DNA of 64,000 bases from Antiquaquibacter oligotrophicus (GTDB lineage Bacteria > Actinomycetota > Actinomycetes > Actinomycetales > Microbacteriaceae). The stretch covers positions 1,426,001 through 1,490,000 of the forward strand of contig NZ_CP085036.1 of NCBI RefSeq assembly GCF_020535405.1, written 5' to 3'. The position numbers were made by a program, and so were the translations under genes. Under the pieces are notes generated by a model, which worked only from the letters and a program-made list of their open reading frames with translations, did not search any database and was not told the DNA's origin. Of the stretch, positions 1 through 64,000 are shown piece after piece. Positions within the stretch are counted from its first letter, which is position 1. Each line of letters starts with the position of its first letter.

Positions 1-66
1 CTCGTGCTCGGTCTCATCAGCTGGCTCATCGGCATCCTGCTCCGTCCGCTCACGAAGGACCGCTGA
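1..66 (+). CDS. C-terminal end of a membrane protein (partial)
   Basis: The window opens inside a reading frame that ends with TGA at 64-66. The 21 visible residues are a hydrophobic stretch (LVLGLISWLIGILLRPL) followed by TKDR, which looks like a last transmembrane segment with a short positively charged tail. Its stop codon overlaps the 3' end of the convergent hydrolase gene by 17 bases. Nothing more can be said about its function because the rest lies outside the window. Confidence 0.5.
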   Translation, partial: LVLGLISWLIGILLRPLTKDR

Positions 67-1444
67 CCTTCTGCTTGAGTTCGGGTGCATCGACCCGAGC
101 CGTCACATAGTCGACCGACGAGACGAGTCGGCCCCCAGCGCTGAACGCCGTAAGGGATGCCGCTGCATCCGTGAGTCGCGTCTGCGTGCTGCCGTCCATG
201 AGCCCCGCCGTCTCCACGTATCCGGGTCGCTGATGCCCTGGCAGGATCGGCGCGTCTGAGAAGTCCGTCTCCGCGGATGCCCAGCGCTCCACAATGACGG
301 CGTGCGTGTTCTCCTGGGCTCCGCCGAGCGCCGCCACGGGATCGTCGGTGTGCTCGACGATCACCGCGTTGACCGTGTCGGGAATGGGGATCTGCCCCGT
401 TGCACCGCCGAAGGTCACGAGACCTTGGGTGTTGAACCCACCAGAGGTCGCGAGATGCGCGGCCGTTGCAGCGCCCTGCGAGTACCCGGTGAACTGCACC
501 TCATCGTCGGGCCGGATGCCCGCCTCCGCCATCGCCGCGAGCACGGCGTCGTACGAGCCACTCCCCGCGCCCATCGCGTTGCTGATGTTGCTCGCCATGT
601 CGAACGGCTCCCCGACCGCGGCCGGATCGAAGTCGACGGTGGCACCGACGTATACCTCGTAGCGCCTCGTGCCGTCGGGCATCTCGTAGGTTTCGATGCG
701 CACCTGTGCACCGTCGTCCTCGCTGGAGATGGGGATGCGCGAGAAGCGATCGGAGAACGTGGCGGGGGTCGCGAGGGGGACGCGCGGGGAGGGTCGGGCA
801 TCCGTCACCCGTACCGGACTCTCCTGGAGCAACCCGAGCGGTCTGCCGAACGCGGCGACGGCGGACGCGGCGAACGGAACACCCGTGATGCCGAGACCCT
901 GATCACCGAGGAGCGCGACAAGCCCGGGTGGCACACCGAGTCGCGCCAGGATCGCGTCGTCGGCCCCCATCGTGATCGCGCGGATCGCACGGATGACCGT
1001 GGGATTGCTCAGGACGGCATTGCGCTGCTCGGGGCTCGCGAGCAGCAGGGCTCCACCCGCGACGAGAAACGGCCCGGCGATGAGGGGTGCGAGGAGCCCC
1101 AACGAGTAGGCCCACCCGTCGACGGCGGCACCGACGGTCCACCGCGCCGCGTCTTCGGCCACCGTGTAGCCGCGGGCCGCGGCCGAAAGCCCGAGGGAGA
1201 GAAACCGCGCCTCGGCCTCAACGAGGTGCAGCGCGATTCTTGCGCGCTCGAGCTCCTGCGCGGCGCGCATCGCCGCTGCTGGCGCTCCACTGGGCGAGGT
1301 GTCGATCACGGTGGTCGCGAAATCCAGATCGACCCGGATCGCCACGGCCTCATCGGCGAGCACCCACAGTCGGTCGGCGAGCGCGACAAGACTTTCGGTT
1401 TCGACCGCGGCGGTGCCACCCGACACGTGCACGACGTCACTCAC
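50..1444 (-). CDS. Membrane-associated alpha/beta-hydrolase, lipase-like
   Basis: 464 residues. The N-terminal 110 residues are alpha-helical and Ala/Glu-rich, followed by a hydrophobic segment at about residues 115-138 (LLAPLIAGPFLVAGGALLL) and a second Gly/Ala-rich hydrophobic stretch near 185-200. The C-terminal half has a short domain with the nucleophile-elbow motif GYSQG (about residue 318), the Gly-X-Ser-X-Gly signature of lipase-type hydrolases, followed by VTFGGATG and a plausible catalytic Asp (EHTDDP) and His (NTHAV). This layout resembles actinobacterial lipase-like hydrolases with a helical N-terminal region. The small gene at 1437-1697 lies directly upstream and overlaps it by 8 bases, so the two are translationally coupled. 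The substrate is unknown. Hydrolase fold is likely; any specific lipase activity is inference. Confidence 0.7.
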   Translation of the reverse strand: MSDVVHVSGGTAAVETESLVALADRLWVLADEAVAIRVDLDFATTVIDTSPSGAPAAAMRAAQELERARIALHLVEAEARFLSLGLSAAARGYTVAEDAARWTVGAAVDGWAYSLGLLAPLIAGPFLVAGGALLLASPEQRNAVLSNPTVIRAIRAITMGADDAILARLGVPPGLVALLGDQGLGITGVPFAASAVAAFGRPLGLLQESPVRVTDARPSPRVPLATPATFSDRFSRIPISSEDDGAQVRIETYEMPDGTRRYEVYVGATVDFDPAAVGEPFDMASNISNAMGAGSGSYDAVLAAMAEAGIRPDDEVQFTGYSQGAATAAHLATSGGFNTQGLVTFGGATGQIPIPDTVNAVIVEHTDDPVAALGGAQENTHAVIVERWASAETDFSDAPILPGHQRPGYVETAGLMDGSTQTRLTDAAASLTAFSAGGRLVSSVDYVTARVDAPELKQKVSGPS

Positions 1445-1697
1445 GAGCGGCCACGATTCGTGAGGCGCTCGCGATGAGGCCCACCGCCGAGTTCATGGCG
1501 TCACACGCGGTGCTCGCACTCGAGTGCAACGCGAGCGACGCGGAGTTGTACGCGCCCCGCGCCGGCCCGATCCAGTCCAGCGGCGGTGCAGCAACGAGAT
1601 CGGCGGTGAGTCGCTCGACTCGGGCCCGGAGCGGGCCGATCGCGCCGAGCTGGAGCTCGAGGGAAGCGAGGAGGAGGGCATCCCGTTCGTTTGTCAT
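1437..1697 (-). CDS. Small helical protein coupled to the hydrolase
   Basis: 86 residues from the ATG at 1697 (MTNERDALLLASLELQLGAI). The frame stays open upstream to 1802, but that extension is Arg/Pro-rich and looks non-coding, so the internal start is preferred. The protein is almost wholly alpha-helical with a central turn containing PPLDWIGPARGAY, reminiscent of the WXG-type two-helix proteins, although no exact WXG is present. It overlaps the start of the downstream hydrolase by 8 bases. I do not recognise the family; a helical partner or chaperone of the hydrolase is the most economical guess. Confidence 0.6.
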   Translation of the reverse strand: MTNERDALLLASLELQLGAIGPLRARVERLTADLVAAPPLDWIGPARGAYNSASLALHSSASTACDAMNSAVGLIASASRIVAARE

Positions 1698-1809
1698 CCG
1701 TTGAGCATCCCCACCGTGCCGCGGACGCCGGGTTGTACGCCGACATTCGGGGGACAACGAGGGGAAATCGACCCTGGTGGGGAGGGGAGGTCGCGGGGAC
1801 AATGGGGGG

Positions 1810-2334
1810 ATGTCGTTTGAGCGCGCACTGAGTCAGCCCGCGCTTTTTCGTATCTGCTTCGTCTGCACCGGCAATATCTGCCGGTCTCCGATGGCTGAAA
1901 CCGTCTTCACCGACCTCGTGCGCAGGGCGGGCCTCGAACGCAGCATCGCCGTGATGTCCGCAGGAACGGGCGATTGGCATGTTGGCGAACCCTCGGATGA
2001 CCGCACGCTGACGGCCCTCGCGGCGCAGGGTTACAACGGCTCAGGCCACCGTGCCCGCCAGTTCGACCCGGCCTGGTTCGCCGATCTCGACCTCGTGGTG
2101 GTCTTCGATCGAAGCCAGGAGCGCATCCTCAAAGCCTGGGCGGGCAACGAGCAGGACCGGTCGAAAGTACAGTTGTTGCTGAGCTTCGACGGCGAGCAGG
2201 CCGAGTTGGGTGATGTGCCCGACCCGTACTACTCCGACGCCGCGATGTTCGACAGGGTCCTCGGGATGACCGTGCGAGCCTGTACAGCACTCTTCCGGCA
2301 GATCACGCCGGCAATCCGACAGGGAGTTACATGA
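1810..2334 (+). CDS. Low-molecular-weight protein-tyrosine phosphatase
   Basis: 174 residues. The phosphate-binding loop VCTGNICRSP near the N-terminus fits the C-X5-R(S/T) catalytic signature of the low-molecular-weight phosphatases, and DVPDPYYSD near residue 140 supplies the general-acid Asp of the family's DP motif. Size is typical (about 150-180). It dephosphorylates phosphotyrosine in the cytoplasm; actinobacterial relatives are Ptp-like enzymes. The ATG at 1810 is preferred to the upstream in-frame ATG at 1777 because the extension is Gly/Arg-rich, and a -10-like GACAAT ends 6 nt before it, which would give a leaderless message. The stop overlaps the purB start by 4 bases (ATGA), so the two genes are coupled. 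Confidence 0.88.
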   Translation: MSFERALSQPALFRICFVCTGNICRSPMAETVFTDLVRRAGLERSIAVMSAGTGDWHVGEPSDDRTLTALAAQGYNGSGHRARQFDPAWFADLDLVVVFDRSQERILKAWAGNEQDRSKVQLLLSFDGEQAELGDVPDPYYSDAAMFDRVLGMTVRACTALFRQITPAIRQGVT

Positions 2335-3713
2335 GCCTGCCCCCCCAGCCCTTGAGTCCTCTCGACGGACGCTACCGCGCCGCGGTCGCCACCCTCGGGG
2401 ATCACCTGTCGGAGGCCGGGCTGAACCGGGCACGAGTCCGTGTCGAGGTCGAGTGGTTGCTCTACCTCACCGACCATGAGCTCTTCGGTAGTCAGCGTCT
2501 CGACCACGAGCAGGCTCGTGTGCTTCGCGAGTTCGCCGCCGAGTTCGGACAGCGGGAGATCGATCGCCTCGCCGAACTCGAGGCAACGACCCGCCACGAC
2601 GTGAAGGCCGTCGAGTACCTCGTTCGCGAGAAGCTCGCCGAGCTGGGGCTCAACTCGGTGGCCGAGCTCACCCACTTCGCCGCGACGAGCGAAGACATCA
2701 ACAACCTGTCCTACGCGCTCACCATCGGTGCGGCCGTTCGGGAGGTCTGGCTGCCCGCGTACCGAACCGTCATCGACACCCTTCGCGGTCTCGCCGTCGA
2801 GCACCGTGACGCCCCCATGCTCTCGCGCACCCACGGGCAGCCCGCGACCCCCACGACGATGGGCAAGGAACTCGCGGTTGTCGTCTACCGCTTGGAGCGC
2901 ATCCTCGCGCAAGTCGAGGCGACCGAGTATCTCGGCAAGTTCAGCGGAGCGAGCGGCACGTTCTCGGCGCACCTGTCGGCGGGGCCCGAGTTGGACTGGC
3001 CCGCGATCTCACAGGAGTTCGTGACATCCCTCGGCCTCACCTGGAACCCGCTCACCACGCAGATCGAGTCACACGACTGGCAGGCCGAGCTCTACGCGCG
3101 CATCTCCCACGCCAATCGTGTGCTGCACAATCTGTGCACGGATGTGTGGACCTACATCTCTCTCGGATACTTCCGGCAGATCCCGCAGGCTGGCGCCACG
3201 GGTTCCTCCACGATGCCGCACAAGATCAACCCGATCCGTTTCGAGAACGCCGAGGCCAACCTCGAACTCTCGAGTGCGCTCCTCGACTCGCTCGGAGCGA
3301 CACTCGTCACAAGCCGCCTGCAGCGCGACCTCACCGACTCGACGACCCAACGCAATGTCGGTGTCGCGCTCGGCCACTCGCTCCTCGCCCTTGACAACAT
3401 CGCGCGAGGGCTTGGGGAGATCAGCCTCGACCAGGCGGCTCTGGATGCCGACCTCGACTCGAACTGGGAGGTGCTCGCCGAGGCCATCCAGACGGTCATC
3501 CGCGCGGAGGTAACGGCGGGGCGCAGCTCGATCGCCGACCCCTACGCGGTGCTCAAGGAGCTCACGCGCGGCCGTCGGGTCGGGCAACCCGAGCTCGTGG
3601 AGTTCATCGACGGTCTCGACATCGGGGACGAGGCCAAGGCGCGGCTGCGCGGCCTGACCCCCGCGACCTACGCGGGCCTCGCGTCATCCCTCGTCACCTA
3701 CATCGAGCACTGA
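2331..3713 (+). CDS. purB: Adenylosuccinate lyase
   Basis: 460 residues, the usual length for the bacterial enzyme. It cleaves adenylosuccinate to AMP and fumarate, and SAICAR to AICAR and fumarate, in purine synthesis. Diagnostic stretches are the fumarase/lyase superfamily signature GSSTMPHKINPIRFE at about residue 290, TSEDINNLSYAL near 120, and SRTHGQPATPTTMGKE near 165 with the catalytic His. It is coupled by a 4-base overlap to the phosphatase gene upstream. The next gene is convergent, 101 bases downstream. Confidence 0.97.
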   Translation: MSLPPQPLSPLDGRYRAAVATLGDHLSEAGLNRARVRVEVEWLLYLTDHELFGSQRLDHEQARVLREFAAEFGQREIDRLAELEATTRHDVKAVEYLVREKLAELGLNSVAELTHFAATSEDINNLSYALTIGAAVREVWLPAYRTVIDTLRGLAVEHRDAPMLSRTHGQPATPTTMGKELAVVVYRLERILAQVEATEYLGKFSGASGTFSAHLSAGPELDWPAISQEFVTSLGLTWNPLTTQIESHDWQAELYARISHANRVLHNLCTDVWTYISLGYFRQIPQAGATGSSTMPHKINPIRFENAEANLELSSALLDSLGATLVTSRLQRDLTDSTTQRNVGVALGHSLLALDNIARGLGEISLDQAALDADLDSNWEVLAEAIQTVIRAEVTAGRSSIADPYAVLKELTRGRRVGQPELVEFIDGLDIGDEAKARLRGLTPATYAGLASSLVTYIEH

Positions 3714-3779
3714 TCTCGGTGGACGTCGCTCAGCGTCGTCCCGCTCGCTGAGGTTTGGTTCACGCGGCCCGTAACCTCA

Positions 3780-3830
3780 GCGGCTAGTGACCGCGGCGGG
3801 GCCAGTCAGCGCGGCTAGTGACCGCGGCGG
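3780..3830. repeat. Tandem duplication of a gene tail (20-bp unit, 31-bp period)
   Basis: The 20-bp sequence gcggctagtgaccgcggcgg occurs at 3780-3799 and again at 3811-3830. The second copy contains the stop codon and last codons of the small membrane protein gene ending at 3815, so the end of that gene has been copied into the intergenic space. Confidence 0.85.
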
Positions 3831-4075
3831 CCGCCCTGCTCGTTGTCTTGCTCGCGGATGTCGAGCTTCTCGTCACCCGTCGGCTGCACGGCGAGCGACA
3901 GCATCGCCAACCCGACGAGGGCCACGATGAACGCGATGCCGAGAAAAACGAGCGAGAGGCTCACGTCGCGCGTCGACATGAGCACCACGAGTCCCGCGAA
4001 GATGCCAAGAACGGCGGAGAGCCCAACGAGCTCAGCGGGTCGCGTGCGATCACGGCGGGAAGGGGCGGACATCAT
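3815..4075 (-). CDS. Small two-helix membrane protein
   Basis: 86 residues. After a basic N-terminus (SRRDRTRPAE) there are two hydrophobic segments, about residues 16-33 and 40-63, with a short loop between them, and a charged C-terminal tail (DEKLDIREQDNEQ) ending GGRRGH. Two ATG codons lie in tandem at 4075 and 4072; the first makes an ATGATG that overlaps the stop of the upstream HdeD-like gene by 4 bases, so the pair is translationally coupled. I do not recognise a named family. The context suggests a partner of the neighbouring membrane protein. Confidence 0.75.
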   Translation of the reverse strand: MMSAPSRRDRTRPAELVGLSAVLGIFAGLVVLMSTRDVSLSLVFLGIAFIVALVGLAMLSLAVQPTGDEKLDIREQDNEQGGRRGH

Positions 4076-4656
4076 GCGCTCGTTTCAACGGGTTCTGGGG
4101 TGGTGGCGAACTTGAGGGAGAGCCCCGCAATCACGAGGAACACACCGACGATCGCACCGTAGGCCCCCAACAATCCCACGATGATGACGGATGCCGTGAG
4201 CTGATACCCGTTGTCGTCGACCGTGTATTCCTGCACAAAGTCCGGGGGCACCACGAGCACCACGATGGCGAGCACAACGGTGAGCGCTCCGAGAAACAGG
4301 CGGTCCCGGGATACCGCGCTCCCCCGCGACCGGATGCCGAGGTAAATCTCGAGGAATCCGGTCGTGACCGCCCACGCGCTCACGAGGAACACGAGATACG
4401 GGAGACCGCCACCCGGCACGATGAGCGCCGCTGCTCCGAGCAGCACTCCGAGGGCTGCCTGCACGAGGCTCAGGCTGCGCGTTGATCCGGTCTCGTCGCG
4501 CAGTGCGAAGGCGCCGATCGCGATTCCGGTGACGACTCCGAAGATGCCGAACACGATGAGTCCGAGTGTTGCGGAGTGGTCGGCCGAGAAGGTGATGGCG
4601 ATACCGAGGGCGATCGCCGGGACCGCCCTGGCAAGCGGAGCGATCCAGGACTTCAC
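4072..4656 (-). CDS. HdeD/DUF308-like integral membrane protein
   Basis: 194 residues with six predicted transmembrane helices and short loops, the arrangement of the HdeD/DUF308 family of membrane proteins, some of which are linked to acid stress in enterobacteria. The loop EIYLGIRSRG after the fourth helix resembles the family's G-x-R loop. Its ATG is preceded by a good ribosome-binding site (ggagggg) and a possible -10 (TAGACT) further upstream. It overlaps the following small membrane protein gene by 4 bases. The family call is by topology and general resemblance. Confidence 0.65.
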   Translation of the reverse strand: MKSWIAPLARAVPAIALGIAITFSADHSATLGLIVFGIFGVVTGIAIGAFALRDETGSTRSLSLVQAALGVLLGAAALIVPGGGLPYLVFLVSAWAVTTGFLEIYLGIRSRGSAVSRDRLFLGALTVVLAIVVLVVPPDFVQEYTVDDNGYQLTASVIIVGLLGAYGAIVGVFLVIAGLSLKFATTPEPVETSA

Positions 4657-4702
4657 CCCTCCAGTCTAGGTTCCGTGCGGCTGGGCACCGCCCGCGAGCG
4701 CC

Positions 4703-4708
4703 TAGGCT
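4703..4708 (+). promoter_or_regulatory. -10 box of a leaderless promoter for the HAD gene
   Basis: TAGGCT ends 6 nt before the ATG at 4715, the spacing expected if transcription starts at the start codon. No ribosome-binding site is visible. No clear -35 is seen. Confidence 0.5.
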
Positions 4709-4714
4709 GTCGTG

Positions 4715-5623
4715 ATGCCGTTCGACGCCTCCGCCTACCCGTCCGATCTGCCCGATCTCGGCCTTCTCCTCGATGTCGACGGGCCCATCGCGAGCCCCGT
4801 CTCACGGAGCATCGCGATCCCGTCGATCCTCGACGATCTCGTCGCGCTCACGGCCGCGGGTGTGCCCGTCGCGTTCATCACCGGCCGCTCGGATGCCTTC
4901 ATCCGCGACAACGTTGTCGCGCCCCTCCTCGAGCGCGGACTGGCCGATGCCCTCTCGACTCCCGGCGCCCGCATGTACGGCGTCTTCGAGAAGGGTGGCT
5001 CGTGGGCGACGATCGACGCGCACGGCATGGGCGAGGTCGAGGTCGATAGCGCGCTCGCGTTCGGCCCCGACGCCATCGGCGGTGTGCGCGAACTCGTGGA
5101 GCACGAGTACTCCGACTCGATGTTCTTCGATGAGACCAAACGCGCCATGATCTCGATCGAACAGCGCACGGATGTTGAGAACGCCGACTACCTCGAGGTG
5201 CAGCCGCACTTCGAGCGCGCGGCGTTCGACCTCGTCTCAGGCCTGGGTTACGGGCTCCGCTACCGCGACCGCGAGGCTCCCGACCGTGACGGCGAGCTCC
5301 CGTTCCGCATCGACCCCACCATCATCTCGACCGACATCGAGTCCGTACTCCTCGACAAGGACCGGGGAGCCCGCCGTGCGCTCGAGCGCTTCGCCTCGCT
5401 CGGCCCACTCCCCCGCCGCTGGGTGAGTATGGGCGACTCGCGCAGCGACTACCTCATGGCCGACTACGTGCACTCCGAAGGCTACGAGGCCACCCATGTC
5501 GATGTGCGGCCCTCCGACGGGATGCTCGACCGCCCCTACTCCGTGGTCACCGTCGACGACCTCATCCACGACGAGGCGGGCGCCGCCTACCTCGCGCGCT
5601 GCCGCGAACAGCTCGGGGTCTAG
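4715..5623 (+). CDS. HAD-superfamily phosphatase
   Basis: 302 residues. Motif I is LLLDVDGPI (nucleophile and acid Asp pair) at about residue 18, motif II is the Thr in FITGRSD near 56, and motif IV is MGDSRSDYLMADY near 238, which fits the Cof/trehalose-phosphatase-like subgroup with a cap between motifs II and III. The substrate cannot be assigned from sequence; a sugar-phosphate or similar small phosphate ester is usual for the fold. The ATG at 4715 is preferred over the GTG one codon upstream because of the -10 box spacing. It converges with the MerR-type gene and overlaps it by 4 bases. Confidence 0.75.
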   Translation: MPFDASAYPSDLPDLGLLLDVDGPIASPVSRSIAIPSILDDLVALTAAGVPVAFITGRSDAFIRDNVVAPLLERGLADALSTPGARMYGVFEKGGSWATIDAHGMGEVEVDSALAFGPDAIGGVRELVEHEYSDSMFFDETKRAMISIEQRTDVENADYLEVQPHFERAAFDLVSGLGYGLRYRDREAPDRDGELPFRIDPTIISTDIESVLLDKDRGARRALERFASLGPLPRRWVSMGDSRSDYLMADYVHSEGYEATHVDVRPSDGMLDRPYSVVTVDDLIHDEAGAAYLARCREQLGV

Positions 5624-6621
5624 CGAGGCTGCGTCGTCTCGGGGGGCTGGGTTACGCGCAGGATGTAGCGCGCGGTGATCGCGACGCGCTCGTCCGGGTC
5701 ACCGGCGAGCGCCACCGCGAGCGAGCGCGCCGTCTCCGGGGGTAGCTCAGCAAGCGCCTGGGTGAGACGCGTTCGGGAGGAGGCATCCGGTGTCTCGAGG
5801 GCGGCGGACACCGCGGCCACAACCTCGGCGCCCCGCTCTTCGTCGTTCGCGAGCAGCCCCAGCATCTCAGCGGCTGGCACATCGTCACGGCCGGCGACGA
5901 TCATCTCGACGAGAGCGGGCAGCGCGTCAAACCCTCCGCTCCCACCGACGGCGAGCGCGCTCTTGTCGCGCACGACGGAGTCGACGTGGGTGAGCGCGCG
6001 TTGCAGGGCATCGATCGCCCCGAGTTTGACGAGTGACTCAACGGCACGTCGGCGCACGGAATCCAACGGGCTCCCCAGCGCCTCCTCGAGCGCCGGCACC
6101 GGGTCGCCCTTCGATCGAGCCATCGCCCACGTGAGAGCGCCGGCGACATTCGGATCCTCCTCGGCGAGCGCCGCATCGACGAGGGGCGCGACGGTCGCCC
6201 CACCGTGCGAAAGTGCGGCTCGCTGACGGGACGACGGATGCGACGACCCCAACCCCCGCAAGAGTGCAACAAGCCGCGGCACCTCCGTCCACTCCTCCGG
6301 CCGAGTGGACCGCACGGCCTCCAGCCGCCGCACGAGCTCCCGGTCCAGTTCGATGCGCTCGCGTGTGCGCGCGATCACCTCGTCGACGATCTGCTGCGGC
6401 GAGAGCGCGCCCGGATCGTCGATTGCCGAACGCACCTCGGCGAGCGAGAGCCCGAGCGACCGCAGCGACTCGATCTCGAGGAGGCGCCGAAGGTCCGCGT
6501 CGTCGTAGTGCCGGTACCCCGACGACGTTCGGCCGCTCGGCGTGAGGAGTCCGATGTCGTTGTAGTGCCGCAGCATCCGGGCGCTCACGCCAGAGAGGCG
6601 CGCGACTTCACCGATGCGCAT
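5620..6621 (-). CDS. MerR-family regulator fused to HEAT repeats
   Basis: 333 residues. The N-terminus MRIGEVARLSGVSARMLRHY is a textbook MerR winged helix-turn-helix, followed by GYRHYDDADLRRLLEIESL and the long dimerisation helix to about residue 100. Instead of a ligand-binding or Cys-containing effector domain, the rest (about 120-333) is made of HEAT/armadillo-type helical repeats (for example VRRRAVESLVKLGAIDALQ). The ATG at 6621 is chosen because the upstream extension is Pro/Arg/Ser-rich. It overlaps the upstream HEAT-repeat gene by 14 bases, so both come from one message. A regulator that senses a protein partner rather than a small molecule is inferred from the repeats. Confidence 0.85.
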   Translation of the reverse strand: MRIGEVARLSGVSARMLRHYNDIGLLTPSGRTSSGYRHYDDADLRRLLEIESLRSLGLSLAEVRSAIDDPGALSPQQIVDEVIARTRERIELDRELVRRLEAVRSTRPEEWTEVPRLVALLRGLGSSHPSSRQRAALSHGGATVAPLVDAALAEEDPNVAGALTWAMARSKGDPVPALEEALGSPLDSVRRRAVESLVKLGAIDALQRALTHVDSVVRDKSALAVGGSGGFDALPALVEMIVAGRDDVPAAEMLGLLANDEERGAEVVAAVSAALETPDASSRTRLTQALAELPPETARSLAVALAGDPDERVAITARYILRVTQPPETTQPR

Positions 6622-7282
6622 CGTCGTCCGGTGGCAGGGCCGGTGCAGCCTGCAGCGAGACGGCACGAACCGCCTCGCGGATGAGGTCGTCGAACGTGGC
6701 GTCGGGGTCAAGCACAAGCCTCGCGGAGGCGATGGCGTGGGCGCGAGCATCCGCCGTTCCGTGCTTCGCGTGTCGCTCGAGGGTGGGAAGTGATGCGTCG
6801 CCGAGGGCGGCGAAGGCACGACTGAGGCTCAAACGCATGGTCGCATCACCGCGCCCGAGCTGGGAGGCGAGCGACTCGGCGAGCACAGCCTCCTCCCCTG
6901 GCGGCACGAGAATGGCCGCTGCCCGCCACGCGCTCCGCGCCACTTCGTCGTTTTTGTCGCGCAGAAGTTCGGAGGTGATCGCCCGCCAGCCGCGCTCGTC
7001 ACCGATCTTGGAGAGTGTGTGGAGCGACTGGCTCCGTGCCTGATCGCCGCCCTCGGCTACTTCGCGCAAAAGGAGCGGCACCGAGACGGATGCGTCGTGC
7101 CGCACGATCGCCCACGTGAGCATGTCGCGCACAAAGAAGTCCGGCTCGACGGCGCTCCGGGCCACCAGCACGGTGAGGTACTCGGGCCGCGGGGCTGTGC
7201 CGGCGGTCAATGCAGCCTGCAGGCGGTCGGACGATGACTCGCGCTCGAGCGCGGCGGCGAGGGCGGTGGTGTTGGTCGTCAT
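6608..7282 (-). CDS. HEAT-repeat protein, partner of the MerR-type regulator
   Basis: 224 residues, built of helical repeats of about 30-35 residues through most of its length (for example SQSLHTLSKIGDERGWRAI and EVARSAWRAAAILVPPGEE). There is no catalytic motif, signal peptide or membrane segment. The start at 7282 (MTTNTTALAA) is supported by ggaggaac immediately upstream. It is the first gene of a two-gene operon with the MerR-HEAT regulator, and a MerR-type operator lies 27 bases before its start. Similar repeats in both proteins suggest one arose from the other or that they bind a common target. Confidence 0.75.
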   Translation of the reverse strand: MTTNTTALAAALERESSSDRLQAALTAGTAPRPEYLTVLVARSAVEPDFFVRDMLTWAIVRHDASVSVPLLLREVAEGGDQARSQSLHTLSKIGDERGWRAITSELLRDKNDEVARSAWRAAAILVPPGEEAVLAESLASQLGRGDATMRLSLSRAFAALGDASLPTLERHAKHGTADARAHAIASARLVLDPDATFDDLIREAVRAVSLQAAPALPPDDDAHR

Positions 7283-7308
7283 GATGTTCCTCCGACTATC
7301 CACCCAAG

Positions 7309-7331
7309 ACCTTCACACCGTGTCAAGGTCA
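7309..7331 (-). promoter_or_regulatory. MerR-type operator of the HEAT/MerR operon
   Basis: gaccttcacac/ccgtgtcaaggtc is a near-perfect inverted repeat (arms gaccttSacac) of the type bound by MerR-family dimers, usually inside a stretched promoter spacer. Read on the minus strand a TTGACA (in accTTGACAcgg) is followed 19 bases later by GGATAG, which could be the -35 and -10 of such a promoter. Autoregulation by the regulator encoded downstream is the simple reading. Confidence 0.7.
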
Positions 7332-7340
7332 AGTGCAGAT

Positions 7341-8378
7341 TCAGCCGTGCGGCCAAGCGTCGATCGCTGCGGCAACCGCGCGCCGGTCGCGGGGCGACAG
7401 ATCGCGCACGAGATCCAGCACGGGTTCTGTTGGCTTACCGCGCACGATCGGCACACGCCACGTTCCCACAACAACCCCGTCGGCAAGAACCACGGGTCGG
7501 AAGATGCCGTTGCCACCCGGAATCATGGTGGTCATCGCGGCTTCGTCGGCGACAAGCGACCTGTCGGCGTAGCCGAGAATCCACTCGTCGAAACCGGGCA
7601 ACAGATCGACGCCGGCCGGCCCGGATTCCTCAGCGGGATGCCCGATCATCAGCATCTCCGCACCCTCGACCACCACCCGCTCGAGATCTGGCACCTCCGC
7701 GAGCGCGGGACGCAGCACCCCGAGCGGCAGCTTCGTCCACCAGGCGAGATCGGCTTCGCTCATCGGGGCACGCGCGAGGATGACCGACCGCACGACCTCG
7801 GGGAGGGCATCCGTCACCGGCTGCCGAGCATTGGTCGCGACGAGCAACTGCTCCTCGCCGTCGAACGGACCCCAGTGGATGAGCCCCGCGAGGGCAAGGT
7901 GAACGATGAGGTGGTACCCGCGACCGGCGCTCGTGTCGATACCCGCCGCCTGCCACACCGTCATGGCGTCTGCCCTGCTCTGCGGGCGTTCGGCGAGGGC
8001 GGCGAGGAGCAAGCCTCGAGCACGCTCGATCACGGCATCGTCGAGACCGAGGTCGCCTCGCCGCTTGATCATCGATCGGTGCATCCGTTCGCCCGTGTGG
8101 GAGAGGAGGAACGCCAGGTGCTCGGGGGTTGTGGCGAAGAGTGTGCCGCGCAGCGGCCAGGAACGCACGAGACGTCCCTCGTCGAAGGCGGCGACAACAT
8201 CGGCGACCGTGGTGCCCGGCGCCGACCGGATCGCGATCGCTCGCAGAACCGCGCGGAGGTCCTGACCCTGGAAAGCAACGGCGCGATCGACCACCTCGGT
8301 CGGTGTGAGCGTGGACCCGTCGAGGAGCTGAGACTGCCGCCGGAGGCGCCGAGCCTGGGGGCCCGCAAGGTGCTGCAT
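7341..8378 (-). CDS. Winged-helix (HTH_42) protein, AlkZ-like DNA glycosylase
   Basis: 345 residues. It belongs to the HTH_42 family of tandem winged-helix proteins, whose studied members (AlkZ, YcaQ) excise bulky or crosslinked alkylated bases. The family's catalytic Q-X-Q is present as FQGQD at about residue 37 in the expected N-terminal position, followed by the SWPLRGTLF block and a C-terminal domain with DEWILGYADRS. The start at 8378 is preferred to the ATG at 8417 because the family begins with an ARR segment shortly after Met and because TACGTT lies 6 nt upstream, giving a leaderless transcript. It is divergent from the erm leader. DNA repair is inferred from the family. Confidence 0.75.
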   Translation of the reverse strand: MQHLAGPQARRLRRQSQLLDGSTLTPTEVVDRAVAFQGQDLRAVLRAIAIRSAPGTTVADVVAAFDEGRLVRSWPLRGTLFATTPEHLAFLLSHTGERMHRSMIKRRGDLGLDDAVIERARGLLLAALAERPQSRADAMTVWQAAGIDTSAGRGYHLIVHLALAGLIHWGPFDGEEQLLVATNARQPVTDALPEVVRSVILARAPMSEADLAWWTKLPLGVLRPALAEVPDLERVVVEGAEMLMIGHPAEESGPAGVDLLPGFDEWILGYADRSLVADEAAMTTMIPGGNGIFRPVVLADGVVVGTWRVPIVRGKPTEPVLDLVRDLSPRDRRAVAAAIDAWPHG

Positions 8379-8384
8379 CGGGAG

Positions 8385-8427
8385 AACGTATCGTTTCCGC
8401 GGCGCCGGCGCGAGCATCCGTTACCCT
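8385..8427. promoter_or_regulatory. Divergent leaderless promoters for the AlkZ-like gene and the erm leader
   Basis: On the minus strand TACGTT (8385-8390) ends 6 nt before the ATG at 8378. On the plus strand TACCCT (8422-8427) ends 6 nt before the ATG at 8434. Both would put the transcription start on the start codon. The -35 elements are not obvious. Confidence 0.5.
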
Positions 8428-8433
8428 GAACGC

Positions 8434-8496
8434 ATGGGAACTTTGTGCGCCGCACCCATGACGGGGTGCTTCTTCTTCCGCGACCGCCGCTCCTGA
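8434..8496 (+). CDS. Candidate erm leader peptide
   Basis: A 20-codon frame, MGTLCAAPMTGCFFFRDRRS, lies 127 bases upstream of the erm gene. It contains R16-D17-R18, which fits the Arg/Lys-X-Arg/Lys macrolide arrest motif known from leader peptides that control erm genes. Its TGA (8494-8496) overlaps the start of the left arm of a strong hairpin (8495-8503 with 8521-8529), so a ribosome stalled on the RDR codons would cover that arm. A leaderless -10 (TACCCT) sits 6 nt before the ATG. This is an inference from position and motif; no sequence relative was compared. Confidence 0.6.
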   Translation: MGTLCAAPMTGCFFFRDRRS

Positions 8497-8623
8497 CGGC
8501 GCGATCGCTCTAGCGCGTAGCGCGCCGTCCTCGAGATGTCCTCGGCACCTCGGGCGGGTACCTTCCCTTTTCGCGAGCCTTCGTCGCGCCCGGGGTGCTC
8601 CCTTCTCTCATCGGAGCGCACCC
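8495..8623 (+). promoter_or_regulatory. Candidate translational attenuator of erm
   Basis: Two hairpins can be drawn. The first pairs GACGGCGCG (8495-8503) with CGCGCCGTC (8521-8529), nine perfect base pairs. The second pairs GGGTGC plus CTCC (about 8593-8602) with GGAG plus GCACCC (8613-8623), and so hides the erm Shine-Dalgarno sequence (ggag, 8613-8616). This is the classical arrangement in which a drug-stalled ribosome on a leader peptide refolds the RNA and frees the ribosome-binding site. Confidence 0.6.
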
Positions 8624-9400
8624 ATGCCTCGTTCATCCCACATGCCTCGTTCCTCCCACGGGGGCCGTCACGAGCTCGGCCAGAACTTCCTGCACCACCA
8701 GCCGACCATTCGGCACCTCGTCTCCCTCGTCGACCCGGCACTCGGGCCGATCCTCGAGATCGGCGCCGGCTCCGGCGCGATCACCCGGATGCTCGCCACC
8801 CTCGGCCCGCCCGTCACCGCCCTCGAACTCGACGAGCATCGTGCCCGCGCCCTGCGTCACGCCCTGCCGTCGGTGACGGTGCTCCATGCGGACGCGATGC
8901 GACACCCCCTCCACGCGGCCACCCTCGTGAGCAACGTGCCCTTCCACCTCACGACTCCCTTGCTGCGGAGGGTCCTCACCTCACGAGGATGGTCGCGCTG
9001 CGTGCTGCTCACCCAGTGGGAGGTGGCGCGCAAACGCGCGAGTGTTGGCGGCGGAACCCTCCTGTCCGCGCAAAGCGCGCCCTGGTACGAGTTCGAGCTG
9101 CATGGTCGGGTGCCGTCGCGACACTTCGCACCCGCGCCGAGCGTGGATGGCGGCATCCTGAGCATCAGCCGCCGCGCGAAGCCGCTCGTGCCAGTCGCCC
9201 AACGTGCCTCCTACGAGGCGTTCGCGCGGGAGGTCTTCGTCGGTGGCCGTTCCCTCGCGCACGCCGTCGGTAGTGGCGCGCGCCGCGACACGGGTGCGGC
9301 GGCTCGGGCACTGCGTGAGGTTGGCATCGCCCGGGATGCTCGCGCCCGCGACATCCGCCCCGAACAGTGGTCGGCGCTGTGGAGCGCGCTCCGCCGCTGA
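8624..9400 (+). CDS. erm: 23S rRNA adenine-N6-methyltransferase, Erm family
   Basis: 258 residues, the size of actinobacterial Erm enzymes. It has the RsmA/Erm layout: HELGQNFLHH near the N-terminus, the SAM-binding ILEIGAGSGAITRML motif at about residue 46, and the catalytic SNVPFHLTTPLL motif (N-L/V-P-F/Y) at about residue 107. These enzymes methylate A2058 of 23S rRNA and confer macrolide-lincosamide-streptogramin B resistance. The first 36 bases are a tandem duplication of an 18-bp unit starting with ATG (8624 and 8642), giving MPRSSHMPRSSH and two possible starts; the ggag at 8613 fits the first. An Erm rather than the housekeeping RsmA is favoured by the C-terminal domain and the attenuator-like leader. 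Confidence 0.88.
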   Translation: MPRSSHMPRSSHGGRHELGQNFLHHQPTIRHLVSLVDPALGPILEIGAGSGAITRMLATLGPPVTALELDEHRARALRHALPSVTVLHADAMRHPLHAATLVSNVPFHLTTPLLRRVLTSRGWSRCVLLTQWEVARKRASVGGGTLLSAQSAPWYEFELHGRVPSRHFAPAPSVDGGILSISRRAKPLVPVAQRASYEAFAREVFVGGRSLAHAVGSGARRDTGAAARALREVGIARDARARDIRPEQWSALWSALRR

Positions 9401-9410
9401 CCGCGCGCCC

Positions 9411-9497
9411 CATCCCAAATGCAGGAGATGCTGCTTGGGAGAGCTCGGGTCACGCATGAACCGGGCATCCCGGGGTGAATCTCCTGTATTTGGGATG
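9411..9497. repeat. Imperfect inverted repeat, copy 1 of an intergenic element
   Basis: catcccaaatgcaggaga (9411-9428) is repeated in inverted orientation at 9480-9497 with one mismatch, with 51 bases between. The same arm sequence occurs in a second element at 10000-10079. Together they bracket the VOC gene. The element could act as a terminator for erm and the convergent VOC gene or be a REP-like or MITE-like repeat. Confidence 0.8.
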
Positions 9498-9509
9498 CCC
9501 GGCGCGGGG

Positions 9510-9974
9510 TTACGGTGCGCGCTGGTCGTCCGTGGTGAAACCGTCGCGAGCTTGCCGTTGCTCGAGAGTCTCGAGCTCCTGGAAGAAGGTGACCTGCCAT
9601 CCGGCAGGTCCCTGAACGCGCGCGTTGATGGTGCGGAACGGGGTTTCGACGGGTGGCGCGATGAGCTCAGCGCCGGCATCCGTGCTGGCCTCGACCGCCG
9701 CTGCCGTGTCGTCGACTTCGAGGGCGATGCGAAGGGTTGGACCCGTCGAAGCCGGTGCGCCTTCGATGGTGTCGATGTTGCGCGCGTGGGTGGGCGAGGC
9801 GATCTCGATGCTCGCCGAGTCGACTCGAAGGATGGCAACCCGGTCGTCACCCTCGGTGGCGAAGGCCGCCTGTTCCGGCATGCCGAGCACATCGCGGAAG
9901 TAGTGGACGGCGGCGGCGAAGTCACTCGCTTCGATGATGAGTCGCAGCTGACGTGGCGGTGTGGTGAGGGTCAT
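9510..9974 (-). CDS. VOC-superfamily (glyoxalase/bleomycin-resistance fold) protein
   Basis: 154 residues with two beta-alpha-beta-beta-beta modules: the first from RLIIEASDFAAAVHYFRDVL with EIASP, the second from LRIALEVDDTAAAVEAS to VQGPAGWQVTFFQ. This is the fold of glyoxalase I, extradiol dioxygenases and antibiotic-binding proteins. The first module keeps the E of IEIA, and the last strand has QVTFFQE, so metal binding is possible. The substrate is unknown. A -10 (TAGCGT, 9981-9986 on the minus strand) lies 6 nt before the ATG, suggesting a leaderless message. The gene sits between two copies of an inverted-repeat element. Confidence 0.75.
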   Translation of the reverse strand: MTLTTPPRQLRLIIEASDFAAAVHYFRDVLGMPEQAAFATEGDDRVAILRVDSASIEIASPTHARNIDTIEGAPASTGPTLRIALEVDDTAAAVEASTDAGAELIAPPVETPFRTINARVQGPAGWQVTFFQELETLEQRQARDGFTTDDQRAP

Positions 9975-9999
9975 GGCGTCACGCTACCTCGCCTAACCG

Positions 10000-10079
10000 A
10001 AATGCAGGAGTCAGCGTCGAATCCCGCGCTGCTTCGGCCTGGGAACTCAACAGAATCCGAAATCTCCTGCATTTGGGAT
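10000..10079. repeat. Imperfect inverted repeat, copy 2 of an intergenic element
   Basis: aaatgcaggag (10000-10010) pairs with tctcctgcatttgggat (10063-10079). The right arm is the complement of the copy 1 left arm at 9411-9428. Arm spacing is similar to copy 1 (about 52 bases), but the sequence between the arms differs. Confidence 0.75.
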
Positions 10080-10081
10080 CC

Positions 10082-10166
10082 AGCTCGGAGCGCTTCTGAT
10101 CCGGCAGCTCGTCACTCTAGCTCGGAGCGCTTTTGATCCGGCAGCCAGTAACTTCTAGCTCGGAGC
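10082..10166. repeat. Tandem duplications of the dnaB gene tail
   Basis: A 27-bp sequence beginning agctcggagcgctt and ending gatccggcagc occurs at 10082-10108 and 10119-10145 with one difference. A shorter third copy (tctagctcggagc, 10154-10166) contains the dnaB stop codon and last codons. The period is 37-38 bp. Confidence 0.85.
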
Positions 10167-11537
10167 CATGTCCCCGAACCGCGAGAAGTGTCCCGTGAAC
10201 GCCACGGTAATGGTGCGGGTCGGTCCGTTGCGGTGCTTGGCGACGATGAGGTCCGCTTCTCCGGCGCGCGCATTGTCGGCCTCGTACGCGCTCTCACGGT
10301 GGAGCAGGATCACCATGTCGGCGTCCTGCTCGATCGAGCCGGACTCGCGGAGGTCGGAGAGTGCGGGCTTCTTGTCGGCTCGCTGTTCCGGTCCACGATT
10401 CAGCTGCGAGATCGCGATGACGGGCACCTCGAGCTCCTTCGCGAGCAGCTTGAGCGCACGCGAGAACTCGGACACCTCTTGCTGGCGCGATTCGACTTTC
10501 TTGCCGCTCGTCATGAGCTGCAGGTAGTCGATGATGACCATCTTGAGCCCGATGCGCTGCTTGAGGCGGCGGCACTTCGCGCGGATCTCGACGAGGGTCA
10601 TGTTGGGGCTGTCGTCGATGTACAGGGGCGCGTCGTTGATGCGCCCACGCGTCTGGGCGATGGTCGTCCAGTCGTTCTGGTGCACGGTTCCTTTACGCAT
10701 GTGCTGCAGGGGAACGGATGCCTCGGCCGACAGCAGTCGCATGGCGATCTCACTGCGACCCATCTCGAGGGAGAACACGATCGTCGGCATGTTGTGCTTG
10801 ATCGCGGCGGCGCGGGCAATGTCGAGGCCGAGGGTCGACTTACCGATGGCGGGACGTGCCGCGATGATGATCATCTGCCCGGGGTGGAGTCCGTTGGTGA
10901 GCTCGTCGAGTTCACTGAATCCGGTCGGCACACCGATCATCTGGCCGTCGCGACCGCGCGCAGCCTCGATCTCGTCGATGGCGCTCGTGACGGCGTCGGT
11001 AAGCGGAACGTAGTCTTCGCTCTCGACCCCGCCGGTGACGCCGTAGATTTCGGCTTGGGCATTGTTGACGAGGTCGACGACCTCGCCTTCGCTCGCGTAG
11101 CCCATCTGCACGATGCGGGTGCCCGCCTCGACGAGTCGGCGCAGCACGGCCTTCTCGGCAACGATCGACGCGTAGAAGCCGGCGTTGGCCGCCGTAGGGA
11201 CGAGGGCGGTGAGGGTGTGAAGGTACTCAGCGCCGCCCGCACGACCGAGGAGACCGGTCTTGGTGAGTTCGTCGGTGACCGCGATGACGTCGGTCGGTTC
11301 ACCGTGCGAGTACAGGGTGAGGATCGCGTCGAAGATCGTCTCGTGCTTGGGAAGGTAGAAGTCTGCTCCGCGCACGGACTCGACGGCGTCGGCCACGGCA
11401 TCCTTGCTGAGAAGCATTCCGCCGATGGTGCTCTGTTCGGCAAGGAGATCGTGGGGTGGAACACGGTCGGTGCGAGCGCCGGGAGCATCCTGCGCAGGAC
11501 GCTGATCCCCCGCCAGACCCAAGTGCGCGATCGACAA
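10155..11537 (-). CDS. dnaB: Replicative DNA helicase
   Basis: 460 residues from a TTG start at 11537, which is preceded by aaagggg at good spacing; the frame is open further upstream but that extension lacks family similarity. The N-terminal domain (AEQSTIGGMLLSKDAVADAV) is followed by the RecA-like motor with Walker A ARPAIGKSTLGLDIA, Walker B VIIDYLQLM, ISQLNRGPEQR and the C-terminal arginine-finger region. It is the hexameric helicase that unwinds DNA at the replication fork. No intein interrupts it. A cluster of DnaA-box-like sites lies upstream, and tandem copies of its 3' end lie downstream. Confidence 0.96.
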   Translation of the reverse strand: MSIAHLGLAGDQRPAQDAPGARTDRVPPHDLLAEQSTIGGMLLSKDAVADAVESVRGADFYLPKHETIFDAILTLYSHGEPTDVIAVTDELTKTGLLGRAGGAEYLHTLTALVPTAANAGFYASIVAEKAVLRRLVEAGTRIVQMGYASEGEVVDLVNNAQAEIYGVTGGVESEDYVPLTDAVTSAIDEIEAARGRDGQMIGVPTGFSELDELTNGLHPGQMIIIAARPAIGKSTLGLDIARAAAIKHNMPTIVFSLEMGRSEIAMRLLSAEASVPLQHMRKGTVHQNDWTTIAQTRGRINDAPLYIDDSPNMTLVEIRAKCRRLKQRIGLKMVIIDYLQLMTSGKKVESRQQEVSEFSRALKLLAKELEVPVIAISQLNRGPEQRADKKPALSDLRESGSIEQDADMVILLHRESAYEADNARAGEADLIVAKHRNGPTRTITVAFTGHFSRFGDMAPS

Positions 11538-12000
11538 TGTCGCCCCTTTCTGTTCTCGACGGTACCCGTCAGTTGTAGCCCCGGCCGCTGACACTCCGGA
11601 CCCGTCGAACGATGAGGTTCTGACTTCCGGTGGGAGCGACTGCACCACGATAGGGAGGGCGCGCTGGGCCAACAACAGCCCCTGTGGACGACGCTGTGGA
11701 GAAAGTGCGAGAAACGCCGCGCGCGGTGTGGGGAAGATGTGGAAACTGGTGGGGATAAGCTACGTTTTCTGCACCAGATTCATCGTCTAACCAGCACTTT
11801 TCTTATCCACGGGATGTGTGTAGAAACATGTTTAGACTGCCGGTTGAGGGTTGCTCTAAAAACATTCGTCCTGTGCATAGTTCGGGGGAAAACTGCCTCT
11901 CGAATGGGGTACACCAACCCGTCTACGTGTCTTGACACGACCCCTTAACTGCGACAGGGCGGCAGGCCATCTGGCCCACCGCCCTGTCGGCGAAATGCTG
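11538..12000. other. 463-bp intergenic region with a cluster of DnaA-box-like sites
   Basis: No gene is seen. Between 11683 and 11811 there are six sites within one or two mismatches of the DnaA box (TGTGGAYAA or its complement): 11683 TGTGGACGA, 11695 TGTGGAGAA, 11727 TGTGGGGAA, 11739 TGTGGAAAC, 11750 TGGGGATAA and 11803 TTATCCACG. The stretch 11760-11900 is AT-richer than its surroundings. The dnaB promoter must lie here, and the rplI terminator occupies 11953-11988. Confidence 0.6.
11953..11988 (-). terminator. Terminator hairpin after rplI
   Basis: gacagggcgg (11953-11962) and ccgccctgtc (11979-11988) form a perfect 10-bp stem, with a further ggcc/ggcc pairing inside the loop. It begins 12 bases after the rplI stop. 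There is no long T-run, as is common in GC-rich actinobacteria. Confidence 0.7.
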
Positions 12001-12453
12001 CTACTTGGCAGCGACCACCTGGAGGGTGATCGTTGCGACGATGTCGTCACGGAGACGAACGGTCGCCTCGTGCTCACCGACCGACTTGATCGCGCTCGTG
12101 ATCTCGATCTTGCGCTTGTCGATCTCGCCGAGACCGGCAGCGGCAACGGCCTCTGCCACGTCGACGGGCTTGACCGAACCGAACAGGCGGCCACCGGTTC
12201 CCACGCGAACGGGGAGGGTGATGGCGGCAGCCTGGATGCGCGCCTTGAGGTCCTGGGCCTCTTCGAGCGTTGCGTGCTCGCGAGCGGCACGAGCCGACTT
12301 GATCTGCTCGATCTGCTTCTCGCCACCACGGGTCCACGCCACGGCGAAGCCCTGCGGGATGAGGTAGTTGCGTGCGTAGCCGTTCTTGACGTCGACGACG
12401 TCGCCGGGGGCACCGAGGCCGGTGACCTCGTGCGTGAGGATCAACTTAGACAT
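12001..12453 (-). CDS. rplI: 50S ribosomal protein L9
   Basis: 150 residues, the full family length. The N-terminal domain has [20 protein letters not shown] and [13 protein letters not shown], the conserved L9 signature, linked by a long helix to the C-terminal domain ([14 protein letters not shown]). It binds 23S rRNA at the base of the L1 stalk. It is the last gene of the rpsF-ssb-rpsR-rplI operon, 11 bases after rpsR, and is followed by a terminator hairpin. Confidence 0.97.
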
Positions 12454-12464
12454 ATCGGTACTCC

Positions 12465-12728
12465 TTAACGGCCCGAGCCGGCGTACGGGAGAAGGGCCAT
12501 CTCGCGGGCGTTCTTGACGGCCGTCGCGATGAGGCGCTGCTCCTGCACGGAGACACCGGTGATGCGGCGAGCGCGGATCTTTCCACGCTCGGAGATGAAC
12601 TTACGAAGTGTCGCGACATCCTTGTAGTCGATGACGCCGACCTTGATCGCCTTGGCCGGGGCGGCGTTCTTGCCGTCCTTGCCCTTGCGGATGGGCTTGC
12701 GGCGGTCGCCGCTGCTCTTTCCTGCCAT
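12465..12728 (-). CDS. rpsR: 30S ribosomal protein S18
   Basis: 87 residues with the S18 core [20 protein letters not shown] and [20 protein letters not shown], preceded by a basic N-terminus ([11 protein letters not shown]). There is no Cys-based zinc site, so this is the zinc-independent form. S18 binds S6 on the platform of the small subunit, which agrees with its place in the same operon as rpsF. Confidence 0.97.
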
Positions 12729-12776
12729 GAGTTGTGCGTTTCCTTTAGAAGTTGTCGGCCCGGGGGCCGAGAAGTA

Positions 12777-13271
12777 TTAGAACGGAGTCTCGTCGGGGTA
12801 GTTGCCCGGGGTGTTCCACGAATCGCTCGACGATCCGGGGGCACTGGCTGCCCACGGCTCTTCGGCGACCTGGCCACCACCGCGCGGAGCACCACCGTCA
12901 CGAGATGACGCGGCGCGAGTGACCTGTGCGGTCGCGTAGCGCAGGCTCGGGCCGATTTCGTCGACCTCGAGCTCGATGCTCGTACGCTTCTCGCCTTCCT
13001 TCGTCTCGTAGGAGCGCTGCTTCAGGCGACCGGTCGCGATGACGCGGCTGCCCTTCGTGAGCGATCCGGCGACGTGCTCGGCGAACTCACGCCAGCAGGA
13101 CGCGCGGAGGAACAGTGCCTCGCCGTCCTTCCAGTCGTTGCTCGCGCGATCGAACGTGCGCGGGGTCGAGGCGATGGTGAAGTTGGCGACCGCAAGCCCG
13201 GACTGCGTGTACCGCAGCTCGGGGTCAGCCGTGAGGTTACCCACAACGGTGATGATGGTCTCGCCGGCCAT
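12777..13271 (-). CDS. ssb: Single-stranded DNA-binding protein
   Basis: 164 residues. An N-terminal OB-fold ([19 protein letters not shown] through [16 protein letters not shown]) covers residues 1-115. A flexible Gly/Ser/Pro-rich linker leads to the acidic tip YPDETPF, which keeps the D-x-x-P-F type ending used to dock replication and repair proteins. It lies between rpsF and rpsR in the usual bacterial arrangement, 3 bases after rpsF. Confidence 0.96.
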
Positions 13272-13274
13272 GGG

Positions 13275-13736
13275 TTACTCGGCGTCCGCAGCGGCCGCGG
13301 GCTCCGCGGCATCCGTCGACTCGGCCTTGGGAGCCTCGACCTTGGCGGGTGCCTCGGCCTTGGCGGGTGGCTCGGCGGCAGGCTTGGCGCTCTTGCGCGC
13401 AGCCTTCTCGTCGGCGAGCTTCTTGGCGGCGGCGACCTGGGCGAAGCCCTCCTCGGCGCGCAGCACCTTGGTGCGCATGACGGCCTCGGACAGCTTCAGC
13501 TGACGGTCGAGCTCGACCGATGCAGCCGACGTCGACGTGTAGTTGACGACGGCGTAGATGCCTTCGCTCTTCTTGTTGATCTCGTAGGCCAGGCGACGAC
13601 GGCCCCAGATGTCGACGTTGTCGATGGATCCCCCATCGGTACGAATGACATTGAGGAACTTGTCGAGGCTCGGGGCCACGGTGCGCTCATCGATCTCGGG
13701 ATCGAGGATCACCATGAGTTCATACTGGTGCGTCAC
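13275..13736 (-). CDS. rpsF: 30S ribosomal protein S6 with extended Ala/Lys-rich tail
   Basis: 153 residues, against about 95-100 for typical S6. The first 95 residues are the S6 fold ([51 protein letters not shown]). The remaining 55 residues are a low-complexity Ala/Lys/Glu/Pro tail ending in [11 protein letters not shown], as seen in some actinobacteria. The start is GTG with a strong gaaggaggtg ribosome-binding site. It is the first gene of the operon, and a small hairpin in the leader may bind the S6:S18 complex. Confidence 0.95.
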
Positions 13737-13762
13737 AAACCCACCTCCTTCGGACTAGAACG

Positions 13763-13781
13763 GCTACAGACGGTCTGTAGC
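13763..13781 (-). promoter_or_regulatory. Candidate S6:S18 leader hairpin before rpsF
   Basis: In the transcript gctacaga and tctgtagc form an 8-bp perfect stem around the loop CCG, 27 bases before the rpsF start. The S6:S18 complex is known to repress its own operon by binding a leader RNA with a conserved CCG, so this hairpin is a candidate. Only the stem and the CCG can be seen; the full motif was not modelled. Confidence 0.4.
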
Positions 13782-13858
13782 AGGAGGGTGTAGACGGATG
13801 CCCGCACGCATGTGACGGCGGACAACCTGTCTAGTGTACGCACCCCGTCGACTTGGCG

Positions 13859-15289
13859 CTAGTTTCCGCGGGTTCGGTACCACTCCACGAGGCGTCGTTC
13901 GGCTTCGTCCGGCCCGAGCGGCCCCTCGTCGAGCCGCAGGTCGAGAAGGAACTTGTACGCCTCCCCCACCTCGCGCCCGGGCGTGAGCCCCAGGATGCGC
14001 ATGATCTCGTCACCGTTGAGATCTGGCCGCACGGCGGCGATACCTTCGGCCTCCTGAATGGCGGCGATGCGCTCTTCGAGGTCGTCGTAGGCGAAGGAGA
14101 GCCGGTCGGCCTTGCGCACGTTGCGTGTGGTGACGTCGGCGCGCGTGAGGATGTGGAGTCGTTCGAGCTGGTCGCCGGCGTCGCGGACGTAGCGACGCAC
14201 GGCAGAGTCGGTCCATGCGCCGTCGGTGTACCCGAAGAATCGCAGGTGGAGTTCGACGAGGCGAGCGACCGAGGAGATCGTGTCGCTCGGCATCCTGAGT
14301 GCCTTGAGTCGCTTCGATGCGAGTTTGGCGCCAACGACGTCGTGGTGGTGGAAGGTCACGACGCCGCCGGATTCGATGCGCCGGGTTGCGGGCTTCCCGA
14401 TGTCGTGCAGGAGCGCCGCCCACCGCAGCACGAGGTCGGGGGACTCGATGCCCGGCCGAGCTTTCTCGAGCTCGATCGCCTGACGCACCACGGTGAGGGT
14501 GTGCTCGTAGACGTCTTTGTGGTGTGCATGCTCGTCGCGTTCGAGCCGCAGGGCAGGAACTTCGGGCAGCACGAGCTGGGCGAGCCCCGTGTCGACAAGC
14601 AACCGGATGCCCGGCACCGGGTCATCGGTGAGCATGAGCTTCGACAGCTCATCGCTCACACGCTCCACACTCACGATCTCGATGCGCGGAGCGAGCTCCG
14701 CCATCGCACGCTGCGTGTCCGGGGCTACCGTGAAACCGAGCTGCGACGTGAATCGGGCTGCGCGCATCATGCGCAGCGGGTCATCGCCGAAGGAGATCTC
14801 GGGTGCTCCGGGTGTGGCGATGGTGCCCTCGAGTAGGTGCTCGACTCCACCCCACGGGTCAACGAGTTTGCGCGCCGGGAGGGCCAGAGCCATCGCGTTG
14901 ACGGTGAAGTCGCGTCGTTCGAGGTCGGCCTCGAGGCTGTCGCCGAACTCGACACTGGGTTTGCGGGTTGTTCCGTCGTAGGAGTCCGCCCGGTAAGTGG
15001 TGATCTCGACGGACTGACCGTGCACACGCGCCGCGATGGTGCCGAAGTCGCGGCCGACGTCCCATACGGCGTCGGCGAGCGGGGCGACGATCGCGAGGAT
15101 GTCGTCGGGGCGGGCATCCGTTGTGAAGTCGAGATCCCCGGAGCTTCGGCCGAGGAACGCGTCGCGCACCGAACCGCCCACGAGAGCGAGCTCGTGACCT
15201 GCGGCGGAGAACGCCTCGGCCAGACGCGCTACCGGGGTCGAGTCGGCGATCGCGTCGAGGCGCTGGATCGCGGCGGCGACACTCTGCAT
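13859..15289 (-). CDS. cca: CCA tRNA nucleotidyltransferase
   Basis: 476 residues from the ATG at 15289; the longer open frame upstream reads into the divergent DUF6049 gene and is not coding. The head domain has the class II signature LVGGSVRDAFLGRSSGDLDF with the catalytic DxD, RRDFTVNAMAL and the RMMRAARFTSQLGF flexible loop. The C-terminal part carries an HD domain (LLHDIGKPATR), as in many actinobacterial members. It adds or repairs the CCA end of tRNAs. Its place beside DUF6049 and murJ is typical of actinobacterial origin regions. Confidence 0.93.
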   Translation of the reverse strand: MQSVAAAIQRLDAIADSTPVARLAEAFSAAGHELALVGGSVRDAFLGRSSGDLDFTTDARPDDILAIVAPLADAVWDVGRDFGTIAARVHGQSVEITTYRADSYDGTTRKPSVEFGDSLEADLERRDFTVNAMALALPARKLVDPWGGVEHLLEGTIATPGAPEISFGDDPLRMMRAARFTSQLGFTVAPDTQRAMAELAPRIEIVSVERVSDELSKLMLTDDPVPGIRLLVDTGLAQLVLPEVPALRLERDEHAHHKDVYEHTLTVVRQAIELEKARPGIESPDLVLRWAALLHDIGKPATRRIESGGVVTFHHHDVVGAKLASKRLKALRMPSDTISSVARLVELHLRFFGYTDGAWTDSAVRRYVRDAGDQLERLHILTRADVTTRNVRKADRLSFAYDDLEERIAAIQEAEGIAAVRPDLNGDEIMRILGLTPGREVGEAYKFLLDLRLDEGPLGPDEAERRLVEWYRTRGN

Positions 15290-15357
15290 GATGCTCAAGC
15301 TTGGCACACACGCTGCGCGGGCGAACGGTGATCCCGGGCCTCTCAGAATGGAACGAA

Positions 15358-15363
15358 TAGACT
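15358..15363 (+). promoter_or_regulatory. -10 box of a leaderless promoter for the DUF6049 gene
   Basis: TAGACT ends 7 nt before the ATG at 15371, and no ribosome-binding site is present, so transcription is expected to begin at the start codon. Confidence 0.5.
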
Positions 15364-15370
15364 TTCCGCC

Positions 15371-17035
15371 ATGGTGGGCGCGCGGATCATCCGGGGTGCC
15401 GCGGTTCTTCTCCTCGCCCTCGGGGTCAGTGCCGTGGGCCTGCCCGCGACGACGGCGCACGCAGCGGAAGGTGATCCGGTTCCGCTCGCGGTCATCGTTC
15501 CGATCGTGGCACCCGCGAGCGAAACCGGACTCATCGATGCCGAACGCCTCGAGGAGTACACGAGCGTCGGCGGTGAGCTTTCCCGTCAGCTCGATGCGGC
15601 GATTGGCCGCCCGGTGACCTTGGCGATCGACCCGCGTGTTCTCGTGTCGATCCGCGTGCTCGGAACATCGGCACCGGCGTCGGCCACCCAATGGCTCGAC
15701 CGTCTCCGAGGTGCCGTCAACGAGAGCTTCCTCCTCACCTACGCGGACTCCGACGTGACACTCGGCACCCAGTCCGGCAGCCCCGTTGTGCTCGAGCCGC
15801 AGAACTTCGACTTCGCCATCGACTCCGCGCTGTTCGGCCCGGCGAATCCATCGCCGACCGGCACACCGACACCCGAACCCACGGACGCGCCGACTCCCGC
15901 GCTGCCCACCACCGCCGAACTGCTCGCGTGGGACAGCGACTTCCCCGGTCTGATCTGGCCACGCGCCGGAACGGTCGCCGCCTCAGACCTCGCTGCCTTC
16001 ACCGCGAGCGGATACAACACCGCAATGCTGTCGTCGGGTCAGGTCGCCCGGCCCGAGGCGACGGGGCCCTCGGTCCTCGTCGGGGACCTCCCCGCGATCG
16101 TCACCGACGACGCCGTGAGCGCGGCACTGGCCACCGCCGCCAACACGTCCACCCCGGCGGGACTGCAGCCCGCGATATCCAGCCTCGACGCGGCCATCGC
16201 CGCGGCGGGAAGCCCCAGCACGGGCCCCGTGAGTGTTGTCGCCTCGTTCGAGCGGAGTGTGCCGAGAGCGGGGACGAACACGTCGAGCACCCTCGCGGCA
16301 CTCCAGTCGGCGGCATCCGTGCGGCTTGTTCCGCTCAGTGTCGCTCTCGAGGGCGAGCCCCGGCAGGCCGATCTCATCGAGGGAGCTCAGGATGCCGAGC
16401 GTCTCGCCGAGGGAGAGCGACTGTTGCTCGCCGAGGGTGCGGAGGCGCGCTTCGCGACCATCGTCGAGGACTCGACGTCGGTCACCGCACCCCGGCGGCT
16501 CCGTGTGCTCGCGCTCATGTCGAACGCGTGGATCACGAACACCCCGGAGTGGTCGGATGCCGTACTGAACTACCTGTCGAGCTCGGAGGATCTTCGCGCC
16601 GCCGTCGGGATCGTCACGACGAGTCCGTTCACGCTCGTCGCCGATAACGGGGCGCTCCCCATCCCCGTGAGCAATTCGCTGAGCGTGCCCGTTCGTGTGT
16701 TTCTCACCGTCAGGCCACTCACGGCGCAGCTCGCCGTCTCGGAGTCTCTCGTCGAGGTGGTCATCGAGCCCAATGCCCAGGGCCTCGCGCGGGTGCCCGT
16801 CCAGGCGATCTCGAACGGGAGCGTGCAGGTCGTCATGACGCTGAGCAGTGCATCCGGCGCACAGATCGGCCAGCCCGCGACCACGGAGATCAACGTTCAG
16901 GCGGGTTGGGAGACCCCGATCGTGATTGTCATCGCGGTCATCGTTGTGCTCGTGTTCGCCGGCGGCATTGTGCGCAACATCGTGCGCCGGCGTCGCGGTC
17001 ACACCTCGACGGACGAAACCGCTACCGATGACTGA
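15371..17035 (+). CDS. DUF6049 family secreted/membrane protein
   Basis: 554 residues. An N-terminal signal peptide (about 1-33, ending ATTAHAAEG) is followed by a long extracellular region with a Pro/Thr-rich linker near residue 165 (PSPTGTPTPEPTDAPTP). A single C-terminal transmembrane helix (about 518-538, IVIVIAVIVVLVFAGGIV) and a short basic tail RNIVRRRRG anchor it. The family has no known biochemical role but is regularly encoded directly before murJ in actinobacteria, which hints at a cell-envelope function. It overlaps murJ by 8 bases. Confidence 0.82.
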   Translation: MVGARIIRGAAVLLLALGVSAVGLPATTAHAAEGDPVPLAVIVPIVAPASETGLIDAERLEEYTSVGGELSRQLDAAIGRPVTLAIDPRVLVSIRVLGTSAPASATQWLDRLRGAVNESFLLTYADSDVTLGTQSGSPVVLEPQNFDFAIDSALFGPANPSPTGTPTPEPTDAPTPALPTTAELLAWDSDFPGLIWPRAGTVAASDLAAFTASGYNTAMLSSGQVARPEATGPSVLVGDLPAIVTDDAVSAALATAANTSTPAGLQPAISSLDAAIAAAGSPSTGPVSVVASFERSVPRAGTNTSSTLAALQSAASVRLVPLSVALEGEPRQADLIEGAQDAERLAEGERLLLAEGAEARFATIVEDSTSVTAPRRLRVLALMSNAWITNTPEWSDAVLNYLSSSEDLRAAVGIVTTSPFTLVADNGALPIPVSNSLSVPVRVFLTVRPLTAQLAVSESLVEVVIEPNAQGLARVPVQAISNGSVQVVMTLSSASGAQIGQPATTEINVQAGWETPIVIVIAVIVVLVFAGGIVRNIVRRRRGHTSTDETATDD

Positions 17036-18668
17036 GGCTGGGCGCGGAGGCATCGGTAGGGCGAGTGCTCTACTCGCGTCGGGCACGATCGTCTCCAGGA
17101 TCCTCGGCTTCGTCAACGCCATCGTGCTCGCGGGGGCGATCGGGTACATCGGCGCAGCAGCCGACGGCTTCACGCTGGCCACCCAAATCCCCAACAGCAT
17201 CTACGCCCTCATCGCCGGTGGTCTCCTGAGTGCTGTGCTCGTGCCGCAAGTGGTGCGCGCGGCGACCCACGAAGATGGCGGGCAACTCTTCATCAACCGA
17301 CTCGTCACCCTCGGTGTTGTCGTTTTTCTCCTGGTCACCATCGCGGCAACCCTGTCAGCGCCGCTCCTCGTGAGCCTGTACGCGCAGTCCGGCGAACGCG
17401 GATTCAGCGGCGCCGGGATGCAGTTGGCCATCGCTCTCGCGTACTGGTGTCTGCCGCAGATCTTCTTCTATTCGCTCTACAGCCTGCTCGGGCAGGTACT
17501 CAACGCTCGGGGAATCTTCGGGCCGTTCACGTGGGCGCCCGCCCTCAACAACGTCATCGCGATCGCGGGCATCGCACTGTTCATCGTGCTGTTCGGACCG
17601 GACCCAGCCCATCGCGACGCCTCCGTGTGGACACCGACAATGATCGCGGTGCTCGGTGGTACGGCGACCCTCGGCATCGCAGCCCAAGCGCTCGTGTTGA
17701 CCCTGTTCTGGCGCAGGGCCGGCCTACGCTACCGCCCCAACTTCCGTTGGCGGGGGGTGGGGCTGGGTCGCACGGGCGCGGCCGCGGCGTGGGTCTTCGG
17801 CATGATCCTCATCACACAGCTCGCGGCGATCGTCGAAACCCGAGTGGCCACGCTTGCCACCGGCAGCGCATCCCTCGGCGCGCTCAAATACGCGTGGCTG
17901 ATCTTTATGCTCCCGCATTCGATCGTGACCGTCTCCATCGCCACCGCCTACTTCACACGCATGAGCGGTCACGCGCGCGACGGGCGGATCGACGAGGTCC
18001 GCAGCGACCTGTCCTCTGCGCTGCGCGTCATCCTGCTCATCATGGTGTTCGCGGCCGTGGCACTGGCCGCCGTCTCGGTGCCGTTCGCGGCCGTCTTCGG
18101 CGGAGACTTCGAGGATGTCAGCGCTCTCGGCCTCGTCATCGTGGCCTACCTCGTTGGGCTGATCCCCTTCACCGTGCTTTTCCTCCTCCAGCGCGTCTAT
18201 TACTCGCTCGACGACACCCGCACCGTGTTTTTCCTCCAGGTGCTGCAGTCCGCTCTGTTTGTTGTTGGCGTGCTGGCCGTTGCCGCCGCACCGACCTCGC
18301 TCATCGCCATCGGTATCGCCCTCGTCATGAGCGGCGCGAACGCGATTCAGACCGTCGTCGCATGGATGCTGCTGCGCAAGCGACTCGGAGGCCTCGACGG
18401 TCGTCGCATCATCCTGCGTGGGCTCCAGTACCTCGTCGCCGCCCTCGTGTCCGGCGGAATCGGCGCCCTCCTGGTACTCGCGCTCGGCGGCTACACGGAG
18501 GGTGGGTTCGGATCGTCGAGTCGGCTCGGTGGCATCCTCACCATGGCCGGCGCCGGCGCCGCGATGGCGTTGGTGTACCTCGGCATCCTGTGGGTGATCC
18601 GCAATCCCGAGCTGAGGTCTCTCGTGCAACCCATCCGTTCCCGTTTCGGTCGCGAATCCCAGGAATAG
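17028..18668 (+). CDS. murJ: Lipid II flippase, MurJ/MviN family
   Basis: 546 residues with about 14 hydrophobic helices. The N-terminal helix begins ASALLASGTIVSRILGFV, the conserved MviN start, and AADGFTLATQIPNSIYALI follows. MurJ moves lipid II across the cytoplasmic membrane for peptidoglycan synthesis. The ATG at 17028 is taken because it overlaps the DUF6049 stop and places the family start at residue 9; the open frame extends upstream without similarity. The intracellular pseudokinase tail known from some mycobacterial MurJ proteins is absent. Confidence 0.92.
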   Translation: MTEAGRGGIGRASALLASGTIVSRILGFVNAIVLAGAIGYIGAAADGFTLATQIPNSIYALIAGGLLSAVLVPQVVRAATHEDGGQLFINRLVTLGVVVFLLVTIAATLSAPLLVSLYAQSGERGFSGAGMQLAIALAYWCLPQIFFYSLYSLLGQVLNARGIFGPFTWAPALNNVIAIAGIALFIVLFGPDPAHRDASVWTPTMIAVLGGTATLGIAAQALVLTLFWRRAGLRYRPNFRWRGVGLGRTGAAAAWVFGMILITQLAAIVETRVATLATGSASLGALKYAWLIFMLPHSIVTVSIATAYFTRMSGHARDGRIDEVRSDLSSALRVILLIMVFAAVALAAVSVPFAAVFGGDFEDVSALGLVIVAYLVGLIPFTVLFLLQRVYYSLDDTRTVFFLQVLQSALFVVGVLAVAAAPTSLIAIGIALVMSGANAIQTVVAWMLLRKRLGGLDGRRIILRGLQYLVAALVSGGIGALLVLALGGYTEGGFGSSSRLGGILTMAGAGAAMALVYLGILWVIRNPELRSLVQPIRSRFGRESQE

Positions 18669-18720
18669 CCAGTCACTACGATGTGTTGTACCGGTCGAAC
18701 CAACTGAGGAGTCGCACGTC

Positions 18721-19671
18721 ATGCGCCAACTGATCATCATCGGATCGGGCCCCGCCGGGTACACCGCGGCGATCTACGCTGCCCGCGCAAACATGAACCC
18801 GCTCGTCATCGCGAGCTCGGTCGAGGCCGGCGGCGAACTGATGAAGACGACCGAGGTCGAGAACTTCCCCGGCTTCCCCGAGGGTATCCAGGGCCCCGAG
18901 CTCATGTCCAAGATGCTTGCTCAGGCCGAGAAGTTCGGCACAGACGTCATCTACGACGACGTGGTGAAGCTCGAGCTGGATGGCGAGGTCAAGCGTGTTC
19001 ACCTCGGCAACGGCGACGTGGTCGAGGCGTTGGCCGTGATCTTCGCGACCGGCTCGGCCTACCGCAAGCTCGGAATCGAGGACGAAGCGCGACTGAGCGG
19101 CCTCGGAGTCTCGTGGTGCGCCACGTGTGACGGATTCTTCTTCCGCCAGAAGACGATCGCGGTCGTCGGCGGCGGTGACTCGGCGATGGAGGAGGCGACC
19201 TTCCTCACCAAGTTCGCCGACAAGGTCTACGTCGTCCACCGTAAGGACACCCTGCGCGCCTCCAAGACGATGCAGGACCGTGCCTTCGCCAACCCGAAGA
19301 TCGAGTTCCTCTGGAACAAGGAGGTCAAGCACATCTACGGTGACCAGCTCGTCACCGGTGTTGGCCTCGTCGACACGCAGGATGGCTCGGAGACCACCAT
19401 CGACCTGAGCGGACTGTTCGTCGCCATCGGCGCCGACCCGCGCACGCACCTCGTGCACGGCCAGCTCGATCTCAACCCGGACGGAACGATCGCGGTGCAC
19501 GGGCGCTCGTCGCGCACGAACATCCCGGGCGTCTTCGCTGCGGGGGATGTGATCGACCCGACGTACCGCCAGGCGGTCACCGCCGCGGCATCCGGAACGG
19601 TCGCCGCCCTCGATGCCGAGCACTACATCGCCGCTCTGCCCACCGACAAGCTCGCCCTCGCTGCCGTCTAG
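18721..19671 (+). CDS. trxB: Thioredoxin-disulfide reductase
   Basis: 316 residues. The FAD-binding start is IIGSGPAGYTAAIYAARA, the redox-active pair is WCATCDGFF near residue 136, the NADPH motif is VVGGGDSAMEEA, and the C-terminal FAD motif is GVFAAGDVIDPTYRQAVTAA. It reduces thioredoxin with NADPH. The substrate, trxA, lies 37 bases downstream in the same operon. Confidence 0.97.
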   Translation: MRQLIIIGSGPAGYTAAIYAARANMNPLVIASSVEAGGELMKTTEVENFPGFPEGIQGPELMSKMLAQAEKFGTDVIYDDVVKLELDGEVKRVHLGNGDVVEALAVIFATGSAYRKLGIEDEARLSGLGVSWCATCDGFFFRQKTIAVVGGGDSAMEEATFLTKFADKVYVVHRKDTLRASKTMQDRAFANPKIEFLWNKEVKHIYGDQLVTGVGLVDTQDGSETTIDLSGLFVAIGADPRTHLVHGQLDLNPDGTIAVHGRSSRTNIPGVFAAGDVIDPTYRQAVTAAASGTVAALDAEHYIAALPTDKLALAAV

Positions 19672-19708
19672 GCCGAGCCAGAAACCTCTCAAGAAAAGGA
19701 AGAACACA

Positions 19709-20035
19709 ATGTCCAACGCCAAGGATGTCACCGACGCGACTTTCGCGGACGAGGTGCTCAACTCATCCGACACGATCATGGTCGACTTCTGGGCTGAGTG
19801 GTGTGGCCCGTGTCGCGCCGTCTCGCCGATCCTCGACCAGATCGCCGCGGAGAACCCCGACAAGCTCAAGATCGTCAAGCTCAACGTCGACGACAACCCG
19901 CAGATGGCGATGAAGTACCAGATCACCTCGATTCCCGCGATGAAGGTCTTCCGCGGTGGAGAGGTCGTCAAGACCGTCATCGGCGCAAAGCCGAAGCCGG
20001 CCCTCGAGGCCGACCTCGCGGAGTTCCTGGCGTAA
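19709..20035 (+). CDS. trxA: Thioredoxin
   Basis: 108 residues with the canonical active site WAEWCGPCRAVSP and the cis-proline region ITSIPAMKVFRGGE. The ATG at 19709 is preceded by aaaggaag. It is the disulfide-reducing partner of the TrxB encoded just upstream. A strong terminator hairpin lies 36 bases after the stop. Confidence 0.97.
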   Translation: MSNAKDVTDATFADEVLNSSDTIMVDFWAEWCGPCRAVSPILDQIAAENPDKLKIVKLNVDDNPQMAMKYQITSIPAMKVFRGGEVVKTVIGAKPKPALEADLAEFLA

Positions 20036-20071
20036 GCCTCCGTTTCTCGCGAGCCAATCTTCAAGCACTGG

Positions 20072-20101
20072 CCCCGTCTCTCCCCGGAGAGGCGGGGTTT
20101 T
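20072..20101 (+). terminator. Rho-independent terminator after trxA
   Basis: ccccgtctctcc and ggagaggcgggg (20072-20097) form a near-perfect GC-rich stem followed by tttt. Confidence 0.88.
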
Positions 20102-20148
20102 GTGTTTTCCCTGGATATCCTTGAATCTTCGCGACTGAAGGACAGCGC

Positions 20149-21453
20149 ATGAGCACTCAGGGCAACAACCTCGACCCGTGGTACACCCACTACGCGGACC
20201 GCACAGCCGGCCTCGCCGCCTCCGAGGTCCGTGCACTGTTTGCCGTCGCCTCGCGCCCCGAGGTCGTCTCCCTCGCGGGAGGTATGCCGTTCGTCTCGGC
20301 ACTTCCACAAGAGCTCATCGCCGGCGCGTTCGAGCGCACGATGCGCGACTATGGCCCAACTGCACTCCAGTACGGATCAGGCCAGGGGATGCCCGCCCTC
20401 CGCGAGCACATCCTCGAGGTCATGGCACTCGAAGGCATCCGCGGTGGCGTCGACGACGTCGTTGTGACCACCGGCTCGCAGCACGCGCTCGAGCTGGTCA
20501 CCAAACTTTTCATCAACCCGGGTGATGTCGTCATCGCCGAAGCGCCGAGTTATGTGACGGCGCTGACGGTCTTTAAATCGTTCCAGGCGCACGTGAATCA
20601 TGTGGTGACCGACGAGCACGGACTCATCCCCGAGGCACTTGAGGAGGCCATCGCCGCGCTTCGCGCCGAGGGTCGCACCATCAAGTTCCTGTACACGGTT
20701 CCCACCTTCGGCAACCCGTCCGGTGTCACGATGTCGTGGGAGCGCCGCCTCCGGGTGCTCGAGATCTGCCGGGCCAACAACATCCTGGTTCTCGAGGACA
20801 ATCCCTACGGGCTCCTGTACTTTGGTGCGCCTGCCCCGCACGCCATGCGGTCGGTGGAAGAAGACGGGGTGATCTACCTCGGCACCTTCTCCAAGACCCT
20901 GGCACCCGGGTTCCGCCTCGGATGGGTGCTCGCGCCCCACGCTATTCGAGAAAAGCTCATTCTTGCGAACGAGGCGGCGGTGCTCTCCCCCAGTTCCTTC
21001 ACGCAGCACGTCGTGAGCGAATACCTCGACGAGGCCGACTGGAAGGGCCAGATCGACACCTTCCGCGGCGTCTACCGCGAGCGACGGGATGCCATGCTCC
21101 TCGCTCTCGACGACTACCTGCCCGATCTGTCCTGGACCCACCCGGACGGCGGTTTCTACGTCTGGGTGACGTTGCCCGACAACCTGGACTCCAAGTCGAT
21201 GCTCCCCCGCGCGGTCAAAGAACTTGTCGCTTACACCCCGGGTACGGCTTTTTACGCCGACGGAAACGGGCGCACGAACATCCGGTTGTCGTTCTGCTAC
21301 CCCACCCCGGAGTTCATCAGGGAGGGCATCCGCCGGCTCTCCACCGTCATCAACGGCGAACTCGAGCTGCTCACGACGTTTTCGCAGACCGCGCCGCTCA
21401 GCGTGAGCCTGCCCGACGACACCATCATCAGTCCGCCCGCCAACCTCGGCTAA
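20149..21453 (+). CDS. PLP-dependent aminotransferase, class I/II (2-aminoadipate/LysN-like group)
   Basis: 434 residues. Family blocks are SLAGGMPFVSALP, LQYGSGQGMPALREHI, VTTGSQHALELV and FGNPSGVTMS, and the PLP-binding lysine lies in YLGTFSKTLAPGFRLGW. This is the fold-type I subgroup of 2-aminoadipate and aromatic aminotransferases related to the MocR effector domain, but no winged helix is present. The C-terminal 35 residues extend beyond the fold. It is followed at 6 bases by a D-Ala-D-Ala-ligase-like gene, so the two are probably cotranscribed. The substrate is not clear from sequence. Confidence 0.85.
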   Translation: MSTQGNNLDPWYTHYADRTAGLAASEVRALFAVASRPEVVSLAGGMPFVSALPQELIAGAFERTMRDYGPTALQYGSGQGMPALREHILEVMALEGIRGGVDDVVVTTGSQHALELVTKLFINPGDVVIAEAPSYVTALTVFKSFQAHVNHVVTDEHGLIPEALEEAIAALRAEGRTIKFLYTVPTFGNPSGVTMSWERRLRVLEICRANNILVLEDNPYGLLYFGAPAPHAMRSVEEDGVIYLGTFSKTLAPGFRLGWVLAPHAIREKLILANEAAVLSPSSFTQHVVSEYLDEADWKGQIDTFRGVYRERRDAMLLALDDYLPDLSWTHPDGGFYVWVTLPDNLDSKSMLPRAVKELVAYTPGTAFYADGNGRTNIRLSFCYPTPEFIREGIRRLSTVINGELELLTTFSQTAPLSVSLPDDTIISPPANLG

Positions 21454-21459
21454 GGTCCC

Positions 21460-22410
21460 ATGTCCCCACGCATTCTTGTTCTCGCCGGCGGTATCTCCCA
21501 CGAAAGGGACGTTTCGCTTCGCTCCGGGCGCCGCGTAGCTGACAGCCTCGCCGAACACGGCCTGAGCGTTGAGCTCCGCGATCCCGATGCCACCCTTCTC
21601 CACTACTTGCGCGAGACGCGACCCGACGTCGTGTGGCCCGCTCTGCACGGTGCCAGCGGTGAGGATGGCGCGCTCCGAGGGCTCCTGGATTTCATCGGTA
21701 TTCCGTACGTGGGTTCGCGCGCCGACGCCGCGCGGCTGGCGTGGGATAAACCGACCGCCAAGACACTCGTCGCGCGCGCCGGAGTGCGCACACCCGCCTC
21801 GATCGCGTTGTCGCGGGATGCTTTCCGTGAACTGGGAGCGCACAGCATCCTCGAAGAGATCTCCGACGAGTTCTCGGGACCGCTCGTCGTCAAGCCCGCT
21901 CAGGGCGGTTCGGCGCAGGGTGTGACGATGGTGGAGGACCGATCGCTACTCCCCCGCGCGATGGTCGACGCCTACACCTATTGCGACGTTGCGCTCATCG
22001 AACAGAAGATTTCGGGCACCGAGATCGCTGTCGGAGTCATCGATAACGGAGCGGGCCCCGTCGCTCTTCCCGCGGTCGAGATCGAACCGCTCTCCGGTGT
22101 GTACAGCTTCGAGGCGCGGTACAACGCCGGTGAGACGCGCTTCTATGTTCCGGCGCGCATCTCCGAGGATGTCGCGGCCCGAGCCATCGAGGCCGCCCTC
22201 GCCGCTCACGGGGCACTTGGCCTACGGCACATCTCTCGTGTTGATCTCATCATCGACGGCGCTGGAACCCCGTGGTTTCTCGAAGCCAACGTTCTTCCCG
22301 GCCTTACCGAAACGTCGATCCTCCCCCAAGCTCTCGAGGCGGCGGGACACGATCTCGGTTGGGTGTATCACGCACTCGCAGAAGCGGCGATCGCCGAGTC
22401 GAAGGGTTAG
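21460..22410 (+). CDS. D-alanine--D-alanine ligase family protein (ATP-grasp)
   Basis: 316 residues. The start RILVLAGGISHERDVSLRSG matches the Ddl N-terminal motif (GGxSxEREVSxxS), WPALHGASGEDGALRGLLD is the HGxxGEDG block, and FLEANVLPGLTETSILPQ is the metal-binding ATP-grasp end (Ddl: xxNTxPGxTxxSLxP). The expected Asn is present, with V in place of T. The protein is close to Ddl length, but it is linked to an aminotransferase rather than to mur genes, so it may ligate another amino acid. Peptide-bond ligation with ATP is the safe prediction. Confidence 0.8.
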   Translation: MSPRILVLAGGISHERDVSLRSGRRVADSLAEHGLSVELRDPDATLLHYLRETRPDVVWPALHGASGEDGALRGLLDFIGIPYVGSRADAARLAWDKPTAKTLVARAGVRTPASIALSRDAFRELGAHSILEEISDEFSGPLVVKPAQGGSAQGVTMVEDRSLLPRAMVDAYTYCDVALIEQKISGTEIAVGVIDNGAGPVALPAVEIEPLSGVYSFEARYNAGETRFYVPARISEDVAARAIEAALAAHGALGLRHISRVDLIIDGAGTPWFLEANVLPGLTETSILPQALEAAGHDLGWVYHALAEAAIAESKG

Positions 22411-22862
22411 AGCGCGAGAGTGTAGTAGACCGAGTTCGGGTCGTCGGTGTACTCCGCAAAAGGGCCAGTCACGGTGAACCCGTGCCGCTCGTAGAGGCGA
22501 CGAGCGGGTGCGAAGAAGTCCTCAGCGCCCGTCTCCAGGCTCACGCGCTCGTATCCCCGTTCTCGGGCGACGGTAATGAGGTGTGTGAGCAGCGCCGACG
22601 CATATCCTTTACCCCTCGCGCTTTCGATGAGTCGCATTGACTTGAGTTCTCCGTGGGCGGGACTCAGCTCGCTCATGGCACCGCACCCCACCACAACACC
22701 CTCGTCCCGCACCGAAAAGAAGGTCACGTGAGGGTCAGCGAGCTTTTCGGGAGGCAGAGCATGCACACTCTCGGGTGGCGACGTGGCAAACATGTCCCGA
22801 AGGTGGTCCTCGAGTAGCTGACGCACCGCCGGCGAGGTGGGGCTGTCGACAACGATCTCCAC
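22407..22862 (-). CDS. GNAT-family N-acetyltransferase
   Basis: 151 residues with the acetyl-CoA loop RGKGYASALLTHLI (R/Q-x-x-G-x-G/A) at about residue 82 and the downstream LETGAEDFFAPARRLYERHGF, which is typical of the PanZ/YhdJ-like small acetyltransferases. The acceptor is unknown. It starts with GTG 4 bases after the parB stop and so appears to be the last gene of the parA-parB unit. It converges with, and overlaps by 4 bases, the ligase gene. Confidence 0.8.
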   Translation of the reverse strand: MEIVVDSPTSPAVRQLLEDHLRDMFATSPPESVHALPPEKLADPHVTFFSVRDEGVVVGCGAMSELSPAHGELKSMRLIESARGKGYASALLTHLITVARERGYERVSLETGAEDFFAPARRLYERHGFTVTGPFAEYTDDPNSVYYTLAL

Positions 22863-22865
22863 GAT

Positions 22866-23801
22866 CTATCGGGTGAAGCCGGGTTGACCGAGCTCCCCCA
22901 GGATCCGGTTGAGGTCAGCGACGGTCGCGAAGTCGATAACGATCTGCCCTTTGCTCGAACCGAGGGTGACCTTCACACGGGTGTTGAGCCGGTCCTCGAG
23001 CCCCTGAGCAATCTCATCGAGCTGACCTTGACGTCCGCCGGCCGTGGGTTTTGTTTTGGCAGGTTTCGGCGAGGCCGTCGCGACGATCGCCTCGGCTGCG
23101 CGAACGGAGAGCTCTTCGTTGACGATCTTGTCGGCGAGACGCTCCATGGCCGCGGGGTCCCCGGCAGCCAGGATGGCGCGAGCATGTCCCGCGCTCAGCA
23201 CACCAGCGGCGACGCGATTGCGGATGGGCTCCGGCAGCTTCAGAAGTCGCAGGGTGTTGGTGATCTGCGGGCGAGACCGGCCGATGCGCTGCGCGAGCTC
23301 GTCCTGCGTCACCCCGAAGTCTGCGAGAAGCTGCTGATAGGCGGATGCCTCGTCGATGGCGTTGAGGTTCGCGCGGTGGATGTTCTCGAGGAGGGCATCC
23401 CGCAACATGTCCTCGTCTGCGGTGTTCTTGATGACCGCGGGGATCGTTCTGGTTCCGACCTGTTTACTGGCGCGGAGGCGGCGCTCCCCCATGATGAGCT
23501 CATACTGGGGTCCGCCCGGTTGGGCGTCCGCGAGTGGACGAACAACGATGGGCTGGAGCACCCCGAATTCACGGATCGACACAACGAGCTCTGCAAGTTC
23601 CTCCTCCCGGAACTCCTTGCGCGGCTGCTGCGGGTTCGGCACGATCTCATTCAGCGCGATGTTCGCGAGCCGCAGCCCCGGCACCGCAGCCAGACCCTCG
23701 GCGCCAGGGAAGAAGACGTCAACCGGTCGGGCCGAGTCATCACCGCTCGGGATCAGCGCGCCTATCCCTCGACCCAGCCCGGTTCTCTTTGGTGCTGCCA
23801 T
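22866..23801 (-). CDS. parB: Chromosome partitioning protein ParB
   Basis: 311 residues. The N-terminal LGRGIGALIP motif is followed by the CTP-binding and clamp region (NPQQPRKEFREEELAELVVS, MGERRLRASKQVG), the helix-turn-helix DFGVTQDELAQRIGRSRPQI and the C-terminal dimer domain. The GERR box that binds CTP is intact. ParB loads at parS and organises the origin region with ParA. The start overlaps the parA stop by one base, and three parS sites lie within 1.7 kb. Confidence 0.96.
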   Translation of the reverse strand: MAAPKRTGLGRGIGALIPSGDDSARPVDVFFPGAEGLAAVPGLRLANIALNEIVPNPQQPRKEFREEELAELVVSIREFGVLQPIVVRPLADAQPGGPQYELIMGERRLRASKQVGTRTIPAVIKNTADEDMLRDALLENIHRANLNAIDEASAYQQLLADFGVTQDELAQRIGRSRPQITNTLRLLKLPEPIRNRVAAGVLSAGHARAILAAGDPAAMERLADKIVNEELSVRAAEAIVATASPKPAKTKPTAGGRQGQLDEIAQGLEDRLNTRVKVTLGSSKGQIVIDFATVADLNRILGELGQPGFTR

Positions 23802-24709
23802 TACTGGGGTGCTCCTCGTCGTGCGATCTCGGCCGCCGCCTCGAGGTACGAGAGCGACCCGGGCGAATTGGCGTCGTAGCTCACGACGCTTTGACCGTAG
23901 CTCGGCGCCTCGGAGATGCGTACCGAGCGCGGGATGACCGTATCGAGAACCTGATCGGGGAAGTGATCCCGTACGTCCTGCACCACCTGGTTGGCGAGAT
24001 TGGTGCGCGAGTCGTACATCGTCAGGAGGATTGTGGAGACGGTCAACGCTGGGTTCAAGTGACGCTCGATGAGCTGGATGTTGCTGAGGAGCTGGCTCAG
24101 ACCCTCGAGTGCGTAGTACTCACACTGGATGGGGATGAGCACTTCCTGGGCTGCAACAAATGCGTTGATCGTCAGCAGTCCGAGCGACGGTGGGCAGTCG
24201 ATGAAGACGTAGTGGAAGGTGTTCTCTGCCAGGTAGGCGTCGAGGGGCGTGCGCAGGCGCTGCTCGCGAGCGACGAGCGAGACCAACTCGATCTCTGCGC
24301 CGGCGAGGTGAATGGTGGCGGGTACGCAGTACAGGTGGTCGAACTCCGGGCTCTTCTGCACCACATCGCTCATTGAGGCATCCCCCACGAGAACGTCGTA
24401 CACACTCGCGGTTTCGGCACGGTGCTCCACGCCGAGTGCCGTCGATGCGTTGCCCTGTGGATCCAAGTCGATGACCAGAACGTTCGCCCCGGCTCGAGCG
24501 AGCGCTGCGGCGAGGTTCACGGCGGTAGTCGTTTTTCCGACTCCGCCCTTCTGGTTAGCAACGGTGAAGATTCGCGGTGCGGGTGGCAGGGGAAGCTGGT
24601 CGGCGGCTATCGCCAGACGGCGTCGAGTGAGGTCAGCGACTTCCCGCGCGAGCGGGGTGGAGTCGTCGAATGCCGGTGCTTCGGCGCTCAGTCCATCGGA
24701 TTGTTTCAC
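23801..24709 (-). CDS. parA: Chromosome partitioning ATPase ParA (Soj)
   Basis: 302 residues. The deviant Walker A motif NQKGGVGKTTTAVNLAAAL is at about residue 52, followed by LVIDLDPQGNASTALG and IDCPPSLGLLTINAFVA. The GTG start at 24709 lies within a parS site (24702-24717), so ParB binding could directly affect parA expression. ParA moves ParB-bound origins along the nucleoid. The N-terminal extension before the Walker motif (about 45 residues) is usual in actinobacteria. Confidence 0.95.
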   Translation of the reverse strand: MKQSDGLSAEAPAFDDSTPLAREVADLTRRRLAIAADQLPLPPAPRIFTVANQKGGVGKTTTAVNLAAALARAGANVLVIDLDPQGNASTALGVEHRAETASVYDVLVGDASMSDVVQKSPEFDHLYCVPATIHLAGAEIELVSLVAREQRLRTPLDAYLAENTFHYVFIDCPPSLGLLTINAFVAAQEVLIPIQCEYYALEGLSQLLSNIQLIERHLNPALTVSTILLTMYDSRTNLANQVVQDVRDHFPDQVLDTVIPRSVRISEAPSYGQSVVSYDANSPGSLSYLEAAAEIARRGAPQ

Positions 24710-24717
24710 GTGAAACC
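24702..24717. promoter_or_regulatory. parS site 1, overlapping the parA start
   Basis: tgtttcacgtgaaacc matches the 16-bp parS consensus (TGTTTCACGTGAAACA) at 15 positions. The parA GTG codon lies inside it. Confidence 0.93.
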
Positions 24718-24759
24718 TTCGAAACGAGGGGCGAAAGCCCCGGAGAGTATGGTCTGGAG

Positions 24760-25386
24760 TCAGTCCACTGTAGCCCGAAAGACCCGAGTGGCTTCCGGTG
24801 TTATCCCCTCGCCAAGGGTTACCACCGAGACGTCCCGCAGGCGGAATTTACGGATGACCTTTGTCGCCGCATCCACCTCCTGGTTCACTCGCTCGCCCTT
24901 CATAAAAACGAGCTCGCCACCCGATCGAACGAGCGGGACGGTGATGGGGATGAGTTTCGAGAGCGCGGTCACCGCGCGCGCGGTGACCTGATCTAGGGGC
25001 TGAGCGAGCCGAGCTTCCTCCGCGCGCGCCCGGACGACAGTGACATTGTCGAGTTCGAGACGCTCGGACTCCGCCAACAACCATTCGGTTCGGCGTTCCA
25101 TCGGCTCGATCAACACCATGTGAACATCGGGGCGGGCAATAGCGAGGACGAGACCGGGTAACCCTGCGCCGCTGCCGACATCCCCCACGAAGCCAGGAGA
25201 GAGAAGCGGGGCGGGTAGGACGCAGTTCACGAGGTGACGGGTCCATAAACGCGGAAGCTCCAGCGGGCCGATGAGCCCGAGCTCCTCGCCCCACCGCTCG
25301 AGATCTGCGGCGTACTGCCGTGCCCGATCGATCCGGGTGCCGAAGAGTTCCTTAGCTACGTCTGGTTCGGACTCGAGCATCGACAT
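24760..25386 (-). CDS. rsmG: 16S rRNA (guanine527-N7)-methyltransferase
   Basis: 208 residues from the ATG at 25386, chosen because cagggag precedes it; the frame remains open through a parS site upstream, which would otherwise be translated. The SAM-binding motif is FVGDVGSGAGLPGLVLAIA, with LIEPMERRTEWL and VRARAEE following, as in RsmG/GidB. It methylates G527 of 16S rRNA; loss gives low-level streptomycin resistance in other bacteria. It lies in the standard jag-rsmG-parA order. Confidence 0.93.
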   Translation of the reverse strand: MSMLESEPDVAKELFGTRIDRARQYAADLERWGEELGLIGPLELPRLWTRHLVNCVLPAPLLSPGFVGDVGSGAGLPGLVLAIARPDVHMVLIEPMERRTEWLLAESERLELDNVTVVRARAEEARLAQPLDQVTARAVTALSKLIPITVPLVRSGGELVFMKGERVNQEVDAATKVIRKFRLRDVSVVTLGEGITPEATRVFRATVD

Positions 25387-25405
25387 GGGTCTCCCTGTGG
25401 ACGGA

Positions 25406-25421
25406 TGTTTCACGTGAAACA
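25406..25421. promoter_or_regulatory. parS site 2
   Basis: tgtttcacgtgaaaca is a perfect 16-bp parS palindrome between the rsmG start and the jag end. Confidence 0.97.
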
Positions 25422-25431
25422 ACGGAGCGTA

Positions 25432-25447
25432 TGTTTCACGTGAAACA
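25432..25447. promoter_or_regulatory. parS site 3
   Basis: tgtttcacgtgaaaca, a second perfect copy, begins 26 bases after the start of site 2, so the two sites lie about two and a half helical turns apart. Confidence 0.97.
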
Positions 25448-25451
25448 TCAA

Positions 25452-25970
25452 CTAGCGCTTGATGACCGTGTGGCGGTCTCGCCCCTCGCCCTCAGACTCG
25501 GAGGTGAAGCCGCGCTCGGCCACGATGTCGTGCACAAGCTTGCGTTCATAGGACGACATAGGGGGCAGTGCTGCCGACTCTGCTCCCTCTTCGAGACGCT
25601 CGACCGCACGGTCCACCAGCGCCGAGAGTTCAGCTGCCCGAGCATCCCGCGAGCCACCAACGTCAAGAATGAGTCGGGAGAACCGTCCAGTCCGGGCCTG
25701 CACCGCAATACGCGTGAGCTCCTGCAAGGCGCCCACCGTCTCCGGCTTCGACAGCACACGGAGACTCTCCGACTCGGATGCAGTTACCGAAAGGTAGGAG
25801 CGACCTCCCCGCGCTTCGATCTCGATGTCCCCATCAAGGTCGGCGATGTCGAGGAGTTCCTCAATGTAGTCCGCCGCGATGTCGCCCTCTTCTTCGAGTT
25901 CATCAACGCTCGGCGCGTCCTGATCTTTCAGAACTTCGTCGTGGGCCTGGATGTCGGTCACGTCACTCAT
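25452..25970 (-). CDS. jag: R3H/KH domain RNA-binding protein (Jag/KhpB)
   Basis: 172 residues. An acidic N-terminal segment is followed by a KH-like region (DGDIEIEARGG with SLRVLSKPETVGALQELTRIA) and a C-terminal R3H domain (LPPMSSYERKLVHDIVAE). The protein binds RNA and, in other Gram-positive bacteria, affects cell elongation and division. It starts 2 bases after the yidC stop, in the conserved yidC-jag-rsmG order. Confidence 0.92.
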   Translation of the reverse strand: MSDVTDIQAHDEVLKDQDAPSVDELEEEGDIAADYIEELLDIADLDGDIEIEARGGRSYLSVTASESESLRVLSKPETVGALQELTRIAVQARTGRFSRLILDVGGSRDARAAELSALVDRAVERLEEGAESAALPPMSSYERKLVHDIVAERGFTSESEGEGRDRHTVIKR

Positions 25971-25972
25971 CT

Positions 25973-26929
25973 CTATTTCTTCTTCTTTTTAGCGCGGTTC
26001 TTACTCACCGGCTGCTGTCGTTGCGGCTTCTTCGGCTCCTCGACCACCACGGTTCCCTCCGCGGATTCATCGACGATCCCCTTGCGCTGGTTGCGCTTGG
26101 CGAGGCGTGCCTCACGAGCGAGGGCTGCCTCGCTACCAGGAGTCGGCATGTTGCGGATGACGAGGAATTGCTGGCCCATCGTCCAGAAGTTCGACACGAG
26201 CCAGTAGGTCATAACACCAAGCGGGAACGTGAAGCCGGAGAAAGCGAAGACGAGCGGAAGCAAGTAGAGGAGGATTCTCTGCTGGCGATACATCGGGCTC
26301 GCCTTCATTTCCTCCGACTGGTTCTTCGACATGATCTGGAGTTGAGTGATGAACTGCGACGCCGTCATGAGAACGACCATCACCGCCGCGATAACGATGA
26401 CGGCCACGTTGCCGTCTGCCGTGCTGATCGCGAGGCGTAGAGGGGCGCCGAAGATCTCGGCGTTCGCGAAGGATGCCGAGAGATCGGCGTCGAGAAGGCC
26501 CACACCAGACTTGTTGTGCTGCGCATCATTGAGGACGGAGAACAGGCCGAAGAAGATCGGCATCTGAAGTAGAAGAGGAAGGCACGAACTCAGCGGATTC
26601 GTTCCGGTGCGCTTGTAGAGCTCCATCGTCTCGCGAGACATGGCCTCGCGGGAGAACTGATCCTTCTTGCCCTTGTACTTGTCCTGGATTTTCTTGAGCT
26701 GCGGTGCAACCTCGAGCATCCGTCGCTGGCTCTTGATCTGGCGAACGAAGATCGGAATGAGCGCCGCACGAACCACGAGCACCAGACCGACGATGGACAG
26801 CACCCACGTCACACCGGCGTTGTAGTCGAGACCGATTGCCGTGAGACCGGTGTGGAACGCAACGAGGATTGCCTCGATGACCCACTTGATCGGCCACAAC
26901 AAGCTGCCGAAGAAACTCAGAATGTCCAT
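25973..26929 (-). CDS. yidC: Membrane protein insertase YidC
   Basis: 318 residues. The 60KD_IMP core has five helices: the first at about residues 10-35, IQDKYKGKKDQFSREAMSRE in the cytoplasmic loop, TNPLSSCLPLLLQMPIFFGLF, and a C-terminal pair around LLPLVFAFSGFTFPLGVMTY. The tail is Lys/Arg-rich (KNRAKKKKK), as in other actinobacterial YidC, where it can contact the ribosome. It inserts membrane proteins alone or with SecYEG. Confidence 0.95.
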   Translation of the reverse strand: MDILSFFGSLLWPIKWVIEAILVAFHTGLTAIGLDYNAGVTWVLSIVGLVLVVRAALIPIFVRQIKSQRRMLEVAPQLKKIQDKYKGKKDQFSREAMSRETMELYKRTGTNPLSSCLPLLLQMPIFFGLFSVLNDAQHNKSGVGLLDADLSASFANAEIFGAPLRLAISTADGNVAVIVIAAVMVVLMTASQFITQLQIMSKNQSEEMKASPMYRQQRILLYLLPLVFAFSGFTFPLGVMTYWLVSNFWTMGQQFLVIRNMPTPGSEAALAREARLAKRNQRKGIVDESAEGTVVVEEPKKPQRQQPVSKNRAKKKKK

Positions 26930-26936
26930 TGCGGTG

Positions 26937-27248
26937 TTAGCCCCTTCCGTGGCTTGACGCGACGACGAACCCGGAACGGGTTACCCGGAACCGTTCGTGG
27001 CGACGCTCGGGAACGTCATCGATCCCGCCTTCCGCCCACGGGTGGCATCGAGCGATACGACGAGTACCGAGCCACACTCCTCGCACGACGCCATGATGTT
27101 GGATGGCGCCGAGCGTGTAGTGCGAGCACGACGGGTAATAACGACAGACGTCGCCATAGAGCGGAGAGATGACCGCGCGATAGGCAGTGAGAATCGCTAC
27201 GCAGATGTTTCTGGGTACGAGGAGAAGGAACGTGATGACGTTCTTCAT
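26937..27248 (-). CDS. yidD: Membrane protein insertion efficiency factor YidD
   Basis: 103 residues from the ATG at 27248, which has gaggagatc in front of it. The family signature is complete: AYRAVISPLYGDVCRYYPSC, HYTLGAIQHHGVVRG and RIARCHPWAEGG, with its conserved Cys residues. It overlaps the rnpA stop by 4 bases and precedes yidC by 7. Confidence 0.94.
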   Translation of the reverse strand: MKNVITFLLLVPRNICVAILTAYRAVISPLYGDVCRYYPSCSHYTLGAIQHHGVVRGVWLGTRRIARCHPWAEGGIDDVPERRHERFRVTRSGFVVASSHGRG

Positions 27249-27583
27249 GATCTCCTCGCGATCGAACCGAGACCCCGGGCGATCTCGGATTGAAGGGTAG
27301 ACCACTCAGCCTCGGCAGAAGCTGGCAGTGCTCTGATCACGACATCGTTCCCCACACCGAGTGCGGGGAGGAGCGAATAGCAGGCGGCTCGCAGACGACG
27401 ACGTACCCTGTTACGCACAACGGCCCCGCCCACAGCCTTGGTCACGATAAAACCGAAGCGAGATGGAGCGGAGCCTGTGCTCACGACGTGCAGAATGGTG
27501 TGCTCGTTCGACACCCGCCGGCCCTTGCGTGAGATCGCTCGAAAGTCACGGGCATCCGTCACCCTGTTCGATCTAGCAAGCAC
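27245..27583 (-). CDS. rnpA: Ribonuclease P protein component
   Basis: 112 residues with the RNR-containing signature VVRNRVRRRLRAAC near residue 55 and the N-terminal NRVTDARDFRAISRKGRR. It is the protein subunit of RNase P, which trims the 5' ends of tRNA precursors. The start is GTG. It lies 9 bases after rpmH, the nearly universal order. Confidence 0.95.
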   Translation of the reverse strand: MLARSNRVTDARDFRAISRKGRRVSNEHTILHVVSTGSAPSRFGFIVTKAVGGAVVRNRVRRRLRAACYSLLPALGVGNDVVIRALPASAEAEWSTLQSEIARGLGSIARRS

Positions 27584-27592
27584 CGGAGAGGA

Positions 27593-27730
27593 TCAGGCGG
27601 AGAGTTCGGAGCGACCCTTGCGACGACGGGCAGCCAGGATGGCGCGGCCGGCGCGGGTGCGCATACGAAGTCGGAAGCCGTGCACCTTGGCGCGGCGCCG
27701 GTTGTTCGGCTGGAAAGTTCTCTTGCTCAT
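27593..27730 (-). CDS. rpmH: 50S ribosomal protein L34
   Basis: 45 residues, [20 protein letters not shown] onward, ending [11 protein letters not shown], with the [13 protein letters not shown] core. This is the expected size and sequence of L34. It is the first gene of the rpmH-rnpA-yidD-yidC-jag set, divergent from dnaA. Confidence 0.97.
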
Positions 27731-28001
27731 AAGTCATGTCTCCAATGCGCGCCGAAGCCCGCGAGAATTGTGGCCGATTAGGCCCGAAGTCAACTGATTA
27801 AAGGTACGGGGTTAAACCACACCGGTCAAACGGCCACAGGCTATCCACATCGGGATAACTCGGGTTAGATAGTTGGGCCTGTGGAGAACTAAGGTAAAGC
27901 CAGCCCTCGACGCGTACTTATCTCGGCCAATTGCCGGGAGTTTCAGCGGCGCTGGCGGTGGATAAAGGTGTGAGTAAATTCGCGAGGATGTGGGCATAAG
28001 A
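27731..28001. other. rpmH-dnaA intergenic region with DnaA-box-like sites
   Basis: The 271 bases between the divergent rpmH and dnaA genes are AT-richer than the surroundings. Three DnaA-box-like sites can be seen: CTATCCACA at 27841, TGTGGAGAA at 27880 and GGTGGATAA at 27957. They probably serve autoregulation of dnaA or extend the origin. Confidence 0.6.
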
Positions 28002-29405
28002 ATGTCGGACAGCACTGACCCGACTCGAGAGATCTGGGCAACGGTCCTCTCTCGCCTGACCTCAGACGAGCGCATCACCCCTCAACTACTCGGTTTCGTC
28101 AACCTCGTCGAACCCAAGGGTGTGATGGCCGGCACCCTCTATCTCGAGGTACCGAACGAGCTCACACGCGGGATGCTCGAGCAGCGCATCCGCATCCCGC
28201 TCTTGAACTCGATCGCCGAGTTGGACGACACCTACGAGGTGTCCAACTTCGCGATCGTCGTGAACCCCGAGATCCAACTCGACGCCCTCGACCAAACCCA
28301 CGATTCACCGGAACCTGCCGCGTACATCGAACCGACAACGGTGATCGATACACCTCAGACTCGTCGAACCGATTCACGACTCAACCCGAAGTACAGCTTC
28401 GACAACTTCGTCATCGGCGGGTCCAACCGTTTCGCCCACGCCGCCGCAGTCGCCGTGGCCGAGGCGCCGGCCAAGGCCTATAACCCTCTCTTCATCTACG
28501 GGGAGTCCGGCCTGGGTAAGACACACCTTCTCCACGCGATCGGGCACTACGCGGAGAGTCTGTATCCGGGCATCCGGGTTCGCTACGTCAGCTCCGAAGA
28601 GTTCACCAACGACTTCATCAACTCGATCGCCAACAACCGAGCGTCGATGTTCCAGTCGCGTTATCGCGAGATCGACATTCTCTTGATCGACGACATCCAG
28701 TTCCTTCAGGGAAAGGACTCCACGCAGGAGGCCTTCTTCCACACGTTCAACACACTCCACGACCACAACAAGCAAGTCGTCATTACGAGTGACCTTCCTC
28801 CCAAACACCTCACGGGGTTCGAGGACCGGATGCGGTCACGCTTCGAGTGGGGTCTCATCACCGACGTTCAGGCGCCCGATCTCGAGACACGTATCGCGAT
28901 CCTTCGTAAGAAGGCGCAGAGCGAGAAACTCCAGGTCTCCCCCGACATCCTCGAATACATGGCATCGAAGGTGTCGTCGAACATCCGGGAACTCGAGGGA
29001 ACACTCATCCGCGTAACCGCGTTCGCCAACCTCAATCGTCAACCGGTCGATATGGCACTCGTGCAGACAGTGCTCAAGGACCTCATCACGCTCGACGAAG
29101 ACAACGTCATCGCGCCGGTCGACATCATCAACCACACGGCTGACTACTTCAAACTCACCGTGGACGACCTTTACGGATCATCCCGTTCGCAGGCGGTCGC
29201 GACTGCCCGGCAGATCGCCATGTATCTGTGCCGGGAGATGACGAATCTGTCGCTTCCCAAGATCGGACAGCTCTTCGGCAACCGCGATCACACCACTGTG
29301 ATGTACGCCAACAAGAAGATCACGGAGCTCATGAAGGAGCGGCGCTCGATCTACAACCAGGTCACCGAACTGACCAGTCGGATCAAGCAGAACAATCGCG
29401 CCTAA
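28002..29405 (+). CDS. dnaA: Chromosomal replication initiator protein DnaA
   Basis: 467 residues from the ATG at 28002. Domain I (about 1-85) and a short linker precede the AAA+ domain (NPKYSFDNFVIGGSNRFAHA, Walker A GESGLGKTHLLHAI, Walker B LLIDDIQFLQGK), and domain IV has the DnaA-box recognition signature LFGNRDHTTVMYANKKI. The linker is much shorter than in streptomycetes. The GTG at 27990 four codons upstream is an alternative start. It initiates replication at the adjacent oriC. Confidence 0.97.
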   Translation: MSDSTDPTREIWATVLSRLTSDERITPQLLGFVNLVEPKGVMAGTLYLEVPNELTRGMLEQRIRIPLLNSIAELDDTYEVSNFAIVVNPEIQLDALDQTHDSPEPAAYIEPTTVIDTPQTRRTDSRLNPKYSFDNFVIGGSNRFAHAAAVAVAEAPAKAYNPLFIYGESGLGKTHLLHAIGHYAESLYPGIRVRYVSSEEFTNDFINSIANNRASMFQSRYREIDILLIDDIQFLQGKDSTQEAFFHTFNTLHDHNKQVVITSDLPPKHLTGFEDRMRSRFEWGLITDVQAPDLETRIAILRKKAQSEKLQVSPDILEYMASKVSSNIRELEGTLIRVTAFANLNRQPVDMALVQTVLKDLITLDEDNVIAPVDIINHTADYFKLTVDDLYGSSRSQAVATARQIAMYLCREMTNLSLPKIGQLFGNRDHTTVMYANKKITELMKERRSIYNQVTELTSRIKQNNRA

Positions 29406-29733
29406 TTCTTCACACTGTGGAAAACGTGTGAATAACTGTGGAGACACGCGGGACGCCCTGTTGATGGGAATCTGACTATCTGTGGAAAACGAGTTGGGTT
29501 CATTCTTTTGACTGAATCTGTCCCCACCGTCACTCACGGCTCGTCAACAACTTACGCGGTTGTAGTTTCCAGACCTGGCGCGCATTAACCGCCGTTATCC
29601 ACACCATCCACAACGGTTAAGAATCTTGTCCTTTGTTCTTCAAGGATTTTTGGGGGATAACCCTGAGGGGTCCGCCGCTAACCGGCTGTGCCAGTATTAA
29701 CGCCCAGAGCGTCGATCGGGTGAGGGGTGTTTC
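29406..29733. other. Probable chromosomal replication origin (oriC)
   Basis: The 328-bp dnaA-dnaN gap holds a perfect DnaA box (TTATCCACA, 29595-29603) and several near matches: TGTGGAAAA at 29416 and 29481, TGTGAATAA at 29428, TGTGGAGAC at 29437 and CCATCCACA at 29604. An AT-rich stretch at about 29615-29660 is a candidate unwinding element. Its location between dnaA and dnaN is that of known actinobacterial origins. There are three parS sites 4 kb away. Confidence 0.8.
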
Positions 29734-30879
29734 GTGAAGTTCCAGGTCAATCGCGACGTGTTCAGTGAGGCCGTCTCCTTCGCTGTCAAACTCCTGCCGC
29801 AACGCACAACTCTGCCGATCCTGAGCGGTGTGCTCATCGAGGCTGAGGGTGATGGCATCACACTGTCGTCATTCGACTACGAAGTCTCGGCGCGCACGCA
29901 GGTCACAGCGAACGTCGACGAACCCGGCACGGCCCTCGTCTCAGGGCGACTCCTCGCGGAAATTGCCAGCAGGCTTCCCGCAGCGCCCGTCACCTTCACC
30001 ACGGAAGACGGTCGGATTCTCGTTACCTGTGGTTCGGCATCCTTCACGCTGCTGAGCATGCCCGTCGAGGAGTACCCCACGTTGCCCGAAGTTTCGGACA
30101 AGGCAGGCCTCCTCAAGGGCGAGGATTTCGCCGCAGCCATCTCCCAAGTTGCGGTCGCGGCATCGCGAGACGATGTAACACCGGTGATCACCGGAGTTCA
30201 GCTCGAGGTCTCAGACAACAGCGTCTCCCTCGTAGCGACCGACCGCTACCGCGTCGCGGTGAGAGAGATCGAGTGGGATTCCGGCGCATCCGGGATCGAC
30301 CAGGCGACCGCTCTCGTGCCGGCGCGGACCTTGACGGAGATCGGCAAGACCTTCGGTCACAGCGCGACGATCTCGGTTGCCATCACGAGCACCGATGATC
30401 GCGAGCTCATCGCCTTCCGTGCCGACAACAAGATCGTCACCTCGTTGCTGATCAAGGGAAACTTCCCGCCTGTCAGGCGTCTGTTCCCGGACGAGGTCGA
30501 CAACTACGCGGTGCTCAATACGGCGGAGCTCATCGAGTCCGTTCGACGTGTCGCGCTTGTTCTCGAGCGCGAAGCTGCCCTTCGATTTACCTTCACGGTT
30601 GATGGGCTGACGCTCGAGGCGATCGGATCCGAGCAAGCTCAAGCGTCGGAGACGGTCGACGCCTTCCTCACCGGGGACGAGACGGTCGTCTCCCTCAAGC
30701 CGCAGTTCCTCCTCGACGGCCTCGCATCCGTGCATTCGGAGTTCGTGCGGATCTCGTTCACGAAGACGGAGAATCCGAACAAGCCGGGACCGGTTCTCAT
30801 CACAAGCCAGTCCTCGAAAGACCAGCCGGGCGCCGATAACTACAAGTACCTCCTGCAGCCAAACCTTCTGCTGCGCTGA
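29734..30879 (+). CDS. dnaN: DNA polymerase III sliding clamp, beta subunit
   Basis: 381 residues with the three-domain clamp fold. Recognisable pieces are MKFQVNRDVFSEAVSFAVKL with LPQRTTLPILSGVLI at the start, TDRYRVAVREIEW in the middle domain and the C-terminal clamp end with PVLITSQ. The usual LMPxR/MPxR terminus is replaced by LLQPNLLLR. The start codon is GTG. It tethers the polymerase to DNA. Confidence 0.97.
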   Translation: MKFQVNRDVFSEAVSFAVKLLPQRTTLPILSGVLIEAEGDGITLSSFDYEVSARTQVTANVDEPGTALVSGRLLAEIASRLPAAPVTFTTEDGRILVTCGSASFTLLSMPVEEYPTLPEVSDKAGLLKGEDFAAAISQVAVAASRDDVTPVITGVQLEVSDNSVSLVATDRYRVAVREIEWDSGASGIDQATALVPARTLTEIGKTFGHSATISVAITSTDDRELIAFRADNKIVTSLLIKGNFPPVRRLFPDEVDNYAVLNTAELIESVRRVALVLEREAALRFTFTVDGLTLEAIGSEQAQASETVDAFLTGDETVVSLKPQFLLDGLASVHSEFVRISFTKTENPNKPGPVLITSQSSKDQPGADNYKYLLQPNLLLR

Positions 30880-30899
30880 CCACGATCAAGGACTCGCTG

Positions 30900-31784
30900 A
30901 TGCACATTGGAATCATTGGGCTCGGCAAGATGGGCAACAACATGCGTGCCCGCTTGCGCAAAAACGGCGTCGAGGTAACGGGCTACGACCCGAACGCCGA
31001 GGTGTCGGATGTCGCGGACCTCGCCGCGCTCGCCGAAGCCCTGCCCGCTCCCCGACTCGTCTGGGTGATGGTGCCGTCGGGAAAGATCACGGATGACGTG
31101 ATCACTCAGGTCTCGGAGGTACTGAGCCCCGGCGACCTCGTGATCGACGGTGGCAACTCGCGGTTCACCGACGACGCTGTGCACTCCGAGTTTCTGGCGG
31201 CAAAGGGCATCCGGTTCGTCGATGTCGGCGTCTCGGGCGGAATCTGGGGACTCGAGAACGGCTACGGACTCATGGCCGGCGGCGATGCGGCCGACATCGA
31301 GTTCGCGATGCCGGTCTTCGATGCGCTGCGCCCGGACGGTCCGCGCGACGAGGGTTTTGTGCACGCCGGCAAGGTGGGTGCTGGGCACTACGTGAAGATG
31401 GTGCACAACGGTATCGAGTACGCGCTCATGCAGGCGTGGGCCGAGGGTTATGAACTCCTGGAAAGCCGCGACGATCTCGTCCACGATGTGACCGGAACGT
31501 TCAAGGCGTGGAAGCGTGGAACGGTCGTTCGTTCCTGGCTGCTCGACCTCCTGGTGAACGCGCTCGAGGAGGACCCAGACTTCGAGCAGATCGCCGGCTA
31601 CGTCGAGGATTCCGGCGAGGGTCGCTGGACGGTGCACGATGCGCTCGACCGGGCGGTTCCGGTTCCGACGATCAGCGCCGCGATCTTCGCGCGCTTCGTC
31701 TCACGCCAGAAGGACTCCCCCGCGATGAAGGCCGTGGCAGCTCTCCGCAATCAGTTCGGTGGGCACGCGGTCCGCAAGAACTGA
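30900..31784 (+). CDS. gnd: 6-phosphogluconate dehydrogenase, decarboxylating (short form)
   Basis: 294 residues, the short GndA/YqeC-type form rather than the 470-residue enterobacterial one. HIGIIGLGKMGNNMRARL is the dinucleotide-binding start, followed by DGGNSRF and VGAGHYVKMVHNGIEYALMQ with the catalytic Lys and Asn. It oxidises 6-phosphogluconate to ribulose 5-phosphate with release of CO2. The position between dnaN and recF is conserved in actinobacteria. It is separated from dnaN by 20 bases. Confidence 0.93.
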   Translation: MHIGIIGLGKMGNNMRARLRKNGVEVTGYDPNAEVSDVADLAALAEALPAPRLVWVMVPSGKITDDVITQVSEVLSPGDLVIDGGNSRFTDDAVHSEFLAAKGIRFVDVGVSGGIWGLENGYGLMAGGDAADIEFAMPVFDALRPDGPRDEGFVHAGKVGAGHYVKMVHNGIEYALMQAWAEGYELLESRDDLVHDVTGTFKAWKRGTVVRSWLLDLLVNALEEDPDFEQIAGYVEDSGEGRWTVHDALDRAVPVPTISAAIFARFVSRQKDSPAMKAVAALRNQFGGHAVRKN

Positions 31785-31789
31785 CGCGC

Positions 31790-32950
31790 GTGATCGTCAC
31801 GCACCTGACCCTCTCGGATTTTCGTAATTACGAATCTCTCGACGTCGATCTCGCGCCCGGCGCGAACCTCTTTGTCGGCAGTAACGGTCAGGGAAAGACG
31901 AACCTCGTCGAGTCGTTGGGTTACCTGAGCACACTCGGGTCGCATCGAGTGTCGAGTGATCAAGCAATGATTCGACAGGGTCGTGACACGGCGATCATCC
32001 GGGCTCGACTTGCTCACGGCGAACGCGAGCTGCTTGCCGAGGTCGAGTTGAATCGCTCCTCCCCCAATCGGGCACAGGTAAACCGGTCCGCGATCAAGAC
32101 TCGAGAGCTTCCGAGGTACTTCTCGAGTGTGTTGTTCGCGCCGGAAGATCTCGCTCTCGTGCGAGGTGAGCCATCGGGGCGCCGCCGATTCCTCGACGAG
32201 CTTCTCGTTCTTCGCGCACCACGAATGAGCGGCGTCATCGGTGACTACGAGCGTGTCCTGCGACAGCGCAACACGCTCCTGAAATCCGCGAGGGCTTCTG
32301 GCGTGAAACCCGACCAACTCGGCACGCTCGACATTTGGGACGAGAGACTCGTCGCCCTCGGCAGTGAACTGATTCTGGCCCGCGCGAACCTCACGGCTGA
32401 GTTGCGACCCGAGGTGACCAGGGCGTACGAGACGATTGCGGGCGCCGATCATGCGGCGACGATCGACGGGCGGTTGAGCATCCGTTCCACCGACCCGGAT
32501 TCCGATTCCGATACGGATGCAACGGCAACCCTTCACGACGTGCCGACGTTTGACGAGATTTCCGCTGAATTCTCGCGCGCGCTCGCGCGCCTTCGGCGCG
32601 CAGAACTCGATCGTGGGGTGAGCCTTGTCGGCCCCCATCGCGACGATCTCCTTCTCGGTCTCAACGGGATGCCCGCACGAGGGTATGCCAGTCACGGCGA
32701 GTCCTGGTCGTTCGCGCTCGCCCTGAAACTCGCCTCCGCCGAGGTGTTGAGGCGCGAATCCTCGACTGGCGACCCCGTATTGATTCTCGACGACGTCTTC
32801 GCCGAGCTCGACGAGTCTCGCCGAGATCGGTTGGGTGCCGCGGTGTCGTCCTTCGAACAGGTGCTCATCACAGCTGCGGTTTTCGACGACGTACCCGCGG
32901 AACTCGCCTCCCACGTAGTGCGAATCAAGGCAGGGGCGGTGGTGGAGTGA
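31790..32950 (+). CDS. recF: DNA replication and repair protein RecF
   Basis: 386 residues from a GTG at 31790; the frame is open further upstream but inside gnd. It has the SMC-like start LTLSDFRNYESLDVDLAPGA, Walker A GSNGQGKTNLVESL, the ABC-type signature around YASHGESWSFALALKLASAE and Walker B DPVLILDDVFAELD. It helps load RecA at gaps. It overlaps the next gene by 4 bases. Confidence 0.95.
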   Translation: MIVTHLTLSDFRNYESLDVDLAPGANLFVGSNGQGKTNLVESLGYLSTLGSHRVSSDQAMIRQGRDTAIIRARLAHGERELLAEVELNRSSPNRAQVNRSAIKTRELPRYFSSVLFAPEDLALVRGEPSGRRRFLDELLVLRAPRMSGVIGDYERVLRQRNTLLKSARASGVKPDQLGTLDIWDERLVALGSELILARANLTAELRPEVTRAYETIAGADHAATIDGRLSIRSTDPDSDSDTDATATLHDVPTFDEISAEFSRALARLRRAELDRGVSLVGPHRDDLLLGLNGMPARGYASHGESWSFALALKLASAEVLRRESSTGDPVLILDDVFAELDESRRDRLGAAVSSFEQVLITAAVFDDVPAELASHVVRIKAGAVVE

Positions 32951-33441
32951 CCGAACCCAATGAGCCAGAGCATGTCGCGGTCTATTTGCGATTTCGACGG
33001 ATATTCGGTGACCCCGCCGTGCGATCTGCCACGGCACGCAAGAGGCGTCAGCGTGTCGAGGGGTCGAGCGTTCCGTTCGGGGACGACCGAGACCCCCACG
33101 GCATCTCCGATGTGCTCGACGGCCTCACGACGAAGATGGGGTGGACCTCGCCGCTCGCGCGTTCTGAGTTACTCGCGTCGTGGTCGGAGATCGTCGGTGA
33201 CGAGATTGCGGCCCACACCTCGCCGACCTCGATCGAGAATGGGGTACTGACCGTGTCGTGCGACTCCACGGCGTGGGCCACACAATTGAGGCTCATGCGG
33301 TCGACGGTGACCACGACGATCGCCTCGCGTTACCCGGACGCGGGCGTCGAATCGGTGCGGTTCGAGGGGCCGGGTGTTCCTTCCTGGAAACGCGGCCCTA
33401 GATCAATTCCAGGCCGTGGTCCTCGCGATACTTACGGCTGA
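32947..33441 (+). CDS. DUF721 (DciA-like) protein
   Basis: 164 residues, GTG start overlapping the recF stop by 4 bases. The conserved DUF721 core runs from LLASWSEIVGDEIAAHTSP through GVLTVSCDSTAWATQLRLM to the end of the domain. Members related to DciA help load the replicative helicase, and the gene always sits between recF and gyrB in actinobacteria. The first 75 residues are basic and variable. Confidence 0.87.
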   Translation: MTEPNEPEHVAVYLRFRRIFGDPAVRSATARKRRQRVEGSSVPFGDDRDPHGISDVLDGLTTKMGWTSPLARSELLASWSEIVGDEIAAHTSPTSIENGVLTVSCDSTAWATQLRLMRSTVTTTIASRYPDAGVESVRFEGPGVPSWKRGPRSIPGRGPRDTYG

Positions 33442-33580
33442 GTGGTCAAATCTGGTCAACCCGGCGTCGAAATGTCCTCAGCGGGGCGCCACGCGCCGAT
33501 CCGGCACCGTGAATTTGATAGAATTGTCACGTCGTCGGGTCTCCCTCCACGTGGAGCTATCCGCCCCGGATGACACGTAG

Positions 33581-35596
<2,016 letters not shown>

Positions 35597-35605
35597 GGAG
35601 TCACC

Positions 35606-38176
35606 ATGGCTGACGACGAGACTCCCGAAGAGTTCACCGTAGACCCCGCGATCGTGCAGACCGATCGCATCGACCAGGTCGATCTCCAGCTGGAGATGCA
35701 GCGGTCATACCTCGACTACGCGATGAGTGTGATCGTCGGTCGCGCCCTCCCCGAGGTGCGCGACGGACTCAAGCCCGTCCACCGTCGTGTCATCTACGCG
35801 ATGTACGACGGCGGGTACCGTCCCGACAAGGGATTCAACAAGTGCACTCGCGTTGTCGGCGAGGTCATGGGTCAGTTCCACCCGCACGGTGACGCCCCCA
35901 TCTACGACGCGCTCGTTCGACTGGTGCAGCCGTGGAGCCTGCGTTACCCGCTCGCGCTCGGTCAGGGCAACTTCGGTTCGCCAGGCAACGACGGTGCGGC
36001 CGCGCCCCGATACACCGAGACCAAGATGGCGCCGCTGGCCATGGAGATGGTCCGCGACATCGACGAGGAGACCGTCGACTTCCAGGACAACTACGACGGA
36101 AAAACGCAGGAGCCGAAGGTTCTGCCCGCGCGTTTCCCGAACCTCCTCGTCAACGGTTCCGTCGGTATCGCGGTCGGCATGGCGACCAACATCCCTCCGC
36201 ACAACCTGCGCGAGGTTGCGGCCGGCGCCCTGTGGGCGCTCGAGAATCCGGATGCCTCGCGCGAGGAGCTGCTCGAGGCTCTCATCCAGCGCATCAAGGG
36301 CCCCGACTTCCCGACCGGTGCGCAGATTCTCGGAATCAAGGGCATCCAGGACGCCTACCGCACGGGTCGCGGCTCGATCACGATGCGCGCCGTCGTCAGC
36401 GTCGAGGAGCTGCAGGGTCGCACGTGCCTCGTGGTCACCGAGCTGCCGTACCAGGTGAACCCCGACAACCTCGCGCTGAAGATCGCCGAGCTCGTCAAGG
36501 AGGGCAAGGTCGGCGGTATCGCCGACATCCGTGACGAGACCTCGGGTCGCACCGGTCAGCGACTTGTCATCGTGCTCAAGCGCGATGCGGTCGCGAAGGT
36601 CGTGCTCAACAACCTGTACAAGCACACCCAACTGCAGGACAACTTCGGTGCCAACATGCTCGCGATCGTCGACGGCGTGCCGCGCACGCTCGCTCTCGAC
36701 GGGTTCATCTCGTACTGGATCGAGCACCAGATCGAGGTCATCGTGCGGCGCACGACCTTCCGCCTGCGCAAGGCGGAGGAGCGCGCCCACATTCTGCGCG
36801 GATACCTCAAGGCGCTGGATGCTCTCGACGAGGTGATCGCGTTGATCCGGGCATCCTCCACCGTCGACGACGCTCGCGAGGGCATCATGACGCTGCTCGA
36901 TGTCGACGATCTGCAGGCTCGCGCGATCCTCGACATGCAGCTGCGTCGTCTCGCCGCTCTCGAGCGCCAGAAGATCATCGAAGAGCACGACGAACTCGAG
37001 CGACTCATCGCAGAGTACGAAAGAATTATCGCGACACCCGCCGAACAGCGTCGTCTCGTGACGGAGGAACTCACGGAGATCACCGACCGCTTCGGGGACG
37101 ACCGCCGCACCGAGATTCTCATGGGTTACGACGGCGACATGAGTGTCGAAGACCTCATCCCCGAGGAAGAGATGGTCGTCACCGTCACGCGCGGTGGGTA
37201 CATCAAGCGCACCCGCAGCGACAACTACCGTTCGCAGCACCGCGGTGGCAAGGGAGTCAAGGGCGCGCAGTTGCGGGCGGATGATGTCGTCGATCACTTC
37301 TTCGTGACGACCACGCACCACTGGCTCCTCTTCTTCACCAACACCGGTCGCGTCTACCGTGCGAAGGCGTACGAGATCCAGGAAGCGGGTCGCGACGCGA
37401 AGGGTCAGCACGTCGCCAACCTGCTCGCGATGCAGCCTGGTGAGGAGATCGCGCAGATTCTCGACATCCGCGACTATGCGGCTGCGAAATACCTTGTGCT
37501 CGCCACGCGCGGCGGTCTCGTGAAGAAGACGGCGCTCACCGAGTACGACACCAACCGCTCCGGCGGCATCATCGCCCTGAACCTCCGCGAGGAGGACGAG
37601 CTCATCTCGGCGATGCTCGTCGACGAAGACCAGGATGTGCTGCTCGTCTCGCGCAAGGGCATGTCGATCCGATTCAAGGCGACTGATTCTGCGATGCGTC
37701 CGATGGGCCGCAACACCTCCGGCGTGAAGGGGATGGACTTCCGGGCCGGCGACTCGTTGCTCGCGGCATCCGTCGTCTCCGACGAAGGGTTCGTGTTCGT
37801 CGTCACGGAGGGCGGGTACGCCAAGCGCACGTCGGCCGACCAGTACCGAGTGCAGGGTCGAGGCGGTCTCGGCATCAAGGTCGCCAAGCTGAGTGACGAT
37901 CGGGGAGACCTCGCGGGGGCTCTCATCGTGAGCGAAGAGGACGAGGTGCTTGTGGTTCTTGCCAGCGGCAAGGTGGTACGCTCGTCTGTCGCTGAGGTTC
38001 CGGCCAAGGGCCGTGACACTATGGGCGTCGTATTCGCTCGATTCGCCGACGAAGACAGAATCATCGCGATTGCTCGCAACAGCGAGCGGAATCTGGACAA
38101 TCAGGACGCGGATGACCCGGCCGACACCGGTCAGGCAGCCGAAGCCACTGGGAAGGACGAATCAGTAGATGAGTAG
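35606..38176 (+). CDS. gyrA: DNA gyrase subunit A
   Basis: 856 residues. The catalytic tyrosine lies in [16 protein letters not shown] (residues about 131-146), the GyrA box is [12 protein letters not shown], and the C-terminal beta-pinwheel has the repeated V-TRGG-KKT-type blades. The quinolone-resistance-determining region reads [20 protein letters not shown]; residues 97-98 are Ala-Pro where many bacteria carry Ser followed by Ala, Ser or similar. It overlaps the DUF3566 gene by 8 bases. Confidence 0.97.
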
Positions 38177-38576
38177 TGTCGCGGAGAAGCTGCAACGCAA
38201 GTCGCAGCGCACGGTGGCCACCAAGCAGGTGCGTCTCAAACTCGTGTACATCGACTTCTGGTCGGCAGTGAAGTTCTCGTTCCTCGTGGCGGTCTGCCTC
38301 GGCATCATCTTTGTTGTCGCGACGGTGCTGCTGTGGATCGTGCTGAACTCGACCGGCATCTTCAGCTCGCTCAACGACATTTTTGTCGACGTGCTCGGTG
38401 ACCCCGAGTTCAACATCGCGTCGGACTTCTCGCTGCCGCAGGTCGCGCTGTTTGCTTTTGTGGTTGCTTTGCTCAACACGGTGGTGGGTACCGCGCTCGG
38501 AGCGGTCGCCGCGGTGCTGTACAACTTCAGCGTTCGACTCACGGGCGGTTTGCTCGTGGGCTTCACGAACAGCTGA
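38169..38576 (+). CDS. DUF3566 two-helix membrane protein
   Basis: 135 residues. A basic N-terminus ([20 protein letters not shown]) and the segment [19 protein letters not shown] match the DUF3566 family regularly found after gyrA in actinobacteria. There are two transmembrane helices, about 36-60 and 92-118, with [13 protein letters not shown] between them. The function is unknown. It overlaps gyrA by 8 bases. Confidence 0.88.
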
Positions 38577-38635
38577 GTCGCTCCCTCGCGATTAGAGGAA
38601 ACGGGGTTGGTGCGATACTCTCGTATCTGCCTTTC

Positions 38636-38709
38636 GGGGGTATAGCTCAGGCGGTTAGAGCGCTTCACTGATAATGAAGAGGTCCCAGGTTCAAGTCCTG
38701 GTACCCCCA
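38636..38709 (+). tRNA. tRNA-Ile (GAT anticodon)
   Basis: 74 nt fold into a complete cloverleaf: acceptor ggggg-ta paired with tacc-ccc, D-arm gctc/gagc, anticodon arm cttca/tgaag with loop CTGATAA, T-arm ccagg/cctgg around TTCAAGT, and discriminator A. CCA is not encoded. This gene and tRNA-Ala follow gyrA in many actinobacteria. Confidence 0.97.
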
Positions 38710-38805
38710 CTGGAATCTCCACAAGGGATTCCTTCACTCATAAGTACACATGCTGGATGACGCGACAGGGGCGGGCTTTCCCACTCCAATCGCTTCGGGC
38801 CGAAA

Positions 38806-38837
38806 GGTTGGGCCGGGCGCTCGCGCGCGGCCGGACC
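38806..38837 (+). other. GC-rich hairpin between the two tRNA genes
   Basis: ggttgggccgggcgc and the segment ending ggccggaccaacc form a stem of about 15 bp with two mismatches. It could end the tRNA-Ile transcript or guide processing. Confidence 0.5.
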
Positions 38838-38879
38838 AACCCCCGTGCGCCGCAGAGGCGGCGGCGCACCAGCTAGCGC

Positions 38880-38952
38880 GGGGCCTTAGCTCAATTGGTA
38901 GAGCGCCTGCTTTGCAAGCAGGAGGTCAGGAGTTCGATTCTCCTAGGCTCCA
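38880..38952 (+). tRNA. tRNA-Ala (TGC anticodon)
   Basis: 73 nt form a cloverleaf: acceptor ggggcct with aggctcc, D-arm gctc/gagc, anticodon arm cctgc/gcagg with loop TTTGCAA, T-arm aggag/ctcct, and discriminator A. CCA is not encoded. Confidence 0.97.
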
Positions 38953-38953
38953 C

Positions 38954-38994
38954 AAATGCAATGAACCCCGCCGCAGGTGGGGTTCATTGCATTT
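38954..38994 (+). terminator. Terminator hairpin after tRNA-Ala
   Basis: aaatgcaatgaacccc (38954-38969) and ggggttcattgcattt (38979-38994) form a perfect 16-bp stem with a 9-base loop, ending in a short T-run on either strand. The rest of the gap to 39240 contains only a possible promoter for the next gene (TGACCC at 39184, TATTCT at 39207). Confidence 0.9.
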
Positions 38995-39240
38995 AATCGT
39001 GAACTGCGAATCGAGTGGTACCTCCGAGTAGCCCGTCACTCGACCTCTTCTCCGGAGCATCCCGAATCGCACCCGCGTGACTCCGCGGATGTTGGTGTGG
39101 CGGAAGTGACTCGAACCCAAAAGCTCCGGAAAAGAGCTCGATGGAAGTGGTCGGTGCGCGGGGCATTCGAGCGAGAACAGAGGTGACCCGCTCTCGCGTG
39201 CGCCGCTATTCTGATGCCAACGCCGGAAGGGAGCCCGAGA

Positions 39241-40068
39241 ATGGCCGAGCGTAAGAAGACCACAAAGAGGGTCGTTCGTGTCGAACCGACGACGAGCCGT
39301 GGGGGTTCCGGTGGTTCGGATGCTTCGGAGCCGGCATCCGGCTGGAAGCCGACACCGGAAGCGAAGAGCAAGGCTCTCACCTACCGCATCATCGCGATCG
39401 TGCTCTGGGTACTCGCTATCGGCGGTGAAGCTTTCGAGATTTTCTGGGTGCTTCGGCAGTCGCCGCCGAACATGTGGATCCTCATCGGTGGGCTCGTGGT
39501 GATTGCGGGCCTCGCGATCGGTGGGTCGCTGTTGTGGAAGCAGGCCAATCGTTTGGACCCGGCATCCCGTCAGGACTCCGTGCGGTTCTTCATTCAGAAC
39601 CAGCTCGGGGCGATCATCACCGTTGTTGCGTTCCTTCCCCTCATCATTCTGATTTTCCTGAACAAGGACATGAGTGGGTCGCAGAAGGGAATCGCCGGCG
39701 GTATCGCGATCGCACTCCTGCTGGTCGCCGGCTTCCTCGGCACGTCCATCAATCCCCCGTCGACGGAGCAGTATGACGCGGAGACGAACCAGGTGATCGA
39801 GATCACGGGCGAGAATCTCGTGTTCTGGACGAAATCCGGCAAGGTGTTCCACCTGTGCGAGGACGCATCGGCCGTGAACCTCGAGTCCGCGGACAACACG
39901 ATCTATTCCGGCACGGTGGCGGACGCGCACGCGGCGGGCAAGGACCGCTTGACGCTGCAGGTCGATCAGGAGATTAGACAGTGTGGGTTCGAGGCACCCG
40001 AGGATGATCCTGCCACCGTCGACTCCGATGTCGAGGAGCCCGCGCTCGAGGAGACGCCCGCCCCGTAA
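39241..40068 (+). CDS. Four-helix membrane protein of unknown function
   Basis: 275 residues from the ATG at 39241, preceded by aagggag. A basic cytoplasmic N-terminus (AERKKTTKRVVRVEPTTSRG) leads to four transmembrane helices (about 50-70, 80-102, 121-142 and 152-172). The C-terminal 100 residues form a soluble part with FWTKSGKVFHLCEDASAVN and an acidic Glu/Asp/Pro-rich end. Two Cys residues (in HLCED and RQCGF) could pair. I do not recognise the family. It is a single-gene unit between the tRNAs and the fucose locus. Confidence 0.8.
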   Translation: MAERKKTTKRVVRVEPTTSRGGSGGSDASEPASGWKPTPEAKSKALTYRIIAIVLWVLAIGGEAFEIFWVLRQSPPNMWILIGGLVVIAGLAIGGSLLWKQANRLDPASRQDSVRFFIQNQLGAIITVVAFLPLIILIFLNKDMSGSQKGIAGGIAIALLLVAGFLGTSINPPSTEQYDAETNQVIEITGENLVFWTKSGKVFHLCEDASAVNLESADNTIYSGTVADAHAAGKDRLTLQVDQEIRQCGFEAPEDDPATVDSDVEEPALEETPAP

Positions 40069-40095
40069 CACCACTTTCGGGGCATGTAACCGCTC

Positions 40096-40160
40096 ACATC
40101 GGATGAATTGCGGTGTCTGAGGCCTCTTTTCTTGACAAACCGGTGAATACCTAGTTTTCT
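40096..40160 (+). promoter_or_regulatory. Promoter region of the GH95 fucosidase gene with a TCGGAT element
   Basis: ACATCGGATGA (40096-40106) matches the element found at the other fucose-locus promoters. A clear -35 (TTGACA, 40132-40137) follows; the -10 at 17 bases (ttttct) is weak. The inverted repeat tttct-ggc-tagaaa lies just downstream and could be a further operator. Confidence 0.45.
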
Positions 40161-40225
40161 GGCTAGAAATCATCGGAGGTTTAGCCTCCGTCCCCGCATG
40201 CCCTCACCGTGGAGGTCCCTCGACA

Positions 40226-43200
40226 ATGACGTCACCCCGCTCACTGGCGCGACTAGCGGTCGCGCTCACCGTTTCTGCCGCTCTCGTCTCCACAGGGGCG
40301 ATTTCTGCAACGGCCGCGCCTGCCGCGGTCGCACTCGATGCCGCTGCAATTCCTGAGATCGGAGGTGACACCTCGACCATCTGGTTCGATGAACCCCTCA
40401 ACACGAGCGCCGGTGATCTCCAGCGCGAATGGGAGGACCGAGCCCTACCGATCGGTAACGGGGCGCTCGGCGCGACGGTCTTCGGCACGGTCGCGACCGA
40501 GCAGATCCAGTTCAACGAGAAGACCCTGTGGACCGGCGGCCCCGGCGCCCAGGGCGGGTACAACTACGGCATCAACGGCAACAAGGAGCAGGCGATCGCG
40601 GATCTGCAGGAGCAGATCTGGCAGACCGGTGCCGTGACTCCCTCCGCTGCCGCGGCCGCACTGGGTGCCCCCAAGCAGAACTTTGGTTCGTACCAGACCT
40701 TCGGTGACCTGATGCTGGAGACCGGCGCATCCGGAACCCCCACCGACTACCGGCGGGTTCTCGATCTCGACACCGCCAAGGTGACCACGAGCTACACGCT
40801 GGGTGGTGTCCACTATGTTCGCGAGTACTTCGTGAGTGCAGCGGACAACACCCTCGTCGTGCGCCTCACCGCCGACCAGGCCGGTGCGATCGATGTGACC
40901 GCGCGTGTCCAGGTTCCCGGCGGTCGGAGCAATGTCGTGCAGACCTCCTCGAACGGACGCATGACCACGAGCGGAACGCTCAGCAACAACGGACTGCGCT
41001 GGGAGACCCAGGTGCAGGTGCTCAACGAGGGCGGCTCTCGCTCCGACATCTCGAACGGTCGCGTTCAGGTGCAAGATGCAGATTCCGTCGTCTTCGTGTT
41101 GGGTGCGGCGACGGATTACGCGGGCGACTTCGCGAACGACTATCGCAGCGGCGTCAACCCCGCCACGATCGTCACCCCGACGGTGACGGATGCCGCGGCT
41201 AAGAGCTTCGACGAGTTGTACGAGAACCACCTCGCCGACTACTCGGCGCTCTTCGACCGCGTCGACCTGGACCTCGACGCGACTCTCCCGTCGGTTCCGA
41301 CCGATGTCCTTCTCGACGGCTACAAGGCCCGCTCCTTGAGCGCGGCCGAGGAGCGCGGGCTCGAGCAGCTGTACTTCGAGTACGGCCGCTACCTGCTCAT
41401 CTCCTCGTCGCGCGGCGGATCGCTCCCGGCCAACCTGCAGGGTGTGTGGAACCGGAGCAACAACCCGCCGTGGGATGCCGACTACCACGTGAACATCAAC
41501 CTGCAGATGAACTACTGGCCGGCCGAGAGCACGAACCTCTCCGAGACTACCGAGCCGCTCTTCGACTACGTCGACTCGATGGTTCCCGCTGGCGAGCTCG
41601 CGGCGACCGAGATCTTCGGCAACGACGGATGGGTCGTCGGTAACGAGACCAACCCGTACGGCTTCAACGGTCTGCACAACTACGCGGAGTCCTTCTGGAT
41701 GCCCGACGCGGCAGCGTGGCTGGCGCTCCACTACTGGGAGCATTACCTGTTCACGGGTGACGAGGAGTTCTTGCGCGAGCGTGCGTACCCGATGTTCCAG
41801 TCGATCGCCGAGTTCTGGTTCGACGAGCTCGTGGAGCGCCCCGGCACGGACGAACTCGTCGTATCGCCGAGCTTCTCGCCCGAGCAGGGACCGTTCACGG
41901 CAGGCACGGCCATGTCGCAGCAGATCGTGACGCAGCTCTTCCAGATGACGAAGGAGGCGAGCACGATCCTCGGTGACGAGGACCAGGCGTTTGTCGCCCA
42001 GGTGGACTCGGTTCTCGCGAACCTCGAGCCGGGGCTCAACGTGGGTAGTTGGGGCCAGATCATGGAGTGGACCCCTGAACAGCCGCTCGACAACCCGAAC
42101 AACACCCACCGTCACGTGAGTCAGTTGTTCGCGCTGTTCCCCGCCGATGACATCAGCGCCACGAGTTCACCGGAGCTTGCGGCGGCCGCTGAGACGAGCC
42201 TCAACGCTCGCGGCGACGGCGGCACCGGGTGGAGCAAGGCGTGGAAGATCAACTTCTGGGCTCGCCTCCTCGACGGCGACCGCTCGCACAAGCTGCTCGA
42301 GGAGTTGCTGCGCGGCAGCACACTCGACAACCTGTGGGACGACCACCCTCCGTTCCAGATCGACGGCAACTTCGGTGCGACCTCCGGTATCGCCGAGATG
42401 CTGCTCCAGAGCCAGGACGGAATTGTCGACGTGCTCCCCGCGCTTCCGACGGCGTGGCCGAACGGTTCGTACACGGGCCTGAAGGCTCGCGGCAACGTCG
42501 AAGTTTCGGCGACATGGGAGGCGGGAAGCGCCCAGTCGATCCAGGTGACGCCGGCGGAGAGTGGCGAGCTGCGTGTTCGCAGCGCCAGCCTCGCGCCCGG
42601 GCTGTTCGGACTGGTCGACGGCGACGGCACCCCGGTGGAGTTCGAGATCGACGCCGACGGCGCTGTGGTCTTCGACGCGATTGGCGGAGAGACGTACACG
42701 GCGGCGGCGGATGTTTTCCTCGAAGTCAGCGCTCCGGCTCAGGCTGCAACGGGTGACGACATCGAGGTGGACGTGACCGTGCGTGCCATCGGAGCACCCG
42801 TGGAGGGGGCATCCGTTTCGATCGCTGTTCCCACGCTCCAGGTGGACGGGCTGGACAACTGGTCGGCGTCACCCGCGACGTTCGCGGTACCCGCGCTCGC
42901 CGTCGGGCAGTCGCACACCGAGACGATCGCCGTACATGTCGGTCCGGGTGGCGAGTCACGCCAGTCGGAGATTTCGGCGACACTCACCTCCGGTGAGACA
43001 GTTCTGTCGAAGTCCACGATCGTGAACGTGCGCCCACCGAGCCTGTGCACACCGGCTTCGGGCACCGCGCCGCTGCTCGCGTGGGACCTCGGCAACACAA
43101 CCGACAACGATTCGGGCTGGCCCTATGAGGTCACCGGCACGGGCGGAAGTGTCGCAGCCGACGGACCCAGCGGCTCGTCCCAGCGTCTCGAAAACACCGC

Positions 43201-45247
43201 GTTCGTGCGTACCGCGCAGAATGTCGAGGTTGGTTGGCTCTACGAGTCGACGTGGGCCATCGAGTTCAAGTCCGATACTGCGCGCACGGGTTACAGCCGA
43301 CTGTTCGACGCACGACCCCCGGGAGGCGGCGGTGACGCCGATGGCCTCGTCATCGACATCGCGGCGAACAATACGTTGCGCATCATCACGGCCGGTCAGA
43401 ACTCCGGCACCGACATCCAGCTCCCCGCGAACACGTGGCACAACCTCGTTGTGAGCTACGCGGAGAACGGTGTGGTGACGGTGTACCTCAACGGTCAACT
43501 GCGGGCGACACTGTCGTTCTCGGATTCCGGCATCAACGGATGTGGCGAGACCAGGGTCCGTGTCGGCGCCAATAACGCCGGGGGCGAAAGACTGCTCGGC
43601 TGGGTGGACCGCGTTGCGGTGTTCCCGTACGCGCTGACCCCGGCCGAAATCGCCGACTGGCAGACGGTTGCGGGACTCGTGTCGGATGAACCGCCGACCT
43701 GTCCCGCCCTTGAGGGCGACTCCGCGCTCTTCGCGTGGGACCTCGGCACGAACCCCATCGCAGATGCGTCTGGCAACGGCCTCGTACCGACCCTGTCGGG
43801 ACCGGGGGGAACGACTCCTGGAGTAAGCGGCGACGCTCAGCGCTTCGACGGCAACACGCAAGTGCGGATGCCAACGACAGTGCAGTGGGGTACCGGCGAC
43901 GAGTTCTCGGTCGCGGCCGAGGTCTACATCGAGCCGGGTCAGTCGTCGTACCGTCGCATCCTCCAGGTGCGGCCGACAACGGAATCCGACTCGCTCGGTC
44001 TCGTGGTCGACCTGAACCCGTCGGGCAACCTGCGAGTTCTGGGCGCCGGAGCCGGACACACAACCTCTGCGACCATGCCGTCAGGCGAATGGTTCGATTT
44101 GGTTGTTGTCTTCGGCGCGGGCGGCACCGTATCGGTGAGTGTCAACGGCGCCGTGGTTTCGACGCTCTCCGTGCCCGCAGCGCTCGACTTCTGCGACCCG
44201 CAGACGATCATCGTCGGCGCGAACCTCGGTGGTGGTGAGCGTCTTGTCGGCGCCATCGATCGCATCGCGGTCTTCCCCTTCTCTCTCACACCGGAGGAGG
44301 TCACGAGCTGGCAGGACCTCGTGTTCGAGCCGGTGGAGCCGGGAGTTGAGGTCGATCGGGTTGCCGGTGCCGACCGCTACGAGGTCGCCGTGAACATCTC
44401 GCAGGGCGCCTACCCCGAGACCGCTCCTGTGGTGTACGTCGCCAGCGGACTCAACTACCCGGATGCTCTATCGGCCGGTCCGGCCGCAGCCCACGAGGGC
44501 GGCCCGCTGCTGCTCGTGCGTCAGGATGAGGTCCCCGGCGTGATCGCCAGCGAGATCGCACGACTGGATCCGGCGAAGATCGTGATCGTCGGTGGAACCG
44601 CATCGGTGTCGGAGGGTGTGTTCAACTCCCTCTCGGCGATGGCGGACGAAACGGTTCGAATCGCGGGTGCGAACCGGTACGAGGCATCCCGTAATGTCGC
44701 CGAATATGCGTTCGGAGATGCGGACGTGCCGCTCGTCTACGTCGCGACCGGCGAGAAGTTCCCGGACGCGTTGGCCGCAGGCGGTGCCGCTGGATCGAAG
44801 GATGCCCCAGTTGTGCTCGTGCGCGGATCGGATACACAACTCGATGGCGCTACCGAGGCACTGCTCGAGTCGTTCGGAACAACCGACACGCGAGTGCTGG
44901 GTGGTGAGGCGTCGGTGACGCCCGCGCTGTTCGCCGACATCAACTCGATGACGACAGCCGTGCGGTTGGGTGGACCCGACCGGTACGAGGCGGCACGGGC
45001 GATCAACGCCGACGCGTTCGACAGCGCCGACCGCGCCTTCATCGCGACGGGGCTGAACTTCCCCGACGCGCTGGCGGGCTCGGCGTGGGCGGCTGCGGCC
45101 GGAGCGCCGATGTACGTTGTGCCCGGCACGTGCATCACGCAGGGCATCCTCTCGGATCTCGACTCGCTCGGGGTCTCGCAGGTCACCCTGCTCGGAGGGG
45201 AGGCATCTCTGAGCCCGAACGTGTTCGCGCTCACGCCCTGCCCGTAG
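40226..45247 (+). CDS. Secreted GH95 alpha-L-fucosidase with LamG modules and CWB2 anchor
   Basis: 1,673 residues. A signal peptide (1 to about 31, ending ISATAAPAA) is followed by a GH95 catalytic region (about 45-805) that begins PIGNGALGATVFGTV. The GH95 catalytic set is in place: N423 and N425 in NINLQMNYWPAE, E553 in SFSPEQGPF and D713 in FQIDGNFGATSGI. Then come a CARDB/NEW3-like beta-sandwich (about 835-940), two LamG/concanavalin-like modules (about 942-1150 and 1160-1365) starting with AWDLG, and three CWB2 cell-wall-binding repeats (about 1375-1673). GH95 enzymes remove alpha-1,2-linked L-fucose, or rarely L-galactose, by inversion. The surface enzyme would feed the import and catabolic genes that follow. 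A cgtggaggtccc ribosome-binding site precedes the ATG. Confidence 0.92.
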   Translation: MTSPRSLARLAVALTVSAALVSTGAISATAAPAAVALDAAAIPEIGGDTSTIWFDEPLNTSAGDLQREWEDRALPIGNGALGATVFGTVATEQIQFNEKTLWTGGPGAQGGYNYGINGNKEQAIADLQEQIWQTGAVTPSAAAAALGAPKQNFGSYQTFGDLMLETGASGTPTDYRRVLDLDTAKVTTSYTLGGVHYVREYFVSAADNTLVVRLTADQAGAIDVTARVQVPGGRSNVVQTSSNGRMTTSGTLSNNGLRWETQVQVLNEGGSRSDISNGRVQVQDADSVVFVLGAATDYAGDFANDYRSGVNPATIVTPTVTDAAAKSFDELYENHLADYSALFDRVDLDLDATLPSVPTDVLLDGYKARSLSAAEERGLEQLYFEYGRYLLISSSRGGSLPANLQGVWNRSNNPPWDADYHVNINLQMNYWPAESTNLSETTEPLFDYVDSMVPAGELAATEIFGNDGWVVGNETNPYGFNGLHNYAESFWMPDAAAWLALHYWEHYLFTGDEEFLRERAYPMFQSIAEFWFDELVERPGTDELVVSPSFSPEQGPFTAGTAMSQQIVTQLFQMTKEASTILGDEDQAFVAQVDSVLANLEPGLNVGSWGQIMEWTPEQPLDNPNNTHRHVSQLFALFPADDISATSSPELAAAAETSLNARGDGGTGWSKAWKINFWARLLDGDRSHKLLEELLRGSTLDNLWDDHPPFQIDGNFGATSGIAEMLLQSQDGIVDVLPALPTAWPNGSYTGLKARGNVEVSATWEAGSAQSIQVTPAESGELRVRSASLAPGLFGLVDGDGTPVEFEIDADGAVVFDAIGGETYTAAADVFLEVSAPAQAATGDDIEVDVTVRAIGAPVEGASVSIAVPTLQVDGLDNWSASPATFAVPALAVGQSHTETIAVHVGPGGESRQSEISATLTSGETVLSKSTIVNVRPPSLCTPASGTAPLLAWDLGNTTDNDSGWPYEVTGTGGSVAADGPSGSSQRLENTAFVRTAQNVEVGWLYESTWAIEFKSDTARTGYSRLFDARPPGGGGDADGLVIDIAANNTLRIITAGQNSGTDIQLPANTWHNLVVSYAENGVVTVYLNGQLRATLSFSDSGINGCGETRVRVGANNAGGERLLGWVDRVAVFPYALTPAEIADWQTVAGLVSDEPPTCPALEGDSALFAWDLGTNPIADASGNGLVPTLSGPGGTTPGVSGDAQRFDGNTQVRMPTTVQWGTGDEFSVAAEVYIEPGQSSYRRILQVRPTTESDSLGLVVDLNPSGNLRVLGAGAGHTTSATMPSGEWFDLVVVFGAGGTVSVSVNGAVVSTLSVPAALDFCDPQTIIVGANLGGGERLVGAIDRIAVFPFSLTPEEVTSWQDLVFEPVEPGVEVDRVAGADRYEVAVNISQGAYPETAPVVYVASGLNYPDALSAGPAAAHEGGPLLLVRQDEVPGVIASEIARLDPAKIVIVGGTASVSEGVFNSLSAMADETVRIAGANRYEASRNVAEYAFGDADVPLVYVATGEKFPDALAAGGAAGSKDAPVVLVRGSDTQLDGATEALLESFGTTDTRVLGGEASVTPALFADINSMTTAVRLGGPDRYEAARAINADAFDSADRAFIATGLNFPDALAGSAWAAAAGAPMYVVPGTCITQGILSDLDSLGVSQVTLLGGEASLSPNVFALTPCP

Positions 45248-45265
45248 GAGCACATCGCACCATCA

Positions 45266-45306
45266 GGCCGCCGCGGCCGTCGCACACCACGACGACCGCG
45301 GCGGTC
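45266..45306 (+). terminator. Hairpin after the GH95 gene
   Basis: ggccgccgcggccgtcg and cgacgaccgcggcggtc form a stem of about 15 bp with few mismatches, starting 18 bases after the stop. There is no T-run. Confidence 0.6.
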
Positions 45307-45355
45307 GCCGGTGTTCGCGCCACCGCAACAACCGAGATTGACACAGGATAGGTAG

Positions 45356-46594
45356 ATGGTCACCAGACAGTTCCCCCAGCCGAAGGCGCTTTTGGAACTC
45401 ATGCAGTTCAAGAAACCGACGCTCGACGCCCGGAAGCGCAGGCTCGACGCGGCGCTGACCATCTACGACCTTCGGGCTATCGCCGCCCGTCGAACCCCGC
45501 GCGCGGCGTTCGACTACACCGATGGCGCCGCGGAGGGGGAACTCTCGCTGGCGCGGGCGCGCCAGGCGTTCGAGGACATCGAGTTTCACCCGGACATCCT
45601 TCGCGACGTGAGCGAACTCGACACCACGACCACCGTGCTGGGCGGCACGTCGACGCTGCCGTTCGGTATCGCGCCGACCGGATTCACACGACTCATGCAG
45701 ACGGAGGGGGAGATCGCCGGCGCAGGCGCGGCGGCAGCGGCGGGCATCCCCTTCACACTCTCCACGCTCGGCACGACATCGATCGAGGCCGTCAGGGCGG
45801 CCAATCCGCACGGGCGCAACTGGTTTCAGCTCTACGTCATGCGCCAGCGGGAAATCTCGTACGGTCTCGTCGAGCGCGCGGCCGCCGCGGGCTTCGACAC
45901 CCTCATGTTCACGGTCGACACCCCCGTTGCCGGGGCTCGACTGCGAGACAAACGCAACGGATTCTCGATCCCCCCGGCCTTGACGATGGGCACGATCGTC
46001 AATGCGATCCCCCGCCCCTGGTGGTGGTTCGACTTCCTCACCACCCCGCCACTCGAGTTCGCCTCGCTCTCCTCGACGGGGGGAACCGTCGGGGAACTAC
46101 TCGACTCCGCGATGGACCCGTCGATCAACTTCACCGACCTCGAGATCATCCGCGACATGTGGCCGGGCAAGATTGTGGTCAAGGGAGTACAGAACGTCGC
46201 CGATTCCGTCGAGCTCGCTCGCCGCGGTGTGGACGGCATCCTCCTGTCCAACCACGGCGGTCGACAGCTGGACAGGGCTCCGATTCCGTTCCACCTGCTG
46301 CCCGAGGTAGTTCGCGAGGTCGGGAGCGACGTCGAGGTCATGGTGGACACGGGCATCATGAACGGCGCGGATGTTGTGGCATCCATCGCGCTCGGCGCGA
46401 AATTCACCCTTATCGGGCGCGCTTACCTCTACGGGCTCATGGCCGGTGGACGACCGGGGGTGGATCGTGCCATCCAGATCCTCGCCGTCGAGGTCGCGCG
46501 CACGATGAAGCTCCTCGGTGTTCGCTCCGTCGAAGAGCTCGAGCCTCGTCACGTCACCCAGCTGCAGAGATTGATCCCCCGCGAGGCGCGCTGA
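45356..46594 (+). CDS. lldD: FMN-dependent alpha-hydroxy-acid dehydrogenase/oxidase (L-lactate type)
   Basis: 412 residues, the size of LldD and mandelate dehydrogenase. FMN-binding TIM-barrel motifs are [28 protein letters not shown] and WFQLYV, and the catalytic His is in [16 protein letters not shown] with [20 protein letters not shown] after it. These enzymes oxidise L-lactate (or another L-2-hydroxy acid) to the keto acid. The fucose route encoded nearby releases one L-lactate per fucose, so lactate oxidation is the fitting role. The ATG has a weak aggataggtag site. It lies 33 bases before the GntR regulator gene. Confidence 0.88.
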
Positions 46595-46602
46595 ACCGCG
46601 TG

Positions 46603-46621
46603 TTAGCGCTAAAGATATGAT
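46603..46621 (+). promoter_or_regulatory. Operator and leaderless -10 before the GntR gene
   Basis: The perfect 10-bp palindrome TTAGCGCTAA (46603-46612) is followed by TATGAT (46616-46621), which ends 6 nt before the ATG at 46628. This is compatible with autoregulation of a leaderless message. Confidence 0.6.
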
Positions 46622-46627
46622 GTTCTT

Positions 46628-47326
46628 ATGGCGGTTACCGACGAGGCGATCCTCAAGATCAAGGGGATGATCATCCGCGGCGAGCTCGGTCCGGGCGACC
46701 GTCTCCCGCCAGAGAAGGAGCTCAGCGAGCACCTCGGCCTCTCCCGAAGTTCGCTGCGCGAAGCCGTCAAAGCACTCGAGGTCATCAAGGTGCTGGACGT
46801 GCGGCGTGGCGACGGTACCTACGTTACGAGCCTCGACCCGCGCCTCCTCCTCGAAGCGATCTCGTTCGTTGTGGATCTCCACGATGACAACTCGATCCTT
46901 GAACTTTTTGCCGTGCGTCGAATCCTCGAGCCTGCCGCTGCGGCGCTCGCCGCGACCCGAATGTCTCCGGAGGCCGTCGAGGGTCTGCGTGAACAGATCG
47001 GATCCGTGGACAGTCACACCGACGTCGAGGGGCTTGTCGCCCACGACATCGAGTTTCACGCCGCCATCGCGGCACTCTCCGGCAACGGCTATCTCGCCAC
47101 CCTCATCGAATCGCTTTCCGGTGGAACCATTCGGGCTCGAGTGTGGCGAGGCCTCACCCAGGAAAACGCCATCGAGAGAACCCTCGCCGAGCACCGTTCG
47201 ATCGTCGAGGCGCTGGCGATCGGGGATGCCCGACTCGCGGAGTCGCTCAGCATCGTGCACGTCTCCGGTGTGGAGAACTGGCTTCGCGCATGGAGCGACG
47301 AAAAGGCGGACATCCCCTCCGTGTAG
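46628..47326 (+). CDS. GntR-family (FadR subfamily) regulator, LldR-like
   Basis: 232 residues. The winged helix is typical: IIRGELGPGDRLPPEKELSE and LGLSRSSLREAVKALEV with the wing VRRGDGTYVT. The C-terminal FCD domain has the metal-binding helices (ELFAVRRILEP, DIEFHAAIAALSGN, EHRSIVEAL). Regulators of this subfamily often respond to lactate or other hydroxy and sugar acids. It lies directly after the lactate dehydrogenase gene, so an LldR role is the simple reading; an alternative ligand is a fuconate pathway acid. The 3' end overlaps a bidirectional terminator. Confidence 0.85.
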   Translation: MAVTDEAILKIKGMIIRGELGPGDRLPPEKELSEHLGLSRSSLREAVKALEVIKVLDVRRGDGTYVTSLDPRLLLEAISFVVDLHDDNSILELFAVRRILEPAAAALAATRMSPEAVEGLREQIGSVDSHTDVEGLVAHDIEFHAAIAALSGNGYLATLIESLSGGTIRARVWRGLTQENAIERTLAEHRSIVEALAIGDARLAESLSIVHVSGVENWLRAWSDEKADIPSV

Positions 47327-47340
47327 AGGGAATGTCCGCC
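47305..47340. terminator. Bidirectional terminator between the GntR gene and the fucose operon
   Basis: ggcggacatcccct (47305-47318) pairs with agggaatgtccgcc (47327-47340) with one mismatch; the loop contains the GntR stop. It serves both converging transcripts. Confidence 0.8.
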
Positions 47341-47360
47341 CTGTGTCGAGCTGACGAGCC

Positions 47361-48341
47361 TTACTCGTAGAGCACGGCCGCGATGGTCGGGTCGTCGATG
47401 TTGGTCGAGTCGTACCAGTAGAAGCCCGTGTCGATCGTCGCGGGCAGCGTCTCGCCGTTGATCGCCTCGACGGCCGCCTTCACGGTCTCGTACCCGATGC
47501 CGACGGGGTTCTGCGTGATCGCACCGAGCATGAGGCCGTCACGAATCGCGTCGAGCTGCGCCTTGCCGGAGTCGAAGCCGACGACCGCGAGAGCATCGGG
47601 CGAAAGACCCAGCTCCTTGACGGCCTGGACAACACCGATCGCCGAACCCTCGTTGGTGCCGTAGATGCCCTTGAGGTCGGGGTTGGCCGAGATGATCGCC
47701 TTGGCGAGGTCGGCCGACTTCGCCTGGTCGCCACCGCCGTACTGCACGTCGACGATCTCGACGTTCGGGGCGTTCTCCTCGATGTACTCGACGAAGCCGT
47801 CGCGACGCTGCTGACCGGTGAGCGAGGTCTGGTCGTGTGCGACGACGGCGATCTTGCCCTCCTCGCCGATGGCCTCGACCATGTGCTTGGCGGCCTCAGC
47901 GGCAGCGGCAAGGTTGTCGGTCGATGCAGTGGTCACCGGGATGTCACTGTCGACACCCGAGTCGAAGGCGACGACCGGGATGCCGGAATCGGAGGCCTGC
48001 TGCAGGAGGGGACCTGCGGCCTGGCTGTCGAGAGCCGCGAAGCCGATGGCGGCGGGGTTCTTGTCGAGCGCCGTCTGCAGCATCTGGATCTGCTGGTCGA
48101 CGTCGGCCTCGGTGTCGGGGCCCTCGAAGGTGATCTCAACATCGAACTCCTCCGCAGCCTGCTCGGCCCCGGCGCGTACGGCCTGCCAGAACTGGTGCTG
48201 GAAGCCCTTCGAGATGATGGCGATGTACGGCTTCTCGCCGTCGCCGCCACCGGCTTCGGGGGTCGCGCCTCCAGCGCAACCCGTGATCAATGCAGCGGTC
48301 GCGGCCATTGCGATCGCCGCGCCAAACAGTCGTTTCTTCAT
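47361..48341 (-). CDS. Sugar ABC transporter substrate-binding lipoprotein
   Basis: 326 residues with a lipoprotein signal (MKKRLFGAAIAMAATAALIT, then GC as the lipobox end, Cys 22) and a type 1 periplasmic-binding fold of the ribose/galactose group (PYIAIISKGFQHQFWQAVRAG, QIQMLQTALDKNPAAIGFAA, GIYGTNEGSAIGVVQAVKE). It would capture the sugar outside the membrane for the permease and ATPase encoded upstream in the operon. L-Fucose as ligand is inferred from the linked catabolic genes. It is the last gene, separated from the permease by 88 bases, and has its own cagggag ribosome-binding site. Confidence 0.88.
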   Translation of the reverse strand: MKKRLFGAAIAMAATAALITGCAGGATPEAGGGDGEKPYIAIISKGFQHQFWQAVRAGAEQAAEEFDVEITFEGPDTEADVDQQIQMLQTALDKNPAAIGFAALDSQAAGPLLQQASDSGIPVVAFDSGVDSDIPVTTASTDNLAAAAEAAKHMVEAIGEEGKIAVVAHDQTSLTGQQRRDGFVEYIEENAPNVEIVDVQYGGGDQAKSADLAKAIISANPDLKGIYGTNEGSAIGVVQAVKELGLSPDALAVVGFDSGKAQLDAIRDGLMLGAITQNPVGIGYETVKAAVEAINGETLPATIDTGFYWYDSTNIDDPTIAAVLYE

Positions 48342-48429
48342 TGATAACTCCCTGTGATTGGTGTGGTGCTTTTCTGGGGGTACGGGGCCGACGGGCGGCC
48401 CGCACGTCTGGGGTACCGCGCTGGTTCGC

Positions 48430-49412
48430 CTAGGCGGACCTCCTGCGCAGCATGTCGAGGTAGACGGCGATGAGGATGACGCAGCCCACCGCGACGGACT
48501 GCCATTCCTGCGGCACCGAGATGATGCGAAGGCCGTTGGTGAGCACGGCCATAATGAGGGCACCGATGACGGTTCCGACGATGGAACCCTTGCCGCCCTG
48601 CAGCGAAGTACCGCCGATGACGACGGCCGCGATGGCCTCGAGCTCGAGTCCCATGCCGCCCGTGGGCTGTGCGGAGCTCAGCCGCGATGCCGACAGGACG
48701 CCAGCGAGCCCGACGAAGAGTCCCGACAACGTGTAGATGATGATCTTCCACTTGCGAACGTTGACGCCGGACAACTCGGTTGCGGCCTCGTTGCTCCCGA
48801 TGGAGAACGCGTACCGGCCGACGATCGTCTTCGACAGAATGATCGCCGAGACGATGATCACCGCGATAAACACCGCGACACCGAGCGGGAACCGTGTTCC
48901 GGGCAGGATCGAGAGGTTCATGATCGACTGGAAGTCGGGGTGGTTCGGAAAGTAGATGGGCTTCGTGCCGGAGATGACGAGCGAGAGACCCGAAGCGATC
49001 AGCATCATGCCGAGGGTCGCGATAAACGGTGGGATGCCGAGGATCGACACATTGAATCCGTTGATGAACCCGATGATGCCGCCGAAGATGACGGCTCCGA
49101 GAACACCCGCCCACAACGGCCAACCCCAGTAGGTGAGGAAGACGCCCGTCATAACGCCGCACAGAATCATCCCGGTGCCGATCGAGAGGTCGATGCCACC
49201 CGTGATGATCACAAACGTCGTGCCGAGAGCGAGGATGCCCGTCACTGTCGCCGCGGTGAGCACACTCACGATGTTGTTGGCGGTGAAGAAGTGCGGGCTC
49301 AGGATCGAGAAGACGATCACGATCGCGATGAGACTCGCGAAGGCGAGCAGCTGTTGGAGCGAGTTACGAGCCAGCGAGAACAGACTCGAGGTGCGGGCGG
49401 GGGCGGGCGTGC

Positions 49413-49416
<4 letters not shown>
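48430..49416 (-). CDS. Sugar ABC transporter permease (RbsC type)
   Basis: 328 residues with 8-10 hydrophobic helices. The BPD_transp_2 family signatures are GTTFVIITGGIDLSIGTGM, GIPPFIATLGMMLIASGLSL, GSNEAATELSGVNVRKWK and EAIAAVVIGGTSLQGGKGSI with its EAA-like loop. The ATG at 49416 overlaps the ATPase stop by 4 bases; the longer open frame upstream lies inside the ATPase gene. It forms the membrane channel of the importer. Confidence 0.92.
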
Positions 49417-50947
<1,531 letters not shown>

Positions 50948-50951
<4 letters not shown>

Positions 50952-51802
50952 CGTGCGACCTCCAAGGTGCCGTAGACGTTCGCCGCGGTTCCGCCGAGCA
51001 CGGCCGCGCGCTCCGAGTCCGACAGGGTGACCACAAGGGTGAGGATCGGCTCGATGATCTCGGCATAGGTGCGGCCACTCACGGGCCAATCGCTCCCCCA
51101 CATCAGTCGCGACGGGCCGAAGAGCTCGAGCGCGTCGTTCCACAGGGGTAGGAGGGTGGCCGCGCTGTAGCCAGCGGCGACCGCCGATCTCAGGCCCGAG
51201 AACTTCGCCACGGTGTTGGGGCGAGCGGCGACGGCGGCGAGGCTCCGACGCCACGACTGCCGCGCGGCCCAATCCGTTGGCGGTTTCGCGAGATGGTCGA
51301 TAACGACGGTGAGGTCGTCGATGTCGCTCGCGAGTTCCGCAGCGGCGTCGAGGTGATGGGGCCAGGCATCCGGCACATCGAAGGTGAGGCCGCGGGCGGC
51401 GACCGAGCGAAGGCTCGCCCGCACGGCGGGGAGTCGAAGGAAATCGGCTCGGGGGTCGTCGTGGACGAGGTGACGGATGCCCCGCAGCACGTGCGCGTCG
51501 GCGAGGGCATCCAGTTGCCCCACCGCGACGGACTCGTCGTCGAGCTGAACCCACCCGACAACACCCGCGACCCAGTCGTGTGCGGCGGCCACCTCGAGGA
51601 GATATGCGGTGTCCGCCGGGGAGTCGGCGGCTTGTACGAGGATCACCCCGTCGATGTGCTGATCGACTAGCGCGCCTTCGATCCGCTCGGGCGGGAAGCT
51701 CGAGTAAAGGTCGCCCGACTCTGGACGAAGCCACGTGTACACCTCGGGATCGAGATCCCAGAGGTGCAGGTGCGCGTCGATGCGCGGGGTGGTGAGGCTC
51801 AT
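50948..51802 (-). CDS. L-fuconolactonase (amidohydrolase family)
   Basis: 284 residues of the COG3618 type, predicted TIM-barrel lactonases. The metal-binding start is RIDAHLHLWDLDPEVYTWL, then LRGIRHLVHDDP, VIDHLAKPP and LMWGSDWPVSGRTYAEII. Relatives in fucose clusters hydrolyse L-fucono-1,5(1,4)-lactone to L-fuconate. The gene is flanked by the dehydrogenase that makes the lactone and the transporter, with 4-base overlaps on both sides, which supports the assignment. Confidence 0.88.
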
Positions 51803-52755
51803 GCTGCCACGAGCTCCTCAGATTTGAGGGCCGCCCACAGGTCATCGGGCACCGGTTCGTGGAGCCGCGCGACACTCTGGAGAAGCTGTTCGGGTGTGCT
51901 TCCGCCCACCACAACCGAGCGGACCGAGGCGGAGCGGAGCGGGAAGTGCAGGGCGGCGGTGGGAAGGCTCACGCCGAAGTCGCGGCACGTCGCGGCAATC
52001 CTCTGCACCCGGTCCAGTCGCTCGGGGGAGACCGGCTCATAGTCGAAAAAGGACTCCGTCGACGGGTTGTCGCGTGCGGTGAGCCCGCCGTTAAAGATGG
52101 CAGCCGCGACGATGCCGACCCCGTTCTGCTCGCACGCGGGGAGGAGGTCCTCCGCGGAGGCGTCGTCGGCGATCGTGTAACGTCCGGCGACCATGTGGAC
52201 GTCGGCAAGCCCCGTCTCGGTCGCGGCGATGAGCGATTCGGTGACCATCGACCCGAAGCCGACGGCATCCACCATTCCTTCGTCACGCAGCCGCGCCGCT
52301 GCCGGCAGAGCCTCGCGGATGCCCTGCCCGAGGTCGTGGCGCTCGGGATCGTGCACGTACAGAATGTCCACGCGATCCAGGCCGAGCCTCTCGAGGGACT
52401 CCTCGAGGCTCACGCGCACGCCGTCGGCCGTCAGATCCCACACTCGATGCACGTCGGCCGGCACGTGGAAGTCGTTGTCGAGGTCGAGTTCGCCGGAGAA
52501 ATGGGGTGAGGGCCGCAACAGCCGGCCCACCTTGGTCGACACGATGTACTCGTCTCGGGGGCGAGTGGCCAGGAAGGCGCCGAGACGGCGTTCCGACAGG
52601 CCGAGCCCGTAGTGCGGGGCGGTGTCGAAGTACCGGATGCCCGCATCCCACGCCGCGTCGAGGATCGCCCATGCTTCCTCGTCGCTCAGGGGGCGGCGCA
52701 GGTTCCCCAGGTTCGCTGCGCCGTAGCCGAGCGAATCGATCGAGACCTCAACCAT
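51799..52755 (-). CDS. Aldo/keto reductase, probable L-fucose dehydrogenase
   Basis: 318 residues with the AKR tetrad in place: [17 protein letters not shown] (D and Y), [10 protein letters not shown] (K) and [11 protein letters not shown] (H), and the cofactor-binding end [11 protein letters not shown]. It resembles D-threo-aldose 1-dehydrogenase, which oxidises L-fucose to L-fucono-lactone with NAD(P)+. Between fuconate dehydratase and fuconolactonase this activity is the one needed. The start overlaps the dehydratase stop by 8 bases. Confidence 0.88.
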
Positions 52756-54031
52756 GACTCAACGCAAACTCGAGACGGCTCGCGTCGAGCATCTCGGCTC
52801 CAGAGCCGGCGACCGTCGGCGCCCAGTAGCGGCCCGCCCGGACATCGACGGGTGTCACGAAGTGCTCGTGCAGGTGATCGACGAACTCGATCATGCGTCC
52901 CTCAGTCGAGCCGGACACGGCGACGAAGTCGAAGTAGGAGAGGTGCTGCACCATTTCGCACAGACCGACACCGCCAGCGTGGGGGCACACCGGAACACCG
53001 AATCGCGCCGCGAGAAGGAGGATGGCGATGTTTTCGTTGACACCTGCGACTCGGGTTGCGTCGATCTGTGCAACCTGAAGCGCCTGCGACTGCAGGAACT
53101 GCTTGAACATGACGCGATTGGCCATGTGTTCTCCGGTCGCGACACGAATCGGCGAGATCGCGCGTGAGATCGCGGCATGCGCCACAACGTCATCGGGATT
53201 GGTGGGTTCCTCGACCCAGGCCAGGTCGTAGGCCGCCAGCTGAGAGATCCATCCGATCGCCTCGCTGACCTCCCAGCGCTGGTTGGCATCCACGGCGATT
53301 CCTATGTCGGGGCCTACGGTCTCTCGCGCCAGTGCGAGTCGCCGAACATCGTCATCGAGACTAGCGCCGACCTTGAGCTTGATTTGCTGAAACCCGTCCG
53401 CGACGGCCTCACGCGCGAGACGCACGAGCTTGTCGTCGTCGTAACCGAGCCAACCGGGGGTTGTCGTGTAGGCGGGGTACCCCGTGCCGAGGAGCTCCGC
53501 CTGGCGTTCGGCGCGCCCTGCTTCGGCACGGCGAAGTATGTCGAGCGCGTCTTCGCGAGTGAGGGCATCCGTCAGATATCGGAAGTCGACGAGGTCGACG
53601 ATCTCTTCCGGTGACATTCCGGACAGGAGCTGCCACAGAGGTAGCCCCGCGCGCTTGGCTTTGAGATCCCACAGCGCGTTGATCACGGCTCCGATCGCCA
53701 TGTGCATGACGCCCTTTTCGGGTCCGAGCCATCGCAACTGCGAGTCGTAGACGAGCCAGCGCCAGGTCTCTCCCATGGAGCCGAGCAGGTCTTCGACGTT
53801 GCGCCCGAGCAGGTAGGGCTCGAGGGCGCGAATCGCTGCTTCCTGCACGTCGTTGCCGCGACCGATGGTGAAGACGAAGCCGTGACCGCTGAGGCCGTCG
53901 GGGGAGTCGGTGCGGATCCGCACGTACGCCGCTGAATAGTCTGGATCCGGGTTCATCGCGTCCGAGCCGTCCAGCATGGTCGAGGTGGGAAACCTGACAT
54001 CACTGGTATCGATCGCGATGATTGTGCTCAC
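52748..54031 (-). CDS. L-fuconate dehydratase (enolase superfamily)
   Basis: 427 residues from a GTG at 54031, which has aaaggaggc in front; the open frame continues upstream through the promoter and is not coding. It is a mandelate-racemase-type enolase: the base KLKVG near residue 220, metal ligands in [16 protein letters not shown] and ATGEHMANR, and the [19 protein letters not shown] segment typical of L-fuconate dehydratase. It dehydrates L-fuconate to 2-keto-3-deoxy-L-fuconate. It is the first gene of the six-gene minus-strand operon. Confidence 0.92.
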
Positions 54032-54055
54032 GGGTGCCTCCTTTGGCGCACGGTC

Positions 54056-54085
54056 AGCATAGACATCGGATGTATCGAGTGTCAA
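54056..54085 (-). promoter_or_regulatory. Promoter of the fucose catabolic operon with operator in the spacer
   Basis: On the minus strand the -35 is TTGACA (54080-54085) and the -10 is TATGCT (54056-54061), with an 18-bp spacer. The spacer contains the perfect palindrome ACATC-c-GATGT (54063-54073), so a regulator bound there would block RNA polymerase. Confidence 0.8.
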
Positions 54086-54126
54086 CGTCGCGATCGTTCT
54101 CGTATTTTGCCCAGATCGCTCGCGGT

Positions 54127-54150
54127 CATCCGCTATATAGTCGGATGTTA
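54127..54150 (+). promoter_or_regulatory. Promoter/operator before the FAH-family hydrolase gene
   Basis: catccg (54127-54132) and cggatg (54142-54147) form an inverted repeat around TATATAGT, which is a good -10 candidate (TATAGT, 54136-54141). The right arm is part of AGTCGGATGTTA (54139-54150), the element shared with the other fucose promoters. No convincing -35 is seen. Confidence 0.6.
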
Positions 54151-54184
54151 TCTCACGGCCGCCGTCACTCTCGAAGGAAACCAC

Positions 54185-55033
54185 ATGAAGCTCGTCCACC
54201 TCGGTCCCGTCGGTCAGGAGAAGCCCGCGCTCGCCGTGGACAACACGTACTTCGACCTCTCGGAACTCACGTCCGCTATCGACGGGGCGTTCCTCGCGGC
54301 GGACGGGGTCCAGCGCGCCGCCGAGGCCCACGCCGCTGGCACACTCCCCGTCATCGCTGACGCGGCGCAATTGCGCATCGGGTCGCCGATCTCGCGGCCG
54401 GGTTCCATCGTCTGTATCGGGATGAACTACGCGGCCCATGCCGCCGAATCGGGGTCCGCCCCTCCCTCCGTGCCCATCATCTTCCTCAAGACGGCGAACA
54501 CCGTGGCGGGACCGAACGACACGGTCGCCATCCCGCGTCGCAGCGTGAAGACCGACTGGGAGGTGGAGCTCGGCGTCGTGATCGGAAAGCGCGCGTCGTA
54601 CCTCGATGACCCGACACAGAGCATCGACCACATCGCGGGCTTTGTCACGGCGAATGATCTCTCCGAGCGCACCTTCCAGCTCGAGGAGTCGGGTGGTCAG
54701 TGGTCGAAGGGCAAGAGCGCTGCAGGCTTCAGTCCCCTCGGGCCCTGGCTCGTCACGCCCGACGAGTTCGACTACCGCTCGGCGCGACTGCGGTCATGGG
54801 TCAACGGGGAGCCCCGACAGGATTCCACGGCGGCCGACCTCATCTTCGATGTCGACTTCCTCGTTTGGCACCTCAGCCAGTACATGGTGCTCGACCCGGG
54901 AGACGTCATCCTCACGGGAACCCCCGAGGGTGTCGCCCTCTCTGGCCGTTTCCCCTACCTGAAGGCCGGGGATGTGTGCGAGATCGAGATCGACGGACTC
55001 GGTCGCCAACGACAGGAGTTCATCGATGCCTGA
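54185..55033 (+). CDS. 2,4-diketo-3-deoxy-L-fuconate hydrolase (FAH family)
   Basis: 282 residues from the ATG at 54185, with cgaaggaaa before it. It is a fumarylacetoacetate-hydrolase fold: [14 protein letters not shown], the metal ligands in [17 protein letters not shown]-like [24 protein letters not shown] and [11 protein letters not shown]. In fucose clusters this family cleaves 2,4-diketo-3-deoxy-L-fuconate to pyruvate and L-lactate. It overlaps the SDR gene by 8 bases, so the last two steps of the route are made together. It is divergent from the dehydratase operon. Confidence 0.88.
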
Positions 55034-55784
55034 CGCCACCGAATTCGAGGGGCTTGTCGCCATTGTCACGGGAGGAGCCCAGGGCATCGGCGCGGCCATC
55101 GCCGATCGACTCGCCGCTGGCGGCGCCCGGGTCGCGATCCTCGACCTGAATCCCGGCAGCGCCGATCATGTCTGGGTCGAGGCGGATCTCGGCAACGAAG
55201 AGTCGGTCTCCTCCGCGGTGTCGACGGTCGTCGAAACCCTCGGTCGTCTGGACATCGTTGTCAACAACGCGGCGATCAGCGCGGCCGGCACCATCGAAGA
55301 CAACGACGATGAGACCTGGGCGCGCGTGTTGAGCGTCAACGTGACGGGGATTGCCCGGACGGCCAGAGCCGCCCTCCCCCACCTCCGCCAGTCTCCGTCC
55401 GCGGCAATCGTCAACCTCGGTTCGATCGTCGCGACTGCGGGGCTGCCCCAGCGCGCGCTTTATACGGCTGCCAAGGGAGCGGTGCTCGCACTCACGCGCG
55501 CCATGGCGGCTGACCACATTCAGGATGGTGTTCGCGTGAACTGCGTGAATCCCGGCACGGCAGACACCCCCTGGGTGGCCCGTCTCGTTGCGGCGGCGGA
55601 GGACCCCGTGGCGGAACGCACAGCGCTCGAGGCCCGTCAGCCGCACGGGCGGCTGGTGGCGCCGACCGAGATCGCCGACGCGGTTGCGTACCTCGCGAGC
55701 CCTCGCTCGGGTTCCACGAACGGCACGGCCCTCGCGGTCGACGGTGGGATGCAGGACCTGCGCCTGAGGCCGCGTTCTTCGTAA
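55026..55784 (+). CDS. SDR, probable 2-keto-3-deoxy-L-fuconate dehydrogenase
   Basis: 252 residues with the short-chain dehydrogenase motifs VTGGAQGIGAAIADRLA (NAD binding), NNAAIS, the catalytic Ser in VNLGSIVAT, YTAAKGAV (Tyr and Lys) and the C-terminal GGMQDLRL. It would oxidise the 4-hydroxyl of 2-keto-3-deoxy-L-fuconate with NAD+ to give the substrate of the hydrolase. The start at 55026 overlaps the hydrolase stop by 8 bases. Confidence 0.87.
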   Translation: MPDATEFEGLVAIVTGGAQGIGAAIADRLAAGGARVAILDLNPGSADHVWVEADLGNEESVSSAVSTVVETLGRLDIVVNNAAISAAGTIEDNDDETWARVLSVNVTGIARTARAALPHLRQSPSAAIVNLGSIVATAGLPQRALYTAAKGAVLALTRAMAADHIQDGVRVNCVNPGTADTPWVARLVAAAEDPVAERTALEARQPHGRLVAPTEIADAVAYLASPRSGSTNGTALAVDGGMQDLRLRPRSS

Positions 55785-55842
55785 GACATCAGATCCATTG
55801 GGCCGTCTGGGGGCTAGACGGGCCGCCATGTTCCCGGTTTCA

Positions 55843-55871
55843 TTGTAAACATCCGACTTCTGGGTTAGCAT
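55843..55871 (+). promoter_or_regulatory. Leaderless promoter of the ROK regulator with operator in the spacer
   Basis: TTGTAA (55843-55848) and TAGCAT (55866-55871) are separated by 17 bp, and the -10 ends 7 nt before the ATG at 55879. The spacer starts with ACATCCGAC (55849-55857), the complement of GTCGGATGT, the shared fucose element. Confidence 0.65.
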
Positions 55872-55878
55872 CCTCGCC

Positions 55879-57169
55879 ATGCCCGAGCAGACAAGCGCCA
55901 GAGTCGGCCTTGCCCCTGCGCGCGGGAAAAATCTCGACGAACTTCGCCGTAGCAATCTCTCTCTCGCCCTCGGCCTGATTCATCGGCGCGGTCGTCTCGC
56001 GCGGTCGGAGCTCACGCGAGAGCTTGGGCTGAACCGCTCCACGATCGCGGCGCTCGTCACCGAACTCGTCGCGAGGGGCCTCGCGGTCGAGAGTATGCCG
56101 ACCGCCACCGGGCACGTGGGCAGACCAAGCCTCACCATCACACCCAGCCAGTCCATCGCCGCCATCGCCGTGCGACCCGAGGTCGATGCCGTCACGATAG
56201 CGCTCGTCGGATTGGGTGGTCGCGTCGTACGAGAGGTGCGTTACGACACGTCGGGGGTGCCGAGCGCTCGCGAGGTGGCCACGATCGTGCGGGCCATCGT
56301 CGAAGGAATGGCCATCACAGAGTCGATGAGCTACGACATCCACGGGGTTGGCCTGGCGATCCCGGGCCTCGTTCGCGCATCCGACGGACTTGTCGTCTTC
56401 GCACCCCACCTCGGTTGGCGAGATGAACCGCTCGCGCGAAAGCTCGCCGAACAGACCGGCTTCGAGGTCAGTGCCGCCAACGACGCCCTGTGCGGGGCCA
56501 TCGCCGAGTTCACCTTCGGGGCCGGGCAGGGCGCGACCGACATGGTGTACCTCCACGGCGGGCCGAGCGGAATCGGGGGAGGGATCGTCGTGGACGGTTC
56601 GCTCGTGTCCGGTGCCCACGGCTACGCGGGTGAGCTCGGCCACACCCTCGTGAACAGCCTCGGTGCTCTCTGTCACTGCGGGGCGACCGGATGCCTCGAG
56701 GCCGAGGTGCGCCGAGAGCCTCTCCTCACGGCGGTCGGTCTCGACGGTGCTCACGCCGATTCGCTGCGACCGGCCCTGCAGGCGGCGCTTGACGCCGGTA
56801 CCAGGCCGGATGTTCGCGGCTCTCGTCCGCGAACAGGCGACCATGCTCGCGATCGCCCTGCGTAACGCCGTCAACGCGTTCAATACGCGCAGGGTTGTGC
56901 TCGGCGGTTTCCTCGGCGATCTGTTTGCCCTCGACCCGGAGCCCTTCGAATCTCTGCGGTCCGGTACCCACCTCCTCGGTGCCCAGATGGGGATCGAGAT
57001 CGTCGAAGCACAACTGGGTCACTCCGGGGCGCTTCTCGGTGCGGCGGAACTGGTGTTCCGGCCGCTGCTCGACGACCCGACGATGATCGGCACGGCCGAG
57101 CGCCGGGGTGCAGCGGTCAGCGAGGTGGTCCGTCTGCGCCGGCACGAGGAGTCCGAGCTCGCAGTGTGA
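55879..57169 (+). pseudogene. ROK-family transcriptional regulator, frameshifted
   Basis: Read in one frame the gene gives 328 codons and stops at 56865: an N-terminal winged helix (ELTRELGLNRSTIAALVTEL), the ROK sugar-kinase-like fold (VGLAIPGLVRASDG, GGPSGIGGGIVVDG), and the ROK zinc motif CHCGATGCLEAEV. After about position 56800 the frame becomes Arg/Pro/Asp-rich, while the +1 frame carries on with a ROK-like C-terminus (MFAALVREQATMLAIALRN, RRVVLGGFLGD) to 57169. One base inserted or two deleted near 56790-56825 explains this. With the shift corrected the protein would be about 430 residues, the usual size of NagC/XylR-type ROK regulators. It is placed to control the fucose genes. A sequencing error is possible. 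Confidence 0.8.
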
Positions 57170-57264
57170 TTGCCCAGAAGGATTGGCCCGATCATTGCGA
57201 GGAGTCGCGCCCGACTTTTCGCGGAATGGAGGTTCGCTCGGCGGTCTGAAACCGCTATTTGTCG

Positions 57265-57313
57265 TTGACAACAACATGAGGCGGACGTACTATCTGCCGA
57301 AATCATCCGATCA
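57265..57313 (+). promoter_or_regulatory. Promoter of the ThuA/sugar-dehydrogenase gene with a TCGGAT element
   Basis: TTGACA (57265-57270) and TACTAT (57288-57293) are spaced by exactly 17 bp, one of the clearest promoters in the window. Just downstream TCATCCGATCA (57303-57313) has the same core as the fucose element, at the expected transcription start. Confidence 0.75.
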
Positions 57314-57384
57314 TTGGCGATCGAATGCGCATGCACCGGAGCGCCAGTGACCACCACCCTTCCCAACCACGGAGGTCCCGTTCC

Positions 57385-60300
57385 ATGACCCGCACAGCGC
57401 TCGCTTCCCCCCGGGGGGCGCATTCGCCACGGCGGAGAGCTCTCGCTCTCGCCACGGGCGCGATGATGGCATTGAGCCTTGCAGTACCCCTCTCCCTTTC
57501 CGCGTCGGCGGCTCCGGCAGAAGCTGCCGTCGATTTCCGCGTTCTCGTCTTCTCCAAGACCGCGGGGTTCCGCCACGGATCCATCGAAACCGGCAACGCA
57601 GCCATCGAGGCCCTCGGCGAGGCCAACAATTTTGAGGTCGAGGTCAGCGAGGACGCGACCCTCTTCGACGCCGTCAACGCCGACGGCCTTGCCACCTACG
57701 ACGCAATCGTCTTCAACTCCACCACGGGTGACTTCTTCACACCGGAGCAGCAGGAGACCTTCGAGAACTACATCCGTAACGGTGGCGGCTTCGCCGGCAT
57801 CCACGCGGCCTCCGACGCGGAGTACGACTGGCCGTGGTGGAACCAGCTCGTCGGAGCGTACTTCAACGGGCATCCGGTCGATCAGACGGCGACCATCAAG
57901 ATCAACGATCGAGTGAACCCGTCGACCGAGCACCTCACCGGCGACTCGTGGCAGCGACTCGACGAGTGGTACAACTTCCGCAACTTCCAGACGGACAAGG
58001 TGCACGTGCTCCTGTCGCTCGTGGAGTCCAGCTACACGGGAGGCACCAACGGCGTCGAGCACCCGATCTCCTGGTGCCAGGAGATCGAGGGAGGGCGCTC
58101 GTGGTACACGGGCATGGGCCACACGAACGCATCGTTCAGTGAGCAGAACTTCCTGCAGCACATCCTCGGCGGCATCAAGATCGCGGCGGGTGTTGTGCCG
58201 TCGGGATGCTCCGCTTCGCAGAGCGAGAACTACGAAAAGGTCGTGCTCGACGAGAACACCGACAACCCCATGGCGCTCGACATCGTGCAGGCCGGCGACG
58301 AAAGCGGAACGGTCTTCTTCATCGAGCGCAACGGTCGCGTTCAGCGGCTCGAGGCCGGCTCCCACGCGAAGTCGACCGCGCTTACCCTGAGCGTGACGCA
58401 GGGCAACGAGGACGGCCTTCTCGGCATCGTGCTCGACCCCGACTTCGACGAGAACGGGTGGGGTTACTTCTACTACTCGCCGAACACGGTGTCGCAGCAG
58501 GATGGCCCCCACAACCGCATCTCGCGTTTCACCTACAACTTCGCGACCAAGGTCTTCGATCCGGCATCCGAAGTCGCGGTCCTCAAGGTTCCGACACAGC
58601 GAAACACGTGCTGCCACGCGGGTGGCGACATGCTCTTCGACAACGACGGCAACCTCATCCTCGCGACCGGAGACAACACGAACCCGTTCGAGTCCGACGG
58701 TTACGCGCCGATCGACGAGCGTGCTGGACGCCAGGACTACGACGCTCAGCGCACGTCGGGCAACACAAACGACCTGCGCGGAAAGATCATCCGCATCACC
58801 CCCACCGATGAAGGTGGATACACGATCCCCTCGGGCAACCTGTTCGATGAGAACGCGGACACCGAGGGCAAGACCCGTCCCGAGATTTACGCGATGGGCT
58901 TCCGCAACCCGTTCCGCATCGGTGTCGACCCGAAGACGAACAACTACCTCGTTGGCGAGTACGGACCGGACGCTGGCGCGCCGAGCGCCACTCGCGGGCC
59001 GGCAGGAACTGTCGAGTGGAACATCGTCGATGAGCCTGGCAACTACGGCTGGCCTTACGTCGTCGGCGTGAAGCCCTACCGGGACTACAACTTCGCGACC
59101 TCGGCGTCCGGACCGGCGTTCAGTCTCACGGGCCCCACCAACAACAGCCCGAACAACACCGGTCTCACCACTCTGCCGCCCGTCATAGCACCGGAGCTGT
59201 GGATGGAGAACGGCCTCAACCCGACGAACGTGCCCGAGATCGGTGGAAGCGGTGCGCCCATGGGCGGACCCGCCTACGATTTCGACCCCGACCTCGAGTC
59301 CGACATCAAGTGGCCGGAATACTGGGACGGACGCGCACTGTTCGGCGAGTGGAACCAGGGCAAGATGTACTCGTTCCAGCTCAACCGGGACGCACCGGGC
59401 GACGTTGGCAGCCGCGTGGTCGACATCGACCGCACGATGCCGGGCATCTTTGACCCGAGCCTGCCGGTGGACCAGCGGTGGAACCGTTCGATGGACTTCG
59501 AGTTCGGCCCTGACGGTGCGCTGTACATCATTGACTGGGGTTCGGAGTTCGGCGGGTCGACCGGTGACTCTGGTGTGTACCGGATCGACTACATCCAGGG
59601 CAGCCCGTCGCCGATCGCGCGTGCTGGGTCCGACATCTCCAACGGACCGACCGCTCCGCTGACGGTGCAGTTCAACAGCGATGGCACGCGTCATCCGCTG
59701 GCCAAAGACTTCACCATCGAGTGGGACTTCGGAGACGGTTCGCCGACCTCGACCGTCGAGGATCCGATCCACACCTACATGTCGATCGGTACCTTCCAGG
59801 CGACCCTCACGGTCACGGACGAGGAGGGCAAGGTCGCCGTCGCGACGGTGCCGATCATCGTCGGAAACGCCATGCCCGAGGTGACCATCACCTTCCCGCA
59901 GAGCGGCGGCGTGTTCGAGTGGGGCGACCAGATCGCCTACGAGGTGACGGTCAACGACCCTGACGCCAGCGGTCCGATCGATTGCTCTCGCGTTCGTGTG
60001 CTTCCCGCACTCGGACACGATTCGCACAACCACGATTTCGGTGAGCAATTCGGATGCCAGGGCAGCTTCCAGACCGCACGTGACGCCGGTCACGGTCTCG
60101 AGGCCAACCTCTTCTGGGTGGTCAACGTGAGTTACGTGGACGACGGCGGTCTCGCGGGAACCCCGCTCACGGGCTTCGCTCAGACGGTGCTCAACCCCTC
60201 GCTCATGCAGGCCGAGTACTTCGACGAGACCGGCCGAGTGAACGGCACGGGTGGCGCCGACGACGGCGTTCGTGTCGAGACAACGAGCGACTCCGCGGGA

Positions 60301-63300
60301 GGTGGCCAGAACCTCGGATTCATCGAGGTCGGTGACTGGTTCTCGTTCGAGCCGTTCAACCTCCAGGGTCTCGACTCGGTGTCGATGCGTCTGGCCAAGG
60401 GATTCCCCGGAGCAGGCAACTTCGACGTCCGGTGGAACTCGCCAACGGGGCCGACGATCGCGAGTGTGCCATTCGGGCCGAGTGGTGATGGCAGCCAATG
60501 GCAGGTCTACTCCGACTTTGAGGCCGACTTCATCGAGGATTTGCCACAGGGCACCGGCACGATTTACTTCGTCCTCACCGAGGGCGGGGCGAACGTGAAC
60601 TGGATCGAGTACATCGGCGACGGTCTGCCGAGCAACGAGCGACCCGTCATCGACTTCGAGGTTGACACCACGTCGGGTGAAGCACCGCTCACGGTCAACG
60701 CGACCGTATCGGCGACCGACCCCGACGCGCAGGAGGGTGACGGGCCGGTGACGTTCCAGTGGAACTCGGGCACGGGCTCCGGATTCGTTCCGGGCGACGC
60801 ATCCGAGTCCTTCGTCTACGACACCGCTGGGCAGTACCAGCTCACGGTGCGGGCGACGGATGCCCGGGGCGCGTACACCGAGGAGTCGAGGGTGATCACG
60901 GTCACTGACGCACTCTCCGGCATGTGCTTTGCGGGACGCTCCGACGGCTTCGACGGCACCACTCTGGACACGGCCCGGTGGAACTCCATCGTGCGACCGA
61001 ACCAGAACCTCGTAGTCGATGACGGCGTTCTGACCATCCCGGCAGCCCGTTCGGACATCCACGGTGGTGGCGGCAACACGCCGAACATCGTGTTGCAGGA
61101 CGCTCCGGATGGCAGTTGGAGTGCAACGGCGAAGATCAACTTCCCCGCGCGCACGCAGTGGCAGCAGTCGGGCATCGTGCTCTACGAGAACGACGACAAC
61201 TACATGAAGCTCGTCATGATCTCCATGAGCGCCGATGGCAACGCGGCCAACCGTGTCTTCCAGTTCCTCAAGGAGGACGACGCGACACCGGTCGAGCAGA
61301 ACTCGCCGAACCTGGGCGCCGAGTTCCCGGACGACTACTTCGTTCGTCTGGTGAGCGACGGAACGACCATGACGGCGTGGTACTCCACCGATGGGGAGAA
61401 CTACACGCAGGTTGGCAATGGATTCGCGCTCTCGGGCATCGAGAACCCGCGGATCGGTCTGCTGACGCTCGGGTCGACCTCGTCCCAGACGGAGTCGCTG
61501 CCGATCATCGATGCGAAGTACGACTGGTTCTACATCACTCCGGATGACACCATCCCGGCGGCCGACCCGAACGACGAGTTCGACGGCACGGCCCTCAACT
61601 CCTGCCGCTGGTCGGTAGTGAGGGAGGACCCGGCTGGTTACCGAGTGCAGAACGGTGCGTTGCAGATCGATACCACCGCGAACGACATCTACGGGGGTGA
61701 GCAGGGTGTGCCGAACTTCATCCTGCAGCCGCAACCGGGTGATGACTGGGTGGTAGAGACGAGGCTCGATGGGTCGGACTTCGATCGCCAGTACCACCAG
61801 GGCGGAATCATCCTCTACACCGATGATGACAACTACGTGAAGCTCGACCTCGTCTCCACCAACCAGGGTGGCTCGCCTGTCGCGCGCAACCTGGAGATGC
61901 GGAGCGAGATCGGTGGTGTGGTCCAGGAGCCGCAGCCGTCGGCGTCGGCACCGTCCAACGGAATCGTGTACCTGCGGTTGGAGAAGGCCGGTACGACCTT
62001 CACCGCGTACTCGAGCCCCGATGGTGTGACGTGGACTCCGTTCACGCAGCAGGTGAGCAACACGGCAGTCGCGAACGCTCGCGTCGGCCTGTACGCCCTC
62101 GGCAACGCGACGCAGGGCCAGGTTTCGGCGACGGCGTACTTCGACTACTTCCGCCTCGTTGGGCAGGAGCCGGTCGATGAGACGGCGCCGACCGTATCCG
62201 GTTCGGCGAGCGGTCGCACGGTGACGCTCACGGCGCAGGACGCCGGAAGCGGTGTCGCGTCGATCGAATACCAGTTGCCGGGCGAGTCCGCATGGACGAC
62301 CTACTCCGCGCCGTTCGCGGTGCCGGGTACGGCCGAGGTGATCGTCTCGATTCGCGCGACGGATGTTGCGGGCAACGTGAGCACGGTCGGAACGGTCACG
62401 GTCGCGGCGACCGAGAATCCGAACCCGGATGTCACGGTCGACCGTATCGCCGGAGCCAACCGGTACGAGGTCGCGGTGAACATCTCGCAGAACGCCTACC
62501 CGGAGACGGCACCCGTCGTCTACGTCGCCAGCGGCGCGAATTACCCGGATGCGCTCTCGGCAGGCCCTGCCGCCGCGCACGAGGGTGGCCCGCTCCTGCT
62601 GGTGCAGCCGAACGCCATTCCGGCGGTCGTGAGCGCGGAGATCCAGCGACTCAGCCCCGACAAGATCGTGGTGGTCGGTGGTACTGCGTCGGTAACCGCT
62701 GATGCGTTCTACTCGCTCTCGCTCCTGGCGGACGAGTCGGTGCGCATCGCAGGGGCCAACCGCTACGAGGCGTCTCGCAATGTCGCCGAGTACGCGTTCG
62801 GCTCGGCCGAGTTCGCCTACCTCGCGACGGGTGAGAAGTTCCCCGACGCCCTGAGCGCCGGTGGCGCAGCGGGTGTCAAGGATGCCCCGGTGATCCTCGT
62901 TCAGGGATCGGCTACCGACCTCGACGCGGCCACCGGTGCTCTGCTGGAGGCTCTCGGAACGACGGAAACGCGTGTTCTCGGAGGCGAGGCATCCGTGTCC
63001 GCCGGGGTGTTCGACGACATCGCGGCCATCACGACGGCGACACGTCTGGGTGGATCCGACCGGTACGAGGCGGCGCGAAACATCAACGCCGACGCGTTCG
63101 ACACGGCGGAGCGGGCCTTCATTGCCACGGGGCTGAACTTCCCCGACGCACTCGCCGGCTCGGCGTGGGCCGCCTCCCTCGGCGCTCCGCTCTACGTCGC
63201 GCCGGGAACGTGTGTCACGGCGGGTGTTCTGTCGGATCTCGATTCGCTCGGTGTCACTCACGTGACGCTGTTGGGCGGGGAGGCGTCGCTGACTCCGGCG

Positions 63301-63327
63301 GTGTTCTCGCTCACTCCGTGCGCGTGA
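57385..63327 (+). CDS. Secreted multi-domain ThuA / sugar dehydrogenase protein with CWB2 anchor
   Basis: 1,980 residues from the ATG at 57385, with cacggaggtccc before it. A signal peptide (1 to about 48) is followed by a ThuA-like domain (about 49-274; FNSTTGDFFTPEQ, GGGFAGIHAASDAEYDW), a PQQ-type glucose/sorbosone dehydrogenase beta-propeller (about 282-738; DEDGLLGIVLDPDF-like block, THRN-type heme-less), a PKD domain (740-826), a CBM6-type module (941-1082; MQAEYFDETGRVNG), a second PKD (1085-1173), two DUF1349/concanavalin-like modules (1180-1387 and 1397-1593), an Ig-like domain (1602-1675) and three CWB2 repeats (1684-1980). This modular set is known from actinobacterial secreted proteins of unsettled function; sugar binding and oxidation at the cell surface are inferred. 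The anchor is nearly the same as in the GH95 protein. Confidence 0.87.
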   Translation: MTRTALASPRGAHSPRRRALALATGAMMALSLAVPLSLSASAAPAEAAVDFRVLVFSKTAGFRHGSIETGNAAIEALGEANNFEVEVSEDATLFDAVNADGLATYDAIVFNSTTGDFFTPEQQETFENYIRNGGGFAGIHAASDAEYDWPWWNQLVGAYFNGHPVDQTATIKINDRVNPSTEHLTGDSWQRLDEWYNFRNFQTDKVHVLLSLVESSYTGGTNGVEHPISWCQEIEGGRSWYTGMGHTNASFSEQNFLQHILGGIKIAAGVVPSGCSASQSENYEKVVLDENTDNPMALDIVQAGDESGTVFFIERNGRVQRLEAGSHAKSTALTLSVTQGNEDGLLGIVLDPDFDENGWGYFYYSPNTVSQQDGPHNRISRFTYNFATKVFDPASEVAVLKVPTQRNTCCHAGGDMLFDNDGNLILATGDNTNPFESDGYAPIDERAGRQDYDAQRTSGNTNDLRGKIIRITPTDEGGYTIPSGNLFDENADTEGKTRPEIYAMGFRNPFRIGVDPKTNNYLVGEYGPDAGAPSATRGPAGTVEWNIVDEPGNYGWPYVVGVKPYRDYNFATSASGPAFSLTGPTNNSPNNTGLTTLPPVIAPELWMENGLNPTNVPEIGGSGAPMGGPAYDFDPDLESDIKWPEYWDGRALFGEWNQGKMYSFQLNRDAPGDVGSRVVDIDRTMPGIFDPSLPVDQRWNRSMDFEFGPDGALYIIDWGSEFGGSTGDSGVYRIDYIQGSPSPIARAGSDISNGPTAPLTVQFNSDGTRHPLAKDFTIEWDFGDGSPTSTVEDPIHTYMSIGTFQATLTVTDEEGKVAVATVPIIVGNAMPEVTITFPQSGGVFEWGDQIAYEVTVNDPDASGPIDCSRVRVLPALGHDSHNHDFGEQFGCQGSFQTARDAGHGLEANLFWVVNVSYVDDGGLAGTPLTGFAQTVLNPSLMQAEYFDETGRVNGTGGADDGVRVETTSDSAGGGQNLGFIEVGDWFSFEPFNLQGLDSVSMRLAKGFPGAGNFDVRWNSPTGPTIASVPFGPSGDGSQWQVYSDFEADFIEDLPQGTGTIYFVLTEGGANVNWIEYIGDGLPSNERPVIDFEVDTTSGEAPLTVNATVSATDPDAQEGDGPVTFQWNSGTGSGFVPGDASESFVYDTAGQYQLTVRATDARGAYTEESRVITVTDALSGMCFAGRSDGFDGTTLDTARWNSIVRPNQNLVVDDGVLTIPAARSDIHGGGGNTPNIVLQDAPDGSWSATAKINFPARTQWQQSGIVLYENDDNYMKLVMISMSADGNAANRVFQFLKEDDATPVEQNSPNLGAEFPDDYFVRLVSDGTTMTAWYSTDGENYTQVGNGFALSGIENPRIGLLTLGSTSSQTESLPIIDAKYDWFYITPDDTIPAADPNDEFDGTALNSCRWSVVREDPAGYRVQNGALQIDTTANDIYGGEQGVPNFILQPQPGDDWVVETRLDGSDFDRQYHQGGIILYTDDDNYVKLDLVSTNQGGSPVARNLEMRSEIGGVVQEPQPSASAPSNGIVYLRLEKAGTTFTAYSSPDGVTWTPFTQQVSNTAVANARVGLYALGNATQGQVSATAYFDYFRLVGQEPVDETAPTVSGSASGRTVTLTAQDAGSGVASIEYQLPGESAWTTYSAPFAVPGTAEVIVSIRATDVAGNVSTVGTVTVAATENPNPDVTVDRIAGANRYEVAVNISQNAYPETAPVVYVASGANYPDALSAGPAAAHEGGPLLLVQPNAIPAVVSAEIQRLSPDKIVVVGGTASVTADAFYSLSLLADESVRIAGANRYEASRNVAEYAFGSAEFAYLATGEKFPDALSAGGAAGVKDAPVILVQGSATDLDAATGALLEALGTTETRVLGGEASVSAGVFDDIAAITTATRLGGSDRYEAARNINADAFDTAERAFIATGLNFPDALAGSAWAASLGAPLYVAPGTCVTAGVLSDLDSLGVTHVTLLGGEASLTPAVFSLTPCA

Positions 63328-63344
63328 GGTAGCCGTCTAACGTA

Positions 63345-63392
63345 CTGAGGCCGTCGCGGTCGCTCCTTCGGGGGTGATCGCGACGGCCTCAG
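63345..63392 (+). terminator. Terminator hairpin after the ThuA protein gene
   Basis: ctgaggccgtcgcg (63345-63358) and cgcgacggcctcag (63379-63392) form a perfect 14-bp stem. Confidence 0.85.
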
Positions 63393-63427
63393 GCATGTGT
63401 GCCACCCCCGGTCGGGGGATAGAACCC

Positions 63428-63456
63428 TTGCGGCGACTATTCGTCACTCGTATGAT
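63428..63456 (+). promoter_or_regulatory. Promoter of the beta-helix protein gene
   Basis: TTGCGG (63428-63433) and TATGAT (63451-63456) are 17 bp apart. The message would have a leader of about 110 nt. The shared TCGGAT element was not found here. Confidence 0.65.
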
Positions 63457-63571
63457 GTCTGACAAGGGCCTGCCAGGGGCCCGCGGGACCCCGCTCCACG
63501 ATGTTGTGGGCACGAGACCAATGACGGTCGTGTGAGGGGGCGATCCCTCTCGTCAACACAAGGGACCACCA

Positions 63572-64000
63572 ATGAAGCTAGGTTCACAGAGAGTCGCGCT
63601 GCTCACCGCCGCAGCAGTAGTCGCGACCACCGCCATGGTGGCGGCGCCGGCATACGCCGACACCACCACCATCTACGCCGCGCCGGGAGGGTCGGGCGAG
63701 GCGTGCACCGTTTCCGCACCGTGCTCCATCGAGGGTGCACAAGAGTTCGTGCGGGACTTCCAAGAAGCCCCGACGGGCGACATCACCGTCGAGCTTGCCG
63801 ACGGCCGCTACGAGATCGCCGAGCCGCTCGAGTTCCGCGCGGAGGACGGCGGCCGCGACGGCAGTACGGTTCGCTGGACGGCCGCAAGCGGCGCCAACCC
63901 CGTCATCAGCGGTGCATCCCCCGTCACCGGGTGGACGCTCCACGACGCCGAAAAGAACATCTACGTCGCCGACACTCCCGTAGGCCTCGACAGCCGCAAC
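63572..64000 (+). CDS. Secreted right-handed beta-helix protein, GH141-like (partial)
   Basis: The first 143 residues are in the window. A signal peptide (1-29, ending APAYA) is followed by TTTIYAAPGGSGEACTVSAP, a segment VELADGRYEIAEPLEF and VISGASPVTGWTLHDAEKNI. This arrangement (tag of the type YV-P-GSD, then ADARDAVR-like helix, G-Y-L-L strand and ISGG-VTGW) is typical of secreted parallel beta-helix enzymes, including GH141, a family with alpha-L-fucosidase and xylanase members. In a fucose locus an exo-fucosidase is attractive, but the catalytic part is beyond the window. An aaggga site precedes the ATG. Confidence 0.7.
   Translation, partial: MKLGSQRVALLTAAAVVATTAMVAAPAYADTTTIYAAPGGSGEACTVSAPCSIEGAQEFVRDFQEAPTGDITVELADGRYEIAEPLEFRAEDGGRDGSTVRWTAASGANPVISGASPVTGWTLHDAEKNIYVADTPVGLDSRN

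Follow-up and report, generated by a model that had tools for sequence, protein, structure and literature searches.

Among the closest described counterparts of the locus presented here is the non-phosphorylating L-fucose pathway known as route 3, in which X. campestris and Herbaspirillum huttiense use a dehydrogenase, a lactonase, L-fuconate dehydratase (FucD), an SDR and a FAH-family hydrolase to form pyruvate and L-lactate; as outlined in the pertinent part of the source, a fucose mutarotase also belongs to the pathway (PMC11199699). An Acidimicrobiia actinobacterium has a non-phosphorylated route as well, read as leading to pyruvate and lactate from its annotated dehydrogenase, lactonase and FucD, with a fucosidase that the corresponding section assigns to GH29 while giving neither a gene order nor a regulator or LldD (PMC12263773). 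Oxidative L-fucose loci of Halomonas and others have been reconstructed from genomes, including ABC importers and predicted FucR sites, and the relevant passages of that work name no LldD (PMC5507952). In L-rhamnose regulons containing lldD or lldEFG, catabolism of a deoxyhexose to pyruvate via L-lactate dehydrogenase has already been proposed for certain Actinomycetales, according to the part devoted to them (PMC3870299).

We found the predicted route 3 enzymes encoded together in Antiquaquibacter oligotrophicus. Compared with the published pathway, and leaving aside the importers and regulators of the two route 3 species, the locus adds a GH95 enzyme, a ribose-type ABC importer, an LldD-like enzyme and a GntR regulator, while a fucose mutarotase was not among the hits of the block. 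It has a GH95 fucosidase-like protein where the Acidimicrobiia case has GH29, and a FucD-based oxidative route where the rhamnose regulons have RhaR and the RhaEW aldolase/dehydrogenase. The locus probably serves non-phosphorylating use of L-fucose along route 3, including a lactate step by the LldD-like enzyme and repression by GntR.

Organization of the locus

The window analyzed comprises 64,000 nt (assembly GCF_020535405.1, contig NZ_CP085036.1, positions 1,426,001 to 1,490,000), and all coordinates refer to it. The block extends from a tRNA-Ala gene, which adjoins it together with gyrA, to about 55.8 kb, and all named genes are open frames at the positions given here. The GH95 alpha-L-fucosidase-like enzyme (40226..45247; PF22124, 522.7 bits), the LldD-like FMN-dependent 2-hydroxy-acid dehydrogenase (45356..46594; PF01070, 417 bits) and a GntR/FCD transcription factor (46628..47326; PF00392 and PF07729) lie on the forward strand. 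They are followed on the reverse strand by the substrate-binding protein of the importer (47361..48341; PF13407, 210 bits; best NCBIfam model D-allose at 129 bits, with no model's cut-off reached), its permease (48430..49416; PF02653, 159 bits; best NCBIfam model ribose permease, 239 bits against a cut-off of 398) and an ATPase with two ABC domains (49413..50951; PF00005 in two stretches), and then by an L-fucono-1,5-lactonase-like amidohydrolase (50948..51802; PF04909, 125 bits), an aldo-keto reductase (AKR; 51799..52755; PF00248, 171 bits) and FucD, of the enolase superfamily (52748..54031). Divergently from FucD, on the forward strand, a FAH-family putative 2,4-diketo-3-deoxyfuconate hydrolase (54185..55033; PF01557, 218 bits) overlaps by 8 bases the frame of an SDR (55026..55784). 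For the binding protein, the ATPase, FucD and FAH, the translations guided the choice of start codon.

Ten block proteins entered the Pfam scan, and all of them passed the cut-off of the family expected for them; the SDR was judged by NCBIfam and PDB matches, which gave the family without a specific match. The genes for L-fucose release, import and oxidation that an earlier note had named in about 15 kb were recovered one by one, as was the gene set for non-phosphorylating oxidation to pyruvate and L-lactate. Beyond the SDR lies a ROK-family regulator (55879..56865, forward strand; PF00480 matched over profile positions 8-177 of 294) whose frame is broken near the 3' end, with a plausible remainder of the protein in another frame. 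A known plasmid copy was rejected, given that 11 plasmid records match and none covers 80% of the query.

Catabolic enzymes

FucD is the firmest assignment of the block, judged by its likeness to solved structures: in the PDB search it scored 619 bits over 424 residues to the L-fuconate dehydratase of X. campestris (1YEY/2HNE), with which its KLK and PHAGG motifs align, and 504 bits to human ENOSF1 (4A35). Rhamnonate dehydratase reached only about 71 bits, and on this contrast L-rhamnose was rejected as the main substrate. The best NCBIfam model for FucD was L-talarate/galactarate dehydratase (148 bits, cut-off 500), and curated NCBIfam cut-offs were likewise missed by the lactonase, AKR, FAH and LldD-like proteins and, among the matches listed, by the SDR. 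For the lactonase the best model was FuconLaconase (169 bits, cut-off 400), with 86 bits to PDB 4DLF. The best model for FAH was 2,4-didehydro-3-deoxy-L-rhamnonate hydrolase (255 bits, cut-off 500), and its nearest PDB relative was the 2,4-diketo-3-deoxyrhamnonate hydrolase 8GSR (201 bits), an enzyme type that, in the pathway description of PMC11199699, works on the same intermediate as the fucose route. An SDR and a FAH hydrolase stand in the block in place of a KDF aldolase, as is characteristic of route 3; aldolase families were absent from the Pfam hits of the scanned block proteins, and the sole genome match to L-fucose isomerase lay under the curated cut-off (26.4 against 29.3 bits).

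The families are assigned from the sequences themselves, and the substrate specificities and the electron acceptor we infer. In the proposed pathway, the secreted GH95 enzyme would free terminal L-fucose while held at the wall by its CWB2 repeats, and the ribose-type importer would take the sugar up. The AKR, as L-fucose 1-dehydrogenase, would convert it to L-fucono-1,5-lactone, which the amidohydrolase would open to L-fuconate. FucD would dehydrate this to 2-keto-3-deoxyfuconate, the SDR, as a 4-dehydrogenase, would oxidize the latter at C4, and FAH would split the resulting diketo acid into pyruvate and L-lactate. The LldD-like enzyme would finally turn L-lactate into pyruvate, passing the electrons probably to the quinone pool.

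GH95 fucosidase-like enzyme

The GH95 protein has an N terminus that looks signal-like by eye, two LamG-like domains (PF13385) and three CWB2 wall-binding repeats (PF04122). Such repeats hold a protein to the wall without a covalent link, and the cell-wall anchoring claimed earlier stands in this sense, by CWB2 repeats only. The catalytic domain and motifs are shared with AfcA, the GH95 1,2-alpha-L-fucosidase of Bifidobacterium (2EAB), whereas the LamG-like and CWB2 domains are found here; HVNIN, SPEQGP and HPPFQIDGNFG align, so that the catalytic Asn pair and the PFQIDGNFG and SPEQGP regions are kept. The Glu and Asp of these motifs have functional roles as well. PMC4491172 points out the Asn pair and, in its pertinent section, also places an alpha-L-galactosidase within GH95. 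The protein carries His, as does AfcA, against Thr in the galactosidase 4UFC; this residue was given up as a substrate test because it is not decisive according to the part of PMC8245568 concerned with it.

GH95 and FucD lie at most 15 kb apart in 8 of the 50 family genomes having both, against 0.62 expected. The FucD copies in those eight are of the 57-62% type and that of the window is of the 70-80% type, so the association supports a fucosidase-fucose linkage generally rather than the arrangement seen here; a GH95 gene (at least 30% identity) occurs in 3/80 FucD loci. Between the GH95 and LldD genes is a GC-rich hairpin that could separate their transcription.

Distribution and predicted operator

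The pathway is already known and is common in the family Microbacteriaceae: FucD was found in 145 of 398 family genomes and 50 of 85 genera, and FAH in 165 of the 398, which does not support the earlier view that such a set is unusual for the family. We compared 80 FucD loci, the best ones retained out of at least 598 matches and related to each other, with identity limits that vary by gene. They contained AKR in 71, SDR in 64, GntR in 62 (at least 45% identity), the lactonase in 61, FAH in 57 and ABC parts in 30-31. Chance clustering was rejected, since many of these loci repeat the combination of FucD, AKR, FAH, SDR and GntR, and the recurrent FucD-AKR genes with the divergent FAH-SDR pair indicate that the block is not fortuitous.

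The only exact ACATC-N-GATGT site of the window is a perfect palindrome, ACATCGGATGT (54063..54073, no strand assigned), located between FucD and FAH. It lies in the spacer that separates the -35 from the -10 box of a promoter-like TTGACA-18-TATGCT sequence of the FucD unit (54056..54085, reverse strand; 10/12 matches), which is the joint best of 4 such sites in 40050-57400 (1.6 expected from shuffles). The exact motif occurs upstream of FucD in 49/80 loci, with 4 for the runner-up among 1024 half-sites, and its exact copies number 60 across the 20.8 kb that lie upstream of FucD, compared with 18 over the remaining 1.574 Mb. With up to one mismatch it was found within 120 bp of FucD in 61/80 loci, of FAH in 49/57, of GntR in 24/62, of AKR in 0/71 and of the binding protein in 0/30, compared to about 1.2% of random 120-bp windows; the FucD and FAH counts are not independent because many loci share a divergent promoter for the two. 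The operator is present in 42 of the 62 loci with GntR and 7 of the 18 without (Fisher p = 0.052, borderline). Besides the exact site, the window holds a single copy with one mismatch, ACATCGGATGA (40096..40106, no strand assigned), 130 bp ahead of the GH95 start, which is only suggestive, given that about 1.2% of random 120-bp windows contain one with up to one mismatch.

We regard the conserved predicted operator upstream of FucD as a new element; no report of ACATC-N-GATGT as an operator was found in the open-licence literature. The operator strings turn up in 7 papers there, those listed having titles on Toxoplasma, gut bacteria and salmon, and the main text of PMC4494728 does not contain the word "fucose". 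The GntR/FCD protein would bind this site and, subject to an effector, repress the FucD unit, the FAH unit and perhaps GH95. Against this, many of its homologues are labelled pyruvate dehydrogenase complex repressors in the source annotation. A broader proposal, that across Actinomycetota one GntR/FCD protein and ACATC-N-GATGT control the oxidative L-fucose genes, and that here the regulon gained a wall-bound fucosidase and the only LldD-family enzyme of the cell, is tentative and falls somewhat short of an even chance; it is weakened because the operator is mostly missing from the remaining loci that have LldD next to the pathway.

LldD-like enzyme

The earlier note had spoken of an L-lactate oxidase/dehydrogenase. 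An LldD-like enzyme is indeed present, and it is closer to membrane-type dehydrogenases than to lactate oxidases: among solved single-domain proteins, it is most similar to the (S)-mandelate dehydrogenases, at 236-251 bits, against at most 160 bits for single-domain lactate oxidases, the top-ranking "lactate oxidase" PDB rows being tandem constructs with summed scores. Residues of about 210-240 align with full-length (S)-mandelate dehydrogenase 6BFG and are partly gapped against lactate oxidase 7F22; we take this insert to be a membrane segment. Since curated cut-offs were missed (PRK11197 L-lactate dehydrogenase, the best model, 305 against 376; LldD, 273 against 550), we call it LldD-like, with L-lactate dehydrogenase as its proposed activity.

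Of 67 genomes, 5 have LldD no more than 15 kb away from FAH, against 0.63 expected under a uniform null of 3.5 Mb; the test used listed positions (144 of 280 LldD genomes and 140 of 164 FAH genomes, our own excluded; 74 pairs). Among the five genomes, G267 and G385 belong to one genus. In another of the five (G310), LldD has one in-frame stop codon and is paired with a 55% FAH and a 37% SDR. LldD is next to FAH or SDR in L148, L051 (where it ends at the contig edge, 74 residues) and L162, and next to FucD in L161.

Alternative interpretations

The genes might mainly serve L-galactose, or D-arabinose, with L-fucose as a side substrate and pyruvate plus L-glycerate, or glycolate, as end products instead of L-lactate. 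The top five PDB matches of the AKR are all L-galactose dehydrogenases, and the galactosidase within GH95 fits such a use; the FucD score to L-fuconate dehydratase, the AfcA-like His (though that residue is not decisive) and LldD beside FAH or SDR in several genomes, which suits lactate, speak against it, and we hold it to be improbable.

Two further readings concern lactate. LldD and GntR could be a separate lactate-use pair standing by accident on the border of the fucose gene set, consistent with the hairpin, with the weak likeness of GntR to NanR (99 bits), LldR (92) and PdhR (83), all under cut-off, and with the finding that in 62/67 genomes the listed LldD and FAH genes are over 15 kb apart or on different contigs. 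However, GntR occurs in 62/80 FucD loci and LldD in 3/80, and the operator precedes GntR, FucD and FAH; on these grounds GntR was rejected as a lactate regulator, and we give the separate pair little credence. The earlier note had placed the two genes together at the edge of the block; GntR is conserved with the fucose genes rather than with LldD. Alternatively, the LldD-like enzyme may serve general lactate use, its closeness to the fucose genes being without function. No other protein of the genome matches FMN_dh strongly (the next scores are 42, 23 and 20 bits), and the loci with LldD beside the pathway mostly lack the operator of the window; against this, LldD turns up repeatedly near FAH, SDR or FucD in arrangements that differ, and we think the idea rather unlikely, though it merits some weight.

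Implications

Fucose oxidation with a lactate step remains the preferred reading. Under the broader regulon proposal, fucose carbon would end in two pyruvates and the electrons of lactate would enter the respiratory chain. There seems to be more than one case in which lactate disposal is tied to the oxidation of a deoxyhexose, rhamnose having already been proposed as one in the section on its regulons (PMC3870299). The locus presents a fucose regulon that is nearly complete and open to testing, in a large family of actinobacteria, and the predicted operator could allow such operons to be recognized in many genomes.

Gene content of the fucose block

The block of fucose genes proposed in the earlier note exists in the window, and all of its named genes could be placed by coordinates. 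It lies downstream from gyrA (35606-38176, recognized by eye) and a tRNA-Ala gene (38880-38953). On the plus strand are found a small membrane-type protein, ORF284 (39214-40068, by eye), a fucosidase-like GH95 enzyme (40226-45247), an LldD-like FMN-dependent 2-hydroxy-acid dehydrogenase (45356-46594) and a GntR/FCD regulator (46628-47326). The 109-nt gap between GH95 and the LldD-like gene holds a strong GC-rich hairpin (45266-45306, z = -3.5), which was absent among the terminator-like sites found in a scan of the block. From 54031 downward on the minus strand follow L-fuconate dehydratase (FucD), an aldo-keto reductase (AKR), lactonase, ABC ATPase, permease and binding protein (SBP), in this order; the first five, FucD to permease, form a chain in which neighboring genes share a few bases. 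A 153-base gap separates FucD from the divergent diketo-deoxyfuconate hydrolase (FAH), which starts at 54185 on the plus strand and overlaps the SDR gene by 8 bases. Next, also on the plus strand, is a ROK regulator (55879-56865) with a reading frame broken near its 3' end, either a decayed gene or a sequencing error. Adjoining the fucose genes, positions 57325-63327 encode a protein of 2000 residues that combines ThuA, glucose/sorbosone dehydrogenase, PKD, CBM6, GH43_C2-like and CWB2 domains.

All functions in the block are predicted from sequence, and as such its membership in the published route-3 L-fucose pathway is well supported. The firmest identity among these enzymes is that of FucD, which scored 619 bits over 424 residues against the Xanthomonas campestris L-fuconate dehydratase and 504 bits against human ENOSF1, versus about 71 against rhamnonate dehydratase. 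Among NCBIfam models it had no fuconate dehydratase match, the best being L-talarate/galactarate dehydratase (148 bits, cut-off 500). The solved structure closest to FAH was the L-2,4-diketo-3-deoxyrhamnonate hydrolase 8GSR (201 bits), and the corresponding NCBIfam model gave 255 bits (cut-off 500). The diketo acid is described in a section of PMC11199699 as the meeting point of the fucose and rhamnose routes, its hydrolysis yielding pyruvate and L-lactate. The lactonase had fuconolactonase as its best NCBIfam model (169 bits, cut-off 400) and 4DLF as its closest solved relative. For the AKR, the closest relatives are L-galactose dehydrogenases, so that L-galactose may be used alongside L-fucose. 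The SDR was indistinguishable from other SDRs by NCBIfam and PDB comparison, and its putative role rests on its place next to FAH. In the alignment, GH95 retains the AfcA motifs and has His where the L-galactosidase 4UFC has Thr, a position proposed in part of PMC4491172 as a possible determinant; passages of PMC8245568 argue against this role.

A predicted operator at many FucD loci

The earlier note tied the GntR regulator to lactate. We examined 80 FucD loci from named genomes (the top 80 out of 598 or more matches), and they did not support this connection: a GntR homologue (≥45% identity over 200 residues) accompanied 62 of them, LldD only 3. The palindrome ACATC-N-GATGT was taken from the FucD/FAH gap of the window and then tested on these loci, and 49/80 carried an exact copy no more than 260 bp upstream of FucD. 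When all 1024 five-base half-sites were compared at the FucD upstreams, the runner-up to ACATC reached 4. Site density was 60 per 20.8 kb upstream of FucD versus 18 in the remaining 1.574 Mb. When at most one mismatch was allowed and the search was confined to 120 bp from each gene start, the site preceded FucD in 61/80 cases, FAH in 49/57, GntR in 24/62, lactonase in 11/60, ATPase in 2/30, SDR in 1/64, AKR in 0/71 and SBP in 0/30 (random 120-bp windows, 1.2%). This distribution places the sites at the beginnings of transcription units, that of GntR itself included. Per locus, however, the association between operator and GntR was only borderline (42/62 with GntR versus 7/18 without, p = 0.052); a GntR gene located outside the 10-kb flank may account for some of this weakness.

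In the window, the exact predicted operator (54063-54073) falls inside the spacer of a promoter-like TTGACA-18-TATGCT, a position at which a bound protein would obstruct the polymerase. This promoter-like match ties for best among the four found in the block. Candidate sites with one and two mismatches lie 130 bp before GH95 and at 46613, directly before GntR, respectively.

The LldD-like dehydrogenase and its linkage to fucose genes

The LldD-like protein is the sole strong FMN_dh member of the 2.9-Mb genome (417 bits; next 42, 23 and 20). NCBIfam scores were 305 bits for L-lactate dehydrogenase (cut-off 376), 273 for LldD (550) and 177 for L-lactate oxidase (645.5). Against solved structures, the two highest rows came from tandem constructs of lactate oxidase, whose scores are sums (269 and 253); among single-domain structures, (S)-mandelate dehydrogenases ranked best (236-251), and no single-domain lactate oxidase exceeded 160. 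An insert is common to the LldD-like protein and full-length mandelate dehydrogenase and is partly missing from lactate oxidase. The scores and this insert make a membrane-type dehydrogenase likelier than an oxidase. L-lactate is a putative substrate, largely on the basis of gene context, and this step is the weakest of the overall explanation. That explanation, a fucose pathway completed by the LldD step, with GntR repressing the FucD and FAH units, we regard as quite probable, if slightly less so on account of this step.

The corresponding tRNA-Ala site of a genus mate, G282 (locus L148), carries ORF284, LldD, FAH and SDR contiguously (11557-15258; 82, 84, 77 and 81% identity to the window's proteins, as for all identities below); next comes a large protein judged by eye to be similar to the gene at 63572 in the window. 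No match to FucD, the importer, GntR or GH95 was found at this site, nor a FucD anywhere in that genome at E ≤ 1e-100. The set may be a remnant or a lower pathway for another sugar acid. When window positions 38636-40068 were compared with L147-L154 and L160, the window's genes directly followed tRNA-Ala only in G282, one of nine genus mates. ORF284 adjoins the tRNA there, is about 14 kb from it in G316 and was unmatched in the examined stretches of the other seven; the location is possibly a variable site.

Elsewhere, FAH, SDR and LldD are contiguous in L051 (a Curtobacterium MAG, where the end of the contig truncates LldD) and in L162 (G267), FucD and LldD in L161 (G385), and LldD, FucD and AKR in L011; LldD and FucD are divergent in L076 and a few kilobases apart in L163 (G130). 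For 67 family genomes, the matches listed gave the positions of both LldD and FAH, and these lay within 15 kb in 5 (0.63 expected; Poisson, 5e-4) and within 5 kb in 4 (0.21 expected). In G316, outside this count, LldD is about 2.7 kb from a 53% FAH. Given these loci and counts, the linkage is recurrent but confined to a minority of genomes. Evidence against a common regulon comes from the seven LldD-linked loci (L011, L051, L076, L148 and L161-L163): the exact operator was found in none of them and a one-mismatch site in three (L011, L051 and L076), and the best GntR match in L161-L163 was only 26-29%. L161 (4064-13553) brings together GH95 (40%), ROK, FAH, SDR, lactonase, FucD and LldD, with no ACATC-N-GATGT at ≤1 mismatch.

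Distribution in Microbacteriaceae

The genome was placed in Microbacteriaceae on the grounds that this family contributes most of the closest named loci and proteins. The earlier note regarded the full gene set in such a compact form as seemingly unusual for a genome of this kind. The pathway is common in the family: FucD occurred in 145/398 family genomes and 50/85 genera (E ≤ 1e-100), and FAH in 165/398 (E ≤ 1e-85). GH95 occurred in 63/378, the window's included, and in none of eight other genus members listed. Within the genus, 16/27 genomes have FucD: six of the window type (its own and five at 71-80%) and ten with a FucD of 56-58%. In four of these ten (L155-L158, from G346, G394, G197 and G372; 56-57%), the 19-kb stretch examined contained no FAH/SDR homologue of the window's kind, and these four possibly use a different lower route. 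In L158, the one annotated, FucD is instead accompanied by an RraA-like aldolase and an importer of the BPD_transp_1/SBP_bac_1 type; a second enolase-family dehydratase, a lactonase and an AKR also lie beside it. This absence is no rule for the 56-58% type, because in G398 a 58% FucD is 1.7 kb from a 57% FAH, and in L159, from another genus, a 57% FucD occurs together with FAH, SDR and AKR.

Portions of PMC3870299 already propose, for rhamnose, the extension of a deoxyhexose pathway to pyruvate via L-lactate dehydrogenase, and portions of PMC12263773 report a non-phosphorylating fucose pathway in another actinobacterial class. New from this analysis are a predicted operator and candidate regulator for the fucose genes, statistical evidence that LldD recurs as a minority neighbor, and the observation that the fucose pathway is common in Microbacteriaceae.
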